Made by a program: the position numbers and the translations under genes. A DNA stretch of 64,000 nucleotides. Source: Streptomyces sp. V2I9. GTDB lineage: Bacteria; Actinomycetota; Actinomycetes; Streptomycetales; Streptomycetaceae. The DNA is taken from the NCBI RefSeq assembly GCF_030817475.1, contig NZ_JAUSZJ010000002.1:1913501-1977500 (forward strand), in the 5' to 3' direction. Positions 1 through 64,000 of the stretch are shown one piece after another. Position 1 is the stretch's first letter; each line of letters begins with the position of its first letter. The notes under the pieces were generated by a model that did no database searches, was not told where the DNA came from, and was given only the letters and a program-made list of their open reading frames with translations.

Positions 1-1344
1 AAGAACCGCCACCTCTCGATGATCGCGATCGGCGGTGTGATCGGCGCCGGGCTCTTCGTGGGTTCCAGCGCGGGCATCGCGGCGGCGGGCCCGGCGATCC
101 TCGTCTCGTACGCGATGGTCGGCCTCATGGTCGTCCTCGTGATGCGGATGCTCGGCGAGATGGCCGCCGCCCGGCCCAGCTCGGGTTCCTTCTCCGCCTA
201 CGCCGACCAGGCGCTCGGCCGGTGGGCAGGGTTCTCCATCGGCTGGCTCTACTGGTTCTTCTGGGTCGTGGTGCTCGCGGTGGAGGCCACGGCGGGCGCG
301 AAGATCCTGGAGGGCTGGATCCCCGGTGTGCCGCAGTGGGCCTGGGCGCTGATCGTGATGGTCGTCCTGACCGCCACCAACCTGGTCTCGGTGGGCAGTT
401 ACGGTGAGTTCGAGTTCTGGTTCGCCGGGATCAAGGTCGTGGCGATCGCCGCGTTCGTGGTCGTCGGCTTCCTCGCGGTCTTCGGGTTCCTGCCCGGTTC
501 GGACAACCCCGCGTCCGGGCTCGCGCATCTGACGGACTCCGGCGGGTTCTTCCCCGAGGGGCCGGGCGCGATCCTCACCGGTGTGCTGATGGTCGTCTTC
601 TCGTTCATGGGCAGTGAGATCGTGACGCTGGCCGCCGGTGAGTCGACGGACCCGCAGCGGGCCGTCTCGAAGGCCACCAACAGCGTGATCTGGCGGATCG
701 CCGTCTTCTACCTCGGCTCGATCTTCGTGGTGCTGACGCTGCTGCCGTGGAACGACCCGTCGATCGTGGAGAAGGGCAGCTACGTCGCCGCCCTGGACTC
801 GATCGGCATCCCGCACGCGGGCCAGGTCATGGACTTCATCGTGCTGACCGCCGTGCTGTCCTGCCTCAACTCCGGCCTCTACACCGCCTCCCGCATGGCG
901 TTCTCGCTCGGCGAGCGGGGCGACGCGCCGAAGTCCTTCGCCAGGGTCAACCGGCGGGGCGTGCCGCAGACGGCGATCCTGTCGTCGGTGGTCTTCGGCT
1001 TCGTGGCGGTGTTCTTCAACTACCAGTGGCCCGACACGGTCTTCCAGTTCCTGCTGAACTCCTCCGGCGCGGTCGCGCTCTTCGTGTGGCTGGTCATCTG
1101 CTTCACCCAGCTGCGGATGCGCGGGATCATCCTGCGCGAGACACCGGGCAAGCTGGTCGTGCGCATGTGGCTCTTCCCGTACCTCACCTGGGCGACGATC
1201 GCGATGATCTCGTTCGTCCTGGTCTACATGCTGACCGATGACACGGCCCGCGAGCAGGTCGTGCTGTCGCTGCTGGTCGCGGCCCTGGTGGTGGGCATCT
1301 CGCTGGTACGCGAGCGGCGTGGCCGCAAGGCCGCCGCCCGGTGA
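1..1344 (+). CDS. Amino-acid permease, APC superfamily (5' end outside window)
   Basis: This is a cytoplasmic-membrane secondary transporter of the amino acid/polyamine/organocation superfamily, AAT branch (GABA/aromatic/proline permease-like). The frame is open from base 1 (KNRHLSM...), and the paralogue at 6078 has the matching KQRHLSM segment about 55 residues in, so the true start lies upstream of the window. The first helix carries the family glycine motif GGVIGAGLFVGSSAGI, followed by GEFEFWFAGIKV typical of the AAT group. About twelve hydrophobic segments can be counted, ending with a basic tail (RERRGRKAAAR). The exact substrate cannot be read from sequence. It is separated from the next gene by a palindrome and a hairpin. 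Confidence 0.9.
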   Translation, partial: KNRHLSMIAIGGVIGAGLFVGSSAGIAAAGPAILVSYAMVGLMVVLVMRMLGEMAAARPSSGSFSAYADQALGRWAGFSIGWLYWFFWVVVLAVEATAGAKILEGWIPGVPQWAWALIVMVVLTATNLVSVGSYGEFEFWFAGIKVVAIAAFVVVGFLAVFGFLPGSDNPASGLAHLTDSGGFFPEGPGAILTGVLMVVFSFMGSEIVTLAAGESTDPQRAVSKATNSVIWRIAVFYLGSIFVVLTLLPWNDPSIVEKGSYVAALDSIGIPHAGQVMDFIVLTAVLSCLNSGLYTASRMAFSLGERGDAPKSFARVNRRGVPQTAILSSVVFGFVAVFFNYQWPDTVFQFLLNSSGAVALFVWLVICFTQLRMRGIILRETPGKLVVRMWLFPYLTWATIAMISFVLVYMLTDDTAREQVVLSLLVAALVVGISLVRERRGRKAAAR

Positions 1345-1375
1345 TCGCCGCCCGTCCGCCGCGCACCGTGATCCA

Positions 1376-1398
1376 TACCTGACGGAGGCTGTCAGGTA
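1376..1398. promoter_or_regulatory. Palindrome TACCTGAC-N7-GTCAGGTA, possible repressor operator
   Basis: A perfect 8+8 inverted repeat with a 7-base spacer lies 56 bases upstream of the FAD-oxidoreductase start. Half-sites of this kind are common for TetR-type dimers; no regulator gene is adjacent, so the protein is unknown. Confidence 0.45.
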
Positions 1399-1406
1399 GG
1401 ACGGGG

Positions 1407-1449
1407 AAGCTCTCCTTCGCACCGCAGGAACGCGAGCGAAGGAGAGCTT
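1407..1449 (+). promoter_or_regulatory. 14-bp hairpin whose 3' arm contains the ribosome binding site
   Basis: AAGCTCTCCTTCGC (1407-1420) pairs perfectly with GCGAAGGAGAGCTT (1436-1449), with a 15-base loop and a following T run (to 1451). The 3' arm contains GAAGGAG, the only good Shine-Dalgarno for the ATG at 1454. It could be the terminator of the upstream permease, but its position favours translational masking of the downstream gene. Confidence 0.6.
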
Positions 1450-1453
1450 TTCC

Positions 1454-2763
1454 ATGTCGTCCCCCCAGCACCGGTCGCGGCCCGAGGGGCCCGCTCCCGC
1501 CGGCTTCCAGACCGGCTTCCCGATCCGCCCCGACCGGCTGGTCGAGGCCCGCACCCCCGACGACGTACGGGAGGCCGTGGCGTACGCCGCCGAGCGCGGG
1601 CTCCGGGTGACCGCGCACGCCACCGGGCACGGGCTGCCCGGTGCGGTCGAGGGCGGCGTCCTCGTGCTCACCCGCGCCCTGGACTCGGTCACCGTCGATC
1701 CGGTCGCCCGCACCGCCACGGTCGGCGCGGGCGCGACCTGGGGCGCGGTGGCCGCCGCCGCGGCCCCGCACGGCCTCGCCCCGCTCAACGGCTCGTCGCC
1801 CTCGGTGGGCGCCGTCTCGTACACGCTGGGCGGCGGACTGGGCATCCTGGCCCGGCAGTTCGGGTACGCCGCCGACCACGTCCGGGCGCTGGAGGCGGTG
1901 ACCGCGGACGGGGTGCGGCGCCGGGTCACGCCGGAGCGCGAGCCGGAGCTGTTCTGGGGGCTGCGCGGCGGCGGACACCGGCTGGGAGTGGTCACCGCAC
2001 TGGAGATCGGCCTGGTGGCGGTGGAGCGGCTGTACGGGGGGACGATCGCGTTCGGCGGGGAACGGGCCGCGGAGGTGGTGGCCGCCTATCTGGAGTGGAC
2101 CCGGACCGTGCCCGAGACCCTGACGTCGTCGCTGGCCGCGCTGGTCCACCCGGACATGCCGCGGCTTCCCGAGGAGTTGCGGGGACGGTACGCCGTCTCG
2201 GTGCGGGTCGCGTTCACGGGGGACGCGGCCGAGGGTGAGCGGCTGGTGGCCCCGCTGCGGGCGATCGGGCCCGCGCTGTCGGACTCGCTGCGGGAGATGC
2301 CGTACACGGAGAGCTCCACGATCCACAACGACCCGCCGTTCCCGCACGCGTATTACGGGGACGGGCTGATGGTGCGGGAGCTGGACGCGGAGCGGGCGGC
2401 GCGGGTCCTGGAGCTGACGGGGCCCGGCGCGCCGATGATGACCGTGGTGCAGCTCAACCACCTCGGCGGGGCCCTGGCCGAGCCGCCCGAGCCGGCGAAC
2501 GCGCGGTGCCCCACCGGGACGCGCGGTACCTGCTGCGGGTGCTGTCGCCGCTGGACGGTACGGACGTGGCGTCGGTGCGCTCGCTGTACGAGGAGGTGGC
2601 CGGGGTGCTGGGGTCGCGGGTGCTGGGACGGTCCCTGAACTTCTCCTTCGGCGGCGGCGACCGTACCACCGGTCTCCACGGGCCGGAAACGGCGAAGAGG
2701 CTCGCCGGCCTGGTCTCCCAGTACGATCCGGCGGGCCTCTTCGGGGGCCCCTACGAGGGCTGA
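1454..2763 (+). pseudogene. FAD-binding (PCMH-type) oxidoreductase, frameshifted near 2505
   Basis: The N-terminal about 350 residues form a PCMH-type FAD-binding domain of the berberine-bridge/VAO family: ATGHG around His55-His59 (position of the usual FAD-linking histidine) and GGGLGILARQFGYAADHV contacting the cofactor. The frame that begins at 1454 loses its sense after PEPANAR (about 2508) and becomes Cys/Arg-rich nonsense to a stop at 2638. The expected C-terminal part (HRDARYLLRVLSP ... LNFSFGGGDR ... YDPAGLFGG) continues in the frame from 2506 to 2763. A single indel in a GC run would join the two into a protein of about 435 residues, the normal size. The product would be a cytosolic flavoenzyme of unknown substrate. 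This may be a genuine pseudogene or a sequencing indel. Translation starts 9 bases after GAAGGAG, which lies within a hairpin. Confidence 0.75.
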
Positions 2764-2771
2764 GCGGTGAC

Positions 2772-3365
2772 TCAGCCGCGGCGGCCGAGGAGCTTCCACG
2801 TGGTCGGCAGCACGCCCATGGCCAGGGCCGCCTTGAGGGCGTCGCCGATCAGGAACGGGGTGAGGCCCGCCGCGACGGCGGCGCTCAGCGACATCCCGGT
2901 GGACAGCGCGAGGTAGGGCACGCCCACGGCGTAGATGATGGCGGAACCGAGGATCATGGTGCCCGCGGTGCGCAGCACCGAACGGTCGCCGCCGCGCCGG
3001 GCGAGCGCGCCGACGGCGGTGGCGGCCAGGAGCATGCCGAAGACGTAGCCGAGGGACGGCATGCTCCAGCCGGAGGACGCCTCGGCGAACCACGGCATGC
3101 CGGCCATGCCGACGAGCGCGTACAGGGCGAGCGAGAGGAAGCCCCGGCGGGCGCCGAGCGCGGTGCCGATGAGGAGCGCGGCGAAGGTCTGGCCGGTGAC
3201 CGGGACCGGGGAGCCGGGGACGGGGACGGCGATCTGGGCCGCGATGCCGGTCAGGGCGGCGCCGCCGAGGACGAGGGCCGCGTCCACGGCGTAGCGGTGC
3301 CGGGCTGCGGGCAGCAGGTCGGCGAGGACCGCTCCGGAGCGGACGGGGGCGGCAGCAGTGCTCAT
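2772..3365 (-). CDS. bioY: BioY, biotin ECF-transporter substrate-binding (S) component
   Basis: This 197-residue integral membrane protein has about six hydrophobic helices and the BioY signatures PVTGQTFAALLIGTALGARR and YALVGMAGMPWFAEAS, followed by GYVFGMLLAA. BioY binds biotin and normally works with the shared energy-coupling EcfAA'T module or, in some bacteria, alone; no ECF ATPase is present here. The gene is convergent with the flavoenzyme, whose stop lies 8 bases from its end. No biotin-biosynthesis gene is nearby. The identification is firm; the partner module is unknown. Confidence 0.92.
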   Translation of the reverse strand: MSTAAAPVRSGAVLADLLPAARHRYAVDAALVLGGAALTGIAAQIAVPVPGSPVPVTGQTFAALLIGTALGARRGFLSLALYALVGMAGMPWFAEASSGWSMPSLGYVFGMLLAATAVGALARRGGDRSVLRTAGTMILGSAIIYAVGVPYLALSTGMSLSAAVAAGLTPFLIGDALKAALAMGVLPTTWKLLGRRG

Positions 3366-3542
3366 CGGGACTCCGCGGGTGAGGGCGGTCGGGCCTGGGC
3401 GGCCCCCGCCGGGCAGGGTGGGGTCGGGCTCCCGCCGACGTTAGCCCACGGGTCGGCGCCCGATCACCATCAGCCGCCCACAAAGCGGCGGTTGGCGGCT
3501 TGGTGGGATTCACACAAAGCCCGCCGCGCAATCATGTTCCCG

Positions 3543-3558
3543 CGTGACACGCGTCACG
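3543..3558. promoter_or_regulatory. Inverted repeat CGTGAC-N4-GTCACG
   Basis: A perfect 6+6 inverted repeat lies about 180 bases upstream of the bioY start and 315 upstream of the kinase start. It is a candidate operator for either gene; the short length keeps confidence low. Confidence 0.3.
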
Positions 3559-3616
3559 GAGGTGAGGGCGTTGTCGGCGCGTTCCGGCGGGGAGGGCGCT
3601 GGGCGGCGGGACTGTA

Positions 3617-3692
3617 GCTTCCCCATAAACGATCAGCTCCCCCGTGAACGATGCGCTTCCCCCTGGACGATCCGCTTCCCGCGGGGACGAGC
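3617..3692. repeat. Four tandem 19-bp repeats upstream of the kinase gene
   Basis: Units start at 3617, 3636, 3655 and 3674. The first three fit GCTYCCCC-N4-RACGATSN and the fourth is degenerate (GCTTCCCGCGGGGACGAGC); a fifth partial GCTCCCC follows at 3698. An exact 19-bp period without coding potential suggests a cooperative protein-binding array. On the minus strand the core reads GTTCAC/GTTTAT/GTCCAG then GGGG. Confidence 0.7.
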
Positions 3693-3872
3693 GGTCGGCT
3701 CCCCGGCGGCTCCGTACACGGGTCGGGAGCGGGCCGTCCCGCACGGCGGGGTCCGGCGGCGGCCACCGATACCCTGTTCCGGGCCGGCCGGCCGGGACAG
3801 GGCGCGTACGCGCGCCGACGGGGCCGCCGTGGCCGGTGCGGGGTACGGGTGGAGCACAGGGGGACGACAGAC

Positions 3873-5978
3873 ATGACGTTGCTGGGTGAGGATCCGCGCT
3901 CGATGGGCTCCTACACGCTGGAGGGCAGGCTCGGGGCCGGCGGGATGGGCGTGGTGTACCTCGCGCGGACGCTGTCGGGCCGGAAGGTCGCCGTGAAGGT
4001 GATCAGGCCCGAGCTGGCACAGGATCCCGGGTTCCGGGACCGCTTCCGCCGGGAGGTCGAGGCCGCGCGCCGGGTCAGCGGGGCGTTCACGGCTCCCGTG
4101 GTGGACGCCGATCCCGAGAGCGACACCCCGTGGCTGGCGACCTTGTACGTGCCCGGCCCGTCGCTGGCCGAGCGGGTCCTCGCCCGGGGGCCGCTCACCG
4201 TGGCCGAGGTGCGGCAGCTGGCGGCCGGGCTCGCCGAAGCGCTGCGGGACATCCACCGTGCCGGTCTGGTGCACCGGGACCTGAAGCCCGGCAATGTGCT
4301 GCTGGCCCGCGACGGGCCCCGCGTCATCGACTTCGGCATCTCCCGCGCCGCCGACGCCACCCAGCTCACGCACGCCGGGACGGTGGTGGGCACGCCGCCG
4401 TTCATGGCGCCCGAGCAGTTCCGGAGCGCGGACGTCGGCCCGGCGGCGGACGTCTTCTCCCTCGGCTCGGTGCTGGTGTACGCGGCCACCGGGCACGGGC
4501 CCTTCGACGGGGACTCCTCCCATGCGATCGGGTTCCGCGTCGTCTACGAACAGGCGGACCTGACGGGCCTCTCCGAGGAGTTGTGCCGCCTGGTGGTTCC
4601 GTGCCTGGCGAAGGATCCCGCGCTGCGGCCGACCGTCGGGCAACTGCTCGACGCGCTCACGCAGGCGGCCCGCGAGGCCGGAGGACAGCCGGCCCCCACA
4701 CTCGCGTTCACGCGGCCCGACCCGGAACCGGCCCCCGTAACCGCACCCGCACCCGCCCTTCCGTACGGCCCGCCGGTCAGCGCCCCGGACGGGGTCCGGC
4801 CGGCGCCCGCCCGCGCGGGCCGTCGTGTGAAGCCGGTGTGGCTCGCCGTGGCCGCTGCCGCCGTGGTGGTGGCGACAGCCGTTCCGCTCGTCATCAGCGG
4901 GCTCCCGGACGGTGACGACGACAAGGCCGGCCCGAACCCGAGCACGAGCCCTTCGGCTTCCGCCACCCGTGCCCGGCCTTCCGTGGACCCCTCGTGCGGC
5001 GCCGCCGGAAGTCTGCTGCGCGGAGCCGGGTCCAGCATGCAGCAGCGGGCCATGAGCAGTTGGGCCGCCGGCTACGCCCGCGACTGCCCGGGCGCCCAGG
5101 TCGCCTACGAGGGCAACGGCAACGGAGTCGGCTTGCTCGACTTCCAGACCGAGAAGAGCGACTTCGCGCTTCTCGACGACGCGATGACCCCGGACCAGGC
5201 GAAGTGGGCCCAGCGGCGCTGCGGTCCGGGAGGCGCCCTCCAGATCCCCGTGACCACGCTGCCGATCGCGGTCGTCGTCAACCTCCGGGGCGTCGACTCG
5301 GTGACCGTCGACGCACGCACCCTGGCGATGATCTTCCAGGGCTCCATCACCCGCTGGAACGACCCCGCGCTCGCGGCGCTCAACCGGGGCACGACCCTGC
5401 CCGACCGGAAGATCGCCCCCATTCACCAGCTGGGCACCGCCACCACGACGCTCATCTTCACCACCTACCTGGCCGAGGCGGCGCCCGACGTCTGGAGGTA
5501 CCGGCCCTCGGGAGGCATGCCCGAGCGGGTCGGCCGAGGCGCGCCGGGCCCGCAGGAGGTCGCGGAACTGGTGGCGAAGACCGAGGGCTCGATCTCCTAC
5601 GTGGCGATGCAGTACATGACGTCGATGGAGCTGAAGCCCGCGTTCCTGGACACGGGTGGCAGCGAACCGGTCGGCCCGACGCCGGAATCGGTGACCGCGG
5701 GAGCCGCCACGGCGCAGCGCGTGACCACCGGCGGCACCGACCTGGCGATGGACATCGATCACGCCATGCGCGCCAAGGGCGCGTACCCGATCGTCCGGTT
5801 CGGATACGCCGTCCTGTGCGGCACGGACGACGCGGCGGGCAAGGCGGCGACCGCGCGCGGCTTCTTCACCCACGCCGTGAGCAAGGACGGCCGGCGGTCG
5901 GCCGGCGGCCTGGGCTACGGGCGGCTCCCGGAGGAGCTGAGCGGTCAGGTACGGGACGTGCTGCGGACCACGGGGTGA
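3873..5978 (+). CDS. Transmembrane Ser/Thr protein kinase fused to a PstS-like solute-binding domain
   Basis: This 701-residue protein has a cytoplasmic PknB/Hanks-type kinase domain (about residues 14-262): glycine loop GAGGMG (21-26), ATP lysine K42 in VAVKV, catalytic HRDLKPGN (D136, N141), DFG at 153-155 and APE at 179-181. A Pro/Ala-rich linker leads to one transmembrane helix (about 322-343), then a Ser/Thr-rich stalk and an extracellular domain (about 374-690) that looks like a PstS/PBP-like-2 binding protein: GAGSSMQQRAMSSW, YEGNGNGVGLLDFQ, IPVTTLPIAVVVNL, TLAMIFQGSITRWNDPALAALN. It therefore looks like a receptor kinase sensing phosphate or another small anion outside the cell. I chose the ATG at 3873 (GGGGGAC upstream, kinase begins at once) over the longer frame from 3651. 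It stands alone, divergent from bioY. Confidence 0.88.
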   Translation: MTLLGEDPRSMGSYTLEGRLGAGGMGVVYLARTLSGRKVAVKVIRPELAQDPGFRDRFRREVEAARRVSGAFTAPVVDADPESDTPWLATLYVPGPSLAERVLARGPLTVAEVRQLAAGLAEALRDIHRAGLVHRDLKPGNVLLARDGPRVIDFGISRAADATQLTHAGTVVGTPPFMAPEQFRSADVGPAADVFSLGSVLVYAATGHGPFDGDSSHAIGFRVVYEQADLTGLSEELCRLVVPCLAKDPALRPTVGQLLDALTQAAREAGGQPAPTLAFTRPDPEPAPVTAPAPALPYGPPVSAPDGVRPAPARAGRRVKPVWLAVAAAAVVVATAVPLVISGLPDGDDDKAGPNPSTSPSASATRARPSVDPSCGAAGSLLRGAGSSMQQRAMSSWAAGYARDCPGAQVAYEGNGNGVGLLDFQTEKSDFALLDDAMTPDQAKWAQRRCGPGGALQIPVTTLPIAVVVNLRGVDSVTVDARTLAMIFQGSITRWNDPALAALNRGTTLPDRKIAPIHQLGTATTTLIFTTYLAEAAPDVWRYRPSGGMPERVGRGAPGPQEVAELVAKTEGSISYVAMQYMTSMELKPAFLDTGGSEPVGPTPESVTAGAATAQRVTTGGTDLAMDIDHAMRAKGAYPIVRFGYAVLCGTDDAAGKAATARGFFTHAVSKDGRRSAGGLGYGRLPEELSGQVRDVLRTTG

Positions 5979-6077
5979 GTCCGCTGCCGGGGTGGCGCCC
6001 CGGCCGGGCGCATCCCCCGGTAGGCGGGTGTGCACCTTGTGTGAGCCTGGTGACCGTATAGCGGACACTCTTCCCGT

Positions 6078-7661
6078 GTGAGCGGTGCGGATGCCCAGAC
6101 TGTGGGTTCTTCCCCCGTCTCGACTACCGAACAGAGCTCGTCCATGCCTCGGACTTCCGCGTCTCCCCCCACCGCTGACGCCGCGGCCCCCGCCGGCCCC
6201 TCGGCGGACTCCGCGCTCACCCACGGCCTCAAGCAGCGGCACCTGTCGATGATCGCCCTCGGCGGGGTGATCGGCGCCGGGCTCTTCGTCGGCTCGGGCG
6301 CCGGGATCGCCGCGGCGGGGCCCTCGATCATCATCGCGTACGCCATCTCCGGGCTGCTCGTCATGATGGTGATGCGCATGCTCGGCGAGATGTCGGCCGC
6401 CAACCCGGCGTCCGGCTCCTTCTCCGTGCACGCCGAGCGGGCGATCGGCCCATGGGCCGGGTTCACCGCGGGCTGGTCCTTCTGGTTCCTGCTCTGCGTC
6501 GCCGTGGGCCTGGAGGGCATCGGGGCCGCGCAGATCGTCGGCGGCTGGCTGCCGGGGACCCCGGAGTGGGCCTGGGTCGCCCTCTTCATGGTGATCTTCC
6601 TGGGGACGAACCTGGCCGCAGTGAAGAACTTCGGCGAGTTCGAGTTCTGGTTCGCCGCGCTCAAGGTCATCGCGATCACGCTGTTCCTGGTCCTCGGCCT
6701 GCTGGCGATCTTCGGCGTACTGCCCGACACGGACGCGCCCGGCCTGTCCAACCTCACCGGGGACGGCGGCTTCCTGCCCAAGGGCATGGACGGCTTCATC
6801 ATCGGACTCCTCGCCTCCGTCTTCGCGTACGGCGGTCTGGAGACGGTCACCATCGCGGCGGCCGAGTCCGAGAACCCGGTGCAGGGCGTCGCCAAGGCGG
6901 TCCGTACGGCGATGTGGCGCATCGCCGTCTTCTACATCGGCTCGATGGCGGTCATCGTCACGCTGGTCCCCTGGGACGACCCGAAGGTCGCCGAGGTCGG
7001 CCCCTTCTACGCGATGCTCGACCACCTGGGCGTCGGGAGCGCCGCCCAGATCATGAACGTGGTCATCCTCATCGCCCTGCTCTCCGCGATGAACGCCAAC
7101 ATCTACGGCGCGTCCCGCATGGCCCGGTCGCTGGTCGCCCGCGGCCAGGGCCCGTCCGTGCTCGGCAGGATCTCCTCCGGGGTGCCGCGCAACGCGGTGC
7201 TGTTCTCCTCGGTCTTCGGCTTCCTGTGCGTGCTGCTCAGCTACTGGCGGCCCGACGACGTCTTCCCGTGGCTGCTGAACATGATCGGCGCGGTGATCCT
7301 CGTCGTGTGGATCTTCATCGCGGTCTCCCAGCTGATCCTGCGCCGCCGCACCGAGCGGGAGGCGCCCGAGACGCTGGTCGTGCGGATGTGGTTCTTCCCC
7401 GTCGGCACGATCGCCGCCCTGGCGGCCATGGCGGGCATCTTCCTGCTGATGCTGCGCCAGCCGGACACCCGTGACCAGCTGCTCGCCACGGGGGCGCTGA
7501 CCGTGGGCCTGATCGCCGTCGGCCTCCTGCGCCAGCGGCGGCGGGGCGACGCCGGCCCGGAGGCCGGCGACGGCACGGGTACCGGCACGGGCGATGACTC
7601 GGGTGCCGGTTCCGGCACGGGCCCCGTCGCCGGGGACGGGGCCCCGGCTCCGCGGACGTAG
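6078..7661 (+). CDS. Amino-acid permease, APC superfamily
   Basis: This 527-residue transporter is a close paralogue of the permease at the start of the window (shared GGVIGAGLFVGS, VMRMLGEM, WAGF, NFGEFEFWFAALKVIAI, MWRIAVFY). A hydrophilic N-terminus of about 55 residues is followed by about twelve membrane helices and a Gly/Thr/Asp-rich C-terminal tail (GTGTGTGDDSGAG) of no known function. It belongs to the GABA/aromatic permease branch and probably imports an amino acid by proton symport. The GTG at 6078 has no Shine-Dalgarno. TTGTGT (6037) and TATAGC (6057) give a weak promoter with a very short leader; ATG 6144 is an alternative start. Confidence 0.88.
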   Translation: MSGADAQTVGSSPVSTTEQSSSMPRTSASPPTADAAAPAGPSADSALTHGLKQRHLSMIALGGVIGAGLFVGSGAGIAAAGPSIIIAYAISGLLVMMVMRMLGEMSAANPASGSFSVHAERAIGPWAGFTAGWSFWFLLCVAVGLEGIGAAQIVGGWLPGTPEWAWVALFMVIFLGTNLAAVKNFGEFEFWFAALKVIAITLFLVLGLLAIFGVLPDTDAPGLSNLTGDGGFLPKGMDGFIIGLLASVFAYGGLETVTIAAAESENPVQGVAKAVRTAMWRIAVFYIGSMAVIVTLVPWDDPKVAEVGPFYAMLDHLGVGSAAQIMNVVILIALLSAMNANIYGASRMARSLVARGQGPSVLGRISSGVPRNAVLFSSVFGFLCVLLSYWRPDDVFPWLLNMIGAVILVVWIFIAVSQLILRRRTEREAPETLVVRMWFFPVGTIAALAAMAGIFLLMLRQPDTRDQLLATGALTVGLIAVGLLRQRRRGDAGPEAGDGTGTGTGDDSGAGSGTGPVAGDGAPAPRT

Positions 7662-7682
7662 TTCCCGCACGGCCTCCACGGA

Positions 7683-7722
7683 CGCCGGGCTCCTCCTCGT
7701 ACGATCGGGGCGGGGCCCGGCG
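7683..7722 (+). terminator. Hairpin after the permease gene
   Basis: CGCCGGGC (7683-7690) pairs with GCCCGGCG (7715-7722), followed by TTT. The loop is long (24 bases), so this is only a possible terminator. Confidence 0.35.
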
Positions 7723-7864
7723 TTTCGGCGTTCGGGGCTCCGGTGGCCGCCACCGGGCGCCGGGCGCATCCGTGGCCGACAGGACACCGCAGGGCCGGGC
7801 GCCGTATTCCGGGCCGTCACCCGTACTCGCTTCCGTGATGGCTCACCCCACCCGAGGAGCCTTC

Positions 7865-8935
7865 ATGTCCGTTGCCCCCAGGCGCCGTTCGATCCTCCTG
7901 GCCACCGCCGCCGTGACCGCGGCCGCCACCGCCCCGGCCGTCGCCGCCCCGACCCCGGGCCACCGGCCCCACCGCCCGTCCGGCCCTCTGGTCATCGGCC
8001 ACCGCGGGGCCGCGGGCTGGCGGCCCGAGCACACCGCCGACGCGTACGCCTACGCCGTACGGGCCGGGGCCGACTGGATCGAGCCGGACCTCGTCCCGAC
8101 GAAGGACCACGTCCTGGTCGTCCGCCACGAGAACGAGATCGGCGGGACGACGGACGTCGCCGACCGCCCCGAGTTCGCGGACCGCCGCACCACGAAGACG
8201 GTCGACGGCAAGGCGGTGACGGGCTGGTTCACCGAGGACTTCACGCTGCGCGAGCTGCGGACCCTGCGCACGGTGGAGCGGCTTCCGCTGGTCCGCGACC
8301 GCAACACCGTCTTCGACGGGCGGGGCCGGGTGATGACGTTCCAGGAGGTCGTGGACCTGGCCCGGCGGCTCTCACGGGAGTCCGGGCGGCGGATCGCGGT
8401 GTTCCCCGAGACGAAGCACCCGACGTATTTCCGCTCGATCGGGCTGCCGCTGGAGGAGGAGCTGATCCGGGTGATCCGCCGGAACCGGCTGACCGCCCGC
8501 GACTGCGTCGTCCAGTCCTTCGAGCCCGCGAGCCTGCGCCGGGTGGCCGCCGCCCGGCTCGGCCTCCCCCTGTGGCAGGCGCTGGGCACGAGCGGCGGCC
8601 CGTACGGGCACGGGATCACCTACCGGGAGATGATGACGCCGGCCGGGCTGGGCGAGATCGCCTCGTACGCGGAGTGGATCGGGCCGGACAAGTCCTCGCT
8701 GGTCCCGCCGAGCACCTTGCTGGCGGACGCCCACGCGGCGGGCCTGAAGGTCGGCGCGTACACCTTCCGGGCGGAGAACCAGTACCTCCCGGCCGCGTAC
8801 CGCCGGGGCACCGACCCCCACGCCTTCGGCGACGCGTTCGCGGAGTACGCCTTCCACTACGGGCAGGGCGTGGACGCGGTGGTGACGGACTTCCCGGACA
8901 TCGCGGCGCAGGCCAGGGACGATCTGCGGGGGTAG
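7865..8935 (+). CDS. Secreted glycerophosphodiester phosphodiesterase (GlpQ/GDPD family)
   Basis: This 356-residue enzyme hydrolyses glycerophosphodiesters to glycerol-3-phosphate and an alcohol outside the cytoplasm. The N-terminus PRRRSILLATAAVTAA with an AVAA cleavage site is a signal peptide and resembles a Tat signal. Catalytic features are GHRG (His46-Arg47), E55, the metal pair E73/D75 in WIEPDL, and His88 in VVRHE, in the order expected of GDPDs. The start is set by GAGGAG six bases upstream; an open frame continues further upstream but has no such signal. Such enzymes are often phosphate-regulated in Streptomyces; I see no clear PHO box in the 200 bases upstream. A strong hairpin follows the stop. 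Confidence 0.9.
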   Translation: MSVAPRRRSILLATAAVTAAATAPAVAAPTPGHRPHRPSGPLVIGHRGAAGWRPEHTADAYAYAVRAGADWIEPDLVPTKDHVLVVRHENEIGGTTDVADRPEFADRRTTKTVDGKAVTGWFTEDFTLRELRTLRTVERLPLVRDRNTVFDGRGRVMTFQEVVDLARRLSRESGRRIAVFPETKHPTYFRSIGLPLEEELIRVIRRNRLTARDCVVQSFEPASLRRVAAARLGLPLWQALGTSGGPYGHGITYREMMTPAGLGEIASYAEWIGPDKSSLVPPSTLLADAHAAGLKVGAYTFRAENQYLPAAYRRGTDPHAFGDAFAEYAFHYGQGVDAVVTDFPDIAAQARDDLRG

Positions 8936-8961
8936 GGCCCGGTCCCGAGCGGGACCGGGCC
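8936..8961. terminator. 11-bp GC hairpin between convergent genes
   Basis: GGCCCGGTCCC (8936-8946) and GGGACCGGGCC (8951-8961) form a perfect stem with a GAGC tetraloop directly after the phosphodiesterase stop; it probably serves this gene and perhaps the convergent dps. Confidence 0.75.
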
Positions 8962-9032
8962 GGGGGCACCGCCCGGCCGGCCTCCCAGCCGCGCCCGGGG
9001 CCCGCTGGGCGCTCCTGCCGGGACAGTGCGGC

Positions 9033-9704
9033 TCAGCGGGTGGTGCGGCGGCTCGCCGTGGTCTTCTTGACCGCCTTCTTCGCGGTCTTCTTCGCCGGGG
9101 CGGGCAGCGCCGTCTTCTTGGCGGGGGTCCGCCGGGCGGCGGCCCGCTTCGGGGACGCCGCCTCGGCCGCCGCCTCCTCGGTGCGGGCTCCGGCGGTCGA
9201 CAGCGCGCCGGAGCCGGACTCCAGGTGGGCGCGGACGAACCACTGGAACTGCTCCAGGCCGCGCAGGTGCTCGATGAGCAGGTCCTCGGTGACCGGGTCG
9301 ATCTCGCCGGCCTCCTCGACCGCCCTGCGGTGGTCCTCGATGATCCCGGTGTAGACGAGGTCCAGGGCCCCGAGGTGGGCGATGGCGTCGGCGCGCCCGA
9401 CGCTGTAGTCGTCCCAGGTGCGCTCCCTGACCAGGGCTCCCGGAGTGCCGTCCGGCTCGCCTCCGAGGGCGGAGATGCGCTCGGCGGTGGCGTCCGCCAT
9501 GTCCCGTACGGCGGCGGTCTGCGGGTCGAGCATCTCGTGGACGGCGATGAAGTGCGGGCCGACCACGTTCCAGTGGATGTGCTTGAGGGTGAGCGCGAGG
9601 TCGTTGAGCGCGTGCAGACGCAGGGACAGCAGGTCGATGATCTGCCGCCCCTCGTCGACGCCGAGGCCGGGGACGGTGTAACGGGGGGTGCGTGCGGGGG
9701 ACAT
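9033..9704 (-). CDS. dps: Dps-family DNA-binding ferritin-like protein with histone-like tail
   Basis: This 223-residue protein has a Dps four-helix core (about 15-160) with ferroxidase-type residues His44, His56, Asp60, Asp71 and Glu75 in KHIHWNVVGPHF...HEMLD...DMADATAERI. Dps dodecamers oxidise and store iron and protect DNA. Residues from about 160 on form an unusually long Ala/Lys/Arg/Thr tail with PAKKT-type repeats (PAKKTALPAPAKKTAKKAVKK), like histone H1 and suited to DNA compaction. GAGGAG precedes the ATG. It neighbours transketolase and sodF, consistent with an oxidative-stress context, but is separated from tkt by a GC-rich repeat. Confidence 0.93.
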   Translation of the reverse strand: MSPARTPRYTVPGLGVDEGRQIIDLLSLRLHALNDLALTLKHIHWNVVGPHFIAVHEMLDPQTAAVRDMADATAERISALGGEPDGTPGALVRERTWDDYSVGRADAIAHLGALDLVYTGIIEDHRRAVEEAGEIDPVTEDLLIEHLRGLEQFQWFVRAHLESGSGALSTAGARTEEAAAEAASPKRAAARRTPAKKTALPAPAKKTAKKAVKKTTASRRTTR

Positions 9705-9803
9705 GGGGCTCCTCTGGAGTGCGGTGAAGGACGGTCCTGGTGGTGGCTTCCGTGATGCCGGTGGGTCTTCGGTGCCGGTGGGCCTTCCGAGCGTCCCGGC
9801 CGA

Positions 9804-9908
9804 CCGAGGTCGGAGGTCGGATGGTCAGGGCCGGGGGTCGAGGCCGGGGGCCGGGGGTCAGTGGCCGGAGGCCGGGGGCCGGGGGCCGGAGGCCGGAGGC
9901 CGGGGGTC
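9804..9908. repeat. GC-rich heptamer-like tandem repeat (GGCCGGN)
   Basis: About 100 bases consist of degenerate AGGTCGG / GGGCCGG / AGGCCGG units between the tkt stop and the dps start. Reading frames through it code only for Gly/Arg/Pro repeats, so I do not call a gene. Confidence 0.7.
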
Positions 9909-9910
9909 GC

Positions 9911-12169
9911 TCAGCCGACGTCTCCGGTGCCGCCCTCGGTCGGGGTCGCGCCGGGGCGCTCCCCGCCGGGCCGGACGGGGCCGGACGCCGCGCGCATGCT
10001 CTCCCGTGCGGCTTCGGCGACCGCGGCGGGCGTGATGCCGAACTCCTCGTACAGCCGCTCGTAAGGGGCGGACGCGCCGAAGTGCTCCAGGCTGACCATG
10101 CGGCCCGCGTCCCCCACCACGTCCCGCCAGCCCTGCGCGACGGCGGCTTCGACACTGACCCGCGCCCGGACCTCGGGCGGGAGCACCTCGTCCTGGTACG
10201 CGTACGGCTGCTCCGCGAACCACTCGCGGCAGGGCAGCGAGACCACCCGTGCGTCGTGCCCCTCGGCGGCCAGCAACTCCCGCGCCTCCAGGGCGATGTG
10301 GACCTCCGAGCCGGTGGCGACGAGGATGACGTCGGGCGTCTCCCCCCGGCTGTCGGCGAGGACGTACCCGCCGCGCGCCGCCCCCTCGGCGGAGGCGTAC
10401 GCGCGCTCGCCGCGCTCCAGGACGGGCAGCGGCTGCCGGGTGAGGGCGAGCCCGGCGGGCCGGTCGTGGTGCTCCAGGACGGTGCGCCAGCAGACGGCGG
10501 TCTCGTTCGCGTCGGCGGGCCGTACGACGTCGAGGCCGGGGATCGCGCGGAGGGCGGCCAGTTGCTCGACCGGCTGGTGGGTGGGCCCGTCCTCTCCCAG
10601 GCCGATCGAGTCGTGGGTCCAGACGTAGGTGACCGGCAGCTTCATCAGGGCGGCGAGCCGGACGGCCGGGCGCATGTAGTCGCTGAAGATCAGGAACGTA
10701 CCGCCGTAGGGGCGGGTGAGGCTCTGGAGGGCGATGCCGTTGAGGATCGCGCCCATGGCGTGCTCGCGGATGCCGAAGTGGAGCGTGCGGCCGTACGGGT
10801 TGCCGGGGAACTCCCCGGTCTGCCGGGACTCCGGCACGAAGGACGGCTCGCCGTCCATGGTGGTGTTGTTGCTCCCCGCGAGGTCGGCCGATCCGCCCCA
10901 CAGTTCGGGCAGCACGGGGGCCAGCGCGGTGAGCACGTCGCCGGACGCCTTGCGGGTGGCGATGCCCTTGGGGTCCGGGGCGAAGACGGGCAGGCTGTCG
11001 GTCCAGCCCTCCGGAAGCCGCTGTTCCCGCAGCCGGTCGAGGAGCCGGGCCCGCTCCGGGTGGGCGGAGCGCCACTCCTGATAGCCGGGCTCCCAGGCGC
11101 GGTGGGCCTCGGCACCGCGCTCGCGGACCGCGCGGGCGTGCTCCAGCACGTCGTCCTCGACGGCGAAGTCGGCGTCCGGGTCGAAGCCGAGCAGCTTCTT
11201 GGTGGCGGCTACCTCCTCGTCGCCGAGCGCGGAGCCGTGGGCCTTGCCGGTGTTCTGCTTGGTGGGCGCGGGCCAGCCGATGATCGTGCGCAGCAGGATC
11301 AGGGAGGGCCGGCCGGTCTCGCTCCTGGCGGCATCGACGGCGGCGAGCAGGGCGTCGACGTCCTCGACGTAGTCGCCGGTCCGGGTGAAGTCGACCGTCT
11401 GGACGTGCCAGCCGTACGAGGCGTAGCGGGCGGTGACGTCCTCGCTGAAGGAGATGTCGGTGTCGTCCTCGATGGAGATCTGGTTGGAGTCGTAGAAGAC
11501 GATCAGGTTTCCGAGCTCCTGGTGCCCGGCCAGCGAACTGGCCTCGGCCGTCACGCCTTCCATCAGGTCGCCGTCGGAGGCGACGACGTACACGTGGTGG
11601 TCGAAGGGGCTCGTGCCGGTGGGCGCGTCCGGGTCGAGGAGGCCGCGCTCGCGCCGTCCGGCCATGGCCATGCCCACGGCGGAGGCGAGCCCCTGACCCA
11701 GCGGCCCGGTGGTGATCTCGACGCCTCGGGTGTGGCGGTACTCGGGGTGGCCGGGGGTGGCCGACCCCCACGTGCGCAGCGCCTCCAGGTCCGACAGCTC
11801 CATGCCGTATCCGCTGAGGTAGAGCTGGATGTAGAGCGTGAGGCTGGAGTGGCCGCAGGAGAGGACGAAGCGGTCGCGGCCGATCCACCGGTCGTCGGCC
11901 GGGTCGTGCCGCATCACCTGCTGGAACAGCAGGTACGCCAGCGGGGCCAGGCTCATCGCGGTACCCGGATGACCGTGGCCCGCCTTCTGCACGGCGTCGG
12001 CGGCCAGCACCCGCACGGTGTCCACGGCACGGACGTCGAGCTCCCCCCAGCCCGCCGCTTCCGCACGGGGCGGGGCCAGTCGCGGATCGCGGCCGCGTGC
12101 GCCCGAGCCGTTCCCTCCAGGGCCGCCCGAGGTGTCGTCGGGGCCGTTCGGCGTTTCGGGGGGTGCCAT
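9911..12169 (-). CDS. tkt: Transketolase
   Basis: This 752-residue thiamine-diphosphate enzyme moves two-carbon units between sugar phosphates in the pentose phosphate pathway. Signatures are KAGHGHPGTAMSLAPLAY at the N-terminus, the TPP/Mg motif DGDLMEG...FYDSNQIS, and GIREHAMGAILNGIAL in the pyrimidine-binding domain. The protein is longer than typical transketolases: about 50 disordered residues (PETPNGPDDTSGGPGG) precede the core and about 25 Pro/Gly-rich residues follow it. The start is the ATG at 12169, five bases after AGGAGG; an open frame upstream to 12316 has no such signal. It is monocistronic and divergent from sodF. Streptomyces usually carry another transketolase next to tal/zwf, so this may be a second copy. 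Confidence 0.93.
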   Translation of the reverse strand: MAPPETPNGPDDTSGGPGGNGSGARGRDPRLAPPRAEAAGWGELDVRAVDTVRVLAADAVQKAGHGHPGTAMSLAPLAYLLFQQVMRHDPADDRWIGRDRFVLSCGHSSLTLYIQLYLSGYGMELSDLEALRTWGSATPGHPEYRHTRGVEITTGPLGQGLASAVGMAMAGRRERGLLDPDAPTGTSPFDHHVYVVASDGDLMEGVTAEASSLAGHQELGNLIVFYDSNQISIEDDTDISFSEDVTARYASYGWHVQTVDFTRTGDYVEDVDALLAAVDAARSETGRPSLILLRTIIGWPAPTKQNTGKAHGSALGDEEVAATKKLLGFDPDADFAVEDDVLEHARAVRERGAEAHRAWEPGYQEWRSAHPERARLLDRLREQRLPEGWTDSLPVFAPDPKGIATRKASGDVLTALAPVLPELWGGSADLAGSNNTTMDGEPSFVPESRQTGEFPGNPYGRTLHFGIREHAMGAILNGIALQSLTRPYGGTFLIFSDYMRPAVRLAALMKLPVTYVWTHDSIGLGEDGPTHQPVEQLAALRAIPGLDVVRPADANETAVCWRTVLEHHDRPAGLALTRQPLPVLERGERAYASAEGAARGGYVLADSRGETPDVILVATGSEVHIALEARELLAAEGHDARVVSLPCREWFAEQPYAYQDEVLPPEVRARVSVEAAVAQGWRDVVGDAGRMVSLEHFGASAPYERLYEEFGITPAAVAEAARESMRAASGPVRPGGERPGATPTEGGTGDVG

Positions 12170-12411
12170 CGAGTCCTCCTGGTCAGCGGGGTGTGCGGCT
12201 GCGGGCGGCGCGCACACGGTCCCGGCACCGGCCGCCCGGCTGTTGGGCCGGGTCCCCCGGAACGACAGGACCAAACGTGCGACGGCGTACGCAGCGCGAG
12301 AGAAGGAGCAAATCACCTTTGCGCGACAAAACGCAGGAGAGGAAGGGCAGCGTCGCAGGTCCTAGGCCGAAGGGCTGATCACCTCGGAACACTCCTGCTG
12401 TTAATCTGCTT

Positions 12412-12428
12412 CTGCATATAGGTTGCAA
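12412..12428. promoter_or_regulatory. Nur-box-like site in the sodF promoter region
   Basis: CTGCAT-ATAGG-TTGCAA matches the published Nur box (tTGCaa-N5-ttGCAA) in spacing and in both TGCA cores, 43-59 bases upstream of the sodF start. Nur is the nickel-responsive Fur-family repressor of sodF in Streptomyces. An additional degenerate TTGCAA-N5-ACTTGA overlaps it on the right. Confidence 0.7.
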
Positions 12429-12470
12429 TAACAACTTGACGGCATTCCCAGCAGTCGGAGGGCTCGCACC

Positions 12471-13109
12471 ATGGCCACGTACACGCTCCCGGAACTTCCG
12501 TACGACTACGCGGCGCTCGAACCGGTCATCAACCCGCAGATCATCGAGCTGCACCACGACAAGCACCACGCCGCGTACGTCAAGGGGGCGAACGACACCC
12601 TGGAGCAGCTGGAAGAGGCGCGCGACAAGGAGGCGTGGGGCGCGATCAACGGCCTCCAGAAGAGCCTCGCGTTCCACCTCTCCGGCCACATCCTGCACTC
12701 GATCTACTGGCACAACATGTCCGGCGACGGCGGCGGTGAGCCCCTGGCCGCGGACGGCGTGGGCGACCTCGCCGACGCGATCACCGAATCCTTCGGCTCC
12801 TACGCGGGCTTCAAGTCCCAGCTGACGAAGGCCGCGGCCACCACCCAGGGCTCCGGCTGGGGCGTACTCGCGTACGAGCCCCTGAGCGGCAGGCTGATCG
12901 TCGAGCAGGTCTACGACCACCAGGGCAACGTCGGCCAGGGATCGGTCCCGATCCTGGTCTTCGACGCCTGGGAGCACGCCTTCTACCTGCAGTACAAGAA
13001 CCAGAAGGTGGACTTCATCGAGGCGATGTGGCAGGTCGTCAACTGGCAGGACGTGGCGAAGCGTTACGCCGCCGCCAAGGAGCGCCGGAACGTCCTGCTC
13101 GCCCCCTGA
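12471..13109 (+). CDS. sodF: Iron (Fe/Mn-family) superoxide dismutase
   Basis: This 212-residue cytosolic enzyme converts superoxide to hydrogen peroxide and oxygen. Metal ligands by family alignment are His28 ([11 protein letters not shown]), His76 ([10 protein letters not shown]), Asp165 and His169 ([13 protein letters not shown]). In Streptomyces the Fe-type enzyme is made when nickel is low, reciprocal to the Ni-containing SodN. The Nur-like box upstream supports that here. GGAGG precedes the ATG by about nine bases, and the gene ends at a strong terminator. Confidence 0.96.
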
Positions 13110-13185
13110 GGCGACGCCGCCACCCCCGACGCCCTGCCTCGTGATCGTCTTCTCCACCTTCACCCGGGCAGGCGGATCAACGGAG

Positions 13186-13220
13186 AGCCCCCGCGAGGAC
13201 GTGACTCGCGGGGGCTTTCC
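13186..13220 (+). terminator. Terminator of sodF
   Basis: AGCCCCCGCGA (13186-13196) pairs perfectly with TCGCGGGGGCT (13206-13216), followed by TTT: an 11-bp GC stem with a 9-base loop and a short T tract. Confidence 0.85.
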
Positions 13221-13230
13221 CATGGCGACT

Positions 13231-13258
13231 GTTTAGCTATTTAGCTCATGTGCTAAAC
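13231..13258. promoter_or_regulatory. ArsR-type operator, three TTTAGC half-sites
   Basis: GTTTAGC (13231) and TTTAGC (13240) face GCTAAAC (13252), giving TTTAGC-N6-GCTAAA and an outer GTTTAGC...GCTAAAC pair immediately before the arsR start codon. AT-rich imperfect palindromes at this position are typical of ArsR/SmtB autoregulation. Confidence 0.7.
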
Positions 13259-13265
13259 ATGCATC

Positions 13266-13601
13266 ATGGAATCACCCGCCGACGACGAGGCGAGCGCCTT
13301 CCGCGCGCTCGCCGATCCCACCCGCCGCCAGATCCTGGAGGATCTGCGGGGCGGCGAGCTGGCAGCCGGGGAGATCGCGAGCCGGTTCTCGATCAGCGCA
13401 CCGTCCATCTCGCGCCACCTGGGCGTCCTCAAGGGGGCCGGACTCGTCACCGAGCGCCGGGACGCCAACCGCATCCTCTACTCCCTCGCCGAGGAGCGGC
13501 TCGCCATGTGCGTGGGGCGCTTCCTGAGCGCCGTGTGCCCCGAACAGATCGTGCTCCGCCACACGAAGTGGCGCCCTGCCCCGGAAGGCGAATCCTCGTG
13601 A
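13266..13601 (+). CDS. ArsR/SmtB-family winged-helix repressor
   Basis: This 111-residue protein has one winged helix-turn-helix: RALADPTRRQILEDLRGGELAAGEIASRF followed by the recognition helix SISAPSISRHLGVLKGAGLV and wing RRDANRILYSL. It lacks the paired cysteines or histidines of metal-sensing ArsR proteins (Cys only in SAVCPEQ), so it belongs to the non-metal group that responds to other signals or to partner proteins. A triple half-site lies just before its start, so autorepression is likely. Its TGA overlaps the GTG of the DUF2071 gene, indicating translational coupling. Confidence 0.9.
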   Translation: MESPADDEASAFRALADPTRRQILEDLRGGELAAGEIASRFSISAPSISRHLGVLKGAGLVTERRDANRILYSLAEERLAMCVGRFLSAVCPEQIVLRHTKWRPAPEGESS

Positions 13602-14344
13602 TCGGACCCCGGCTCTCCAGCGTCATCGAACGCCGCCTGCTGGTGAACTACCGCGTGGACCCGTACATCGCGGCGGCCCTGCTGCCCGCACCGCTGCGGC
13701 CCCACCTGGTGCGCGGCCGGGCGGTGGCCGGGATATGCCTGCTCCGGATCGGCGGCGTCCGTCCCGGCTGGGCCCCGGCGGCGACCGGTATGACCAGCGA
13801 GAACGCGGCGCACCGGATCTCGGTGGAGTGGGACGGACCGGACGGCGTCGAGCGCGGCGTGTACATCCCGCGTCGTGACACCGCCTCCCGCCTCAACGCC
13901 TTCGTGGGCGGGCGGCTCTATCCGGGCGAGCACGGCCGCGCGGACTTCACGGTGCGGGAGGACGCCGACGCCGTACGGGTGGCCTTCGCGACGCGGGACG
14001 GCGAGGTGGAGGTGGACGCCACGGTGGAGCCCGCCGACGAACTGCGCGGCAGCGAGCTGTTCACGGACCTGGCGGAGGCGTCGGAGTTCTTCCGCCTGGG
14101 CCACCGGGGCCTCTCCCCCCGCGCCGGGGGCACACACCTGGACGTCCTCGAACTGTCCACGGAGGCCTGGAAGGTGACGGCGGGCCGAACCCGGTCCGTA
14201 CGCTCCACGTTCTTCGAGGACCTGGACCGCTTTCCGCCGGGCAGCGCGGTGCTGGACAGCGCACTGGTGATGCGGGGCGTGCCGGCGGACTGGTCACAGG
14301 GCGAGCCGTTCCGGCTGGGGTGCGAGGCCGGGGTGGCGGCGTAG
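13598..14344 (+). CDS. DUF2071-family protein, coupled to arsR
   Basis: This 248-residue protein resembles the DUF2071/COG3361 family, which has an acetoacetate-decarboxylase-like fold of unknown function. Recognisable segments are RRLLVNYRVDPYIAAALLP near the N-terminus and GVYIPRRDTASRLNAFVGGRLYPGEH in the middle. No signal peptide or membrane helix is present. The GTG at 13598 overlaps the arsR stop by four bases (GTGA). Pairing with an ArsR repressor suggests a small detoxification or stress unit, but the substrate is unknown. Confidence 0.75.
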   Translation: MIGPRLSSVIERRLLVNYRVDPYIAAALLPAPLRPHLVRGRAVAGICLLRIGGVRPGWAPAATGMTSENAAHRISVEWDGPDGVERGVYIPRRDTASRLNAFVGGRLYPGEHGRADFTVREDADAVRVAFATRDGEVEVDATVEPADELRGSELFTDLAEASEFFRLGHRGLSPRAGGTHLDVLELSTEAWKVTAGRTRSVRSTFFEDLDRFPPGSAVLDSALVMRGVPADWSQGEPFRLGCEAGVAA

Positions 14345-14362
14345 CAGGCGGCGTACGGGATG

Positions 14363-15100
14363 CTACGAGGCGGCGGGCTCGGCCGGGTCGGCAGCGCACC
14401 GGGCGGGGAACAGGACGGTGGGCGGGGCGAGTTCGTCCGGATGCGCGCCGTCGATGCGCAGGCAGGCATCGGGGCTGTCCGCGACGAGGGGGTAGAGCAG
14501 GGCGACCTGCGCGGGGAGGGGGGCGGCGCGGCCGAGGCGGTGCGCCTCCGCCGTCCGCGTACCGTCCGGGAAGCGCCCCGCGAGCTCCCCGAACACCGTC
14601 GCACCACCCGCGTCGGCGGCCACCTCGTGCACGTCGAACCGCCAGTGGCGGGCGGCATCGGCGAGGAGCCGTCCGCCCTCGGGCCCGGACGCGGCGAGCA
14701 GGTCGCGCTCGCACCGGAGGTGGTCCGCGAGGGCGCAGCAGATCGTGACGGCCTCGGCGTACGGGGTCGCCACGCGGGTACGCCCGTCGCGGGAGGCGAA
14801 CGCGAGGGCGTCGTCGAGCAGCCCGAGGGCGGTCGCCGCGGCGTGCGGATGGCCGTGCCGCACGATGCCGAGGAGGATCGGCGCGGCGGTGACGGCGGCG
14901 GGGAACGCGGCCCCGCTGTGGTCGTGCAGGAGCCCGCCGCCCGCCAGGAGCGAGCCGGCGTCGGCGGCCCGGACGAGTCCCGTCGCCGTGGCGAGGGCGC
15001 GCAGGCCCGTGGCGGCGCGGCCGGGGTCGTAGAGGCCGGGGTCATCGGCGGGCCCCGGTATACGGCTCCAGTCGACTGCTTCGATCGCGTCCAGTGTCAC
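14363..15100 (-). CDS. Conserved hypothetical helical protein
   Basis: I do not recognise this 245-residue soluble protein. It is almost entirely amphipathic helices with repeated Ala/Leu segments and pairs such as LLHDHSGAAFPAAVTAAPILLGIVRH and LGLLDDALAFASRDG, suggesting a HEAT/ARM-like solenoid. No catalytic motif is visible. It starts at GTG 15100 (VTLDAIEAVDWSRIPGP). It is convergent with the DUF2071 gene and divergent from the acetyltransferase. Immunity-like HEAT proteins have this composition, but that is only a guess. Confidence 0.65.
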   Translation of the reverse strand: MTLDAIEAVDWSRIPGPADDPGLYDPGRAATGLRALATATGLVRAADAGSLLAGGGLLHDHSGAAFPAAVTAAPILLGIVRHGHPHAAATALGLLDDALAFASRDGRTRVATPYAEAVTICCALADHLRCERDLLAASGPEGGRLLADAARHWRFDVHEVAADAGGATVFGELAGRFPDGTRTAEAHRLGRAAPLPAQVALLYPLVADSPDACLRIDGAHPDELAPPTVLFPARCAADPAEPAAS

Positions 15101-15211
15101 CGCCGCATCGTCGCACCTCGGCGACTGCACGGAAATTACCTCCGCCTCACTGTCCCCAGCTGCCACGATGACCACCTCACGCCCCATGACTCCCACTCCG
15201 GAAGTGCTGCC

Positions 15212-15895
15212 ATGACCTCCCCCTCCGCGCCCTTCCCGGCGGACCCCACCGTCCTGCACCCGATGCCCGGCCAGCCGCGCGTGGTGCAACTGAAGCCCCT
15301 GGTCACCTCGGAGTTGGTGGAGGTCGGGGACTACTCGTACTACGACGACCCCGAGCACGCCACGGAGTTCGAGACCCGCAACGTGCTCTACCACTACGGT
15401 CCGGAACGCCTGGTCATCGGCAAGTTCTGCGCGCTCGGCACCGGGGTGCGGTTCATCATGAACGGCGCCAACCACCGGATGGACGGGCCTTCCACATTCC
15501 CGTTCCCGACCCTCGGCGGCTCGTGGGCCGACCACTTCGACCTGCTGACGGGCCTCCCGAACCGGGGTGACACCGTGATCGGCAACGACGTCTGGATCGG
15601 GTACGAAGCGGTGATCATGCCGGGTGTCCGTATCGGGCACGGAGCGATCATCAGCTCCCGGTCCGTGGTGGTCTCGGACGTCCCGGATTTCGGCATCGTC
15701 GGCGGCAACCCGGCCCGCCTGATCCGCACCCGGTACGAGGAGGCGGAGATCGCGCGCCTCCTGGCGGTGGCCTGGTGGGACTGGCCGGCGGAGCACCTGA
15801 CGCGCCATATCCGTACGGTCATGTCGGGCACGGTGGCGGAACTGGAGGCGGCGGCACCGGGGGCGGCAGCACCGGAGGTGGAGCGACAGGCCTGA
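15212..15895 (+). CDS. Hexapeptide-repeat acetyltransferase, Vat/CatB (XAT) family
   Basis: This 227-residue protein has the left-handed beta-helix of xenobiotic acetyltransferases: VIGKFCALGTGVRFIMNGANHRMDG with the catalytic histidine at 88, the loop STFPFPTLGG, then hexapeptide coils VIGNDVWIGYEAVIMPGVRIGHGAIISSRSVV and the family VGGNPARLIRTRY end. Relatives acetylate streptogramin A or chloramphenicol with acetyl-CoA. Chromosomal Streptomyces members may act on cell metabolites instead, so drug resistance is not proven. The C-terminal 15 residues are Ala/Gly-rich. Start by ATG 15212; the Shine-Dalgarno is weak (GGAAG). Confidence 0.85.
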   Translation: MTSPSAPFPADPTVLHPMPGQPRVVQLKPLVTSELVEVGDYSYYDDPEHATEFETRNVLYHYGPERLVIGKFCALGTGVRFIMNGANHRMDGPSTFPFPTLGGSWADHFDLLTGLPNRGDTVIGNDVWIGYEAVIMPGVRIGHGAIISSRSVVVSDVPDFGIVGGNPARLIRTRYEEAEIARLLAVAWWDWPAEHLTRHIRTVMSGTVAELEAAAPGAAAPEVERQA

Positions 15896-15932
15896 GCCCG
15901 CCGCTCCCGGCCCGGTCAGCCCCGGAGCGCCC

Positions 15933-17156
15933 TCATGGCGTCCGGCTGCGACGCCTGCGGACCGCCCACACCGCGACGGCCGCGCCGAGCAGGACGACGG
16001 CACCGACACCGATGGCGATTCCCACGGTGGACAGGTTGTTGCCGTCGCCGCCGTCGGACGCGGCCGGGCCGGCGGCCGGCTCGGCAGAGCTCTTGGCGGG
16101 CTCGGAGGGCTGCGCGGACGGGGATGCGGGGGCCTTCCCGGCGAGGTCGGGCAACGGATACTCGTCGGCCGGGCCCGGATCGCCCGGTTCCGTGAGCGCG
16201 ATCCGGGGCCGGACGACGCCGTAGCCGATGACGTCGTCGCGGCTCAGTCCCTTGTCGTTGCCACTGGCAGTCCGGAGCAGGACCCGGAGCACCTGGTAGT
16301 TGGTCCAGTCAGGGTGCTGCGCCCAGAGGAGCGCGGCGGAGGCGGAGGCGAGGGCGGTGGCCATACTCGTGCCGCTTCCCCCGCAGACCTGACTGCTGTT
16401 CGGGCAGGCGCTGACAACGTCCACGGCTGGGGCCGCCAGGTCGACCTGCGGCCCCCATTGAGAGTCCTTGTACGGCTTGGCGTTCCGGTCCACTCCCGCC
16501 ACACCGATGACACCCGGAGTCGCAGCCGGATATCTCAGTTCGTTCCGAAGGTGACCGCCGTTTCCGACCCCCGCAAAAATCAACTTTCCTTTCTCCAACG
16601 CATACTTCACAGCTGCGGTCAGCTTGGGGTTGCCCATAGGGCCACTCATGGAGATGTTGATGATCTTCGCGTCGGAGTCAGCGGCAAACCGAATGGCCAA
16701 GGCCATTTTTTCGGTGAACCCCATCCCATCGCTCGTGGCCCCTTCCCCTTCGTACGGCATTCTGATGGGAAGGATCTTGGCATCAGGCGCCAGCCCATAA
16801 GTTCCGGCGTTTCTGCCCCCAGCTCCAGTTGCAGCGATCAGAGCGGCCATCTGAGTGCCGTGATCCACCAGGTCCGTGTGTTCATCGCCTCTCTGGGCGG
16901 AGTAGTCGATGCCATCCAGAACCTGACCGCGCAGATCAATCGCATTATTGTCAACGCCGGAGTCGAGCACCGCGACCGTGATGCCTTTGCCGGTGCTCGT
17001 CTTCCACATCTCCTCGGCCTGCATCGCGTCGAGATGCCACTGCTTTTCCCGAGCGGTCTCGGCGTGTGCGGGGCCGGTCCCGACCCCCGCCATCACCAGG
17101 CTCATGCCGGCCGTCAAGGCTAGGCGCACTCCGGCGCGCTGCCTCCTGATACGCAT
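15933..17156 (-). CDS. mycP: Type VII secretion-associated serine protease (mycosin)
   Basis: This 407-residue S8 subtilase has a signal peptide (to about AHA at residue 32), catalytic Asp65 (VLDSGVD), His99 (DHGTQMAALIA), oxyanion Asn199 (GVGNGG) and Ser264 (SGTSMATALAS), a Pro/Ser linker, and one C-terminal membrane helix (about 376-397) with a basic tail. This is the mycosin layout: a membrane-anchored protease facing outward that belongs to type VII (ESX) systems. It is last in a three-gene operon behind a WxG/PPE-like protein. The coding DNA from about 16,500 to 17,050 is visibly less GC-rich than its neighbours (for example CAAAAATCAACTTTCCTTTC), hinting at a different history. Confidence 0.9.
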   Translation of the reverse strand: MRIRRQRAGVRLALTAGMSLVMAGVGTGPAHAETAREKQWHLDAMQAEEMWKTSTGKGITVAVLDSGVDNNAIDLRGQVLDGIDYSAQRGDEHTDLVDHGTQMAALIAATGAGGRNAGTYGLAPDAKILPIRMPYEGEGATSDGMGFTEKMALAIRFAADSDAKIINISMSGPMGNPKLTAAVKYALEKGKLIFAGVGNGGHLRNELRYPAATPGVIGVAGVDRNAKPYKDSQWGPQVDLAAPAVDVVSACPNSSQVCGGSGTSMATALASASAALLWAQHPDWTNYQVLRVLLRTASGNDKGLSRDDVIGYGVVRPRIALTEPGDPGPADEYPLPDLAGKAPASPSAQPSEPAKSSAEPAAGPAASDGGDGNNLSTVGIAIGVGAVVLLGAAVAVWAVRRRRSRTP

Positions 17157-17192
17157 CTCGTGTCTACCTCTTACGGATTCGGGGCGCGGACG

Positions 17193-18716
17193 TCACTCGA
17201 CGACCGGGGGGACGATACGGCGTCCGTTCTGTTTCCAGGTGTCCTCGTCCTCGATGAGGTAGTCCGGGCGATCAGTGCCCCGCTCGTCACGGCGGGCGGC
17301 AGGCGTGTTCGAGGTCGGCCTCGCCACCGCTCCTCCTCCGGCGACCGGGTGTACTCCCGGTCGGTTCGTCTGCCGGGGCTTACCGGCGACGATGCCCCCC
17401 GCCTCGGAGGCATAGCGGCGACCACCACCGGACGCCCCGGGGCGCGCGCCGCCGCCTCCTGCCCCCATTCCAGGGGTGTGCCCCATCGGTCCCCGGGCAC
17501 CCGGAGTTCCCTCACCGCCGACGACCAGCCCGCGCGGTACCCCTCGCCCCGCGCCCGTCGCGTTCGGGGGCATCGGACGGCCGCCGACGATTCCGCTGTC
17601 GTGCGGCAGGCGCGCGGAGGTCCCTGGACCCATCGGCCCTTGGACCGGCAGGGTCGGTGGCCGTCCACCGATCTGACCGGGGCGGCCCGTGACCGGTGGC
17701 GCGGGCTGCCAGGGCACCTTCGTACTGCCCGTGCCTGACACGGGAGGCGTCGGCGTGGCCTGCATTCCCAAGGAGTCAGGGGTACCGACGGGCAGCGGAC
17801 CCACCGGAGGCGCGGCGGGTGACGGCGGTGTGGCAGTCGGCAGCGTTGCGAGGCCGTCGATCTCCATCCGCGTCGGAGGCTCCACGCGCGGGGCCCGTCC
17901 GGATGGTCCATCGATATCGGATTGCGGCAGGTCAGCCACCGAGCCGTGACGCAGCGGGGCGGTCACTCCGGCCACGGGTTCCCCGCCAGTCACCGGCCTC
18001 GCGGATGCAACCGGCCCCTCGCCCGACACCGGGCTTGGGGTCGCTGCCCCGCCCCCGCCCTGAGTCTCCCTGTACGAATCGTTGCTCACCCACCCTGACA
18101 TGAATGCCGACGGCGGCGGGAACGTCGGCGGCGTCTCCGCGTTCACCTGATGGGCGGTAAACTCATACGTCTGGGCCAACTTCCGCAATCGCAGCGCCGC
18201 CTCGCCCCGCAGCGCGTCGATCCGAGCCTCCGCCGCAGCGGCATCCGACTGTGCGGTCCTCGCCAAACCTCGCGCATCTGGGTCGTTGCGGTTGGCCGGA
18301 TCGGTAGCGGTGTCGTACGCCCCGTTCGCCTTCGTCAGCTCGTTCCGCGCCTGTGTGGTCTCGGACACCGGCGGCATCGCGGCCTTCGCTTCAGCGATGG
18401 CGCGGGCCACCTCCTCCATCCACCGCGAAGCGCCCTTGCTGTAGTCCCCCAAGCGCAGCGTCGCGCTCGCCATCTGCCCACCCCAGGCACGGAAGGCGTC
18501 TCCACCCTCTCCGTGCCAGGGAAGACCCGACACATACGTCTTGAGGTCCTCGCCGATGTTCGTGATCGTGGTGGACGCCTGGGACAGCTTCGACGCCAGG
18601 TTCGACGCACCGGCCGGGTTCGCCGACGCGATCAGGGCGACCAACTGTTGGTGCGTCATGGACTCGAAGTCCGTACTCCGCGGCTGCGGCTTTCTGCCGC
18701 CGGTCCCGTCCGCCAT
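17193..18716 (-). CDS. PPE/WXG100-like type VII secretion substrate, Pro/Gly-rich
   Basis: This 507-residue protein has an N-terminal helical hairpin (about 15-190) with a WxG turn, WHG at 67-69, in the context SGLPWHGEGGDAFRAWGGQM, as in WXG100/PPE proteins exported by ESX systems. Residues about 215-480 form a disordered Pro/Gly/Ala region (TPPVSGTGSTKVPWQP, GGRPPTLPVQGPMGPG). The last 22 residues (DYLIEDEDTW...RRIVPPVVE) return to an ordered acidic/hydrophobic motif that I recall from other Streptomyces T7SS-linked proteins. Its ATG overlaps the TGA of the upstream gene (ATGA), so the two are coupled, and the mycosin follows 36 bases downstream. It is probably exported or displayed on the cell surface. 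Confidence 0.75.
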   Translation of the reverse strand: MADGTGGRKPQPRSTDFESMTHQQLVALIASANPAGASNLASKLSQASTTITNIGEDLKTYVSGLPWHGEGGDAFRAWGGQMASATLRLGDYSKGASRWMEEVARAIAEAKAAMPPVSETTQARNELTKANGAYDTATDPANRNDPDARGLARTAQSDAAAAEARIDALRGEAALRLRKLAQTYEFTAHQVNAETPPTFPPPSAFMSGWVSNDSYRETQGGGGAATPSPVSGEGPVASARPVTGGEPVAGVTAPLRHGSVADLPQSDIDGPSGRAPRVEPPTRMEIDGLATLPTATPPSPAAPPVGPLPVGTPDSLGMQATPTPPVSGTGSTKVPWQPAPPVTGRPGQIGGRPPTLPVQGPMGPGTSARLPHDSGIVGGRPMPPNATGAGRGVPRGLVVGGEGTPGARGPMGHTPGMGAGGGGARPGASGGGRRYASEAGGIVAGKPRQTNRPGVHPVAGGGAVARPTSNTPAARRDERGTDRPDYLIEDEDTWKQNGRRIVPPVVE

Positions 18717-19201
18717 CAGAAGCCCGCCTCCTTGTCCGCCTTATTCTCCTTCGACGCGCCCTTGATGAACGGGTCGCGTTCCCGGTCGTAGTACGACTCG
18801 GCTTCCGCGTTGATGGCCCTCATCCGCTCGCGGATGTCCAGATCAAGGTTCGCGTAGCCCACCTGGGAGGAATGAACCGCCAGTCCCATGCCCTCGATCT
18901 GCGCGCCCAGCGCCTTCGACAGCTTCTCCAGCTCGTCGTGGACCACCGTGTACGACTCGTACAGGTACTGCGCCTCACCGAACTCCGCGGCGCCCAACTG
19001 GGCGCGGGCCACCCGGCCGTCGCCCATGCGGTCCGGTGAGGCCTCGGAGTCGCCCAGCGCGATGAGCAGATCGTCGACCCTCTTCTTGAAGGCCTTCATC
19101 TTCTGGGCCTCGATCGCCAGAGCCTGCTGCGGATTCACCGCGTACAGGCTGTCGAACGACTTCCCCGTGTCCGGAACAGCCCCGTCTTCCCCGTGCGCCA
19201 C
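18716..19201 (-). CDS. Small helical protein, first gene of the type VII-associated operon
   Basis: This 161-residue soluble all-helical protein has no signal peptide. It contains two long amphipathic helices (NPQQALAIEAQKMKAFKKRV; YLYESYTVVHDELEKLSKAL) and a Lys-rich end (KENKADKEAGF). It has the size of an ESX partner or chaperone for the WxG protein encoded next, to which it is translationally coupled (ATGA overlap). The start is GTG 19201 preceded by GGGAGG; a longer frame to 19294 lacks a ribosome site. Function is inferred from context only. Confidence 0.65.
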   Translation of the reverse strand: MAHGEDGAVPDTGKSFDSLYAVNPQQALAIEAQKMKAFKKRVDDLLIALGDSEASPDRMGDGRVARAQLGAAEFGEAQYLYESYTVVHDELEKLSKALGAQIEGMGLAVHSSQVGYANLDLDIRERMRAINAEAESYYDRERDPFIKGASKENKADKEAGF

Positions 19202-19443
19202 AGCGCCCTCCCCCGTACAGCAAACGCTCAAAGGGCGATTCTGACAGATCCCCGACGGGGATTCACAGGAGCAATGGAGCCAGAACCCCGTCACATTGAG
19301 TCATGTTCCCTGGGAGAACCCACCCCTGCCCTCTCTTCCTCGTCCCCGCCGGGCAGCGGAAGCGGAGCAACTTCGCCGCTGCGCATGGCCAGGGGAGGTG
19401 TGCGCGAGGTCGCGCGGGAGGACGACGCTTCACCCCGCGTCGC

Positions 19444-20124
19444 TCACGAACCGCCCGGCAGCCGGGACCAGAAGTGGTCCACGATGTTCTCGACGTAGCG
19501 GCGGCCGTCCTCGCCCGATGCCGTGGTGCCGCCCGCTCGGCTCAGCGTCGCCGTCATCAGGGCCTGGTACTCCTGTTGCATGGCGCTCAACGGGGCCTTC
19601 AGGTCGCGGCGGTCCATCGAGACCAGCTTGGCGATGGCCCGGACATGGGCCTGCCATCGGGTGGAGACCGCCTCGGTGAGGAGGTGGGCCAGCTCCTCCT
19701 CCAGCCCGGTGATGGCGATGAAGTCGCGTGCGGGCAGGGCGAGGACCTCGCCGAGGCGGACGGACTGCCGCCTGTCGCCGGTCCACAGGTCGGCTTCCTC
19801 CATGGCCAGGTAGGCGTCGAGGGGCAGGCCGGTGGCGCGGGCGACCTCCTCGGGAGGGACGCCGCGCGCGATGCGGTGTTCGAGCAAGGTGTGGGGCCGG
19901 CCCATGAGTTCGCTGGGACGGCACCACAAGGCCGCTGCCAGAGCGGTGAGTTCGGTCGTGTCCGGCACGTGGGTCCCGCGTTCCCACGCGATCACGTGCT
20001 CGGGGCTGACATGGGTCGTACCGAAGGAGGCGCGCATGCCGTACGCCACATGCCCGGGTTCCATCCCGAGCTTCTCGCGCAGGGCACGCGCTGCACGCGC
20101 ATTGAAGGGGAGTGGTGGGTGCAC
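19444..20124 (-). CDS. XRE-family helix-turn-helix regulator
   Basis: This 226-residue protein has an N-terminal Cro/CI-type DNA-binding domain (about 8-75): ARALREKLGM, then THVSPEHVIAWERGTHVPDTTELTALAAAL. The rest is helical with no known sensor domain; it lacks the DUF5753 domain found in many Streptomyces XRE proteins. It lies 242 bases upstream of the type VII-associated operon on the same strand and divergent from the purine permease, so it could control either. It has an open start at ATG 20124. Confidence 0.82.
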   Translation of the reverse strand: MHPPLPFNARAARALREKLGMEPGHVAYGMRASFGTTHVSPEHVIAWERGTHVPDTTELTALAAALWCRPSELMGRPHTLLEHRIARGVPPEEVARATGLPLDAYLAMEEADLWTGDRRQSVRLGEVLALPARDFIAITGLEEELAHLLTEAVSTRWQAHVRAIAKLVSMDRRDLKAPLSAMQQEYQALMTATLSRAGGTTASGEDGRRYVENIVDHFWSRLPGGS

Positions 20125-20240
20125 ATACGGAGCGTAGGGGGACCGTCACCCGGACTTCCATGCCCCCTGTCGGCTGCCTGCCGGTTTGACGGCAAAGGTC
20201 GCCGCCGATTCCGTAGGAAGCCACAGGGCCGAAAAGGCAT

Positions 20241-20267
20241 CAACTACGCGCTCTACGCGGGTAGTTG
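20241..20267. promoter_or_regulatory. 27-bp palindrome overlapping the purine permease promoter
   Basis: CAACTAC (20241-20247) mirrors GTAGTTG (20261-20267), and inner bases CGC/GCG also pair around centre 20254. Its right arm overlaps the -35 element, as expected for a repressor operator. Confidence 0.6.
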
Positions 20268-20292
20268 CGCTCCTGCCGGTGCCGCGTATGAT
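20265..20292 (+). promoter_or_regulatory. Promoter of the NCS2 permease gene
   Basis: TTGCGC (20265-20270), a 16-base spacer and TATGAT (20287-20292) give a good housekeeping-type promoter about 108 bases before the ATG at 20400. Confidence 0.55.
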
Positions 20293-20399
20293 CCGCTCGC
20301 AAGGTGCCGCGTGTGCGTTCGCACAGCGCCTGCCCCGCCCGTCGGGCAGCACCGGCGCCCTCCTTTCCCTTCATCATTCGCAGGTCCAGGAGATCAGCC

Positions 20400-21848
20400 A
20401 TGCACTCCAGCACGACCAGCCCGCCGCCCGCCGCCGAGCCCGGCGGATCAGGGGGCGCCGTCGACCGGTTCTTCCGCATCAGCGAGCGCGGTTCGACCTA
20501 CATACGGGAGATACGCGGCGGATTCGCCACGTTCTTCACGATGGCATACATCCTCGTGCTCAACCCGATCATCCTCGGCGGCGCCGAGGACAAGTTCGGC
20601 GAGCAGCTGGACAGCGTGCAACTGGTCACCGCCACCGCCCTGGTCGCCGCGGTGATGACGCTGATCATGGGTGTGGGCGGCAACCTGCCGCTGGCCCTGG
20701 CGGCGGGTCTGGGGATCAACGCCGTCGTCGCCTTCCAGATCGCTCCGCTGATGAGCTGGGAAGACGCGATGGGCCTCATCGTGCTCGAAGGTCTGCTGAT
20801 CTGCGTCCTGGTGGTGACCGGGCTGCGCGAGGCGATCATGCACGCCATCCCGCAACCCCTCAAGCAGGCGATCAGCGTCGGGATCGGTCTGTTCATCGCG
20901 TTCATCGGCTTCGTGGACGCCGGGTTCGTCACCCGCATCCCCGATGCCGCGAACTCCACCGTGCCCGTCCAGCTCGGCACCGGCACGCTCACCGGCTGGC
21001 CGATGCTCGTCTTCTGCCTCGGCGTCCTCCTGACGATCGTCCTGCTCGCCCGGAAGGTGAAGGGCGCGATCCTCATCAGCATCGTCCTGATGACCGTCGT
21101 CGCGGTCGTCATCAACGAGCTCGCCGACATCAAGGCCTGGGGCCTGACCTCGCCCTCGCTGCCCGGCAACCCCGTCGCCGCGCCCGACTTCGGGCTGCTG
21201 GGCCGGTTCGACCTGTTCGGTTCGTTCGGTCAGGTCAGCGTGCTGACGGTCGTCCTGCTCATCTTCACCCTGATCCTGTCCGACTTCTTCGACACGATGG
21301 GCACCGTCGTGGGCGTCACCGCCGAGGCCGGCCTCCTCGACGAGCGGGGCCAGGTGCCCGGTCTCGGCCGCGTCCTGCTCATCGACGGCGCGGCCGCCGT
21401 CGCCGGTGGCGCCACGTCCGCGTCGTCGGCCACCACCTACATCGAGTCCGCCGCCGGTGTCGGCGAGGGGGCCCGTACCGGCTTCGCCAACATGATCACC
21501 GGTGGACTGTTCGCGCTCGCGCTCTTCCTCACGCCCGTCCTGACGATCGTGCCGATGCAGGCGGCGGCGCCCGCCCTCGTCGCGGTCGGCTTCCTGATGA
21601 TGACCCAGGTCAAGCACATCGACTGGGACCGCTACGAGGTCGCCATCCCGGCCTTCCTCACCATCGTCGTCATGCCGTTCACCTACTCCATCACCAACGG
21701 CATCGGCGCCGGTTTCGTCGCCTACGTGATCATCAAGGCGTGCCTCGGCAAGGCGCGTGAGGTCCACTGGCTGCTGTGGGGCACCGCCGCGCTCTTCCTC
21801 GTCTACTTCCTCATCGACCCGCTGGAGCAGCTCCTCGGCCTCAAGTAG
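20400..21848 (+). CDS. NCS2-family purine (adenine/guanine/hypoxanthine) permease
   Basis: This 482-residue transporter has about 12-14 membrane helices and AzgA-type signatures: TYIREIRGGFATFFTMAYIL, the Q-site segment GLGINAVVAF, and ASSATTYIESAAGVGEGARTG in the substrate-binding half-helix. It imports purine bases by proton symport. The ATG at 20400 follows CCAGGAG, and the longer frame to 20304 crosses the promoter. The palindrome over the -35 suggests repression by a purine- or nitrogen-responsive regulator. A strong hairpin ends the transcript. Confidence 0.92.
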   Translation: MHSSTTSPPPAAEPGGSGGAVDRFFRISERGSTYIREIRGGFATFFTMAYILVLNPIILGGAEDKFGEQLDSVQLVTATALVAAVMTLIMGVGGNLPLALAAGLGINAVVAFQIAPLMSWEDAMGLIVLEGLLICVLVVTGLREAIMHAIPQPLKQAISVGIGLFIAFIGFVDAGFVTRIPDAANSTVPVQLGTGTLTGWPMLVFCLGVLLTIVLLARKVKGAILISIVLMTVVAVVINELADIKAWGLTSPSLPGNPVAAPDFGLLGRFDLFGSFGQVSVLTVVLLIFTLILSDFFDTMGTVVGVTAEAGLLDERGQVPGLGRVLLIDGAAAVAGGATSASSATTYIESAAGVGEGARTGFANMITGGLFALALFLTPVLTIVPMQAAAPALVAVGFLMMTQVKHIDWDRYEVAIPAFLTIVVMPFTYSITNGIGAGFVAYVIIKACLGKAREVHWLLWGTAALFLVYFLIDPLEQLLGLK

Positions 21849-21860
21849 GCCGTTCCGAGC

Positions 21861-21901
21861 GGCCGTCGGCCCCGGGGGATGCCGCCTCGGGGCCGACGGC
21901 C
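21861..21901. terminator. 14-bp hairpin between convergent permease and VOC genes
   Basis: GGCCGTCGGCCCCG (21861-21874) and CGGGGCCGACGGCC (21888-21901) form a perfect stem, usable from both strands. Confidence 0.8.
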
Positions 21902-21908
21902 GTCCGCG

Positions 21909-22256
21909 TCAGTGACTGCCCTCGTCGGCGAGGCAGAACTCGTTGCCCTCCGGGTCCCTGAGCACGGTCCAGGACATCCCCTGCAGGGACTGCTCGCCGA
22001 CGACGGTCGCCCCCAGCTTCGCCAGGCGCTCCACGTCCGCCGAGCGGTCCGGCGAGGAGAAGTCGAGGTGCACCCGGTTCTTGCCGGGCTTGGGCTCGGG
22101 CACACGCTGGAAGCCGAGCACCAGCGGGGTGGCCGCGAGGACGACGAACGCGTCGTAGTCCCGCACCTCCTCGACACCCAGCGCCTCCGCCCACCAGGCG
22201 GCCAGGGTCTGGGGGTCGGCGCAGTCGATCGTGATCATCTCCGGTGAGATTCGCAT
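21909..22256 (-). CDS. VOC (glyoxalase/bleomycin-resistance fold) protein
   Basis: This 115-residue protein is a single VOC unit: MITIDCADPQTLAAWWAEAL, LGFQRVPEPKPGKNRVHLDF and VLRDPEGNEFCLADEG at the C-terminus, matching the Glyoxalase-6-like group. Members are metal-dependent lyases, dioxygenases or drug-binding proteins, and this group is mostly uncharacterised. Candidate metal ligands are His73-region (VHLDF) and the Glu of NEFCL. It starts at ATG 22256 with GAGGGG unusually close upstream. The function is unknown. Confidence 0.85.
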   Translation of the reverse strand: MRISPEMITIDCADPQTLAAWWAEALGVEEVRDYDAFVVLAATPLVLGFQRVPEPKPGKNRVHLDFSSPDRSADVERLAKLGATVVGEQSLQGMSWTVLRDPEGNEFCLADEGSH

Positions 22257-22285
22257 GCCCCTCACCGTACGACCCGCCACCGACA

Positions 22286-22321
22286 ACGGCCCCCGGACAG
22301 TGTCCGGAGGCCGGGGGCCGT
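22286..22321 (-). terminator. Hairpin after the DsbA-like gene
   Basis: ACGGCCCCCGG (22286-22296) pairs with CCGGGGGCCGT (22311-22321), with a further GGACAGTGTCC palindrome inside, 49 bases after the stop of the minus-strand DsbA-like gene. Confidence 0.7.
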
Positions 22322-22369
22322 GGGCCGCTCGTGCGGGGGGGGTGACGCGTACGCGGTCTCTCGCCGGCG

Positions 22370-23020
22370 TCAGTCGAAGACCGGGCCCTGCGTCCGGGTC
22401 CGCTTGATCTCGTAGAAGCCCGGAACGGAGGCGACCAGCAGCGTGCCGTCCCAGAGCTTCGCCGCGTCCTCGCCCTTGGGGGCGGGGGTGACGACCGGGC
22501 CGAAGAAGGCGATCTGCTCGCCGTCCGCGCCGGGGACGGCGATGACCGGGGTGCCGACGTCCTGGCCGACCTTGTCGATGCCCTCCTGGTGGGAGGCGCG
22601 CAGTTCGGCGTCGTACCGGTCGGAGTCGGCGTACTCCGCCAGCTCGGCGGGGAGGTCGACGTCCTTCAGCGCGGCGGCCACGGCCTCACGGGTGGGGCCT
22701 TCGCCGTTGTTGTGGAAGCGGGTGCCGAGCGCGGTGTAGAGGGGGCCGACGACGGCGTCCCCGTGGAGCTGCTGGGCGGCGATGACGACCCTGACCGGGC
22801 CCCATGCCTGGTTCTCCAGCATGTCCCGGTACTCCTCCGGCAGCTCGTCCAGCTTGTCCTCGTTCAGGACGGCCAGGCTCATGACGTGCCAGCGGACCTC
22901 GACGTCGCGGACCTTCTCCACCTCCAGCATCCAGCGCGAGGTCATCCACGCCCAGGGGCAGAGGGGGTCGAACCAGAAGTCGACCGGGGTCGTGCCGTTC
23001 ACCGGGGTGCTCTCGGACAT
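22370..23020 (-). CDS. DsbA-family protein, mycothiol-dependent nitroreductase-like (Rv2466c type)
   Basis: This 216-residue cytosolic protein has a thioredoxin fold with a helical insertion. The start VDFWFDPLCPWAWMTSRWML, then WHVMSLAVLNEDK and GTPVIAVPGADGEQIAFFGP, match the actinobacterial family that includes M. tuberculosis Rv2466c, a mycothiol-dependent reductase. The usual CxxC is CPWA, so only the first cysteine is present and a one-cysteine, mycothiol-linked mechanism is implied. GAGGAG precedes ATG 23020; the longer frame to 23539 overlaps pepN and is not real. It is divergent from pepN with 145 bases between. Confidence 0.87.
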   Translation of the reverse strand: MSESTPVNGTTPVDFWFDPLCPWAWMTSRWMLEVEKVRDVEVRWHVMSLAVLNEDKLDELPEEYRDMLENQAWGPVRVVIAAQQLHGDAVVGPLYTALGTRFHNNGEGPTREAVAAALKDVDLPAELAEYADSDRYDAELRASHQEGIDKVGQDVGTPVIAVPGADGEQIAFFGPVVTPAPKGEDAAKLWDGTLLVASVPGFYEIKRTRTQGPVFD

Positions 23021-23165
23021 GTCTCTCCTCAGAAGAACGCGGTACACCTGCGGGCGAGAACGCCTCCGGGGGACGACCCATTCCCCGCACGCCGCCGTCG
23101 CGGGACGCATGCAAGGATCAATGGGTTCGAACACGACACATGACACGCGCCACGAAGGAGTGCCC

Positions 23166-25766
23166 GTGCCCGGTGAAAACCTGTCCCGCGACGAGGCCCA
23201 GGAGAGGGCCGAGCTGCTGACCGTCGACGGATACGAGGTCGAGCTCGACCTGCGTTCCGCCGTCGGTGAGCCCGAGGGAACCGGCGGGGGCGAGGGGGAG
23301 GCCGGACCGCGGACCTTCCGTTCGCTGACCACGATCCGGTTCCGCTCGGCCCGTGCGGGAGCCTCCACCTTCGCCGACCTGGTGGCCCCGGCCGTGGACG
23401 CGGTGACGCTGAACGGGACCGCACTCGACCCGGCCGTCGTGTTCGACGGGACGCGGGTGGCGCTGGACGGGCTCGTCGAGGGCGAGAACGTGCTCGTGGT
23501 CGACGCCCGCTGCGCGTACAGCCGGACCGGTGAGGGCATGCACCGCTTCGTCGATCCGGAGGACGGCGAGGTCTACCTCTACACGCAGTACGAGCCGGCC
23601 GACGCCCGCCGCGTCTTCGCCAATTTCGAGCAGCCCGACCTCAAGGCGCCCTTCCGGTTCAAGGTCATCGCTCCCCGGAGCTGGCGCGTCTGGTCCAACG
23701 GGGCCGAGGAGTCGCGCGAGGGCGAGGTCTGGCGGTTCGCCGAGACGAAGCCGATCTCCACGTACATCACGGCCGTCGTCGCCGGTCCGTACCACTACGT
23801 GCGGGACTACTACAGCCGTACGTTCGACGACGGCACCACGCTGGAGATCCCGCTCGGCGCGATGTGCCGCAAGGGGCTCGCCAAGCACTTCGACGCGGAC
23901 GACGTCTTCCTGGTCACCAAGCAGGGGCTGGACTTCTTCCACGACCACTTCGACTACCCGTACCCCTTCGGCAAGTACGACCAGGCGTTCGTGCCCGAGT
24001 ACAACCTCGGCGCCATGGAGAACCCGGGCATGGTCACCTTCCGGGAGGAGTACATCTACCGTGGGAAGGTCACCTCGGCGGCCTACGAGCGGCGGGCCAA
24101 CGTCATCCTGCACGAGATGGCGCACATGTGGTTCGGCGACCTGGTCACCATGGAGTGGTGGGACGACCTGTGGCTGAAGGAGTCCTTCGCGGACTTCATG
24201 GGCTCCTTCTCGATGGTCGAGGCGACCCGCTTCACCAACGGGTGGATCACCTTCGCCAACAACCGCAAGGCGTGGGCCTACCGTGCCGACCAGCTGCCCT
24301 CCACGCACCCGATCACGGCCGACATCCGTGACCTGGAGGACGCCAAGCTGAACTTCGACGGGATCACGTACGCCAAGGGCGCGTCCGTGCTGAAGCAGCT
24401 GGTGGCGTACGTGGGGCGCGACGCGTTCCTGGAGGGCGCCCGGCGCTACTTCAAGCAGCACGCGTACGGCAACACGCGCCTGGGCGATCTGCTGTCGGTG
24501 CTCGCCGAGACGTCGGGCCGGGACATGACCGCCTGGTCGCGCTCCTGGCTCCAGACGGCGGGTGTCAACGTGCTCACCCCCGTGCCGACGTACGACGCGG
24601 ACGGCGTGCTCACCGAGCTGGCCGTCGTCCAGGAGGCGGCCGCCTCCCACCCGGAGCTGCGCCCGCACCGCGTCGCGGTCGGCCTGTACCGGCGGACGCC
24701 GGAGGGCGAGCTGACGCGTTACGCGCGCGCCGAGGTGGACGTGGCCGGTGAGCGGACCGTGGTGGAGGAGCTGGCCGGCTCCGAGCGGCCCGATCTGATC
24801 CTGGTCAACGACGACGACCTGACGTACTGCAAGGTCCGCTTCGACGAGGGGTCGCTGGCCACGCTCCGGGACCACCTGGGCGACATCACCGACCCGCTGG
24901 CCCGCGCCCTGTGCTGGTCGGCCCTGTGGAACCTGACGCGGGACGCGGCTCTGCCGGCCCGCGACTTCGTCGCGCTGGTGCTGGCGTTCGCCGGCCGGGA
25001 GAGCGACATCGGCGTCCTGCAGATGCTGCACGCCTGGACGCAGTCCGCGCTGGTCCACTACGCGGCGCCGGACTGGCGCGAGGAGGGCGGCCGGGCGGCG
25101 GCCGAGGGCGCGCTGCGCGAGCTGCGGGCCGCCGAGCCGGGCAGCCAGCACCAGCTGACCTGGGCCCGCTTCTTCGCGGCGGTCGCCTCGTCGGAGGCGG
25201 ACTTCCAGCTGCTGGGCGGACTGCTGGAGGGCACGGCGAAGATCGACGGTCTCGACGTCGACCAGGAGCTGCGCTGGGCCTTCCTCTCGCCGCTCGCCTC
25301 GCACGGAGTGGCGAACGAGGCGGCGCTCGACGCCGAACTGGCCCGCGACGACACGGCGTCCGGCAAGCGCCACCACGTACGGTGCCTGGCCTCGCGTCCC
25401 TCGGAGGCGGTCAAGGCGCAGGCGTGGGCGGCCGTGGTGGAGTCGGACAAGCTGTCCAACGCGCTGGTCGAGGCGACGATCAACGGCTTCGAGCAGCCCT
25501 CGCAGCGGGAGTTGCTCGCCCCGTACGCGCCGCGCTACTTCGCGGTGATCGAGCGGATCTGGGCGGAGCGGTCCATCCAGATCGGCATGCACGTGGTGAA
25601 GGGGATGTTCCCCGGACTCCAGGACAGCCCCGAGACCCTCGCGGCGACCGACGCCTGGCTGAGCGAGCACGAGGACGCGGCCCCGGCGCTGCGCCGGCTG
25701 GTGCTGGAGGCCCGCGACGACCTCGCGCGGGCGCTCCGCGCTCAGGAGTGCGACCGTACGGCGTAA
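23166..25766 (+). CDS. pepN: Aminopeptidase N, M1 family (first of two paralogues)
   Basis: This 866-residue cytosolic zinc aminopeptidase removes N-terminal residues from peptides. It shows the exopeptidase motif GAMEN (LGAMENPGMVTF) and the zinc site HEMAH (316-320) with the third ligand Glu339 in LKESFADF. The long C-terminal helical ERAP1-like domain is complete. GTG 23166 is chosen because AAGGAG lies five bases upstream and the paralogue at 33018 starts identically (VPGxNLxRxEAQERA). An extra Gly/Glu-rich segment (GEPEGTGGGEGEAG) near residue 45 is absent from the paralogue. It is divergent from the DsbA-like gene. Confidence 0.94.
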   Translation: MPGENLSRDEAQERAELLTVDGYEVELDLRSAVGEPEGTGGGEGEAGPRTFRSLTTIRFRSARAGASTFADLVAPAVDAVTLNGTALDPAVVFDGTRVALDGLVEGENVLVVDARCAYSRTGEGMHRFVDPEDGEVYLYTQYEPADARRVFANFEQPDLKAPFRFKVIAPRSWRVWSNGAEESREGEVWRFAETKPISTYITAVVAGPYHYVRDYYSRTFDDGTTLEIPLGAMCRKGLAKHFDADDVFLVTKQGLDFFHDHFDYPYPFGKYDQAFVPEYNLGAMENPGMVTFREEYIYRGKVTSAAYERRANVILHEMAHMWFGDLVTMEWWDDLWLKESFADFMGSFSMVEATRFTNGWITFANNRKAWAYRADQLPSTHPITADIRDLEDAKLNFDGITYAKGASVLKQLVAYVGRDAFLEGARRYFKQHAYGNTRLGDLLSVLAETSGRDMTAWSRSWLQTAGVNVLTPVPTYDADGVLTELAVVQEAAASHPELRPHRVAVGLYRRTPEGELTRYARAEVDVAGERTVVEELAGSERPDLILVNDDDLTYCKVRFDEGSLATLRDHLGDITDPLARALCWSALWNLTRDAALPARDFVALVLAFAGRESDIGVLQMLHAWTQSALVHYAAPDWREEGGRAAAEGALRELRAAEPGSQHQLTWARFFAAVASSEADFQLLGGLLEGTAKIDGLDVDQELRWAFLSPLASHGVANEAALDAELARDDTASGKRHHVRCLASRPSEAVKAQAWAAVVESDKLSNALVEATINGFEQPSQRELLAPYAPRYFAVIERIWAERSIQIGMHVVKGMFPGLQDSPETLAATDAWLSEHEDAAPALRRLVLEARDDLARALRAQECDRTA

Positions 25767-26110
25767 CCCGACCGGGCAGAGCCGGGTCCCGCTCGGGGTG
25801 TCACCGGGTGACGTCGCCGTACGGGGCCGGACGGGTCGCGCGCGACTGCGAGGCGTGACCGCGGAGCACCGGCGCGGCACCTTCTCGGTGAGGGCGTGAA
25901 CAGGGGTGAGGGAGGGGCGCTCGGGCAGGGCGTGCGCGCGGCGCGAAAGCGGCGCTCGCACATCTGCTCGTAGCGCCCCTCCCTCGATTCCCGGCGCGAC
26001 GGCCCATTTCGATTGCCGAACGTCCGTGCATGAGGACGGTGTTGTCCGGGATTGTCGACGGGCGTGTAACAGGGGTTAGGACCCCCTCCGGGCGCGGGAA
26101 ATCACGGGAC
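25767..26110. other. 344-bp intergenic region after pepN
   Basis: No gene is visible. The region contains a long stem-loop (25908-25985) and, near 26052, a weak TTGTCG element that could belong to a promoter for the next gene. Confidence 0.5.
25908..25985. other. Long stem-loop with 14-bp perfect stem
   Basis: GAGGGAGGGGCGCT (25908-25921) pairs perfectly with AGCGCCCCTCCCTC (25972-25985). The 50-base loop is itself GC-rich (GCGCGCGGCGCG). It starts about 140 bases after the pepN stop, has no T tract, and could be a distant terminator or a structured RNA. Confidence 0.45.
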
Positions 26111-27178
26111 ATGACCCAGAACACCCCGCTCTCCTCCCGCCTTCCCCTTCACCCCGAGGCCGTGACGCTCCGTGTCCAGTCCGCCGCCCAACTACGGGCG
26201 CGCGGGGTGTCCGCGGCCCAGACGTCCGCACAGTGCCTGCCGGGAGGCCCCTGGCAGCAGATCCTGCCGGGGGTCTACCTGCTCCACTCGGGGCCGCCCA
26301 CCGGTCAGGAGCGGCTGCACGGGGCGCTGCTGTACGCGGGGCGTCCCCCCGTCTCCGCGCGGCGCGCTCCGGCGGGCCTCCCCCAGCCGGGGTGCGGGGA
26401 CGGGTACGGCGAGGCGATGGTCACCGGGGCCGCCGCCCTCGCGCTGCACGGCTTCGCCTCGGTGGGGCCCCTGGGTGCGCTGCACCGGATCGACGTCCTG
26501 GTGCCGCGCACCCGGCGGCTGCGGTCCACCCGGTTCGTGGAGGTGCTGCGGACCGCCGCGATGCCGCGCGCGGTGCGGGTGGGCGAGGTGCCCGTCGCCC
26601 CGGTGGAGCGGGCCCTCGCGGACGCGGTGGCGAGCACGGCGGAGGCGGCCGAGGTGCGGCGGCTGCTGACCGAGGCGGTGCGCGCGGGCCACTGCGAGCC
26701 GGCCTCCGTGGTACGGGAGTTGAGCGAGGCGGAGCTGCTGGGGCGACCCGCCGTGGTGGGTGCGGTCGACGCGCTGCTGGCCGAGGGCCGTGCGGCGGCG
26801 GAGGCACGGCTGTACGCGATGGTGCGGGAGCACGGGCTGCCGGACCCGGTGTGGAACGTGGAGCTGCGACTGCCCGGCGGACCCCGGCTCGGCGCGGTCG
26901 ACGCCTATTGGCCGGATCACGCCGTCGCGGTGGAGCTGGACGTGCGGGCGCCCCGGTACGGCGTGCCGCCGCGGAGGGGCTGGGCCGAGGAGGACCCGCA
27001 GTGGGCCGCGTATACCGCGAAGCGGGAGCAACTGGAACGGCTCGGGGTCACGGTCGTCCACCTGACACCGAGGAAGCTGCGCGAGGCTGCGGACCAGCAG
27101 GCGACGGTGGTGCGGACGGCGCTGATGGCGGCGGCGGACCGGGAGCCGGCCGCGTACGTGATGGTGCTGCCGCGCTGA
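26111..27178 (+). CDS. Uncharacterised protein, AbiEi/DUF559-like architecture
   Basis: This 355-residue soluble protein resembles the many actinobacterial proteins annotated as AbiEi-antitoxin-domain or DUF559-type. The N-terminal half has a helix-turn-helix-like start (SAAQLRARGVSAAQTSAQ), then LPGVYLLHSG and AMVTGAAALALHGF, typical of the AbiEi-like region. The C-terminal half has a restriction-endonuclease-like strand pattern (LRLPGGPRLGAVDAYWPDHAVAVELD, then a C-terminal LGVTVVHLTPRKL). No AbiEii toxin gene follows, so a toxin-antitoxin role is not supported. Start taken at ATG 26111; the Shine-Dalgarno is poor. Confidence 0.7.
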   Translation: MTQNTPLSSRLPLHPEAVTLRVQSAAQLRARGVSAAQTSAQCLPGGPWQQILPGVYLLHSGPPTGQERLHGALLYAGRPPVSARRAPAGLPQPGCGDGYGEAMVTGAAALALHGFASVGPLGALHRIDVLVPRTRRLRSTRFVEVLRTAAMPRAVRVGEVPVAPVERALADAVASTAEAAEVRRLLTEAVRAGHCEPASVVRELSEAELLGRPAVVGAVDALLAEGRAAAEARLYAMVREHGLPDPVWNVELRLPGGPRLGAVDAYWPDHAVAVELDVRAPRYGVPPRRGWAEEDPQWAAYTAKREQLERLGVTVVHLTPRKLREAADQQATVVRTALMAAADREPAAYVMVLPR

Positions 27179-27425
27179 GCAGGGCGGCGGCACGGGGAGG
27201 TCCTCCCGGAGAGCCGCCCGGGCGGAGGGGGCGCGGGCCGGCCCGGAGGGAGCGCGGCGTTTCCGGGCCGCCGGTGCGGCTGGTCCGGACCACGGAAGCG
27301 ATGCCACCCTCGTCCCGGACGTCACCGGCGTACCGTTTGACCCTGTTCCTCCCTCATGGCGCAGCACGCACCCTGGCGGATCTCTGCCATGTCCCTGACT
27401 CGTCTCCGTCAACTCTCCACAAACC

Positions 27426-27443
27426 CCTGTCATTTACGACAGG
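27426..27443. promoter_or_regulatory. Palindrome CCTGTC-N6-GACAGG before the subtilase gene
   Basis: A perfect 6+6 inverted repeat lies about 50-70 bases before the subtilase start, in a 316-base intergenic region (27179-27494) that otherwise shows no gene and no clear -10/-35 pair. It may be an operator. Confidence 0.4.
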
Positions 27444-27494
27444 CTGAGCGGTCATCCGGTACCGAATTCCGGACTCTCTCTTTCAATTACAGGG

Positions 27495-32169
<4,675 letters not shown>

Positions 32170-32191
32170 TCGCAGCCGTACGCGTACACCG

Positions 32192-32233
32192 CGAAGGGGC
32201 GGCCACCGTAGTGCACCGGTGGCCGCCCCTTCG
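32192..32233. terminator. 17-bp hairpin after asd
   Basis: CGAAGGGGCGGCCACCG (32192-32208) pairs perfectly with CGGTGGCCGCCCCTTCG (32217-32233), loop 8. It may also serve the convergent DUF1203 gene. Confidence 0.85.
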
Positions 32234-32391
32234 TGTGCCGGCCGTGCCCTCGGAGCACCGGGTGGCCTCCGAGGACCACGTCGGTCCCCGCCACACGCGG
32301 ACGGGGCGCGTCGCCGGTCTGCCGCACGCACCGCTCCCGGGCCATCGCCCGTACCGGCTCGAACCGGCGCCACCCGCAGCACGTCGGTCGC

Positions 32392-32892
32392 TCAGCGCCG
32401 CCGCACCTCGAAGTGGAAGCACCCGTACTCCACGGCCCGCACGTGCGCCAGGACCACCTCCGGGTCCGCGAACGCCTCGTCCAGGGCCGCGTCGAACCCC
32501 TTCTCCGGGTCGGCCGGGATCTCCAGGAGCCGGCCGCCCACGATGTGGCCCCGCGCGTCGTACCGGCGGACCGTGCGCAGCGCACCCACGCGGGCGAAGG
32601 GGTATCCGCCGCGCTCCGGGTCCGGGCCCGCGCACGGTTCGGCGTGGATGAAGACGGGGCCCTGCTCGTCGTACGCCCCCGGCCCCGCCCCCGTCGCGGC
32701 GGCCCAGCGGCGCAGCGGGGCGTAGGAGACGAGGACGATGCGCTCCCCCGGCTCGCAGTCGCGCAGGCAGCAGCGCAGGGGGTGGCCGCCTTCGGCCGCC
32801 GTGTACGGGCGGCAGGGGCGGCCCGCGTCGTCGGCGGCTCGGAGCTCGGCGAGGGTGGCGGGGCCGATGGGGCGGGGCTGGTGTCCGGTCAT
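32392..32892 (-). CDS. DUF1203-family protein
   Basis: This 166-residue soluble protein matches DUF1203: YTAAEGGHPLRCCLRDCEPGERIVLVSYAPL, then GPVFIHAEPC, YPFARVGALRTVRRYDARGHIVGG and the C-terminal VLAHVRAVEYGCFHFEVRR. The conserved cysteines and histidines suggest metal binding or a redox role, but the family function is unknown. I take ATG 32892 as start because the family begins there; there is little Shine-Dalgarno. It is divergent from the second pepN. Confidence 0.85.
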   Translation of the reverse strand: MTGHQPRPIGPATLAELRAADDAGRPCRPYTAAEGGHPLRCCLRDCEPGERIVLVSYAPLRRWAAATGAGPGAYDEQGPVFIHAEPCAGPDPERGGYPFARVGALRTVRRYDARGHIVGGRLLEIPADPEKGFDAALDEAFADPEVVLAHVRAVEYGCFHFEVRRR

Positions 32893-33017
32893 GGTGCGAG
32901 CCTGTCCCCCGAGACTGTCCGCGTCCGGCGGAAAACGGACATCGCGCTGGGGGCGCGGTACGTGGAAGGATGGCCGGAAACGCCGCATATCAAGTCGCAC
33001 ACCTAGGAGATGACCGC

Positions 33018-35594
33018 GTGCCTGGCACGAATCTGACCCGCGAAGAGGCACAGGAGCGGGCGCGCCTGCTGACCGTGGACGCGTACGAGATCGATCTCGA
33101 CCTCTCCGGAGCGCAGGAGGGCGGGACCTACCGGTCCACGACCACCGTGCGCTTCGACAGCGCGGAGGCGGGGGCGGAGTCCTTCATCGACCTGGTCGCC
33201 CCGGCCGTCCACGAGGTCGTGCTGAACGGCGAGGCCCTCGACGCGGCCGCCGTCTTCCACGACTCCCGGATCGCCCTGCCCGGCCTGCGCGAGGGCGCCA
33301 ACGAGCTGAAGGTCGTCGCGGACTGCGCGTACACCAACACCGGTGAGGGGCTGCACCGCTTCGTCGACCCGGTCGACGAGCAGGCCTACCTGTACACCCA
33401 GTTCGAGGTCCCGGACGCCCGCCGGGTGTTCGCCTCGTTCGAGCAGCCGGACCTGAAGGCGACCTTCCGGTTCACCGTGAAGGCCCCTTCCGGCTGGACG
33501 GTCATCTCGAACTCGCCGACGCCCGAGCCGAAGGACGACGTCTGGTCGTTCGAGCCGACGCCGCGCATCTCCACGTACATCACGGCCCTCATCGCCGGCC
33601 CGTACCACGCGGTGCACAGCACGTACGAGAAGGACGGCCAGACCGTCCCGCTCGGCATCTACTGCCGTCCCTCCCTCGCGGAGTACCTGGACGCGGACGA
33701 GATCTTCGCCGTGACCCGGCAGGGCTTCGAGTGGTTCCAGGAGAAGTTCGACTACGCGTACCCGTTCGCCAAGTACGACCAGCTCTTCGTCCCGGAGTTC
33801 AACGCGGGCGCGATGGAGAACGCGGGCGCGGTCACCATCCGCGACCAGTACGTCTTCCGCTCCAAGGTGACGGACGCGGCGTACGAGGTGCGGGCCGAGA
33901 CCATCCTGCACGAGCTGGCCCACATGTGGTTCGGCGACCTCGTGACGATGGAGTGGTGGAACGACCTCTGGCTGAACGAGTCGTTCGCCACCTACACCTC
34001 GATCGCCTGCCAGGCCGACGCGGCGGGCTCGAAGTGGCCGCACTCGTGGACCACGTTCGCCAACTCCATGAAGACCTGGGCGTACCGGCAGGACCAGTTG
34101 CCGTCCACGCACCCGATCATGGCGGACATCAGCGACCTGGACGACGTCCTCGTCAACTTCGACGGCATCACGTACGCCAAGGGCGCCTCGGTGCTCAAGC
34201 AGCTCGTGGCGTACGTCGGCAAGGACGCGTTCTTCCAGGGCGTGCAGGCGTACTTCAAGGCGCACGCCTTCGGCAACACCCGCCTGTCCGACCTGCTGGG
34301 CGCACTGGAGAAGACCTCCGGCCGCGACCTGAAGACCTGGTCGAAGGCGTGGCTGGAGACGGCCGGGATCAACATCCTGCGCCCGGAGATCGAGACCGAC
34401 GCGAACGGTCACGTCACCTCCTTCACCGTGGTCCAGGAGGCCCCCGCGCTGCCCGCCGGCGCCAAGGGCGAGCCGACGCTGCGCCCGCACCGCATCGCCA
34501 TCGGCGCCTACGACCTCGACGCGGACGGCAAGCTCGTGCGCACCGACCGGATCGAGCTGGACGTCGACGGCGAGCGCACCGACGTGCCCGCCCTGGTGGG
34601 CAAGGCCCGCCCGGCCGTCGTCCTGCTCAACGACGACGACCTGTCGTACGCGAAGGTCCGCCTCGACGAGGAGTCGCTGCGGGTCGTCACCGAGCACCTG
34701 GGCGACTTCGCCGAGTCGCTGCCGCGCGCGCTGTGCTGGGCCTCGGCCTGGGACATGACGCGCGACGGCGAGCTGGCGACCCGCGACTACCTGGCGCTGG
34801 TGCTCTCCGGCATCGGCAAGGAGTCGGACATCGGCGTCGTCCAGTCGCTGCACCGCCAGGTGAAGACGGCGCTCGACCTGTACGCGGCCCCGGAGACCCG
34901 TGAGGGCGCGCTCAACCAGTGGACCGACGCGACGCTGGCGCACCTGCGCGCCTCGGAGCCGGGCAGCGACCACCAGCTGGCGTGGGCCCGCGCCTTCGCG
35001 GCCACGGCCCGCAACCCGCAGCAGCTGGACCTGCTCCAGTCGCTGCTGGACGGCACCGAGTCGATCGAGGGGCTGGCCGTCGACACCGAGCTGCGGTGGG
35101 CGTTCGTGCAGCGGCTGGCGGCGGCCGGGCTGCTGGACGAGGAGGAGATCGCCGCCGAGTACGAGCGGGACAGGACCGCCGCGGGCGAGCGCCACGCGGC
35201 CTCCGCGCGGGCGGCCCAGCCGTCCGAGGCGGCCAAGGCGGAGGCGTGGGCCGCGGTCGTGGACTCCGGCGAGCTGCCCAACTCGCTCCAGGAAGCGGTC
35301 ATCAGCGGCTTCGTCCAGCCCGACCAGCGGGAGCTGCTGGCCCCGTACACGGAGAAGTACTTCGCCTCGGTGAAGGGCGTCTCGGACACGCGCAGCCACG
35401 AGATGGCCCAGCAGATCATCGTGGGCCTCTACCCAGCCCTCCAGGTCTCGCAGGAGACGCTGGACGCCACCGACGCCTGGCTGGCCTCGGCCGAGCCGAG
35501 CGCGGCCCTGCGCCGGCTGATGTCGGAGTCGCGCTCCGGTGTGGAGCGGGCCCTGAAGGCCCAGGCGGCGGACGCGGCGGCCGCCACCGCGTAA
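33018..35594 (+). CDS. pepN: Aminopeptidase N, M1 family (second paralogue)
   Basis: This 858-residue zinc aminopeptidase is closely related to the one at 23166. It has AGAMENAGAV, the zinc site HELAH (298-302) with Glu321 in LNESFATY, and a complete ERAP1-like C-terminal domain. It matches canonical PepN more closely than its paralogue (GAMENAG, LNESFA). GTG 33018 follows TAGGAG by eight bases. The last residues are Ala-rich (AADAAAATA). A 15-bp hairpin ends the gene. Two PepN copies 10 kb apart on the same strand suggest an old duplication with specialisation. Confidence 0.96.
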   Translation: MPGTNLTREEAQERARLLTVDAYEIDLDLSGAQEGGTYRSTTTVRFDSAEAGAESFIDLVAPAVHEVVLNGEALDAAAVFHDSRIALPGLREGANELKVVADCAYTNTGEGLHRFVDPVDEQAYLYTQFEVPDARRVFASFEQPDLKATFRFTVKAPSGWTVISNSPTPEPKDDVWSFEPTPRISTYITALIAGPYHAVHSTYEKDGQTVPLGIYCRPSLAEYLDADEIFAVTRQGFEWFQEKFDYAYPFAKYDQLFVPEFNAGAMENAGAVTIRDQYVFRSKVTDAAYEVRAETILHELAHMWFGDLVTMEWWNDLWLNESFATYTSIACQADAAGSKWPHSWTTFANSMKTWAYRQDQLPSTHPIMADISDLDDVLVNFDGITYAKGASVLKQLVAYVGKDAFFQGVQAYFKAHAFGNTRLSDLLGALEKTSGRDLKTWSKAWLETAGINILRPEIETDANGHVTSFTVVQEAPALPAGAKGEPTLRPHRIAIGAYDLDADGKLVRTDRIELDVDGERTDVPALVGKARPAVVLLNDDDLSYAKVRLDEESLRVVTEHLGDFAESLPRALCWASAWDMTRDGELATRDYLALVLSGIGKESDIGVVQSLHRQVKTALDLYAAPETREGALNQWTDATLAHLRASEPGSDHQLAWARAFAATARNPQQLDLLQSLLDGTESIEGLAVDTELRWAFVQRLAAAGLLDEEEIAAEYERDRTAAGERHAASARAAQPSEAAKAEAWAAVVDSGELPNSLQEAVISGFVQPDQRELLAPYTEKYFASVKGVSDTRSHEMAQQIIVGLYPALQVSQETLDATDAWLASAEPSAALRRLMSESRSGVERALKAQAADAAAATA

Positions 35595-35606
35595 CGCGTA
35601 CCCCCG

Positions 35607-35638
35607 AGCGCCCCCTCCGCCGTGGCGGAGGGGGCGCT
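35607..35638 (+). terminator. Terminator of the second pepN
   Basis: AGCGCCCCCTCCGCC (35607-35621) and GGCGGAGGGGGCGCT (35624-35638) form a perfect stem followed by TT. Confidence 0.85.
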
Positions 35639-35777
35639 TCCGCGTTGCTCCTGGCCCTCCGGGTGCGGAGCTGTCCGGAGGAAGGGCCGGGCGCGACCGC
35701 GGAACAGGCCGGGGGCGGGCCCGGAAGGTGCTCGGGGAAACGACCGGCCCCGGCGAAGCGGCTGGTATTACTGGTGT

Positions 35778-36155
35778 ATGCAAGAAGAGACCGCACGGTC
35801 GGCGATCGACACGTTCCTCTCCGCGTTCAACGCCCTGGACGACCACTACGTCACCGAGCTGCTCTCCCGGGCCCTGACCTCCGACGTGGTCTTCTGGGGG
35901 CCGCTGGGCCGCAGCGAAGGGATCGCGGCGGTCGAGCAGTTCGTGCTGGACATCCGGCGTCACCCCGCGGGGGCCGGAACGATGGTGCGCTGTTCGGCGG
36001 TGGACATGCCTGACGAGTGGGCCCGGTACCGGTGGGCCTTCACGACCCCGGGCGGAGGCCCCCGGCTGGCGGGAACGGACGTCGTCCACCTGCGGCGCGG
36101 CCTCATCGACCAGGTCATCGTCTTCGCGGGAGAGATCAAGCCGTCCGACTTCTGA
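35778..36155 (+). CDS. SnoaL-like (NTF2-fold) protein
   Basis: This 125-residue protein has the compact cone fold of SnoaL/NTF2-like proteins: helix TARSAIDTFLSAFNALDDHYV, DVVFWGPLGRSEGIAAVEQF, then WARYRWAFTTPGG and GTDVVHLRRGLIDQVIVFAGE. Members are isomerases, hydrolases or binding proteins; no specific function can be given. There is no Shine-Dalgarno. TATTAC at 35766-35771 sits six bases before the ATG, so a leaderless transcript is plausible. Confidence 0.82.
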   Translation: MQEETARSAIDTFLSAFNALDDHYVTELLSRALTSDVVFWGPLGRSEGIAAVEQFVLDIRRHPAGAGTMVRCSAVDMPDEWARYRWAFTTPGGGPRLAGTDVVHLRRGLIDQVIVFAGEIKPSDF

Positions 36156-36172
36156 AGGCTTCTGCTCGGGGA

Positions 36173-36196
36173 CCCTCGGGGACGCGGGCCCGAGGG
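36173..36196. terminator. Hairpin between convergent SnoaL-like and allantoicase genes
   Basis: CCCTCGGG (36173-36180) pairs with CCCGAGGG (36189-36196). Confidence 0.5.
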
Positions 36197-36207
36197 CGGT
36201 ACGGGGT

Positions 36208-37362
36208 CTACGCGCCGGACTCCTCGTAGCGGCGGGTCAGCTCGGCCGCGCCGGACTCGGTGAGCGAGCCGTGCAGCCGCATCCGGGCCACGCCGCCGTC
36301 GGGGAAGGCGTCGAGGCGGACGTGGGTGACGACGGCGTGGGCGCGCAGCACGAACCGGTGGAGGGTGTCGGGCTGGAGGCGGGTGCGCGGGATGATCTCG
36401 AACCACTCGCCGGTGTCGCCGTTGCGTCCCTGGAGGGCGATCCAGCCGGCGGCGTTGCCCTTGAGGTGGGCGGTGTCGATCTCGACCGCGCGGACCGCGC
36501 CCTGGGCGGCAAGGCGGAAGCGGACCCAGTCGTGGGTGCCGCGGACCCGGCGGCGGCGGTTCTCCCAGCCGTCGTCCATCTTGCGGGAGGTGCCCGGCAG
36601 GATGATCTGGGTGGGCGAGGAGTAGAAGCGGTCGGAGGCGTCCTCGTAACGGCCGCCGTTGAGGACCGAGATCAGGTCCACCGTGCCGAGCGCGGCGAGC
36701 CAGGCCGGATCCGGGACGACCTCGCCGTGCACGCGGAGGCGGGCGATGCCGCCGTCGGGGTGCTGGCAGAGGCGCAGGTGGGTGGAGCGGCGGCCGCCGG
36801 TGATCCCGAAGGCGTTGGCGGCGTGGCCGCGCACGGGGGTGGGCGGCAGGATCTCCTCCCACTTCACGTCGTCGGCGAGGAGCTGCTCGGGACTCGGGGC
36901 GCCGTCGACGGAGGTGGCCTGTACGGAGACGCGCTGCGGGTAGTTGCCGCGGAAGTGGGCGGTGTCCACGATCAGGCCGCGGATGATGCCGGGGGCGCCG
37001 AGTCGGACGATGGCCCAGTCGTGGTCCTCGGGGGCCGGGAAGGGGTGGTCGGCGTCCGTGCCGCGACGGCGGCGGGTCTCCCAGCCGTCCATGATCTTCC
37101 CCTTGTGGCCGAAGCGCTCGGGGTCGAAGACGGCGCGTTCGCGGATCAGCAGGTTCTCGCGCTCGGCGAAGAACTCGTCGGAGGCGGCGATCACCCCCGC
37201 GCCGAGGCGGCGGTCCGCGAGGTCGACCAGCTCGGTGAAGGGGAGGTCCCCGGCCTCGCGGTAGTCGGCGTAGGGGTCGCCGCCGCCGTACGGTGCGGCG
37301 TCGTTGGCGTGGGGGTCGGTGTCGGGATCCTGGAAGACGGGCTCGCTCGCGTCGAAGGTCAT
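36208..37362 (-). CDS. alc: Allantoicase
   Basis: This 384-residue enzyme hydrolyses allantoate to ureidoglycolate and urea in purine catabolism. It consists of two homologous jelly-roll repeats: KIMDGWETRRRRG...WAIVRLGAPGIIRGLIVDTAHFRGNYP in the first and RKMDDGWENRRRRV...WVRFRLAAQGAVRAVEIDTAHLKGN in the second. Complete length, no signal peptide. Allantoinase and other ureide genes are not in the window, so it stands apart from its pathway. A LysR-type gene lies 64 bases upstream on the same strand, with a 19-bp palindrome between them. Confidence 0.95.
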   Translation of the reverse strand: MTFDASEPVFQDPDTDPHANDAAPYGGGDPYADYREAGDLPFTELVDLADRRLGAGVIAASDEFFAERENLLIRERAVFDPERFGHKGKIMDGWETRRRRGTDADHPFPAPEDHDWAIVRLGAPGIIRGLIVDTAHFRGNYPQRVSVQATSVDGAPSPEQLLADDVKWEEILPPTPVRGHAANAFGITGGRRSTHLRLCQHPDGGIARLRVHGEVVPDPAWLAALGTVDLISVLNGGRYEDASDRFYSSPTQIILPGTSRKMDDGWENRRRRVRGTHDWVRFRLAAQGAVRAVEIDTAHLKGNAAGWIALQGRNGDTGEWFEIIPRTRLQPDTLHRFVLRAHAVVTHVRLDAFPDGGVARMRLHGSLTESGAAELTRRYEESGA

Positions 37363-37418
37363 GCCCTCACTCTGACGCCGTCCAACCCATCAGGTCCATC
37401 GAAAGTTTTCGCACATAC

Positions 37419-37437
37419 CGTTCAGCTCAGCTGAACG
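37419..37437. promoter_or_regulatory. 19-bp palindrome CGTTCAGCT-C-AGCTGAACG upstream of allantoicase
   Basis: A perfect 9+1+9 palindrome overlaps the stop codon of the LysR gene, 57 bases before the alc start. It contains TTCAG-N5-CTGAA, the length and symmetry of a LysR-type box, and lies near the expected -35 of an alc promoter (GGTATGTG follows on the minus strand). Confidence 0.6.
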
Positions 37438-38335
37438 ATCGGGCGGTCTCGGTGAGTGCCGCGAGGACACGGGCCACGACGGGTCCGCTCTCCGCCCCGT
37501 GCCGGACGGCCGCGACCACGTGGCGGCGCGGCCGGTCCGCCTCCAGCACCCGCATCACGACGTCCTCGCGGCGTTCACGGGCGGCCATCCGGGGCACCAG
37601 CGCGACGCCCATCCCTGCCTCGACGAGGGCGAGGATGGCGGTCCAGCCCGCGGCGCTGTGGGCCTGCTCGGGGACGAAGCCGGCCGCCTCGCAGGCGGCG
37701 GTGGTGATCTCGGACCAGGGGCCGGAGCCGCCGAAGATCCAGCGGTCGGCGGCAAGGTCGGCCAGACGCAGGGCGGGCGCGCCGGCCAGCGGGTGGTCGG
37801 CGGGGAGCGCCACGTCCAAGGGGTCCGCGAGCAGCGGGAAGAGGCTGAAGCGGGGGTCGCGGGCGGTCGGCGCGTGGGCGGCCAGCGACAGCGCCACGTC
37901 CACCTCGCCCGCCGTGAGCAGGTCGTACGCCAGGGCGGCCTCGGCCTCCCGGACACGGACGTCGGGCCCCGGGCGGTCCTCGGCGCGCAGCAGCCGGACG
38001 GCGGGGACGACGAGGGCGGGCACGGCGGTGGAGAACGCGGCGATCCTGACCTCGCCGGCCTCCCCGAGCAGATAGCCGGTCAGTTCGGCGTCGGCCCGCT
38101 CCAGCTGGGCGAAGACCGCTTCGGCGTGGCGCAGGACGAGGTGGGCGGCGTCGGTGAGGCGGACCCGGCGGCCCCGGGCCTCCAGGAGGTCCACGCCGAG
38201 CTGCCTGGCCAGGTTGGTGAGCTGCTGGGAGACGGCGGAGGGGGTCATCCGCAGGGCCTCGGCGGTCGCCGTGACCGTGCCCCGGTCGCGCAGGGTGCGC
38301 AGGATGCGGAGCTTCTTGACGTCCCACTCGGTCAT
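37427..38335 (-). CDS. LysR-family transcriptional regulator
   Basis: This 302-residue protein has an N-terminal winged helix (VKKLRILRTLRDRGTVTATAEAL, RMTPSAVSQQLTNLARQLGV) and the LysR effector-binding domain (GEVRIAAFSTAVPALVVP ... ADHPLAG ... VEAGMGVALVPRMA). It resembles the ArgP/IciA-like actinobacterial LysR group. It precedes alc on the same strand, and the palindrome at its 3' end is a candidate target, so control of alc is likely but not proven. Confidence 0.9.
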   Translation of the reverse strand: MTEWDVKKLRILRTLRDRGTVTATAEALRMTPSAVSQQLTNLARQLGVDLLEARGRRVRLTDAAHLVLRHAEAVFAQLERADAELTGYLLGEAGEVRIAAFSTAVPALVVPAVRLLRAEDRPGPDVRVREAEAALAYDLLTAGEVDVALSLAAHAPTARDPRFSLFPLLADPLDVALPADHPLAGAPALRLADLAADRWIFGGSGPWSEITTAACEAAGFVPEQAHSAAGWTAILALVEAGMGVALVPRMAARERREDVVMRVLEADRPRRHVVAAVRHGAESGPVVARVLAALTETARSFS

Positions 38336-38472
38336 GGGCGCAACCTACCGGCCCGCGAGGCGGGGAGGCGCGCTCGTACGGGACCGGCGCCCGGAGGAAC
38401 GCCGGGGACGCGGAGGGCCGGGGCCTACGCGACCGGGGCGGGCGCACCGTACGCGACAGGGGCCGCACGCAC

Positions 38473-38509
38473 GGGTGCGCCGCCGGTGGAGACCACCGGC
38501 GGCGCACCC
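38473..38509. terminator. 17-bp hairpin between LysR and the small membrane protein gene
   Basis: GGGTGCGCCGCCGGTGG (38473-38489) and CCACCGGCGGCGCACCC (38493-38509) form a perfect stem with a 3-base loop, after the stop of the small minus-strand gene. Confidence 0.8.
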
Positions 38510-38534
38510 GAGGAGCTCGGCGTGCCCGTGCGGG

Positions 38535-38765
38535 TCAGACCTGCTTCTTGGACTTGTCCAGGACCATGACCAGGGCCGTGATCACCACGAACAGCCCGAT
38601 GGGCGCGACCACGTAGAGACCGACGGTCTCCATCACGCTCAGGCGCGGAGCCGGGTCGTCACCGTCGTCGGGCGTCAGCGCGAGCGCCGGGTTCGACATG
38701 AGCAGCATCATCAGCGTCGTCCCGGCCGCAACGACGCCGGCGCGCATAGCGTTCTTCTTGTCCAC
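38535..38765 (-). CDS. Small two-helix membrane protein, probably leaderless
   Basis: This 76-residue protein starts VDKKNAMRAGVVAAGTTLMM with a hydrophobic segment ending at ALA (signal peptide or first helix), then a short acidic loop (LTPDDGDDPAPRL) and a second helix (VGLYVVAPIGLFVVITALVMVL) with a basic end (DKSKKQV). No family is recognised. There is no Shine-Dalgarno at GTG 38765, but TACGTT on the minus strand (38777-38772) lies exactly six bases before it, the layout of a leaderless Streptomyces gene. It follows malQ by 20 bases on the same strand and has its own terminator. Confidence 0.65.
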   Translation of the reverse strand: MDKKNAMRAGVVAAGTTLMMLLMSNPALALTPDDGDDPAPRLSVMETVGLYVVAPIGLFVVITALVMVLDKSKKQV

Positions 38766-38785
38766 GGTGCCAACGTAGCGAACGC

Positions 38786-41011
38786 CTAAGGATGGCGCTC
38801 GCCCGGGGGTGCCGTATGAGGCTTTCGGGGCCTGAGGACCTCCATCAGCGCGTGCAGCCGGGGCGAGGCGGTGATCTCCTCCAGGGTGACCGGGTGCCCC
38901 TCCGCGTCGGCGATCGGGAGCCGCCAGTTCGGGTACTGGTCCCAGGTGCCGGGCAGGTTCTGCGGGCGGCGGTCGCCCACGGTGTCGGGGAGCCAGACGC
39001 CGGTCAGCAGGGCGGGGGTGCGCAGCAGGAAGCGGTGGACGGCCCGGACCGCGGCCTCCTCGTCGCCGTCGCCCTCGGGGAGCATCCGCAGCCGGGCGAG
39101 GAGGGCCAGCCACTCGGCGGTGTCGGTGACGTCCTCGGTCAGCTCCTCCTCCAGGGAGCGGGTGAGCAGACCGAGACGGTGACGCAGCGTCACGTGGTCG
39201 CCGGTCAGCCGGGCGGCGGTGGAGGGCAGGTCGTGGGTGGTCGCGGTGGCCAGGCAGTCGCGCCGCCATTTCTCCGGGGCGATCGGCCGTCCGTCCCCCT
39301 CCCAGTCGCGCTCGAACCAGAGCACCGAGGTGCCGAGCACCCCGCGCCGGGCGAGGGCCTCGCGGACGCCGGGCTCGACGGTGCCCAGGTCCTCGCCGAC
39401 GACGGCGGCGCCGGCCCGGTGGGCCTCCAGGACGAGGACGGCGAGCATCGCCTCGGCGTCGTACGCGACATAGGTGCCGTCCGTGGGCGGGCGGCCCTCG
39501 GGCACCCACCAGAGCCGGAAGAGGCCCATGACGTGGTCGATGCGCAGGGCCCCGGCGTGCGCCAGCAGTCCGCGCAGCAGGCCCCGGTAGGCGGCGTAAC
39601 CGGTGGCGGCGAGGGTGTCGGGGCGCCAGGGCGGCAGGCCCCAGTCCTGGCCGCGCGCGTTGAAGGCGTCCGGCGGCGCGCCGACGGACATGCCGTGGGC
39701 GAAGGCGTCCCGCTGGGACCAGGTGTCGGCGCCGGACGGGTGCACGCCGACGGCCAGGTCGTGGACGAGGCCGATGCCCATGCCGGCGTCCTCGGCAGCC
39801 CGTTGGGCGTCGGCGAGCTGGCCGGCGGTCAGCCAGGCGAGGCGGCAGTGGAAGTCGACCCGCTCCAGCAGATCGGTCCGGGCGCGGGCGGCGCCCGGGG
39901 AGCGGGGGTCGCGCAGGGCCTCGGGCCAGGTGAGCCAGTCGGGGCCGTGCACCTCCGCGAGGGCGCACCACAGGGCGTGGTCCTCCAGCGCCTGCCCCTG
40001 TTCGGCCAGGAAGTCGCAGTAGTCGGCGCGGCGGCCGGGGGTGAGGGGCACCCGGACGACCAGCTCCAGGGCCTGGCGCTTCAGCTCCCAGACGGCGTCC
40101 CGGTCGATGAGCGCGCCTTTGTTCAGCACGGCTTCGCTGAGCGCGGCGGCGTCCTGCCGGAGGTCGTCCAGGGTGGCCCGGTCGCGGACGTGACCGTACT
40201 CCGGGACCGATTCGACGTGCAGGTGCACCGGGTCGGGGAAGCGGCGGGAGGAGGGGCGGTACGGGGACGGGTCGGTGGGGCGGCCGGGAACGGCCGCGTG
40301 CAGCGGGTTGACCTGGACGAACCCGGAGCCCAGGGTGCGGCCCGCCCAGGCGGCGAGGTCCGCCAGGTCACCGAGGTCGCCCATGCCCCAGGATCGGGCG
40401 GAGAGCAGGGAGTAGAGCTGGACGAGGAAGCCGTGGGCGCGCTCGGCCGGCTGCGGGACGCGGGCCGGGGCGGCGATGAGGGTGGCGGAGGCCCGGCGGT
40501 GGTCCGGCGTACGGACGTGGACGCGGTGGACGCCGTGCGGCGGGGCGACCCACCAGGCGGGCGTGGAGCCTTCCAGGGCCTCGCCCGCTCCCGTGGGTGC
40601 GGCGTCGTCCGGCGCGCCCACCGGGGGTCCGGCGGACGGATCGGGGGCCGGTACCGGCGCGGGGGCCGCAGCGCGGGAGCGCATGCTCAGCGGGGCGGGC
40701 GGGCGGCCCCCGGGGTCGGCCGGGGGGTGGACCGCCTCCGGCTCGACCGTGACGGTCGAGCCGGGAGGCAGATCGGCCAGAGCGGCCGGCAGGGGCTCAC
40801 CGGCCCAGACCACCACGGTCGGCGGCAGCAGGCGCGAGCGGGACTCCGCGGCGGCGAGTGACCTCCGTACGTCCTCCGGAGTGCCGGCGTCGACGCCCAG
40901 CGCGGCGAGCACGGCGATGACCGTGTCGTCGGGGACGGACACCGTGACATCCGGCGACGGGGAGTAGGAGGTGGCGACACCGTGCAGTGCGGCGAGCCGG
41001 GACAAGCCCAT
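38786..41011 (-). CDS. malQ: 4-alpha-glucanotransferase (amylomaltase, GH77)
   Basis: This 741-residue cytosolic enzyme transfers alpha-1,4-glucan segments in maltodextrin and glycogen metabolism. GH77 catalytic regions are ALRIDHVMGLFRLWWVP (nucleophile Asp), GEDLGTVEPGV (acid/base Glu) and TTHDLPSTAA (transition-state Asp). The N-terminal about 190 residues form the extra domain of long actinobacterial MalQ, here with a Pro/Ala-rich stretch (APAPVPAPDPSAGPPVGAP). Its ATG directly follows the TGA of the small repeat-protein gene with no spacer, so the two are probably co-translated. Confidence 0.95.
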   Translation of the reverse strand: MGLSRLAALHGVATSYSPSPDVTVSVPDDTVIAVLAALGVDAGTPEDVRRSLAAAESRSRLLPPTVVVWAGEPLPAALADLPPGSTVTVEPEAVHPPADPGGRPPAPLSMRSRAAAPAPVPAPDPSAGPPVGAPDDAAPTGAGEALEGSTPAWWVAPPHGVHRVHVRTPDHRRASATLIAAPARVPQPAERAHGFLVQLYSLLSARSWGMGDLGDLADLAAWAGRTLGSGFVQVNPLHAAVPGRPTDPSPYRPSSRRFPDPVHLHVESVPEYGHVRDRATLDDLRQDAAALSEAVLNKGALIDRDAVWELKRQALELVVRVPLTPGRRADYCDFLAEQGQALEDHALWCALAEVHGPDWLTWPEALRDPRSPGAARARTDLLERVDFHCRLAWLTAGQLADAQRAAEDAGMGIGLVHDLAVGVHPSGADTWSQRDAFAHGMSVGAPPDAFNARGQDWGLPPWRPDTLAATGYAAYRGLLRGLLAHAGALRIDHVMGLFRLWWVPEGRPPTDGTYVAYDAEAMLAVLVLEAHRAGAAVVGEDLGTVEPGVREALARRGVLGTSVLWFERDWEGDGRPIAPEKWRRDCLATATTHDLPSTAARLTGDHVTLRHRLGLLTRSLEEELTEDVTDTAEWLALLARLRMLPEGDGDEEAAVRAVHRFLLRTPALLTGVWLPDTVGDRRPQNLPGTWDQYPNWRLPIADAEGHPVTLEEITASPRLHALMEVLRPRKPHTAPPGERHP

Positions 41012-41323
41012 TCAGACTCCTGGGAACTCCAAGCCCCCTGCGGTGCCGGGTGCGGTCGGCTCGCTGGTCAGAGGGGCGACGGCGGCGAGCGGCGGCTCGC
41101 TCGTGAGGGGGGTGGCATCGGCGAGCGGGGGCTCGCTGGTCAGCGGCGCGGAATCGGCGAAGGAGGATTCGCCGAGCAGGAGGGAGACGTCGGCGAGCGG
41201 CGGCCCGCTGATCAGGTGGCGGACGTCGGAGAGGGGGAGTTCGCTGGTCAGCGGCGCGGAATCGGCCGGGGTGGTTACCTGTTTGGAGAGGTCGGAGAGC
41301 AGGAGCTGCGCGGCGGCGGGCAT
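41012..41323 (-). CDS. Uncharacterised 12-residue-repeat protein coupled to malQ
   Basis: This 103-residue protein is not recognised. After MPAAAQLLLSDLSK it consists of degenerate 11-13-residue repeats around PLTSEPPLADx (PLTSELPLSDVRH, LISGPPLADVS, LLLGESSFADSA, PLTSEPPLADAT, PLTSEPPLAAVA, PLTSEPTAPG), ending GGLEFPGV. There is no cysteine, charge is low, and no signal or membrane segment is visible. A perfect AGGAGG lies five bases before the ATG, which strongly supports expression. The stop codon abuts the malQ start (TGAATG). It might be a repeat-built binding or regulatory peptide for MalQ, but this is a guess. Confidence 0.7.
   Translation of the reverse strand: MPAAAQLLLSDLSKQVTTPADSAPLTSELPLSDVRHLISGPPLADVSLLLGESSFADSAPLTSEPPLADATPLTSEPPLAAVAPLTSEPTAPGTAGGLEFPGV
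41133..41266. repeat. Exact 26-bp direct repeat, 108 bases apart, inside the repeat-protein gene
   Basis: The same 26 bases (starting TCGCTGGTCAGCGGCGCGGA) occur at 41133-41158 and 41241-41266. The 108-base spacing equals 36 codons, or three 12-residue units, showing recent segmental duplication within the gene. Confidence 0.8.
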
Positions 41324-41668
41324 GGTGGCCTCCTGGCCATGGAGAACAGGACACAGCAAGCCCTACCCAAGCCACGCCGTGGCAGACGTGGACGTGATGT
41401 AGGCGTTACGACCAACGAGACCAACGTGCTCCAGGTCACATTCCGTTCCCCTGAACGCCAGGTATGGGCCATTTTCGGCCAGTCTCTCCCGTCACAGCCG
41501 CCCCGGTGGAACCGGAGCTGTCACCATTCCCGGCAAAGAACGCAGAACGGCCGGGCGCATTGACACCCTCGCGCGCGGGTGGTGGGCTCGGAGCCCGCGC
41601 GGGCTCCGACCGGCGGGGAAACCTACGAACGTCGACCGGCAGTGGATACGTACGAAGGGGAGCGCGAC
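41324..41668. other. 345-bp divergent promoter region between the malQ operon and the GH84 gene
   Basis: No gene is visible. GACCAAC occurs twice within 17 bases (41411-41427), which on the minus strand gives TTGGTC-TCG-TTGGTC, a possible -35/activator element for the malQ operon. Confidence 0.4.
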
Positions 41669-44668
41669 GTGCGGTTCGGGCGCAGAAGGCAGGCGGCGGC
41701 CGTCGCCGCCGCCGTGATCGGCGGACTCCTCGGTCCGGTCTCCATCGCCCCGGCCGCGACGGCGGCCCCCGCCGCCCCGGCGGAGCCCGGCAGGCCCGTC
41801 GCCGACCGGTCCGACCGCGCCGACCACGCCCTGCCGCCGTCCGTATGGCCCCGCCCGCAGAGCATGAGGACCACCGGGCCCGCCGTGAAGCTGGGTACCG
41901 AGGCCACCCTCGTCGCCGCGCCGGACGCGGACCCGCACGCCGTGGAGCAGGCCCGCGCGCTGTTGCGCGGGGCGGGCGTGCGGACCCTGCACGAGAGCCT
42001 GCCGGGCCGCGGCCCCGTCGTCCGTCTCGGCGGCACGGGGGCCGGCGAGGCGCTGCGGGCGCTGCGCGCCCCCGACCGGGGTGATCTCCCCTCGGGCGGC
42101 TACCGGATCGCGGTCGGCAAGGCCACGGGGCGCGCCACCGTCGCGCTGGACGGCACCGGCACGGACGGCCTCTTCCACGCCGTCCAGACCCTGCGTCAAC
42201 TGACGGCCGGGGGCGCGGTGGCGGGCGTTACGGTCCGGGACTGGCCGGGAACCGCCGTACGCGGCATGGCCGAGGGGTTCTACGGACAGCCGTGGACCCG
42301 TGAGGAGCGGCTGGAGCAGATCTCCTTCATGGGCCGCACGAAGCAGAACCGCTATCTCTACGCGGCGGGCGACGACCCCTACCGGCTGGCGCGCTGGCGC
42401 GAGCCCTACCCGGCCGCCGAGCGGGCCGGCTTCCGGGCGCTGGCCGAGCGGGCGCGCGCCGAGCACGTCACGCTGGGCTGGGCGGTCTCCCCCGGTCAGG
42501 CGATGTGCATGGCCTCGGACCAGGACGTCCGGGCGCTGACGGAGAAGGCCGACGCGATGTGGGCGCTGGGCGTCCGGGTCTTCCAGCTCCAGTTCCAGGA
42601 CGTCAGCTACAGCGAGTGGCACTGCGACGAGGACGCGGAGACCTTCGGCGACGGGCCGAAGGCCGCGGCCCGCGCGCAGGCCCGTGTCGCGGGGGCCCTC
42701 GCCCGGCATCTGGAGGACCGGTACCCGGGCGCGGCCCCGCTGTCGGTACTGCCGACGGAGTTCTACCAGGACGGGGCCACGGACTACCGCACCGCGCTGG
42801 CGGCCGAGTTGGACGACCGGGTGCAGGTGGCCTGGACCGGGGTCGGGGTGGTGCCGAAGAGGATCACCGGGACCGAGCTTGCCGGGGCCCGCGCCGCGTT
42901 CCGCCATCCGCTGGTCACGATGGACAACTACCCGGTCAACGACTACGCGCAGGACCGCGTCTTCCTCGGCCCGTACACCGGCCGGGAACCGGCGGTGGCG
43001 AGCGGTTCGGCGGCGCTGCTGGCCAACGCGATGGAGCAGGCGTCCGCCTCCCGCATTCCGCTGTTCACCGCCGCCGACTTCGCCTGGAACCCGAGGGGGT
43101 ACGACCCCGACGCGTCCTGGCGGGCGGCCGTCGACGATCTGGCGGGCGGGGACGCCGCCGCGCGGGACGCCCTGCTGGCCCTGGCCGGGAACAGCGCGGG
43201 CTCGGTGCTCGGCGCGAAGGAATCCGCCTACCTCCGGCCGCTGTTCGACGCGTTCTGGGGCTCCCGCGCCGACGCCTCCCGCCGCGACCGTGCGGCGGCC
43301 GGGCTGCGGGCGGCGTTCTCGGTGATGCGGCAGGCCCCGGACCGGCTGAAGGCCCCCGCCGGCGGCCGGCTCGCCGACGAGGTGCGCCCCTGGACGGAGC
43401 AGCTGGCCCGCTACGGCCGGGCGGGTGAGCTGGCCGTCGACCTGCTCCAGGCCCAGGCCGCAGGCGACGGGGCCGCCGCCTGGCGCGCCCAGCTGGCCCT
43501 GGAGCCGCTGCGTGAGGAGATCGCGGCGAGCCGGGCGACGGTCGGCGAGGGCGTGCTGGACCCGTTCCTGGACCGGGTGGCGAAGGTGGCCGCCGGGTGG
43601 AACGGTACCGACCGCGCCTCGGGCCGGGTCGTCAAGGACGCCCGCAGCCATACGGTCCGGCTGGCCTCCCCGCGTCCGGTGGAGGCCGTCACGGCGCTCG
43701 CCGAGCCCGGAGCGGCCCTCGCCGACGCGGTCGTGGAGGCCCATGTGCCCGGCCAGGGGTGGCGGGCCCTCGGGAAGCTCTCGCCGAGCGGCTTCACCCA
43801 GACCGCCGCGAAGGGGCTGCGCGCGGACGCCGTACGGGTCTCGGTGCCGGAGGCCGCGCGGGCCGCCCGCCCCCCGTACCTGAGCCCCGGCCTGCCTTCG
43901 GCCCCCTCCGTCGTGACGGGAGCCCCCCAGGTGCGCGCCCTGGTGCCGTGGTTCGGGGACGAGCCCGCCGCCATGCTCGACCTGAAGCACGGCGAGACGG
44001 ACGCGGAGATCGGCGGCGACCCCCAGCGGGTCGCGGCGCGGCTGGCCGGGCGTCGTCCGGCCGAGGTCAAGGGCAAGCTCACCGCGAAGGCCCCGAAGGG
44101 CATCGAGGTGCGGGTCCCGAAACAGACCACCGTGCCGCGCGGCTCCCGTACGGAGGTGCCCGTGGACATCACCGTCCCGGCGGACACCCCGGCGGGCGAG
44201 TACGAGGTGCCGCTGACCTTCGGCGGCCAGGAGTCCACCCTGACCGTGCGGGCCTTCCCGCGTACGGGCGGGCCGGATCTGGCGCGTACGGCGAAGGCGT
44301 CCTCGTCCGGTGACGAGACTCCGGACTTCCCCGCGTCGGCAGCCACCGACGGCGACCCGGAGACCCGGTGGTCCTCGCCGGTGGAGAACGGCGCGTGGTG
44401 GCAGGCGGAGCTGCCGAAGCCGGTGCGCCTGGGCCAGGTGGTGCTGAGCTGGCAGGACGCGTACGCCTCCCGCTACCGCGTCCAGGTCTCCGCCGACGGC
44501 CGTACCTGGCGCACCGCCGCGACCGTGGCGGAGGGCCGGGGCGGGCGCGAGTCGGTCCGGATGGACGCGAAGGCCACCCGGTTCGTCCGGGTGCAGGGCG
44601 AGCGCCGGGCGACGCAGTACGGCTACTCGCTCTGGTCGGTGGAGGCGTACGCGGTGGCGGACGACTGA
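41669..44668 (+). CDS. Secreted GH84-like beta-N-acetylglucosaminidase/hyaluronidase
   Basis: This 999-residue protein has a signal peptide (AAAVAAAVIGGLLGPVSIAPAATA), an N-terminal GH20b-like domain (SVWPRPQSM ... GYRIAV), a GH84-type catalytic barrel starting RGMAEGFYGQPWTREERLEQ, a helical region, an NPCBM-associated beta domain (VPVDITVPADTPAGEYEVPL) and a C-terminal F5/8 discoidin/CBM32 domain (SAATDGDPETRWSS). It would remove beta-linked N-acetylglucosamine from glycans outside the cell. Where GH84 enzymes carry an Asp-Asp pair, this sequence reads FQLQFQDVSYSEW (Gln-Asp). GTG 41669 follows GAAGGGGAG and begins the signal peptide; the frame to 41579 is longer but lacks a signal. Confidence 0.85.
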   Translation: MRFGRRRQAAAVAAAVIGGLLGPVSIAPAATAAPAAPAEPGRPVADRSDRADHALPPSVWPRPQSMRTTGPAVKLGTEATLVAAPDADPHAVEQARALLRGAGVRTLHESLPGRGPVVRLGGTGAGEALRALRAPDRGDLPSGGYRIAVGKATGRATVALDGTGTDGLFHAVQTLRQLTAGGAVAGVTVRDWPGTAVRGMAEGFYGQPWTREERLEQISFMGRTKQNRYLYAAGDDPYRLARWREPYPAAERAGFRALAERARAEHVTLGWAVSPGQAMCMASDQDVRALTEKADAMWALGVRVFQLQFQDVSYSEWHCDEDAETFGDGPKAAARAQARVAGALARHLEDRYPGAAPLSVLPTEFYQDGATDYRTALAAELDDRVQVAWTGVGVVPKRITGTELAGARAAFRHPLVTMDNYPVNDYAQDRVFLGPYTGREPAVASGSAALLANAMEQASASRIPLFTAADFAWNPRGYDPDASWRAAVDDLAGGDAAARDALLALAGNSAGSVLGAKESAYLRPLFDAFWGSRADASRRDRAAAGLRAAFSVMRQAPDRLKAPAGGRLADEVRPWTEQLARYGRAGELAVDLLQAQAAGDGAAAWRAQLALEPLREEIAASRATVGEGVLDPFLDRVAKVAAGWNGTDRASGRVVKDARSHTVRLASPRPVEAVTALAEPGAALADAVVEAHVPGQGWRALGKLSPSGFTQTAAKGLRADAVRVSVPEAARAARPPYLSPGLPSAPSVVTGAPQVRALVPWFGDEPAAMLDLKHGETDAEIGGDPQRVAARLAGRRPAEVKGKLTAKAPKGIEVRVPKQTTVPRGSRTEVPVDITVPADTPAGEYEVPLTFGGQESTLTVRAFPRTGGPDLARTAKASSSGDETPDFPASAATDGDPETRWSSPVENGAWWQAELPKPVRLGQVVLSWQDAYASRYRVQVSADGRTWRTAATVAEGRGGRESVRMDAKATRFVRVQGERRATQYGYSLWSVEAYAVADD

Positions 44669-44787
44669 GACGGCGGACGCGCGCCCGGCCCGCATGGGAG
44701 AACCGCTGAGGGCCGGGCACAGGCGGGAGCCGGGTACAGGCGAGGCACCGGAAACGGGTGAGGCCCCGGAACGAGCGAAACCCGGTC

Positions 44788-45324
44788 TCAGGCGGAAACG
44801 CCGTCGATCCGGGCCATCACGTCGTCCGCGCCGAACGGTTGCAGGTACGGCAGCCAGCGCGGGTCGCGGTGACCGGTCCCGATGATCCGCCAGGCCAGGC
44901 CCGTCGGCGGGGCGGGCTGGTGGCGCAGGCGCCACCCCAGCTCGGGCAGGTGGCGGTCGGCCTTGACGTGGTTGCAGCGGCGGCAGGCCGCCACCACGTT
45001 GTCCCAGGCGTGCCGGCCGCCCCGGCTGCGCGGGATGACGTGGTCGACGCTGGTGGCGGCGGCCCCGCAGTACATGCAGCGCCCGCCGTCCCGCGCGAAC
45101 AGCGCCCGCCGCGTCAGGGGCACCGGCCCCCGGTAGGGGATGCGGACGAAGCGCTTGAGGCGGACCACACTGGGTGCGGGCACGGCCCGGGTGGCACTGT
45201 GCAGGAAGGCGCCGGACTCCTCCAGGCAGATGGCCTTGTTCTCCAGGACGAGGACGAGTGCGCGGCGGAGCGGTACGACGCCGAGCGGCTCGTACGACGC
45301 GTTGAGAACCAGGACGTGCGGCAC
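44788..45324 (-). CDS. HNH endonuclease-family protein
   Basis: This 178-residue protein has a conserved N-terminal domain (VLVLNASYEPLGVVPLRRAL) and a C-terminal zinc-bound HNH motif: Cys83-x2-Cys86, Asp94-His95, Asn109, Cys114-x2-Cys117-Asn118 (RCMYCG ... SVDHVIPRSRGG ... CRRCNHVK). HNH proteins nick or cut DNA; this widespread actinobacterial family has no assigned role. GTG 45324 follows AAGGAGG. It is convergent with the GH84 gene and divergent from mscS. Confidence 0.87.
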   Translation of the reverse strand: MPHVLVLNASYEPLGVVPLRRALVLVLENKAICLEESGAFLHSATRAVPAPSVVRLKRFVRIPYRGPVPLTRRALFARDGGRCMYCGAAATSVDHVIPRSRGGRHAWDNVVAACRRCNHVKADRHLPELGWRLRHQPAPPTGLAWRIIGTGHRDPRWLPYLQPFGADDVMARIDGVSA

Positions 45325-45638
45325 GGTGGATGCCTCCTTGTACGCCGGCGGCGCGTGGCTCGCGCCGGGACGATCCGATCTCAGTCTCTCCTCATGCCTG
45401 GTCGGAGCGCCACCACGTACGGGTAACGGGCCGGGAGGATTTTTCTCACTCCGGGCCCCGCGCACCGCCCGGAGACCCCGAACAGGTGTTTCACCTGGGT
45501 GGCTGTCCGCGCTGTGCGATCGGCCACAGCGGAGGGGTTCCCGGTGAGACCCGTCTCTCCTCCCTTCACGGCAACGATCCACTCCCCCGGCTTCGTTACT
45601 GTTACTGACCAGCCGTCGTCCCCCTGGAGGTCCCCGTC
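45325..45638. other. 314-bp divergent region between HNH and mscS genes
   Basis: No gene is visible. CAGGTG-TTT-CACCTG (45483-45497) is a perfect 6+6 palindrome, and GTTACT is repeated at 45595-45606 close to mscS. Promoters for both genes probably lie here. Confidence 0.45.
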
Positions 45639-46706
45639 GTGTCCTTGTCCGTCCTCTTGGCCGCAAGCCCGTCTCCCGAGCCGGCCGGCTCGCTGGGTGA
45701 AGCCGCCGAACAGGCCGGGAACGCCGCGGGCTGGGTCGAGCAGAACTGGTCCACCTGGCTGAGCACCGGTTTGCGCATCCTCCTGATCGTCGCCGTTGCG
45801 ATCACGCTGCGTTATCTGATCCGGCGTGCCCTCACCAACCTCATAGACCGGATGAACCGCAGCGCCCAGGCCGTGGAAGGCACGGCGCTGGGCGGGCTGC
45901 TGGTGAACGCGGAGCGCAGACGCCAGCGCTCGGAGGCCATCGGATCGGTGCTGCGCTCGGTGGCGTCGTTCCTCATCATGGGCACGGCCGCGCTGATGAT
46001 CCTGGGTGCCTTCAAGATCAACCTGGCCCCGCTGCTCGCCTCGGCCGGTGTCGCCGGTGTGGCGCTCGGCTTCGGCGCCCGCAACCTGGTCACGGACTTC
46101 CTGTCCGGCGTCTTCATGATCCTGGAGGACCAGTACGGCGTCGGCGACACGGTCGACGCGGGGGTGGCCTCCGGCGAGGTCATCGAGGTGGGGCTGCGCG
46201 TCACCAAGCTGCGCGGCGACAACGGCGAGATCTGGTACGTCCGCAACGGCGAGGTGAAGCGGATCGGCAACCTCAGCCAGGGCTGGTCCACGGCCGGGGT
46301 CGACGTCACGGTGCGCCCGACCGAGGACCTGGAGCAGGTCCGCAAGGCGATCACCGCGGCCGCCGAGACGATGTCCAAGGAAGAGCCCTGGTCGGAGCGG
46401 CTGTGGGGCCCGGTGGAGGTGCTCGGCCTGGACGCGGTCCTGCTGGACTCGATGACGGTCCGGGTGACCGCGAAGACGATGCCGGGCAAGTCGATCGGCG
46501 TGGAGCGCGAACTGCGCTGGCGGATCAAGCAGGCGCTGGACGAGGCGGGCATCCGCATGATCGGCCCCGCCCCGCTCGCCACGGAGAGCGAGTCCACCGC
46601 GGACCCGACGGCGGCGATGGCAGCCCCCTCCGCGTACGCCTCGGCGACCTCCCCGCAGTCCCTGGCGACTTCCCCGATCCCGCCGCCGGCGAACCTGAAC
46701 AAGTAG
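45639..46706 (+). CDS. MscS-family mechanosensitive ion channel
   Basis: This 355-residue membrane protein has three helices. The last is the Gly/Ala-rich pore helix (LLASAGVAGVALGFGARNLVTDFLSG), followed by the beta domain (GVGDTVDAGVASGEVIEVGLRVTKLR) and an alpha/beta domain facing the cytoplasm. It opens under membrane tension and releases solutes on osmotic downshock. The last about 50 residues are low-complexity (Ser/Ala/Pro). GTG 45639 follows TGGAGG. A 24-bp hairpin follows. Confidence 0.93.
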   Translation: MSLSVLLAASPSPEPAGSLGEAAEQAGNAAGWVEQNWSTWLSTGLRILLIVAVAITLRYLIRRALTNLIDRMNRSAQAVEGTALGGLLVNAERRRQRSEAIGSVLRSVASFLIMGTAALMILGAFKINLAPLLASAGVAGVALGFGARNLVTDFLSGVFMILEDQYGVGDTVDAGVASGEVIEVGLRVTKLRGDNGEIWYVRNGEVKRIGNLSQGWSTAGVDVTVRPTEDLEQVRKAITAAAETMSKEEPWSERLWGPVEVLGLDAVLLDSMTVRVTAKTMPGKSIGVERELRWRIKQALDEAGIRMIGPAPLATESESTADPTAAMAAPSAYASATSPQSLATSPIPPPANLNK

Positions 46707-46711
46707 CGGGC

Positions 46712-46761
46712 GACGCGGAAGGGGCGCCCCACCGGACCCGGTGGGGCGCCCCTTCCGCGTC
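46712..46761. terminator. 24-bp hairpin between convergent mscS and lipoprotein genes
   Basis: The arms 46712-46735 and 46738-46761 are perfectly complementary (core GGGGCGCCCCACCGG / CCGGTGGGGCGCCCC). This is the strongest hairpin in the window. Confidence 0.88.
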
Positions 46762-46773
46762 ATGGTGCGACGG

Positions 46774-47361
46774 TCACTTCTGCTCGTTCTTCTTGTGCTT
46801 CTTGTTGCAGGGGAGTTGGGCGTTGATCTCGGCGCGGGTCATGACCTTGCCCTGGTACGTGACGAACTCGCCGTTCCCGAGTTCGACGGACTCCAGCTGA
46901 GCGAGGTCGACGTAGCCCGACTCGGTCACGGGCTCCCGCTCCCCGCCCTGCCTCGTCTCCACAAAGAACTCGCCCGGCAGGGCACCGGACGACTGCTTGA
47001 TCACCGTGGTGAAGCTGTGTGGACTGTTCACGTGGAAAACACCGTCGCGAGCGTCGGCTGTACGGGGCTCTCGGGCGCTCCAGAGCGTCTCGAACCCGTC
47101 TCCTTCGTCACTGTCGACGACGACATCGGCGCTCTCCAGACTGTCACCGGCGCAGAGCGGCATGGCCACCACCAGATCGGAACCGTCCACGCGGAAGCCG
47201 GCAAACGTCTCCACCGGTCCATTGGTCACGACGCATCCGGAGAGGACGGCCAGCACCGCCGCCGTCACCGCGACGGCCGCGGCCCCTCGCGCACCACGTC
47301 TTCGTCCCTGTCCCTCCACGCCCGACGCCCCCTTCCGGACCCGTACATGTCCGCCCAGCAT
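46774..47361 (-). CDS. Putative lipoprotein of unknown function
   Basis: This 195-residue protein has a basic N-terminus, a hydrophobic stretch and a lipobox (VAVTAAVLAVLSGC), so it is probably exported and lipid-anchored at the Cys. The mature part (VVTNGPVETFAGFRVDGSDLVVAMPLCAGDS...) is beta-rich with a second and third Cys, and the C-terminus is unusually basic (PCNKKHKKNEQK). No family is recognised. ATG 47361 is chosen by signal-peptide length; the ribosome site is weak. Confidence 0.72.
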   Translation of the reverse strand: MLGGHVRVRKGASGVEGQGRRRGARGAAAVAVTAAVLAVLSGCVVTNGPVETFAGFRVDGSDLVVAMPLCAGDSLESADVVVDSDEGDGFETLWSAREPRTADARDGVFHVNSPHSFTTVIKQSSGALPGEFFVETRQGGEREPVTESGYVDLAQLESVELGNGEFVTYQGKVMTRAEINAQLPCNKKHKKNEQK

Positions 47362-47461
47362 GCCCGCTGCGCATCCCCGGCGAGGTAACACTTTGGTAGC
47401 CGGAGGGATGGCACCCATTGACGCCCCGGTGACCTGCGCCCTACCGTCCTCTCAACCAAAC

Positions 47462-47474
47462 AGGAAACTTTCCT
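47462..47474. promoter_or_regulatory. Palindrome AGGAAA-C-TTTCCT, likely ROK (CsnR) operator
   Basis: A perfect 6+1+6 palindrome lies 48 bases before the ROK gene. As I recall, CsnR of Streptomyces binds an AGGAAA/TTTCCT palindrome upstream of its own operon and of the chitosanase gene. Confidence 0.65.
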
Positions 47475-47521
47475 AACAGAGTCGTGAACGCGAGTTCCGG
47501 ACAGAGGGCGGTGCATCCACG

Positions 47522-48745
47522 ATGGCGGGACCCACTCCCGGCCCACCCGGCATCCCGGGCACCCCTCGCGTGCTGCGGGCCATGAACGACCGGGCCGCGC
47601 TCGACCTGCTGCTGGAGCACGGACCGCTCTCCCGGACCCGGATCGGGAAGCTCACCGGGCTCTCCAAGCCCACCGCCTCGCAGCTGCTGGCCCGGCTGGA
47701 GGCGGCCGGGCTCGTCGTCGCCACCGGGACCAGCGAGGGACGCCCCGGACCCAACGCCCAGCTCTACACGGTCAACGCGCGGGCCGCCCACGTCGCCGGG
47801 CTCGACGTGAACGGGCGGCGCATCGCCGCCGCCGTCGCGGACGTGACCGGGCGGACCGTCGGGGAGTTCGAACTGGCCACACCGGGACGGCGCGCCGACA
47901 GCGTGGTGCGCCAGGTCGCCGACGCGCTGGACGGGGCGGTGAAGGACGCGGGGCTGACCCGCGCCGACGTCCACCGGCTCGTCATCGGCACGCCGGGCGC
48001 GTTCGACCCGGGCACCGGGCGGCTGCGGTACGCCTCGCACCTGCCCGGCTGGCACTCCCCCACCCTGCTGGACGAGCTGGCCGCGTTCCTGCCGATGCCG
48101 ATCGAGTACGAGAACGACGTCAACCTGGTCGCCGTCGCCGAGCAGCGCCTCGGCGCGGCGCGCGGCCACGAGGACTTCGTCCTGCTGTGGAACGAGGAGG
48201 GTCTCGGGGCCGCCCTCGTCATCAACGGCCGGCTGCACCGCGGCTTCACCGGAGGGGCGGGCGAGGTCGGCTTCCTGCCGGTGCCGGGCACCCCCCTCGT
48301 ACGCCAGGTCGTCAAGGCCAACAGCGGCGGCTTCCAGGAGCTGGCGGGCGCCCAGTCGGTGCCCCGGCTCGCCAAGTCGCTGGGGATCGACACACCGCAG
48401 CAGCCGTACGCGAAGGTAGCCGCCGACCTGCTGGCGCGGGCGGCCGGCGCGTACGAGGAGGACGGGGCGCTCACCGAGTTGCTGCGCCAGTACGCCCAGC
48501 GGCTGGCCACCGGGCTCGCCTCCGTCACCGCCGTCCTGGACCCCGGCCTGATCGTCCTCGCCGGCGGGGCGGTCGCGGCGGGCGGCGAGGTCCTGCGCTC
48601 CCTGATCCAGTCCGAACTGGCCGAACTCGCCGCCTCCCGGCCCCGCCTGGTGGTCGGCGAGATCGACCGCACCCCCGTCCTGCGCGGCGCCCTGGAGCGG
48701 GCGCTCGCCGACACCCGCGACGAAGTGTTCGACACCTCGCGCTGA
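47522..48745 (+). CDS. csnR: ROK-family repressor of the amino-sugar operon (CsnR-like)
   Basis: This 407-residue regulator has an N-terminal winged helix (RTRIGKLTGLSKPTASQLLARLEAAGLV) and a sugar-kinase-like ROK domain (VAGLDVNGRRIAAAVADVTG; ENDVNLVAVAEQRLGAA). The zinc-binding cysteines of classical ROK proteins are absent (the region reads GEVGFLPVPG). In Streptomyces, CsnR represses its own operon and chitosanase genes and is released by chitosan (glucosamine) oligosaccharides. The downstream genes match that operon in order, and an AGGAAACTTTCCT palindrome lies just upstream. Confidence 0.85.
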   Translation: MAGPTPGPPGIPGTPRVLRAMNDRAALDLLLEHGPLSRTRIGKLTGLSKPTASQLLARLEAAGLVVATGTSEGRPGPNAQLYTVNARAAHVAGLDVNGRRIAAAVADVTGRTVGEFELATPGRRADSVVRQVADALDGAVKDAGLTRADVHRLVIGTPGAFDPGTGRLRYASHLPGWHSPTLLDELAAFLPMPIEYENDVNLVAVAEQRLGAARGHEDFVLLWNEEGLGAALVINGRLHRGFTGGAGEVGFLPVPGTPLVRQVVKANSGGFQELAGAQSVPRLAKSLGIDTPQQPYAKVAADLLARAAGAYEEDGALTELLRQYAQRLATGLASVTAVLDPGLIVLAGGAVAAGGEVLRSLIQSELAELAASRPRLVVGEIDRTPVLRGALERALADTRDEVFDTSR

Positions 48746-48804
48746 ACCACGCCTTTCCCCTGCCCTGCCGTCCGCATCTCTTCCCCGTACCTGGGAGTTC
48801 CGTC

Positions 48805-50136
48805 ATGCGCACCAGCCGTCTCACCACCACCGCCGTCGCCGTCGCCGCGATATCGGTGCTCGCCACCGCGTGTACCGGCCAGTCCGAGGCCGGCGCCTCC
48901 GACGACCCGAACGCGAAGACCACGATCAACTTCTGGCACGGCTGGAGTGCTCCCGCCGAGGTGAAGGCGGTCAAGGACAACATCGCCCGGTTCGAGAAGG
49001 CCCACCCGAACATCACGGTGAAGGTCTCCAGCAACATCAACGATGACAAGCTCAACCAGGCGCTGCGCGCGGGCGGTTCGAACGGACCCGACGTGGTCTC
49101 CTCGTTCACCACCTCCAACGTGGGCAAGTTCTGCTCCTCGGGCGCGTTCGCGGACCTGAAGCCGTTCATCGAGAAGTCGAAGCTCGACCTGGAGAAGACC
49201 TTCCCGAAGGTCCTCCTGGGCTACACCCAGTTCGAGGGCAAGCGCTGCGCCCTGCCGCTGCTCACCGACGCCTACGGCCTCTACTACAACAAGGACGCCT
49301 TCGAGAAGGCCGGGATCACCGCCCCGCCGAAGACGATGTCCGAGCTGGCGAGCGTCGCCAAGAAGCTCACGGTCGAGAAGGGTGACAGCTACCAGCAGCT
49401 CGGGTTCATGCCGACCTTCCACGGCTACGAGACCGTCGCCGACCACTACATGGCCTCGTGGGACCACAAGTACTTCGACGAGAACGGCAAGTCCAACGTC
49501 GCCAAGGACCCGGCGTTCGCGGAGATGTTCACGTTCCAGAAGAAGCTCGTCGAGGACCTCGGCGGCTACGGGAAGCTGGAGAAGTACCGGGGCACCTTCG
49601 GTGACGAGTGGGGCGCCAAGCACCCGTTCCACACCGGGCAGGTCGCCATGCAGCTGGACGGCGAGTGGCGGCTCGGCATGGCCGAGGACACCAAGCCCGG
49701 CTTCGAGATCGGTGTCGCTCCGATGCCCGTCGCCGACGACGAGGCCGACAGCTACGGCAAGGGCTTCCTCTCCGGCACCATCGTGGGCATCGCCCCGGCC
49801 AGCAAGAAGCAGAACGCCGCGTGGGAGCTGGTGAAGTACATGACCACGGACACGAAGGCGGTCGTGGAATTCGCCAACGGCATCCGCAACGTGCCCTCCA
49901 CCCTGGAGGCGCTGAAGTCGCCGGACCTGAAGTTCGACCCGCGCTTCAAGACCTTCCTGGACATCGCGCAGCACCCGAAGTCCAGCACGCCCGACGGCGC
50001 CGTCAACGGTGCGGCGTACCAGCTGACCCTCCAGGACTTCGGCTACCAGTACGAGAAGGGCGCGGTGAAGGACCTCCAGGCCGGGCTGGAGAAGACCGCG
50101 AAGCAGATCGACACCGACATCGCCAAGGCCAAGTAG
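48805..50136 (+). CDS. csnE: Sugar ABC transporter solute-binding lipoprotein (CsnE-like)
   Basis: This 443-residue family-1 solute-binding protein has a lipoprotein signal (AVAAISVLATAC, Cys about 23) and the start of the mature fold NFWHGWSAPAEVKAV. It binds a sugar oligomer outside the membrane and delivers it to the two permeases encoded next. In the csn system the ligand is a glucosamine oligosaccharide. GGGAG precedes ATG 48805. It lies 59 bases after csnR. No ATPase is encoded; Streptomyces carbohydrate transporters of this kind share the distant ATPase MsiK. Confidence 0.85.
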   Translation: MRTSRLTTTAVAVAAISVLATACTGQSEAGASDDPNAKTTINFWHGWSAPAEVKAVKDNIARFEKAHPNITVKVSSNINDDKLNQALRAGGSNGPDVVSSFTTSNVGKFCSSGAFADLKPFIEKSKLDLEKTFPKVLLGYTQFEGKRCALPLLTDAYGLYYNKDAFEKAGITAPPKTMSELASVAKKLTVEKGDSYQQLGFMPTFHGYETVADHYMASWDHKYFDENGKSNVAKDPAFAEMFTFQKKLVEDLGGYGKLEKYRGTFGDEWGAKHPFHTGQVAMQLDGEWRLGMAEDTKPGFEIGVAPMPVADDEADSYGKGFLSGTIVGIAPASKKQNAAWELVKYMTTDTKAVVEFANGIRNVPSTLEALKSPDLKFDPRFKTFLDIAQHPKSSTPDGAVNGAAYQLTLQDFGYQYEKGAVKDLQAGLEKTAKQIDTDIAKAK

Positions 50137-50142
50137 CCCTCG

Positions 50143-51084
50143 ATGACGACGCACACACTCCGCTCGAAGCGCCGCAGGTCGGCGCTTCGTACGGCGGCCT
50201 TCATGTCGCCGTGGCTGATCGGGTTCTCGGTCTTCTTCGCGTATCCGATGGTCTCGACGATCTACTTCTCGTTCATGGAGTACGACGGGTTCGGGACGCC
50301 GGTCTTCAACGGCCTGGCGAACTGGACGTACGTCTTCCAGGACTACCCGATGTTCTGGCCCTCGCTGCGCAACACCCTGTGGCTGGTGCTCGTCATGGTC
50401 ACCTGCCGGGTCGTCTTCGGCCTCGGCGTCGGGATGCTGATCACGAGGATCAGGACGGGGGCCGGGGTCTTCCGGACCCTGTTCTACCTGCCCTACCTGG
50501 CTCCGCCGGTCGCCGCGACGCTCGCGTTCGTCTTTCTCCTCAACCCCGGCACCGGGCCCGTCAACGCGATCCTCGGCGACCTGGGACTGCCGACGCCCGG
50601 CTGGTTCAACGACGCCACCTGGTCCAAGCCGGCGCTCACCATGCTCGCGGTCTGGGGCATCGGGGACCTGATGGTCATCTTCATGGCCTCGCTGCTGGAC
50701 GTGCCGAAGGAGCAGTACGAGGCGGCCGAGCTGGACGGTGCGTCCGCCTGGCAGAAGTTCCGCTTCGTGACCCTGCCCAACATCTCGCCCATCGTGCTGT
50801 TCGCGGTGGTGACGGGGGTCATCCAGGCGATGCAGTACTACACGCAGCCCCTGGTGGCCGGGAAGGTCGCCTCCGGAGTCATCGGCGGCTCCGGCCAGTC
50901 CTTCGAACCCGGTTATCCCGACAAGTCGACACTGACGCTTCCCCAGCTCGTCTACAACCTGGGCTTCCAGCGCTTCGACTACGGCGCCGCCTGTGCCGTC
51001 GCTCTCGTCCTGTTCGCCCTGGCCATGGCCTTCACCGCACTGCTGATGCGGGGCCGCAACAACCTGATCTCGGCCGGTGACTGA
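50143..51084 (+). CDS. csnF: Sugar ABC transporter permease (CsnF-like)
   Basis: This 313-residue integral membrane protein has six predicted helices and the cytoplasmic EAA loop EAAELDGASAWQKFRFVTLP, which docks the ATPase. It resembles MalF-type sugar permeases. It starts six bases after csnE and ends three bases before csnG, so the genes are co-translated. Confidence 0.9.
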   Translation: MTTHTLRSKRRRSALRTAAFMSPWLIGFSVFFAYPMVSTIYFSFMEYDGFGTPVFNGLANWTYVFQDYPMFWPSLRNTLWLVLVMVTCRVVFGLGVGMLITRIRTGAGVFRTLFYLPYLAPPVAATLAFVFLLNPGTGPVNAILGDLGLPTPGWFNDATWSKPALTMLAVWGIGDLMVIFMASLLDVPKEQYEAAELDGASAWQKFRFVTLPNISPIVLFAVVTGVIQAMQYYTQPLVAGKVASGVIGGSGQSFEPGYPDKSTLTLPQLVYNLGFQRFDYGAACAVALVLFALAMAFTALLMRGRNNLISAGD

Positions 51085-51087
51085 GCC

Positions 51088-51993
51088 ATGACCCACCTCA
51101 TCGACAAGACCGCGGCCCCTTCCCCGGCGACCGCTCCCCGCACCACCCCCGCCGCACGCACCGCACGCCGCAAGGCGCTGCTGCACTGGATCGCCGTGCA
51201 CTCCCTCGGGGTCGCCGCCGCGCTCTTCTTCGTGCTGCCGTTCGTCTTCGTGGTGCTGACCTCGCTGATGAGCGACCAGCAGGCGCTGACCCGCGACCTC
51301 ACCCCGAACACCTGGGAGTGGGGCAACTACCTTCGGGTCTTCCACACCGACGGCTTCCTGGTCTGGTGGCGCAACACCCTGCTCTACGCGGGCGTGGGCA
51401 CCGTGCTCACCGTCGTCTCGTCCGTCCCGGTGGCGTACGCGCTGGCGAAGTTCCGCTTCCGGGGCCGCAAGCTGTCGCTGATGCTCGTCATCTCGATGAT
51501 GATGCTGCCGCCGCAGGTCGTCATCATCCCGATGTACCTGTTCTGGGCGAAGCAGCTGGACCTCTCCGGCACCCTGTGGCCGCTGATCATCCCGATGGCC
51601 TTCGGCGACGCGTTCTCGATCTTCCTGCTGCGGCAGTTCCTGCTCACCATTCCGAACGAGTACCTGGACGCGGCGAAGGTCGACGGCTGCGGCGAGTTCC
51701 GGACGCTGGTCAAGGTCGTCCTGCCGATGGCCAAGCCCGGCATCGCGGCCATCGCCCTCTTCCAGTTCTTCGCCGCCTGGAACGACTACTTCGGGCCCCA
51801 GATCTACGCCTCGGAGAACCCGGCCGCCTGGACGCTCAGTTACGGCCTGGAGTCGTTCAAAGGCGCGCACCACACCGACTGGAACCTGACCATGGCCGCG
51901 ACCGTACTGGTCATGGCCCCCGTGATCGCCGTCTTCTTCTTCGCCCAGAAGGCATTCGTCGAAGGCGTCACACTGACCGGAGTAAAGGGCTGA
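51088..51993 (+). CDS. csnG: Sugar ABC transporter permease (CsnG-like)
   Basis: This 301-residue MalG-type permease has six helices and the EAA-like loop DAAKVDGCGEFRTLVKVVLP. With CsnF it forms the membrane channel for the oligosaccharide. One base separates its stop from the next start. Confidence 0.9.
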   Translation: MTHLIDKTAAPSPATAPRTTPAARTARRKALLHWIAVHSLGVAAALFFVLPFVFVVLTSLMSDQQALTRDLTPNTWEWGNYLRVFHTDGFLVWWRNTLLYAGVGTVLTVVSSVPVAYALAKFRFRGRKLSLMLVISMMMLPPQVVIIPMYLFWAKQLDLSGTLWPLIIPMAFGDAFSIFLLRQFLLTIPNEYLDAAKVDGCGEFRTLVKVVLPMAKPGIAAIALFQFFAAWNDYFGPQIYASENPAAWTLSYGLESFKGAHHTDWNLTMAATVLVMAPVIAVFFFAQKAFVEGVTLTGVKG

Positions 51994-51994
51994 C

Positions 51995-53260
51995 ATGAAG
52001 CTCGCAGTAGTGGGTGGCGGGTCCACCTACACCCCTGAACTGATCGACGGATTCGCCCGGCTGCGGGACACGCTGCCGATCGAGGAGCTGGTGCTCGTCG
52101 ATCCGGCGGCCGACCGCCTGGAGCTGGTCGGCGGCCTCGCCCGGCGGATCTTCGCCAAGCAGGACCACGCGGGGAGGATCACGACCACGACCGACGTCGA
52201 CGCGGGCGTGGCCGGCGCCGACGCGGTCCTGCTCCAGCTGCGGGTCGGCGGACAGGCCGCGCGCAACCAGGACGAGACCTGGCCGCTGGAGTGCGGTTGC
52301 GTCGGGCAGGAGACCACCGGCGCCGGCGGCCTGGCCAAGGCGCTGCGCACCGTGCCCGTGGTGCTGGACATCGCCGAGCGGGTCCGCCGTGCCAACCCGG
52401 ACGCCTGGATCATCGACTTCACCAACCCCGTCGGCATCGTCACCCGCGCACTCCTCCAGGCCGGGCACAAGGCCGTCGGCCTGTGCAACGTGGCGATCGG
52501 CTTCCAGCGGAAGTTCGCCCGGCTGCTGGACGTGAACCCCTCCGAGGTCCACCTCGACCACGTCGGGCTCAACCACCTGACCTGGGAGCTGGGGGTGCGG
52601 CTCGGCGGCCCGGACGGCGAGGACGTCCTGCCCCGGCTGCTCGCGGAGCACGGCGACGCCATCGCCGGCGACCTCCGGATGGACCGCCGGATCGTGGACC
52701 GGCTCGGCGTCGTCCCCTCGTACTACCTGCGCTACTTCTACGCCCACGACGAGGTGGTGAAGGAGCTGGGCACCAAGCCGTCTCGGGCCGCCGAGGTCGC
52801 GGCGATGGAGAAGGAACTCCTCGCGATGTACGGCGACCCGTCGCTGGACGAGAAGCCCGAGCTGCTGGCGAAGCGCGGTGGCGCGTTCTACTCCGAGGCG
52901 GCGGTGGACCTGGCGGCCTCCCTGCTGGGCGACGGCGGATCACCGGTCCAGGTGGTCAACACGTACAACCGGGGGACCCTGCCGTTCCTCCCGGACGACG
53001 CGGTGATCGAGGTCCAGGCCCGGATCGGACGCGACGGCGCCACGCCGCTGGCCGTACCGGCGCTGGACCCGCTGTACGCCGGTCTGATCGCCAACGTGAC
53101 GGCGTACGAGGACCTCGCCCTGGACGCGGCGCTGCGCGGCGGCCGGGACCGGGTCTTCAAGGCGCTGCTCGCCCACCCGCTGGTCGGCCAGTTCGACTAC
53201 GCCGAGGGGCTCACCGACCGGCTGATCGCGCACAACCGGGAGCACCTGGCGTGGGCGTGA
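51995..53260 (+). CDS. csnH: GH4-family glycosidase (CsnH-like, 6-phospho-beta-glucosidase annotation group)
   Basis: This 421-residue cytosolic enzyme uses NAD+ and a divalent metal. It has the Rossmann motif VVGGGSTYTPELIDGF, FTNPVGIVT, and the metal ligands Cys164 (GLCNVAIG) and His194 (VGLNHLTW). GH4 enzymes cleave by an oxidation-elimination mechanism. Databases tend to call such proteins 6-phospho-beta-glucosidase, but in an ABC (non-PTS) operon the substrate is more likely an unphosphorylated glucosamine oligomer. The stop overlaps the kinase start. Confidence 0.88.
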   Translation: MKLAVVGGGSTYTPELIDGFARLRDTLPIEELVLVDPAADRLELVGGLARRIFAKQDHAGRITTTTDVDAGVAGADAVLLQLRVGGQAARNQDETWPLECGCVGQETTGAGGLAKALRTVPVVLDIAERVRRANPDAWIIDFTNPVGIVTRALLQAGHKAVGLCNVAIGFQRKFARLLDVNPSEVHLDHVGLNHLTWELGVRLGGPDGEDVLPRLLAEHGDAIAGDLRMDRRIVDRLGVVPSYYLRYFYAHDEVVKELGTKPSRAAEVAAMEKELLAMYGDPSLDEKPELLAKRGGAFYSEAAVDLAASLLGDGGSPVQVVNTYNRGTLPFLPDDAVIEVQARIGRDGATPLAVPALDPLYAGLIANVTAYEDLALDAALRGGRDRVFKALLAHPLVGQFDYAEGLTDRLIAHNREHLAWA

Positions 53261-54261
53261 AGGTGTCGGTCCTCGCCATCGACGCGGGCAACAGCAAGAC
53301 CGACGTGGCACTGATCGGCGAGGACGGCACGGTGCTGGCCACGGCGCGCGGCGGCGGTTTCCAGCCGCCCGTGGTCGGGGCGGAGGCCGCGATCGACGTC
53401 CTGGCCGAGGCGCTGGAGCGGGCGGTCGCGGAACTGCCGGAGACCGGCGGTCCGCGCGCCACGCTCTCCTCGCTCGCCCCGCCCGGCTCGGCCGTGCACC
53501 TCTCCGCGTGCCTGGCCAACGCCGACCTGCCCGTCGAGGAGGCCGAGTTGGCGGCGGCCCTGGAGGCCCGCGGCTGGGCCTCCTCGGTGGAGGTGCGCAA
53601 CGACACCTTCGCGATCCTGCGCGCCGGGGTGGACGAGCCCCGCGGCGTCGCGGTGGTGTGCGGGGCCGGGATCAACTGCGTGGGCATGACCCCGGACGGG
53701 CGGACCGCCCGCTTCCCCGCCATCGGACGGATATCCGGCGACTGGGGCGGCGGTGCGGGGCTCGCCGAGGAGGCGCTGTGGTTCGCCGCGCGCGCCGAGG
53801 ACGGGCGGGGCGAGGCGTCCGAGCTGGCCCGCGCGCTGCCGGGCCACTTCGGGCTGGGCTCGATGTACGCGCTGATCGAGGCGCTGCACCGGGGCGCGAT
53901 CCCGATGGCGCGGCGGCACGAGCTGACGCCGGTCCTGTTCGCCACGGCCGCGGCCGGGGACGCGGTGGCCCTGGCGCTGGTGGAGCGGCTGGCCGACGAG
54001 GTGGTGGCGATGGCCTCGGTCACGCTGGCCCGGCTCGGTCTGCTGGAGGAGGAGGTTCCGGTGCTGCTGGGCGGCAGTGTGCTGGCAGCCCGCCATCCGC
54101 AGCTCGACGACCGGATCACCGCGCTGCTCGCGGCCCGCGCCCCGAAGGCCGAGGTGCGCGTGGTCTCCGAGCCGCCGGTGCTGGGCGCGGCGTTGCTGGG
54201 GCTCGACCGTACGGGGGCGGGGCCGGAGGTCCACCGGAGGCTGCGCGGGCAGTACGCCTGA
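53251..54261 (+). CDS. csnK: BadF-type sugar kinase (CsnK-like, glucosamine/N-acetylglucosamine kinase)
   Basis: This about 336-residue ASKHA kinase has the phosphate-1 loop VLAIDAGNSKTDVALIGEDG, VVCGAGINCVGMTPDG and GDWGGGAGLAEEA, then VLLGGSVLAA near the C-terminus, as in the BadF/BcrAD and N-acetylglucosamine kinase group. It would phosphorylate the monosaccharide released by the GH4 enzyme. Three in-frame GTG codons (53251, 53257, 53263) compete; 53251 lies eight bases from GGGAG, while 53257 gives a classic GTGA overlap with the GH4 stop. A strong terminator follows. Confidence 0.85.
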   Translation: MGVKVSVLAIDAGNSKTDVALIGEDGTVLATARGGGFQPPVVGAEAAIDVLAEALERAVAELPETGGPRATLSSLAPPGSAVHLSACLANADLPVEEAELAAALEARGWASSVEVRNDTFAILRAGVDEPRGVAVVCGAGINCVGMTPDGRTARFPAIGRISGDWGGGAGLAEEALWFAARAEDGRGEASELARALPGHFGLGSMYALIEALHRGAIPMARRHELTPVLFATAAAGDAVALALVERLADEVVAMASVTLARLGLLEEEVPVLLGGSVLAARHPQLDDRITALLAARAPKAEVRVVSEPPVLGAALLGLDRTGAGPEVHRRLRGQYA

Positions 54262-54291
54262 GCGGCAGGGGCCGGTCGGTGCCCGGCGGGG

Positions 54292-54322
54292 CGTCCCCTC
54301 ACGCGGTGTGCGTGAGGGGACG
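54292..54322 (+). terminator. Terminator of the csn operon
   Basis: CGTCCCCTCACGC (54292-54304) pairs perfectly with GCGTGAGGGGACG (54310-54322), followed by CTTCTTG. Confidence 0.85.
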
Positions 54323-54545
54323 CTTCTTGTTCGTTCCCCGTACGGGTGAACGCCTGGCGTACGAGGGGCTCGGGGGAACCGATCGGGCTTCCGGAACGTG
54401 TACCTGATGGGGAGTCCGTTCGCTTATGGGGATGTATCCGGGCACGTTGCGCCGCTTGCCTTGATCGGCCGCGCCTGCCCTGGTCGAATGCGGGGACTGA
54501 TGACGGGGACGGGGACCCACCGTCGGTGACCGAGGGGGAGGTCGA

Positions 54546-55934
54546 GTGACACACCCGCCGAGCGGCGGCTCGCAGACCTTGCGCGCACCGGACCCGGTGT
54601 CCGCGCCCGTCGCCGTGCCCGAGCGGCCCCGCGCGCTCCGTGCCGTCCAGGCCGAACGGCTGCGCGCGGCGGCGACGACCGAGCCCGGCCGGCTCCGGAT
54701 CATCGGGGCCGTCCTGGCGCTGCTGGTCGTGGCGTTCGGCGCGGTGACCACCCTGGAGGTCTCGCAGCGCGCCGCCGCCGCCGACGACGTGGTCGGCCGC
54801 AGCCAGCCGCTCAGCGCCGACGCGGCGGACATCTACCGCTTCCTGGCGGACGCGGACACGACGGCGGCCGGTGGGTTCCTCGCGGGAGCGCAGGAGCCCG
54901 AGGCCGTGCAGGAGCGGTACCGCGAGGACATCGAGGAGGCGGCCCGACTGCTGGTGAAGGCCTCGGGGAACACCGCGTCCGACAGCGCCTCCAGCCGTGA
55001 GATAGCCACCCTCAACAGGCTGCTCCCGGTCTACACGGGCCTGGTCGAGCGCGCCCGTGCCAACAACCGCCAGGGCCTCCCGCTGGGCGGCGCCTATCTC
55101 CGGTACGCGAACCAGAAGATGGCCGGTGAGATGCTGCCGGCCGCCGAGCGGCTGTACGCGGCGGAGACGGGGCGGCTGGAGTCGGACTCCGCCGACGCCC
55201 GGCGCCTGCCCCTCCTGTCGGTCGGCGCGGGGATCGTGGTGCTCGGCGCTCTGGTGTGGATGCAGCGGCGCACCTACCGCCGGACCAACCGGGTGCTGAA
55301 CCACGGGCTGCTGGCGGCGACGGCCGCCGCGTCGGTGGTGCTGCTCTGGCTGACCGTGGGGCACACCGTGGCCCGTACGGAGCTGCGTTCGGCGATGACG
55401 CACGGCCAGGCGTCCCTGGATGTGCTCAACGACGCCCGGATCAGTTCCCTCAAGGCGCGGGCCAACGAGAATCTCACCCTGGTGGCGCGGGGTGCGGTGC
55501 TGACCCCCGACGGCTCCGCCGACCAGTACGAGGCGGACTACGTCACGGGGATGAAGGCGCTGAAGGACCGGCTGGAGAAGGCCGGCCGGCTCGCGGACGA
55601 CGCGAGCGGGAGAACGCCGGTGGCCGAGGCTTCCGAGGGCGTGGCCCAGTGGCGGACCCGCCACCGCGAGGCGCGTGCCACGGACGACCGGGGCGACTAC
55701 GAGGGCGCTCTGGAGCAGATCATCGGAACGGGGAAGTCCACCGGGCAGTCCTTCCGGCAGGTGGACGGCGCGCTGGAGAAGGCGCTGGCGCATGAGCAGG
55801 ACGAGTTCACCTCGGCGGCGGAGGACGGGCGCGGGGCTCTGCGCGGCCTGCCGACGGGCGCCGCGGCACTGGCGGTCCTGGGGGCCGCGGCCGTGATCGC
55901 CGGGGTCAACCGCAGGCTCTCGGAGTACCGGTGA
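54546..55934 (+). CDS. glnX: GlnX-like membrane sensor with two extracellular helical modules
   Basis: This 462-residue protein has four membrane helices (about 52-72, 222-240, 255-277, 430-448) and two similar extracellular all-helical modules between helices 1-2 and 3-4. No HAMP, kinase or other signalling domain follows. This is the arrangement of GlnX, the sensor encoded beside glnH and pknG in mycobacteria, where it relays binding of Glu/Asp by GlnH to the kinase. Here the N-terminal about 50 residues are cytoplasmic and Arg/Pro-rich. GTG 54546 follows GGGGGAGG. Its stop overlaps the glnH start. Confidence 0.8.
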   Translation: MTHPPSGGSQTLRAPDPVSAPVAVPERPRALRAVQAERLRAAATTEPGRLRIIGAVLALLVVAFGAVTTLEVSQRAAAADDVVGRSQPLSADAADIYRFLADADTTAAGGFLAGAQEPEAVQERYREDIEEAARLLVKASGNTASDSASSREIATLNRLLPVYTGLVERARANNRQGLPLGGAYLRYANQKMAGEMLPAAERLYAAETGRLESDSADARRLPLLSVGAGIVVLGALVWMQRRTYRRTNRVLNHGLLAATAAASVVLLWLTVGHTVARTELRSAMTHGQASLDVLNDARISSLKARANENLTLVARGAVLTPDGSADQYEADYVTGMKALKDRLEKAGRLADDASGRTPVAEASEGVAQWRTRHREARATDDRGDYEGALEQIIGTGKSTGQSFRQVDGALEKALAHEQDEFTSAAEDGRGALRGLPTGAAALAVLGAAAVIAGVNRRLSEYR

Positions 55935-56968
55935 GAGGGGCAGCGATGAGCAGGTCGAAGGGCCGTCCCGTGCGCCGCCTGCGCGGCTGGGGCGGCGTCA
56001 CCGGGATGGCGGCGGCCTGCGCCTTCACCGCCGCGGTCACCCTGCTGCCGCTGGCCCAGCACGGCCGCGTGGACCTGTCGGGCGGCGGGGTGGTGGCGGC
56101 CGACCGGGCCCGCGCCGAGGCGTGCACCGAGCCGGAGGCGAGTCTGCCCCCGTCGGGCGGTGGCGGCCCGGCCGTCGACCGGATCAAGCGGCGCGGCAAG
56201 CTGATCGCGGGCGTCGACCAGAACAGCTTCCGCTGGGGCTACCGCAATCCGGAGAGCCGCCGGCTCGAAGGGTTCGACATCGATCTGGTGCGGGCCATCG
56301 CCGAGGACGTCCTGGGCGACCCGGACGCGGTGGTCTTCCGCGCGATCCCCACCAACCAGCGCATCGCCGCCCTGGAGCACGACCGGGTCGATGTCGTCGT
56401 GCGGACGATGACGATCAACTGCAAGCGGCTCGAACAGGTCTCCTTCTCCACCGCCTACTTCCAGACCGGGCAGCAGGTGCTCGCCCCGAAGGATTCGGGG
56501 ATCACCGGGTACGACTCCTCGCTGAAGGGCAGGCGGGTCTGCTCGGCCGAGGGCTCCACGGCGTACGAGGCGCTGGAGAAGCAGTCGTTCGGCGCGCTGT
56601 ACAAGGACGACTACGACGGCACCGGGCGTGATCCGGACCGGCTGACCGTGCCCAACCAGCTGGACTGCCTGGTGCGGCTCCAGCTGGGCGAGGTGGACGC
56701 GGTCGTCACGGACAACGCGCTGGCGGCCGGTCAGGCGGCGCAGGACCCGGCGGTGGAGCTCAAGGGGAAGGCCCCGTTCACCACCGAGTACTACGGCGTC
56801 GCGGCGAAGAAGGGCGCCGACGACCTGGTGGCGCGGGTGAACAAGGTCCTCGTCGACTACCGGGCGGGCGGCGACGACAGCGCCTGGATGACGTCCTACC
56901 GGCGGTGGCTGGCGGCCGGACTGCCCGGCATATCCGGTCCGCCCGCCCCCGAGTACCGCGGCGGCTGA
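55931..56968 (+). CDS. glnH: GlnH-like amino-acid-binding protein (SBP family 3)
   Basis: This 345-residue protein has an N-terminal signal/anchor helix (GGVTGMAAACAFTAAVTLLPLA) and a family-3 solute-binding fold: LIAGVDQNSFRWGYRNPESR, GFDIDLVRAIAEDVLGDP, VDVVVRTMTINCKRLEQVSFS, GEVDAVVTDNALAAG. Family-3 proteins bind polar amino acids. No ABC permease or ATPase is adjacent, so it serves sensing, as GlnH does in mycobacteria (Asp/Glu). The lipobox of mycobacterial GlnH is not evident. GTG 55931 overlaps the glnX stop; ATG 55946, six bases after GAGAGGGG, is an equally good start. Confidence 0.85.
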   Translation: MRGAAMSRSKGRPVRRLRGWGGVTGMAAACAFTAAVTLLPLAQHGRVDLSGGGVVAADRARAEACTEPEASLPPSGGGGPAVDRIKRRGKLIAGVDQNSFRWGYRNPESRRLEGFDIDLVRAIAEDVLGDPDAVVFRAIPTNQRIAALEHDRVDVVVRTMTINCKRLEQVSFSTAYFQTGQQVLAPKDSGITGYDSSLKGRRVCSAEGSTAYEALEKQSFGALYKDDYDGTGRDPDRLTVPNQLDCLVRLQLGEVDAVVTDNALAAGQAAQDPAVELKGKAPFTTEYYGVAAKKGADDLVARVNKVLVDYRAGGDDSAWMTSYRRWLAAGLPGISGPPAPEYRGG

Positions 56969-57075
56969 CCCGGTTCGCCCCCACGCGGGCCGGGGCGGGC
57001 GGACCGGAGCCAGAACGCAGCAGACCGATCCCGCCGGGCCTCACCGGCCCCGCGGGGAGAGCGGAGAGGTGATCG

Positions 57076-58428
57076 ATGGGCGTCGCGGGATCCTTCCCCG
57101 GCTTCGCGGAAAGGCCCCCCGGCCCGGTCATGGACCGGGAGGAGGCGGACCGTGCGCTGGCCCGGCTCGGCGCGGAGCACGAGGCGATCGAGACCTCGCT
57201 CCTCGCGCTCCAGGACCACGCCGGCCGCCGGCTGCTGGAGGGCGCCGAGCTGACCGGCGTCACACGGGAGCGCTGGGCCACGACCGAGCAGTCGATCACC
57301 CTGCTGTGGGGGTACTTCGACGCGTATGCCGGGGCCCTGGCGCAGGCCAGGGAGATCCGGGAGCGCCGCCGCCACCCGAACCGGGACGACCTTCTGGCGC
57401 TGACGGAGCTGCTGCGCGGCGAGGCGGTCACCGTCGCCAACGCGGGGGCGGCGGTGCCGCCCCCGGTCGCGGGCCCGGCCCGGCTCTCCGAGCGGTTCTC
57501 GCTCCAGGAGCTGGTGGCCCGGATGAACGAGCTGTACGCCAGGTCGCTGGACATGGTCGTCGCCTCCGACGCGGTCTGGTCGGCGCTGCCCGCCCGGATC
57601 GACCTGCTCGCGGCCGAGCTGCACCGGACGCGTTCGCTGGCGTACTCGGTGGGGGTGCGGCCCGGTGAGCATCCGGCCGGGGACGACCTGGCGGAGATCA
57701 CCGAGGAGCTGACCACGCTGCGGGTGCAGGTGATCTCCGACCCGCTGGCGTTCTGGCTGCCGGGGCCGGGCAGCGCCGCGCCGGGCGGCGGCCGTCCCGA
57801 CACCTCGCGCTACGACCGGGCGGCCCGGGCCCTGGAGGACGTGCGGCGGGAGATCGAGGCGGTCCTCGCGGTCCGGCAGGACGCGGAGGCGCGCCTGGTG
57901 CGGCTGCGGGACGTGCTCTCGCGGGCCGACCGGACCCTGACGGAGGCGCGGGCGGCGCGGGGCGAGGTGCTGGCCAAGATCGCCGCCTCCGAGGTGCCCG
58001 CCGTCAGCGGGCCGCCGACCGCCCTCCAGGAGCGGCTGGCGACGGCGTCGGACCACCGCAGGCACGCCCAGTGGCACCGGCTCTCCCCGCTGCTGGAGGC
58101 GCTGGAGCAGGAGGCCGAGGACGAACTGCTCCGCGCCCGCGCATCGTTGACCTCGGTGACCGCGCCGCTGGCGGTCCGTGCGGAGCTGCGCGGCCGGCTG
58201 GACGCGTACAAGGCGAAGGTGGCCCGGCACGGCCTGGCGGAGGACCCGGTGCTGATCGAGCGGTACGACGCGGCCCGCCGCATGCTGTGGAGCGCGCCGT
58301 GCGATCTGCGCGCCGCCGAGCAGGCCGTCCTGCGCTACCAGCACGCGGTCGCGGACGCGCTGACGCCTCGCCGGTCCGAGGAGCCGGAGGACCGCCGGGG
58401 CGCGGGCGGACAGGGGGAGACACGATGA
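57076..58428 (+). CDS. Coiled-coil protein of unknown function in the PknG locus
   Basis: This 450-residue soluble protein is nearly all helix: heptad-rich segments (REEADRALARLGAEHEAIETSLLALQ; ALEDVRREIEAVLAVRQDAEARL; VRLRDVLSRADRTLTEARAA) alternate with Pro/Gly breaks (about 235-250). It has no signal, membrane segment or recognised domain. GGAGAGG precedes ATG 57076, and its TGA overlaps the pknG ATG (ATGA). Position and coupling suggest an adaptor or scaffold between the GlnX/GlnH sensor and the kinase. The C-terminal tail is charged and disordered. Confidence 0.75.
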   Translation: MGVAGSFPGFAERPPGPVMDREEADRALARLGAEHEAIETSLLALQDHAGRRLLEGAELTGVTRERWATTEQSITLLWGYFDAYAGALAQAREIRERRRHPNRDDLLALTELLRGEAVTVANAGAAVPPPVAGPARLSERFSLQELVARMNELYARSLDMVVASDAVWSALPARIDLLAAELHRTRSLAYSVGVRPGEHPAGDDLAEITEELTTLRVQVISDPLAFWLPGPGSAAPGGGRPDTSRYDRAARALEDVRREIEAVLAVRQDAEARLVRLRDVLSRADRTLTEARAARGEVLAKIAASEVPAVSGPPTALQERLATASDHRRHAQWHRLSPLLEALEQEAEDELLRARASLTSVTAPLAVRAELRGRLDAYKAKVARHGLAEDPVLIERYDAARRMLWSAPCDLRAAEQAVLRYQHAVADALTPRRSEEPEDRRGAGGQGETR

Positions 58429-61250
58429 GTACACGGTGCCAGCGCCCTTCGTGCGAGGGGTCCTACGAGGACATGGGCGGCGGTGAGCTGTACTGCGACA
58501 CCTGCGGCCTGGCACCGGTCGTCTCGCCGACGGGCATGGTCTCCTCGCCGCCCACGGGGATCGCCCAGGGCGGGCGGGCGGCCGGCCGGGACAGTTCCTC
58601 GCAGCGGTCCGGCTCCCGCGCCTCCGCCCGGTCCTCGTCCCGTTCGTCGACCTCGCGCCGCTCGGTCTCCGGCCGGCTGTCGCGCTCGCTGTCGGGGGTG
58701 TCCGTCTCCCGTTCGGTCTCGGTGCGTTCCTCGGGCTCGTCCTCGACCGCCTCGGCGCGGGGGCGGCTCGGCGCCGGGCTGGTCCAGGTGCCGGACGTGC
58801 CCCGGCACGATCCGCGCACGGCGGTGATGGAGCATCCGGAGGTGCCGGAGCGGAAGCGGTTCTGCTCCCGTTCGGACTGCGGCGCGCCGGTGGGCCGGGC
58901 GCGCGGTGAGCGGCCGGGCCGCACCGAGGGGTTCTGCACCAAGTGCGGGCACCCCTATTCCTTCGTGCCGAAGCTGAGCGGCGGCGACATCGTGCACGGC
59001 CAGTACGAGGTCGTGGGCTGCCTGGCGCACGGCGGGCTCGGCTGGGTGTATCTCGCGGTGGACCGGGCCGTCTCGGACCGCTGGGTGGTCCTCAAGGGCC
59101 TGCTGGACACCGGCGACCAGGACGCGATGGCCGCCGCGATCTCCGAGCGCCGCTTCCTCGCCGAGATCGAGCACGCCAACATCGTGCGGATCTACAACTT
59201 CGTCGAGCACCTGGACCAGCGGACCGGTTCGCTGGACGGCTACATCGTGATGGAGTACGTCGGAGGCAAGTCCCTCAAGGAGATCGCCAACGAGCGCCGC
59301 ACCCCGGCCGGGAAGCGCGACCCGCTGCCGGTGGAGCAGGCGTGCGCGTACGGGATCGAGGCGCTGGAGGCGCTGGGCCATCTGCACAGCCGCAACCTGC
59401 TCTACTGCGACTTCAAGGTCGACAACGCCATCCAGAGCGAGGACCAGCTCAAGCTGATCGACATGGGCGCGGTGCGCCGGATGGACGACGACGAGTCGGC
59501 GATCTACGGCACGGTGGGCTACCAGGCCCCGGAGGTCGCGGAGCTGGGCCCGTCGGTCGCCTCCGATCTGTACACGGTGGCCCGGACGCTGGCGGTCCTG
59601 ACCTTCGACTTCCAGGGCTACACGAACGTGTACGTGGACGCGCTGCCCGACCCGGACACGATCGAGGTGTTCCGCACCTACGAGTCGTTCTACCGGCTGC
59701 TGGTGCGGGCCACCGACCCGGATCCGGGCCGCCGTTTCGCCTCGGCGGCGGAGATGGCCGAGCAGTTGACGGGGGTGCTGCGGGAGGTCGTGGCGTTGCG
59801 GACCGGCCGGCCCCGCCCGGCGCTGTCGACGCTGTTCGGCGCCGAACTGCGGGTGATGGACACGGAGTTGTTCGCCCCACAGGCGGACGACGTCTCGGTG
59901 CTGGGCGGCCGGGACACCGGCGCGCGGCGCGGGTGGTCCGGCCGCCGCGGGCGCGGTGGCCGGCCGGTCCCCGGCACTCCGGCGCAGGGCCCGACGGGAC
60001 ACCTCCCCGCCCCGGCGCGGCCGGTCGCGCCGGGGGCCGTGTCGTCGGCGGTGGCCGGGGCGCTGCCGGTGGGCGCGCAGCCGCACGGTCCGGCGGGGGG
60101 CCACCCGTCCGGTCCGGGGGCCGCTCCGCTGGCCGTGGAGCCGACCCATGTCCGGGGCCCCGCACCGGCCGGCGGGGCTCCTCCTCCGTACGCGGCCCCG
60201 GCGCACGCTCCTGTTCCCCCTCCCCGGACGGCCGGGCCTGCGGCGGGTCCGTACGTCGTGCCGGCCGGCCCGTGCGGTCCCTCCGGAGGCGTCCGGCTCG
60301 CCCTGTTCGACGCGCGGGCCACCTCGTTGGCGCTGCCGGTCCCGCGGGTCGACGCGACGGACCCGAACGCCGGTTTCCTGGCCGGTCTCATGGCCTCCGC
60401 CCCGGCCGAGCTGATCGCCGCCCTGCACACGGTCCCGGTCCCCTCGCTGGAGACCCGGCTGCGGGAGCTGCGGGCCCGGCTGGAGATGCGGGAGCTGGAC
60501 GCGGCCTCCAGCACGCTGTCCACTCTGGAGGGTGAACACCCCGACGACTGGCGGGTGGTCTGGTATCGCGGGATCAGCTCGCTGGTGACCGGCGACCACG
60601 AGTCGGCGGCGCTCTCCTTCGACGCGGTCTACGACGCGTTCCCCGGCGAGACGGCGCCCAAGCTGGCGTTGGGGATCTGCGCGGAGGTGCTGGGCCAGCT
60701 GGACAACGCCGCCGAGTACTACCGCCTGGTGTGGGCGACCGATCCGGGGTTCGTCAGCGCCGCGTTCGGCCTGGCACGGGTGCAGATCGCGGCCGGTCGG
60801 CGGGGGGCCGCGGTGGCCACCCTGGAGTCGGTTCCGGAGACGTCGGTCCACTGCACGGCGGCGCGGGTGGCGGCCGTACGGGCGCGGCTGCGCGAGCGCT
60901 CCCACCACGAACCGCTGGGGGCCGATCTGACGGCAGCCGGGGACCAGGTGGCGGCGTTGGCCGCCGTCGGCCTGGACCCGGTGCGGCGCGAACGGTTGTC
61001 GGCCGAGGTACTGGGCAAGGCGCTGGACTGGGTACTCTCCGGTAGTCCCGGTGTCCAGGGGCCGGACGGACCGGCCGCCGGTACGCCGGGTGGCGCGCGG
61101 AAGCTGCTCGGCGCCGAACTGGACGAGCGGGGCCTGCGGTTCGGTCTCGAACGCTCGTACCGCATGCTCGCCCGGCTCGCGCAGCAGGGCGACGAGAGGA
61201 TCGAACTGGTGGAGCGGGCCAACCGTTTCCGCCCCCGGACGTGGGTGTGA
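58425..61250 (+). CDS. pknG: PknG-type Ser/Thr protein kinase with two zinc knuckles and TPR
   Basis: This 941-residue soluble kinase has a zinc knuckle at the N-terminus (Cys5, Cys10, Cys24, Cys27), a Ser/Arg-rich disordered linker (about 51-113), and a rubredoxin-like knuckle (Cys147, Cys152, Cys171, Cys174) as in mycobacterial PknG. The kinase domain follows: CLAHGGLGWVYLAVD, Lys224 (VVLKGL), Asp329 (LLYCDFKVDN), IDMGAV instead of DFG, and GTVGYQAPEV. A Pro/Gly/Ala linker (about 500-630) leads to a C-terminal TPR domain (about 670-941). In mycobacteria PknG controls glutamate metabolism through FHA proteins and responds to GlnX/GlnH. The first zinc knuckle and the SR linker are additions relative to that protein as I remember it. 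Its stop overlaps or nearly overlaps the phosphatase start. Confidence 0.93.
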   Translation: MSTRCQRPSCEGSYEDMGGGELYCDTCGLAPVVSPTGMVSSPPTGIAQGGRAAGRDSSSQRSGSRASARSSSRSSTSRRSVSGRLSRSLSGVSVSRSVSVRSSGSSSTASARGRLGAGLVQVPDVPRHDPRTAVMEHPEVPERKRFCSRSDCGAPVGRARGERPGRTEGFCTKCGHPYSFVPKLSGGDIVHGQYEVVGCLAHGGLGWVYLAVDRAVSDRWVVLKGLLDTGDQDAMAAAISERRFLAEIEHANIVRIYNFVEHLDQRTGSLDGYIVMEYVGGKSLKEIANERRTPAGKRDPLPVEQACAYGIEALEALGHLHSRNLLYCDFKVDNAIQSEDQLKLIDMGAVRRMDDDESAIYGTVGYQAPEVAELGPSVASDLYTVARTLAVLTFDFQGYTNVYVDALPDPDTIEVFRTYESFYRLLVRATDPDPGRRFASAAEMAEQLTGVLREVVALRTGRPRPALSTLFGAELRVMDTELFAPQADDVSVLGGRDTGARRGWSGRRGRGGRPVPGTPAQGPTGHLPAPARPVAPGAVSSAVAGALPVGAQPHGPAGGHPSGPGAAPLAVEPTHVRGPAPAGGAPPPYAAPAHAPVPPPRTAGPAAGPYVVPAGPCGPSGGVRLALFDARATSLALPVPRVDATDPNAGFLAGLMASAPAELIAALHTVPVPSLETRLRELRARLEMRELDAASSTLSTLEGEHPDDWRVVWYRGISSLVTGDHESAALSFDAVYDAFPGETAPKLALGICAEVLGQLDNAAEYYRLVWATDPGFVSAAFGLARVQIAAGRRGAAVATLESVPETSVHCTAARVAAVRARLRERSHHEPLGADLTAAGDQVAALAAVGLDPVRRERLSAEVLGKALDWVLSGSPGVQGPDGPAAGTPGGARKLLGAELDERGLRFGLERSYRMLARLAQQGDERIELVERANRFRPRTWV

Positions 61251-61252
61251 AG

Positions 61253-62806
61253 ATGTCTCAGAGCCACCAGCAGCCCGCCGTGTCGCGGTGCCCCGGCTGC
61301 GAGGAGCCGCTGGACGCGGCCGATCTGTTCTGCGGAGCGTGCGGCTACGACCTCTCGGCCGTACCGGCGCGGCCCGGCGACCGGCCCACGATGGCGATCA
61401 CCGTGCCCCCTGCCGGTCCGTCGGCACCGGAGCCCGGCGCGGCTGCGGGGGCGTCGCCCCGCGAGGCCGAGGCGGTGCGGTGGCCCGCCGCGGCGGAGAC
61501 CGACAGCTCGGATGTCCCGGCGCCGGTGCACAGCCCGGCGGACGTGCCGGGAACGGACTCGGACGGCAGGCCGCTGTCCGGACCGGCGGCGGGACCGGAG
61601 GCGGCCGCAGGGGGCTCGCCCCGCGAGGCCGAGGCCGTCCGTGTACGCCACGACCACCGGGCGGCCCCGGACGGGGCGGCGCCCGAGGAAGGCGCCCCGT
61701 CCGCCCTCGGCGCGGCGGCCGCGGCCGGCACCGCGTCCCCGGAGGACGCGGAATCCCCGGAGGGCGCGGCAGTTCCCGGCAGCTCCGGGGATTCCGACGA
61801 CTTCCCGTTGGCCGCGCCCGACCCCCGTACGGCGGAACACGCGCCCGCCTCCCCGGCCGCACCCGCCTCCGGGACGAAGGTCTGTGTGGCGTGCCGCTCC
61901 GGCCGGGTGGACCCGGACGGCTACTGCGAGAACTGCGGGCACGCACAGCCCCGTGAGCGCGACCACATGGAGCACGAACTCGACGCGGTGGCCGCCGTCA
62001 GCGACCGGGGGCTGCGCCACCACCGCAACGAGGACTCCTTCGCCCTCTCCTCGACCGCGCTGCCGGACGGTTCGTCCGCCGTCGTCGCGATCGTCTGCGA
62101 CGGGGTCTCCTCGGCGAGCCGCCCCGACGAGGCGTCGGCCGCCGCCGCGAACGCCGCCAACGAGGCGCTCCTGGCCTCCCTCCCCCGTGGTACGCACCCG
62201 CAGCAGGCGATGCACGAGGCGATCGTCGCCGCGTCCGAGGCGGTCAACGCCCTGGCGCAGGAACCGGCCGGAGCGAGGGAGCCCGACACGCACCGCCATC
62301 AGAACGCCCCGGCCTGCACCCTGGTCGGCGCGGTCATGGCGGGCGACCTGCTGATCATCGGCTGGGTCGGCGACAGCCGGGCCTACTGGGTGCCGGAGGA
62401 CCGGGCCCGGCCCACCGCCCGGCTCACCGAGGACGACTCCTGGGCCGCGCAGATGGTGGCGGCCGGGCTGATGAACGAGGCGGAGGCGTACGCGGACGAC
62501 CGCGCCCACGCCATCACCGGCTGGCTCGGCGCCGACGCGTACGAACTGGAGCCGCACACCGCCGCGTTCAAGCCGGACCGGCCGGGCCTGGTGGTCGTGT
62601 GCACGGACGGCCTGTGGAACTACGCGGAGTCCGCCGAGGAGATGGCCGCCGCCGTCCCGGCCGATGCCCGCGAGCGTCCGCTGCACGCCGCCCGGGTGCT
62701 GGTCGGTCACGCCCTCGACGGCGGGGGCCACGACAACGTAACGGTGGCACTGATGCCGTTCGCCGTACGGCCGCAAGGGGCAGGATCGGCCCGCGAAACC
62801 GTGTGA
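61253..62806 (+). CDS. PP2C-family Ser/Thr phosphatase with two zinc ribbons
   Basis: This 517-residue protein begins with a zinc ribbon (Cys13, Cys16, Cys27, Cys30), followed by about 170 disordered Ala/Pro/Glu-rich residues, a second ribbon (Cys211, Cys214, Cys225, Cys228) and a PP2C catalytic domain (about 235-505). Metal-binding residues are Asp261 (HRNEDSF), Asp283 (CDGVSS), the DG of VVCTDGLWNY and the GGHDNVT end. No membrane segment is present. It would remove phosphates placed by PknG. The start is uncertain: GTG 61241, GTG 61247 (overlapping the pknG stop) and ATG 61253 are in frame; I give the ATG. It is 17 bases from the VWA gene. Confidence 0.9.
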   Translation: MSQSHQQPAVSRCPGCEEPLDAADLFCGACGYDLSAVPARPGDRPTMAITVPPAGPSAPEPGAAAGASPREAEAVRWPAAAETDSSDVPAPVHSPADVPGTDSDGRPLSGPAAGPEAAAGGSPREAEAVRVRHDHRAAPDGAAPEEGAPSALGAAAAAGTASPEDAESPEGAAVPGSSGDSDDFPLAAPDPRTAEHAPASPAAPASGTKVCVACRSGRVDPDGYCENCGHAQPRERDHMEHELDAVAAVSDRGLRHHRNEDSFALSSTALPDGSSAVVAIVCDGVSSASRPDEASAAAANAANEALLASLPRGTHPQQAMHEAIVAASEAVNALAQEPAGAREPDTHRHQNAPACTLVGAVMAGDLLIIGWVGDSRAYWVPEDRARPTARLTEDDSWAAQMVAAGLMNEAEAYADDRAHAITGWLGADAYELEPHTAAFKPDRPGLVVVCTDGLWNYAESAEEMAAAVPADARERPLHAARVLVGHALDGGGHDNVTVALMPFAVRPQGAGSARETV

Positions 62807-62823
62807 ACCTCAAGGAGCCGACC

Positions 62824-64000
62824 ATGGCCAACTTCTCCAAGTCGAACGTGCCGCAGTTCTCCGTCGAGGTGTACCAGAACGCGTTCCTGCCCGAGGGAGG
62901 CCGCGAGGTCAACGCCATCGTGACCGTCACCTCGACGGGCGGCGGCACCACCGGCGGGATACCCCTGGCGGATTCGGGGGCCGCGTACGGGGCGGGGCGG
63001 GGGCCGAGCGCCGCCGTCGTGCTGATGGTCGACTGCTCGGGCTCGATGGACTACCCGCCGACGAAGATGCGCAACGCGCGTGACGCGACGGCGGCGGCCG
63101 TCGACACCCTGCGCGACGGCACCCTGTTCGCGGTGGTCGCCGGGACGCATGTCGCCCGGGACGTCTATCCGGGCGACGGGCGGCTCGCGGTCGCCGACGC
63201 GCACACGAAGGCACAGGCCAAGGAGGCCCTGCGCAGGCTCAGCGCCGGCGGGGGCACCGCGATCGGCACCTGGCTGGGACTGGCCGACCGGCTGCTGGGC
63301 TCGGCCGACGCGGCCATCCGGCACGGCATCCTGCTGACCGACGGCCGCAACGAGCACGAGGCGCCCGAGGATCTGCGGGCGGCGCTGGACGCCTGCGCGG
63401 GCCGGTTCACCTGCGACGCCCGCGGGGTGGGCACCGACTGGGAGGTGAAGGAGGTCACCGGCATCGCCGCCGCCCTCCTCGGCACGGCCGACATCGTCGC
63501 CGACCCCTCGGGCCTGGCCGCGGACTTCACGCGGATGATGGAGAACGCCATGGACAAGGAGGTCGCGGACGTGGCGCTGCGGCTCTGGACTCCGGTGGGG
63601 GTGGAGATCCGGTTCGTGAAGCAGGTCGCGCCGACCGTGGCGGACCTGACCGGGCGGCGCACCGAGGCGGGCCCCCGCGCCGGGGACTACCCGACCGGTT
63701 CGTGGGGCGACGAGTCACGGGACTACCACGTGTGCGTACGGGTTCCGGAGGCCGGGATCGGCCAGGAGATGCTGGCGGCACGGGTCTCCCTGATCCTGCC
63801 CGACCCCTCGGGCACGGGCGTGCCGCAGCCCCTGTCGCAAGGGCTCGTACGGGCGGTGTGGACGGACGACATGGCGGCGTCCACCTCGATCAATCCGCAT
63901 GTCGCGCACTACACGGGCCAGGCCGAGCTGGCGCAGGTCATCCAGCAGGGCCTGGAAGCGCGCAAGTCGGGCGATTTCCACGGCGCGACGGCCAAGCTGG
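62824..64000 (+). CDS. von Willebrand factor A domain protein (3' end outside window)
   Basis: The frame is open from ATG 62824 (AAGGAG upstream) to the end of the window, at least 392 residues. After a beta-rich N-terminal segment (FSVEVYQNAFLPEGGREVNAIVTVT) comes a VWA domain with an intact metal-ion site: DCSGSM (Asp70, Ser72, Ser74), the Thr of GGGTAIGT and the Asp of LLTDGRN. A second beta domain follows (VALRLWTPVGVEIRFVKQV ... VCVRVPEAGIGQEML), then the start of a helix (AELAQVIQQGLEARKSGDFHGATAKL). Paired with a PP2C and a kinase it recalls the VWA-phosphatase-kinase triads of bacterial Ter systems. It has no signal peptide and is likely cytosolic. Confidence 0.9.
   Translation, partial: MANFSKSNVPQFSVEVYQNAFLPEGGREVNAIVTVTSTGGGTTGGIPLADSGAAYGAGRGPSAAVVLMVDCSGSMDYPPTKMRNARDATAAAVDTLRDGTLFAVVAGTHVARDVYPGDGRLAVADAHTKAQAKEALRRLSAGGGTAIGTWLGLADRLLGSADAAIRHGILLTDGRNEHEAPEDLRAALDACAGRFTCDARGVGTDWEVKEVTGIAAALLGTADIVADPSGLAADFTRMMENAMDKEVADVALRLWTPVGVEIRFVKQVAPTVADLTGRRTEAGPRAGDYPTGSWGDESRDYHVCVRVPEAGIGQEMLAARVSLILPDPSGTGVPQPLSQGLVRAVWTDDMAASTSINPHVAHYTGQAELAQVIQQGLEARKSGDFHGATAKL

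Follow-up and report, generated by a model that had tools for sequence, protein, structure and literature searches.

PknG is a heavily studied kinase of the tuberculosis bacteria, and in relatives of the organism considered here it receives a signal from GlnX, probably via its TPR domain, and GlnH has acidic amino acids as its ligands. The GlnX–GlnH–PknG system has been stated to be conserved as far as Streptomyces (PMC6069109, PMC9769921). A second described system is the archaeal pair ArnA–ArnB, in which ArnA consists of a zinc finger and an FHA domain, and the tight state of the ArnA–ArnB complex depends on nutrients and is driven by phosphorylation (PMC6509490, PMC12852372, PMC7472852). 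The solved structure 4FX5 is reported to have the same three-domain architecture as the ArnB paralogue vWA2 (PMC6509490). A literature search found no paper describing the extended operon analysed below, which does not prove that none exists.

The locus lies at the end of a 64,000-nucleotide window from Streptomyces sp. V2I9. Re-checked coordinates and domain searches of positions 54546–64000 (+ strand) confirmed the six genes, and their order, given in an earlier note made from the sequence alone. The features are as follows.

54288–54326, + strand: hairpin (18-pair stem) located after the upstream gene and before glnX, from a pattern scan
54546–55934, + strand: glnX, signal-transducing membrane protein, GlnX family
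55931–56968, + strand: glnH, solute-binding protein without a transporter; 4-nt overlap with glnX
57076–58428, + strand: cc, all-helical protein not assignable to a known family; 107-nt gap after glnH
58425–61250, + strand: pknG, with an extra N-terminal zinc ribbon, rubredoxin, kinase and TPR; 4-nt overlap with cc
61241–62806, + strand: pp2c, PP2C phosphatase domain preceded by two zinc ribbons at the N terminus; 10-nt overlap with pknG
62824–64000, continuing to 64179 beyond the window, + strand: vwa, von Willebrand A protein of probable ArnB type; 17-nt gap after pp2c
64310–65807 on the scale of the window (L003:1811–3308), beyond the window: fha, the seventh gene, zinc ribbons and FHA

The final 179 nt of vwa thus run past the window end, and fha, which the earlier note had missed and which is positioned outside the window, follows 130 nt downstream of vwa. 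The fha reading frame shifts near 64985–64995 in this assembly; the ribbon and the FHA domain share one frame in 103 of the 111 FHA ORFs examined. The hairpin is a possible module boundary, for which the evidence is weak because the scan found one such pattern when 1.2 were expected.

Our main reading, to which we assign a probability of roughly 0.5, is that this locus represents the full-length form of the actinobacterial GlnH–GlnX–PknG amino-acid-sensing system, carrying a VWA–FHA–PP2C phospho-branch. GlnX scored 484 bits against NF058618 (cut-off 250) and 198 bits against the mycobacterial-type equivalog NF041460, below its cut-off of 780. PknG contains PF16919 (112 bits), PF00069 (88 bits) and PF16918 (289 bits), and its closest solved structure is 2pzi (548 bits). 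Judged by these profile and structure matches, the identities of GlnX and PknG are firm. In addition, PknG carries an extra N-terminal zinc ribbon, CQRPSCEGSYEDMGGGELYCDTCG. GlnH matched SBP_bac_3 (1.6e-23), and its closest PDB chains were those of Mycobacterium tuberculosis GlnH (6h1u/6h2t, 158 bits), the next-best other protein scoring 116. The Streptomyces protein keeps the equivalents of Arg147, Thr162, Arg169 and Asp250, with Ser164 replaced by threonine and Trp232 by glutamine, so that of the three side-chain contacts to aspartate and glutamate (Arg147, Thr162 and Trp232) the arginine and the threonine are kept and the third differs, which may bear on the ligand. Tryptophan at position 232 was retained only in the f3 and f90 loci.

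The gene order glnX–glnH–cc–pknG–pp2c–vwa–fha was intact, always in one order, at 53 of the 55 named Streptomyces loci, and full cassettes were found in families f1, f59, f71, f70, f66, f7 and f86, those of f70 being reordered and those of f66, f7 and f86 containing a divergent cc. Across 247 sampled genomes, 63 of the 70 cc matches and 57 of the 79 VWA_3_C matches had a PknG_TPR match no more than 8 kb away, against ~0.2% expected, and so exceeded chance. Mycobacteriaceae-like genomes nearly always had glnX–glnH–pknG alone. The genes are therefore kept next to pknG in related genomes, and the single-module reading of the earlier note survives this check, which could have refuted it. The conserved neighbourhood is the part of that interpretation that is supported; a link to Ter systems, a merging of two designs and a role for the coiled-coil protein as the missing link are not.

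Conservation of this kind might be historical rather than functional, the locus housing two independent pathways, in which GlnH–GlnX–PknG acts on GarA/OdhI, and an unrelated PP2C–VWA–FHA–cc set is fed by other kinases. A GarA/OdhI-like protein with a SETTST motif and an N-terminal ribbon is indeed encoded elsewhere in the genome (C2:629227–629559; 190.9 bits, just under the cut-off of 200), and the mycobacterial-type pathway functions without the extra genes (PMC6069109). The same account could accommodate locus L152, where GlnX, GlnH and the PknG TPR are missing together and cc, the TPR-less kinase, PP2C, VWA and FHA are kept, as well as L153, L154 and L171, which have pp2c–vwa–fha in a 20-kb stretch where neither a PknG-type kinase nor GlnX or GlnH was detected. 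However, the association holds across several families and through the reordering in f70, where cc stays beside pknG and glnX–glnH lies at the opposite end; the cc/pknG and pknG/pp2c reading frames overlap; PknG–VWA pairs persist at paralogous loci without PP2C and FHA; and the extra PknG ribbon was present at 86 of 88 full loci compared with one of 11 minimal loci. We consider two separate pathways unlikely, and prefer the full-length single system. The joint absence of GlnX, GlnH and the TPR at L152, with the rest of the core kept, also counts in favour of the latter.

The earlier note had also described the locus as two designs merged here, a view that the distribution and phylogeny do not support, since several families commonly have the larger cassette and the three-gene mycobacterial form is nested within the PknG tree. 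The minimal PknGs are not monophyletic, and the PknG trees rejected a single origin of the three-gene (minimal) form (AU p 6e-10), indicating that it arose repeatedly. Loss would most simply account for this repeated origin, and the textbook three-gene GlnX–GlnH–PknG looks like a stripped-down version of the larger cassette.

One of those two designs was the Ter stress triad, and the kinase, PP2C and VWA genes are adjacent here as they are there. PADLOC kinase models likewise match the PknG kinase domain, as might be expected of a Ter-like or defence-type kinase–PP2C–VWA triad serving stress or phage defence. These are generic kinase hits, however, and the VWA, PP2C, FHA and cc proteins matched nothing in PADLOC. 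The domain search detected no TerY_C in the VWA protein. A separate genome search found none either, although it also gave no match in any control. The cassette is, moreover, near-universal in the sampled Streptomyces and has one order, unlike patchy defence islands. We regard a Ter or defence function as very improbable. The PP2C protein itself matched PF13672 (1.7e-13) and NF033484 (105 bits), and by inspection the metal-site motifs RNEDSF, CDGVSS, GDSRAY, TDGLWN and GGHDN are present.

Nothing in Pfam, NCBIfam, PADLOC or PHROGs matched the cc protein above cut-off. It carries a conserved C-terminal motif, ELRGRLxAY...LWSAPCDL. The cc profile scan used a closer set of sequences, all 17 cc rows together being too diverse. 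Its AlphaFold model (pLDDT 88) is nearly all helix, and its function is not derivable from the fold because no PDB match was better than E 0.44. The proposal of the earlier note that this protein carries the signal from GlnX to PknG draws on its gene lying between glnH and pknG in Streptomyces and overlapping pknG. Nevertheless, GlnX–PknG coupling in mycobacteria and corynebacteria functions without cc (PMC6069109, PMC9769921), mycobacterial-type loci, where GlnX activates PknG, have no cc, and cc remains with the kinase when glnX–glnH is moved (f70) or missing (L152, with its TPR-less kinase). On these grounds cc is a poor candidate for the sensor–kinase relay, a role that we regard as very unlikely.

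We then considered the VWA and FHA proteins, which would form the core of the phospho-branch. The VWA protein matched VWA_3_C (1.5e-22) with an intact MIDAS, and its alignment with PDB entry 4fx5 over the full length (473 bits) is, in terms of sequence, an ortholog-level match to 4FX5, from which a beta-sandwich and a C-terminal helical bundle of ArnB type would be expected. It ends in a tail, STKTVR, in which Ser443 and Thr446 are invariant among 18 diverse orthologues. The FHA domain (1.5e-16) has a predicted phosphothreonine site whose residues Gly49, Arg50, Ser73, Asn96 and Gly97 are invariant. An AlphaFold model of the VWA protein from a Streptomyces-only alignment was discarded (pLDDT 48). 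In S. rimosus, one VWA protein is reported as phosphorylated in published phosphoproteomes, with neither its locus nor its site assignable.

The tail pattern S-[TV]-x-T was found at 42 of 44 FHA-bearing loci (the exceptions being L046 and L053) compared with none of nine loci without FHA, seven of which have a C-terminal zinc ribbon on the VWA protein instead; the corresponding Fisher p of 1e-8 ignores descent and is not usable as a probability. Shared descent confounds this association, most of the tailless VWAs coming from paralogous PknG loci. When FHA/VWA co-variation was followed on the PknG tree, 6.3 of nine independent pairs changed in the same way and none in the opposite way (median p 0.03). 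Three f70 loci (L160–162) have lost VWA and kept FHA and PP2C, so that at these loci FHA must act with a different partner. For the extra PknG ribbon, a link to VWA was dropped since VWA-less loci retain the ribbon, and its association with FHA was not significant by independent pairs (median p 0.125).

Archaeal ArnA–ArnB is the best precedent for the VWA–FHA pair, given the VWA match to 4FX5 and the ArnA-like zinc-ribbon FHA protein encoded next to the VWA, here with a PP2C instead of a PP2A-type phosphatase. In profile comparisons, the VWA protein matched 8s05_A (ArnB) at 5.7e-7, with two other VWA proteins scoring better, and the FHA protein matched 8s05_C (ArnA) at 4.7e-7, with GarA and a plant FHA scoring better. 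The two chains belong to one complex. Both matches fall within large superfamilies.

On the full-length reading, active PknG would phosphorylate VWA on the S-x-x-T tail conserved at its C terminus. Already docked through its zinc ribbons, the FHA protein may then bind the phosphorylated tail and tighten the complex, and the ribbon-tagged PP2C would undo this switch. The helical cc protein might serve as a scaffold or effector of the kinase–PP2C–VWA–FHA core rather than as a link to GlnX, and the VWA–FHA branch would operate alongside that of GarA/OdhI. More tentatively, we propose that PknG in many actinobacteria may drive an ArnA/ArnB-type phospho-switch (VWA tail, zinc-ribbon FHA reader and ribbon-tagged PP2C eraser), and that the GarA-only output of mycobacteria could be a remnant after loss of the branch. 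Should the seven-gene form prove to be the fuller one, Streptomyces would offer candidate PknG partners, natural deletion series (for example the joint absence of the TPR and GlnX/GlnH) and a concrete predicted phosphosite, with a bearing on the dedicated phosphatase of PknG, its full set of partners and the route from GlnX to PknG. If the proposal is true, 4FX5 would gain a biological context, and shared architecture would tie a bacterial nutrient sensor to a nutrient switch of archaea.

Compared with known bacterial systems, the locus shares with the Mycobacterium/Corynebacterium operon a GlnX-family membrane protein, a transporterless GlnH and a PknG with TPR, encoded adjacently and co-directionally; Streptomyces adds cc, PP2C, VWA, a zinc-ribbon FHA and a further zinc ribbon on PknG, and its GlnH pocket has glutamine instead of the mycobacterial Trp232. 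As with GarA/OdhI, there is an FHA protein downstream of PknG, and the Streptomyces GarA/OdhI copy (L066) likewise bears a zinc ribbon at its N terminus, whereas the cassette FHA reaches only 25 bits with the OdhI model, the GarA/OdhI-like copy sitting elsewhere. Adjacent kinase, PP2C and VWA genes also occur as neighbours of GAP1-N2 systems (PMC7159879) and in Ter-type triads, but the cassette has no TerY_C, its kinase differs, and no FHA partner is reported in those systems.

Among archaeal systems, an operon described by comparative genomics (PMC7016017) likewise places a phosphatase, a zinc-ribbon FHA and a vWA protein side by side, although its phosphatase is calcineurin-like and it is without PknG or GlnX. 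The archaellum module of Sulfolobus (ArnA–ArnB, ArnC and PP2A) resembles the locus in the ArnB-type VWA architecture (reported for 4FX5) and the neighbouring zinc-ribbon FHA, and further in a kinase with TPR-like repeats (ArnC), a phosphatase and a nutrient input (PMC6509490, PMC7472852, PMC12852372). The phosphosites of the archaeal module lie in the helical bundle, whereas the tail site of the Streptomyces VWA is a prediction only. The cassette differs from it in having PP2C rather than PP2A, two ribbons rather than one, no archaellum, and a membrane amino-acid sensor.

The six co-directional genes that the earlier note had described on the + strand are present in the stated order, glnX-glnH-cc-pknG-pp2c-vwa, where cc encodes a helical protein and vwa a von Willebrand A (VWA) protein. 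Overlaps of 4 nt (glnX/glnH and cc/pknG) and 10 nt (pknG/pp2c) join the genes, with gaps of 107 nt between glnH and cc and 17 nt between pp2c and vwa. The window end cuts vwa, the last 179 nt of which lie beyond it, and the continued genome sequence revealed a seventh gene in the same direction, fha, starting 130 nt after vwa, whose product has a pair of zinc ribbons at its N-terminus, joined by a Gln/Pro-rich linker to an FHA domain. In this assembly the fha frame shifts near 64985–64995 (window numbering run on past 64000), each domain being intact in its own frame; since relatives, S. californicus among them, have a single open frame, the shift probably reflects either misassembly or a change particular to this strain in the repetitive linker. 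The genes upstream on the same strand (48187–54261), encoding a sugar-type ABC transporter (binding protein and two permeases), a GH4-like glycosidase and a BadF-type kinase, probably form a unit separate from the cassette. One feature may mark the boundary between these sugar-uptake genes and the cassette:

54288–54326, hairpin (pattern scan; frequency no higher than chance)

Downstream (L003:3348-11255 and onward, in the extended locus) lie a PCMT-type methyltransferase gene on the opposite strand, a truncated-globin-like gene and FtsX-like ABC exporter genes.

GlnX scored 484 bits against the GlnX family model (cut-off 250) and fell below the narrower mycobacterial-type equivalog model. In PknG a rubredoxin domain is combined with a kinase and a TPR domain, and the nearest structure is 2pzi. 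PP2C carries a pair of zinc ribbons at its N-terminus, and inspection of its sequence showed the usual metal-site motifs. The VWA protein matched 4FX5 over its full length (473 bits), a structure of the Catenulispora acidiphila product Caci_2163 (PMC6509490) that has also served in docking as a proxy for the VWA domain of human calcium-channel alpha2delta1 (PMC9776037). The cc protein had no family match in Pfam, NCBIfam, PADLOC or PHROGs; its AlphaFold model was confident (pLDDT 88) and helical almost throughout, and had no neighbour among PDB folds better than E 0.44. The nearest solved structure to GlnH was that of M. tuberculosis GlnH, and residue comparison showed that Streptomyces retains the equivalents of Arg147, Thr162, Arg169 and Asp250, with Ser164 replaced by Thr and Trp232, one of three Asp/Glu side-chain contacts (PMC6069109), by Gln. 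Among the family-level groups of sampled genomes, position 232 is Tyr in f70, and Trp occurs only in f3 and f90 loci. Asp/Glu specificity has been predicted within Actinomycetales only (PMC6069109), so that Asp and Glu are no more than candidate ligands of Streptomyces GlnH.

PknG_TPR was sought in three genome samples, and 20-kb stretches around the matches were annotated for the seven families with profiles built from the loci. All seven genes occurred in one order in 53 of the 55 named Streptomyces loci with enough flank. Full cassettes were also found in f1, f59, f71, f66, f7 and f86, the last three of which have a divergent cc. In f70 the full cassette runs cc-pknG-pp2c-vwa-fha-glnX-glnH. 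Genome size and protein kinship tentatively place f3 in Mycobacteriaceae, f59 in Catenulisporaceae and f70 in Pseudonocardiaceae, and mark f7 as Nocardioidaceae-like. The 247-genome class sample held 121 PknG_TPR loci, and 57/79 VWA_3_C matches and 63/70 cc matches lay within 8 kb of one. We put the probability that the seven-gene cassette is conserved at about 0.95. VWA and cc were present together in only one of 27 f3 loci (L157), a complete extra copy beside the three-gene form (glnX-glnH-pknG) of the same genome. Besides the seven-gene cassette and the three-gene operon usual for f3, that genome (G454; L157–L159) has another glnX-glnH-pknG copy, L158.

In a kinase-plus-TPR tree without an outgroup root, the f3 three-gene PknGs grouped beside L157, within the spread of full-cassette PknGs. 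Constraining all three-gene PknGs to one group was rejected (log-likelihood 609 lower; AU p 6e-10, an optimistic value as the constrained set was picked after the first tree was seen), so the three-gene form very probably arose more than once. Full cassettes surround the three-gene form and partial cassettes occur (L048, L155, L160–162, L164, L165), which makes loss the simplest reading, and we consider it probable; repeated gain of the extra genes is a formally admissible, less probable history. Two Streptomyces loci are damaged: L155 (G449) is partly deleted, with PknG, GlnX, GlnH and VWA not detected, and L156 (G330) is broken in many frames.

One locus, L152, encodes cc, a rubredoxin-type kinase without TPR, PP2C, VWA and FHA, with both GlnX and GlnH missing. 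This gene content groups cc with the kinase–phosphatase–VWA–FHA core; the joint absence of TPR, GlnX and GlnH also fits the published proposal that TPR is the GlnX docking site (PMC8546545, PMC6069109). The earlier suggestion that cc relays between sensor and kinase is opposed by L152, by the f70 order and by the mycobacterial system, which functions without cc. L152 is one of a second f71 cassette type (L152–L154, L171) that has PP2C-VWA-FHA without GlnX, GlnH or the PknG TPR. The PknG–VWA pair is kept without PP2C, cc and FHA at paralogous loci (L024, L025, L037, L059–L062); separately, in the pairs lacking FHA and PP2C at L024, L025, L059–L062 and L170, VWA ends in a zinc ribbon that replaces the STKT tail. 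On balance, we favour the cassette being a single functional pathway.

Past its helical region, the VWA tail had invariant S443 and T446 (consensus DEMxLDTxSTKTVR) in 18 diverse VWAs, and the FHA phosphothreonine-site residues were likewise invariant. Outside the 80 named Streptomyces records, an S-[TV]-x-T tail was found in 42/44 VWA loci with an FHA gene versus 0/9 without, seven of the latter nine having a C-terminal zinc ribbon in its place. A tie between tail and FHA is suggestive only, because a single paralogous group accounts for most of the tailless cases. Of nine independent pairs taken from the PknG tree, 6.3 showed FHA changing together with VWA and none the opposite (median p 0.03); the corresponding counts were 5.0 for FHA with PP2C (p 0.06) and 3.6 for FHA with the PknG ribbon (p 0.125). 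This extra N-terminal ribbon was present in 86 of 88 full loci and missing from 10 of 11 minimal ones (rubredoxins set aside by eye), and PP2C and the FHA protein each carry two ribbons in most loci. The Streptomyces GarA/OdhI-like protein (L066, G000:C2:629227-629559) has one N-terminal zinc ribbon followed by an SETTST motif; its mycobacterial counterpart is not known to carry such a ribbon. In archaea, the ArnA ribbon docks onto unphosphorylated ArnB (PMC12852372); by analogy, the cassette ribbons may act in docking. A specific VWA tail–FHA switch is a tentative proposal, to which we give somewhat less than even odds.

Several of these pieces have been published: the GlnX-GlnH-PknG operon, including its occurrence in Streptomyces (PMC6069109), archaeal operons in which a phosphatase gene lies together with genes for a zinc-ribbon FHA and a vWA protein (PMC7016017), the similarity of 4FX5 to an ArnB paralog (PMC6509490) and neighbouring kinase, PP2C and vWA genes in other systems of actinobacteria (PMC7159879). 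Our literature search found no paper linking PknG to these phosphatase/FHA/vWA arrangements. The likeness of the cassette FHA and VWA proteins to ArnA and ArnB is architectural. We did not class the cassette as an Arn module, because sequence profiles reach ArnA and ArnB at superfamily level only and the Arn phosphatase differs in type from PP2C. Our contribution lies in joining known pieces: a longer cassette and its wide occurrence, a short form that very probably arose repeatedly, and a proposed VWA-tail/FHA/PP2C switch that can be put to the test.
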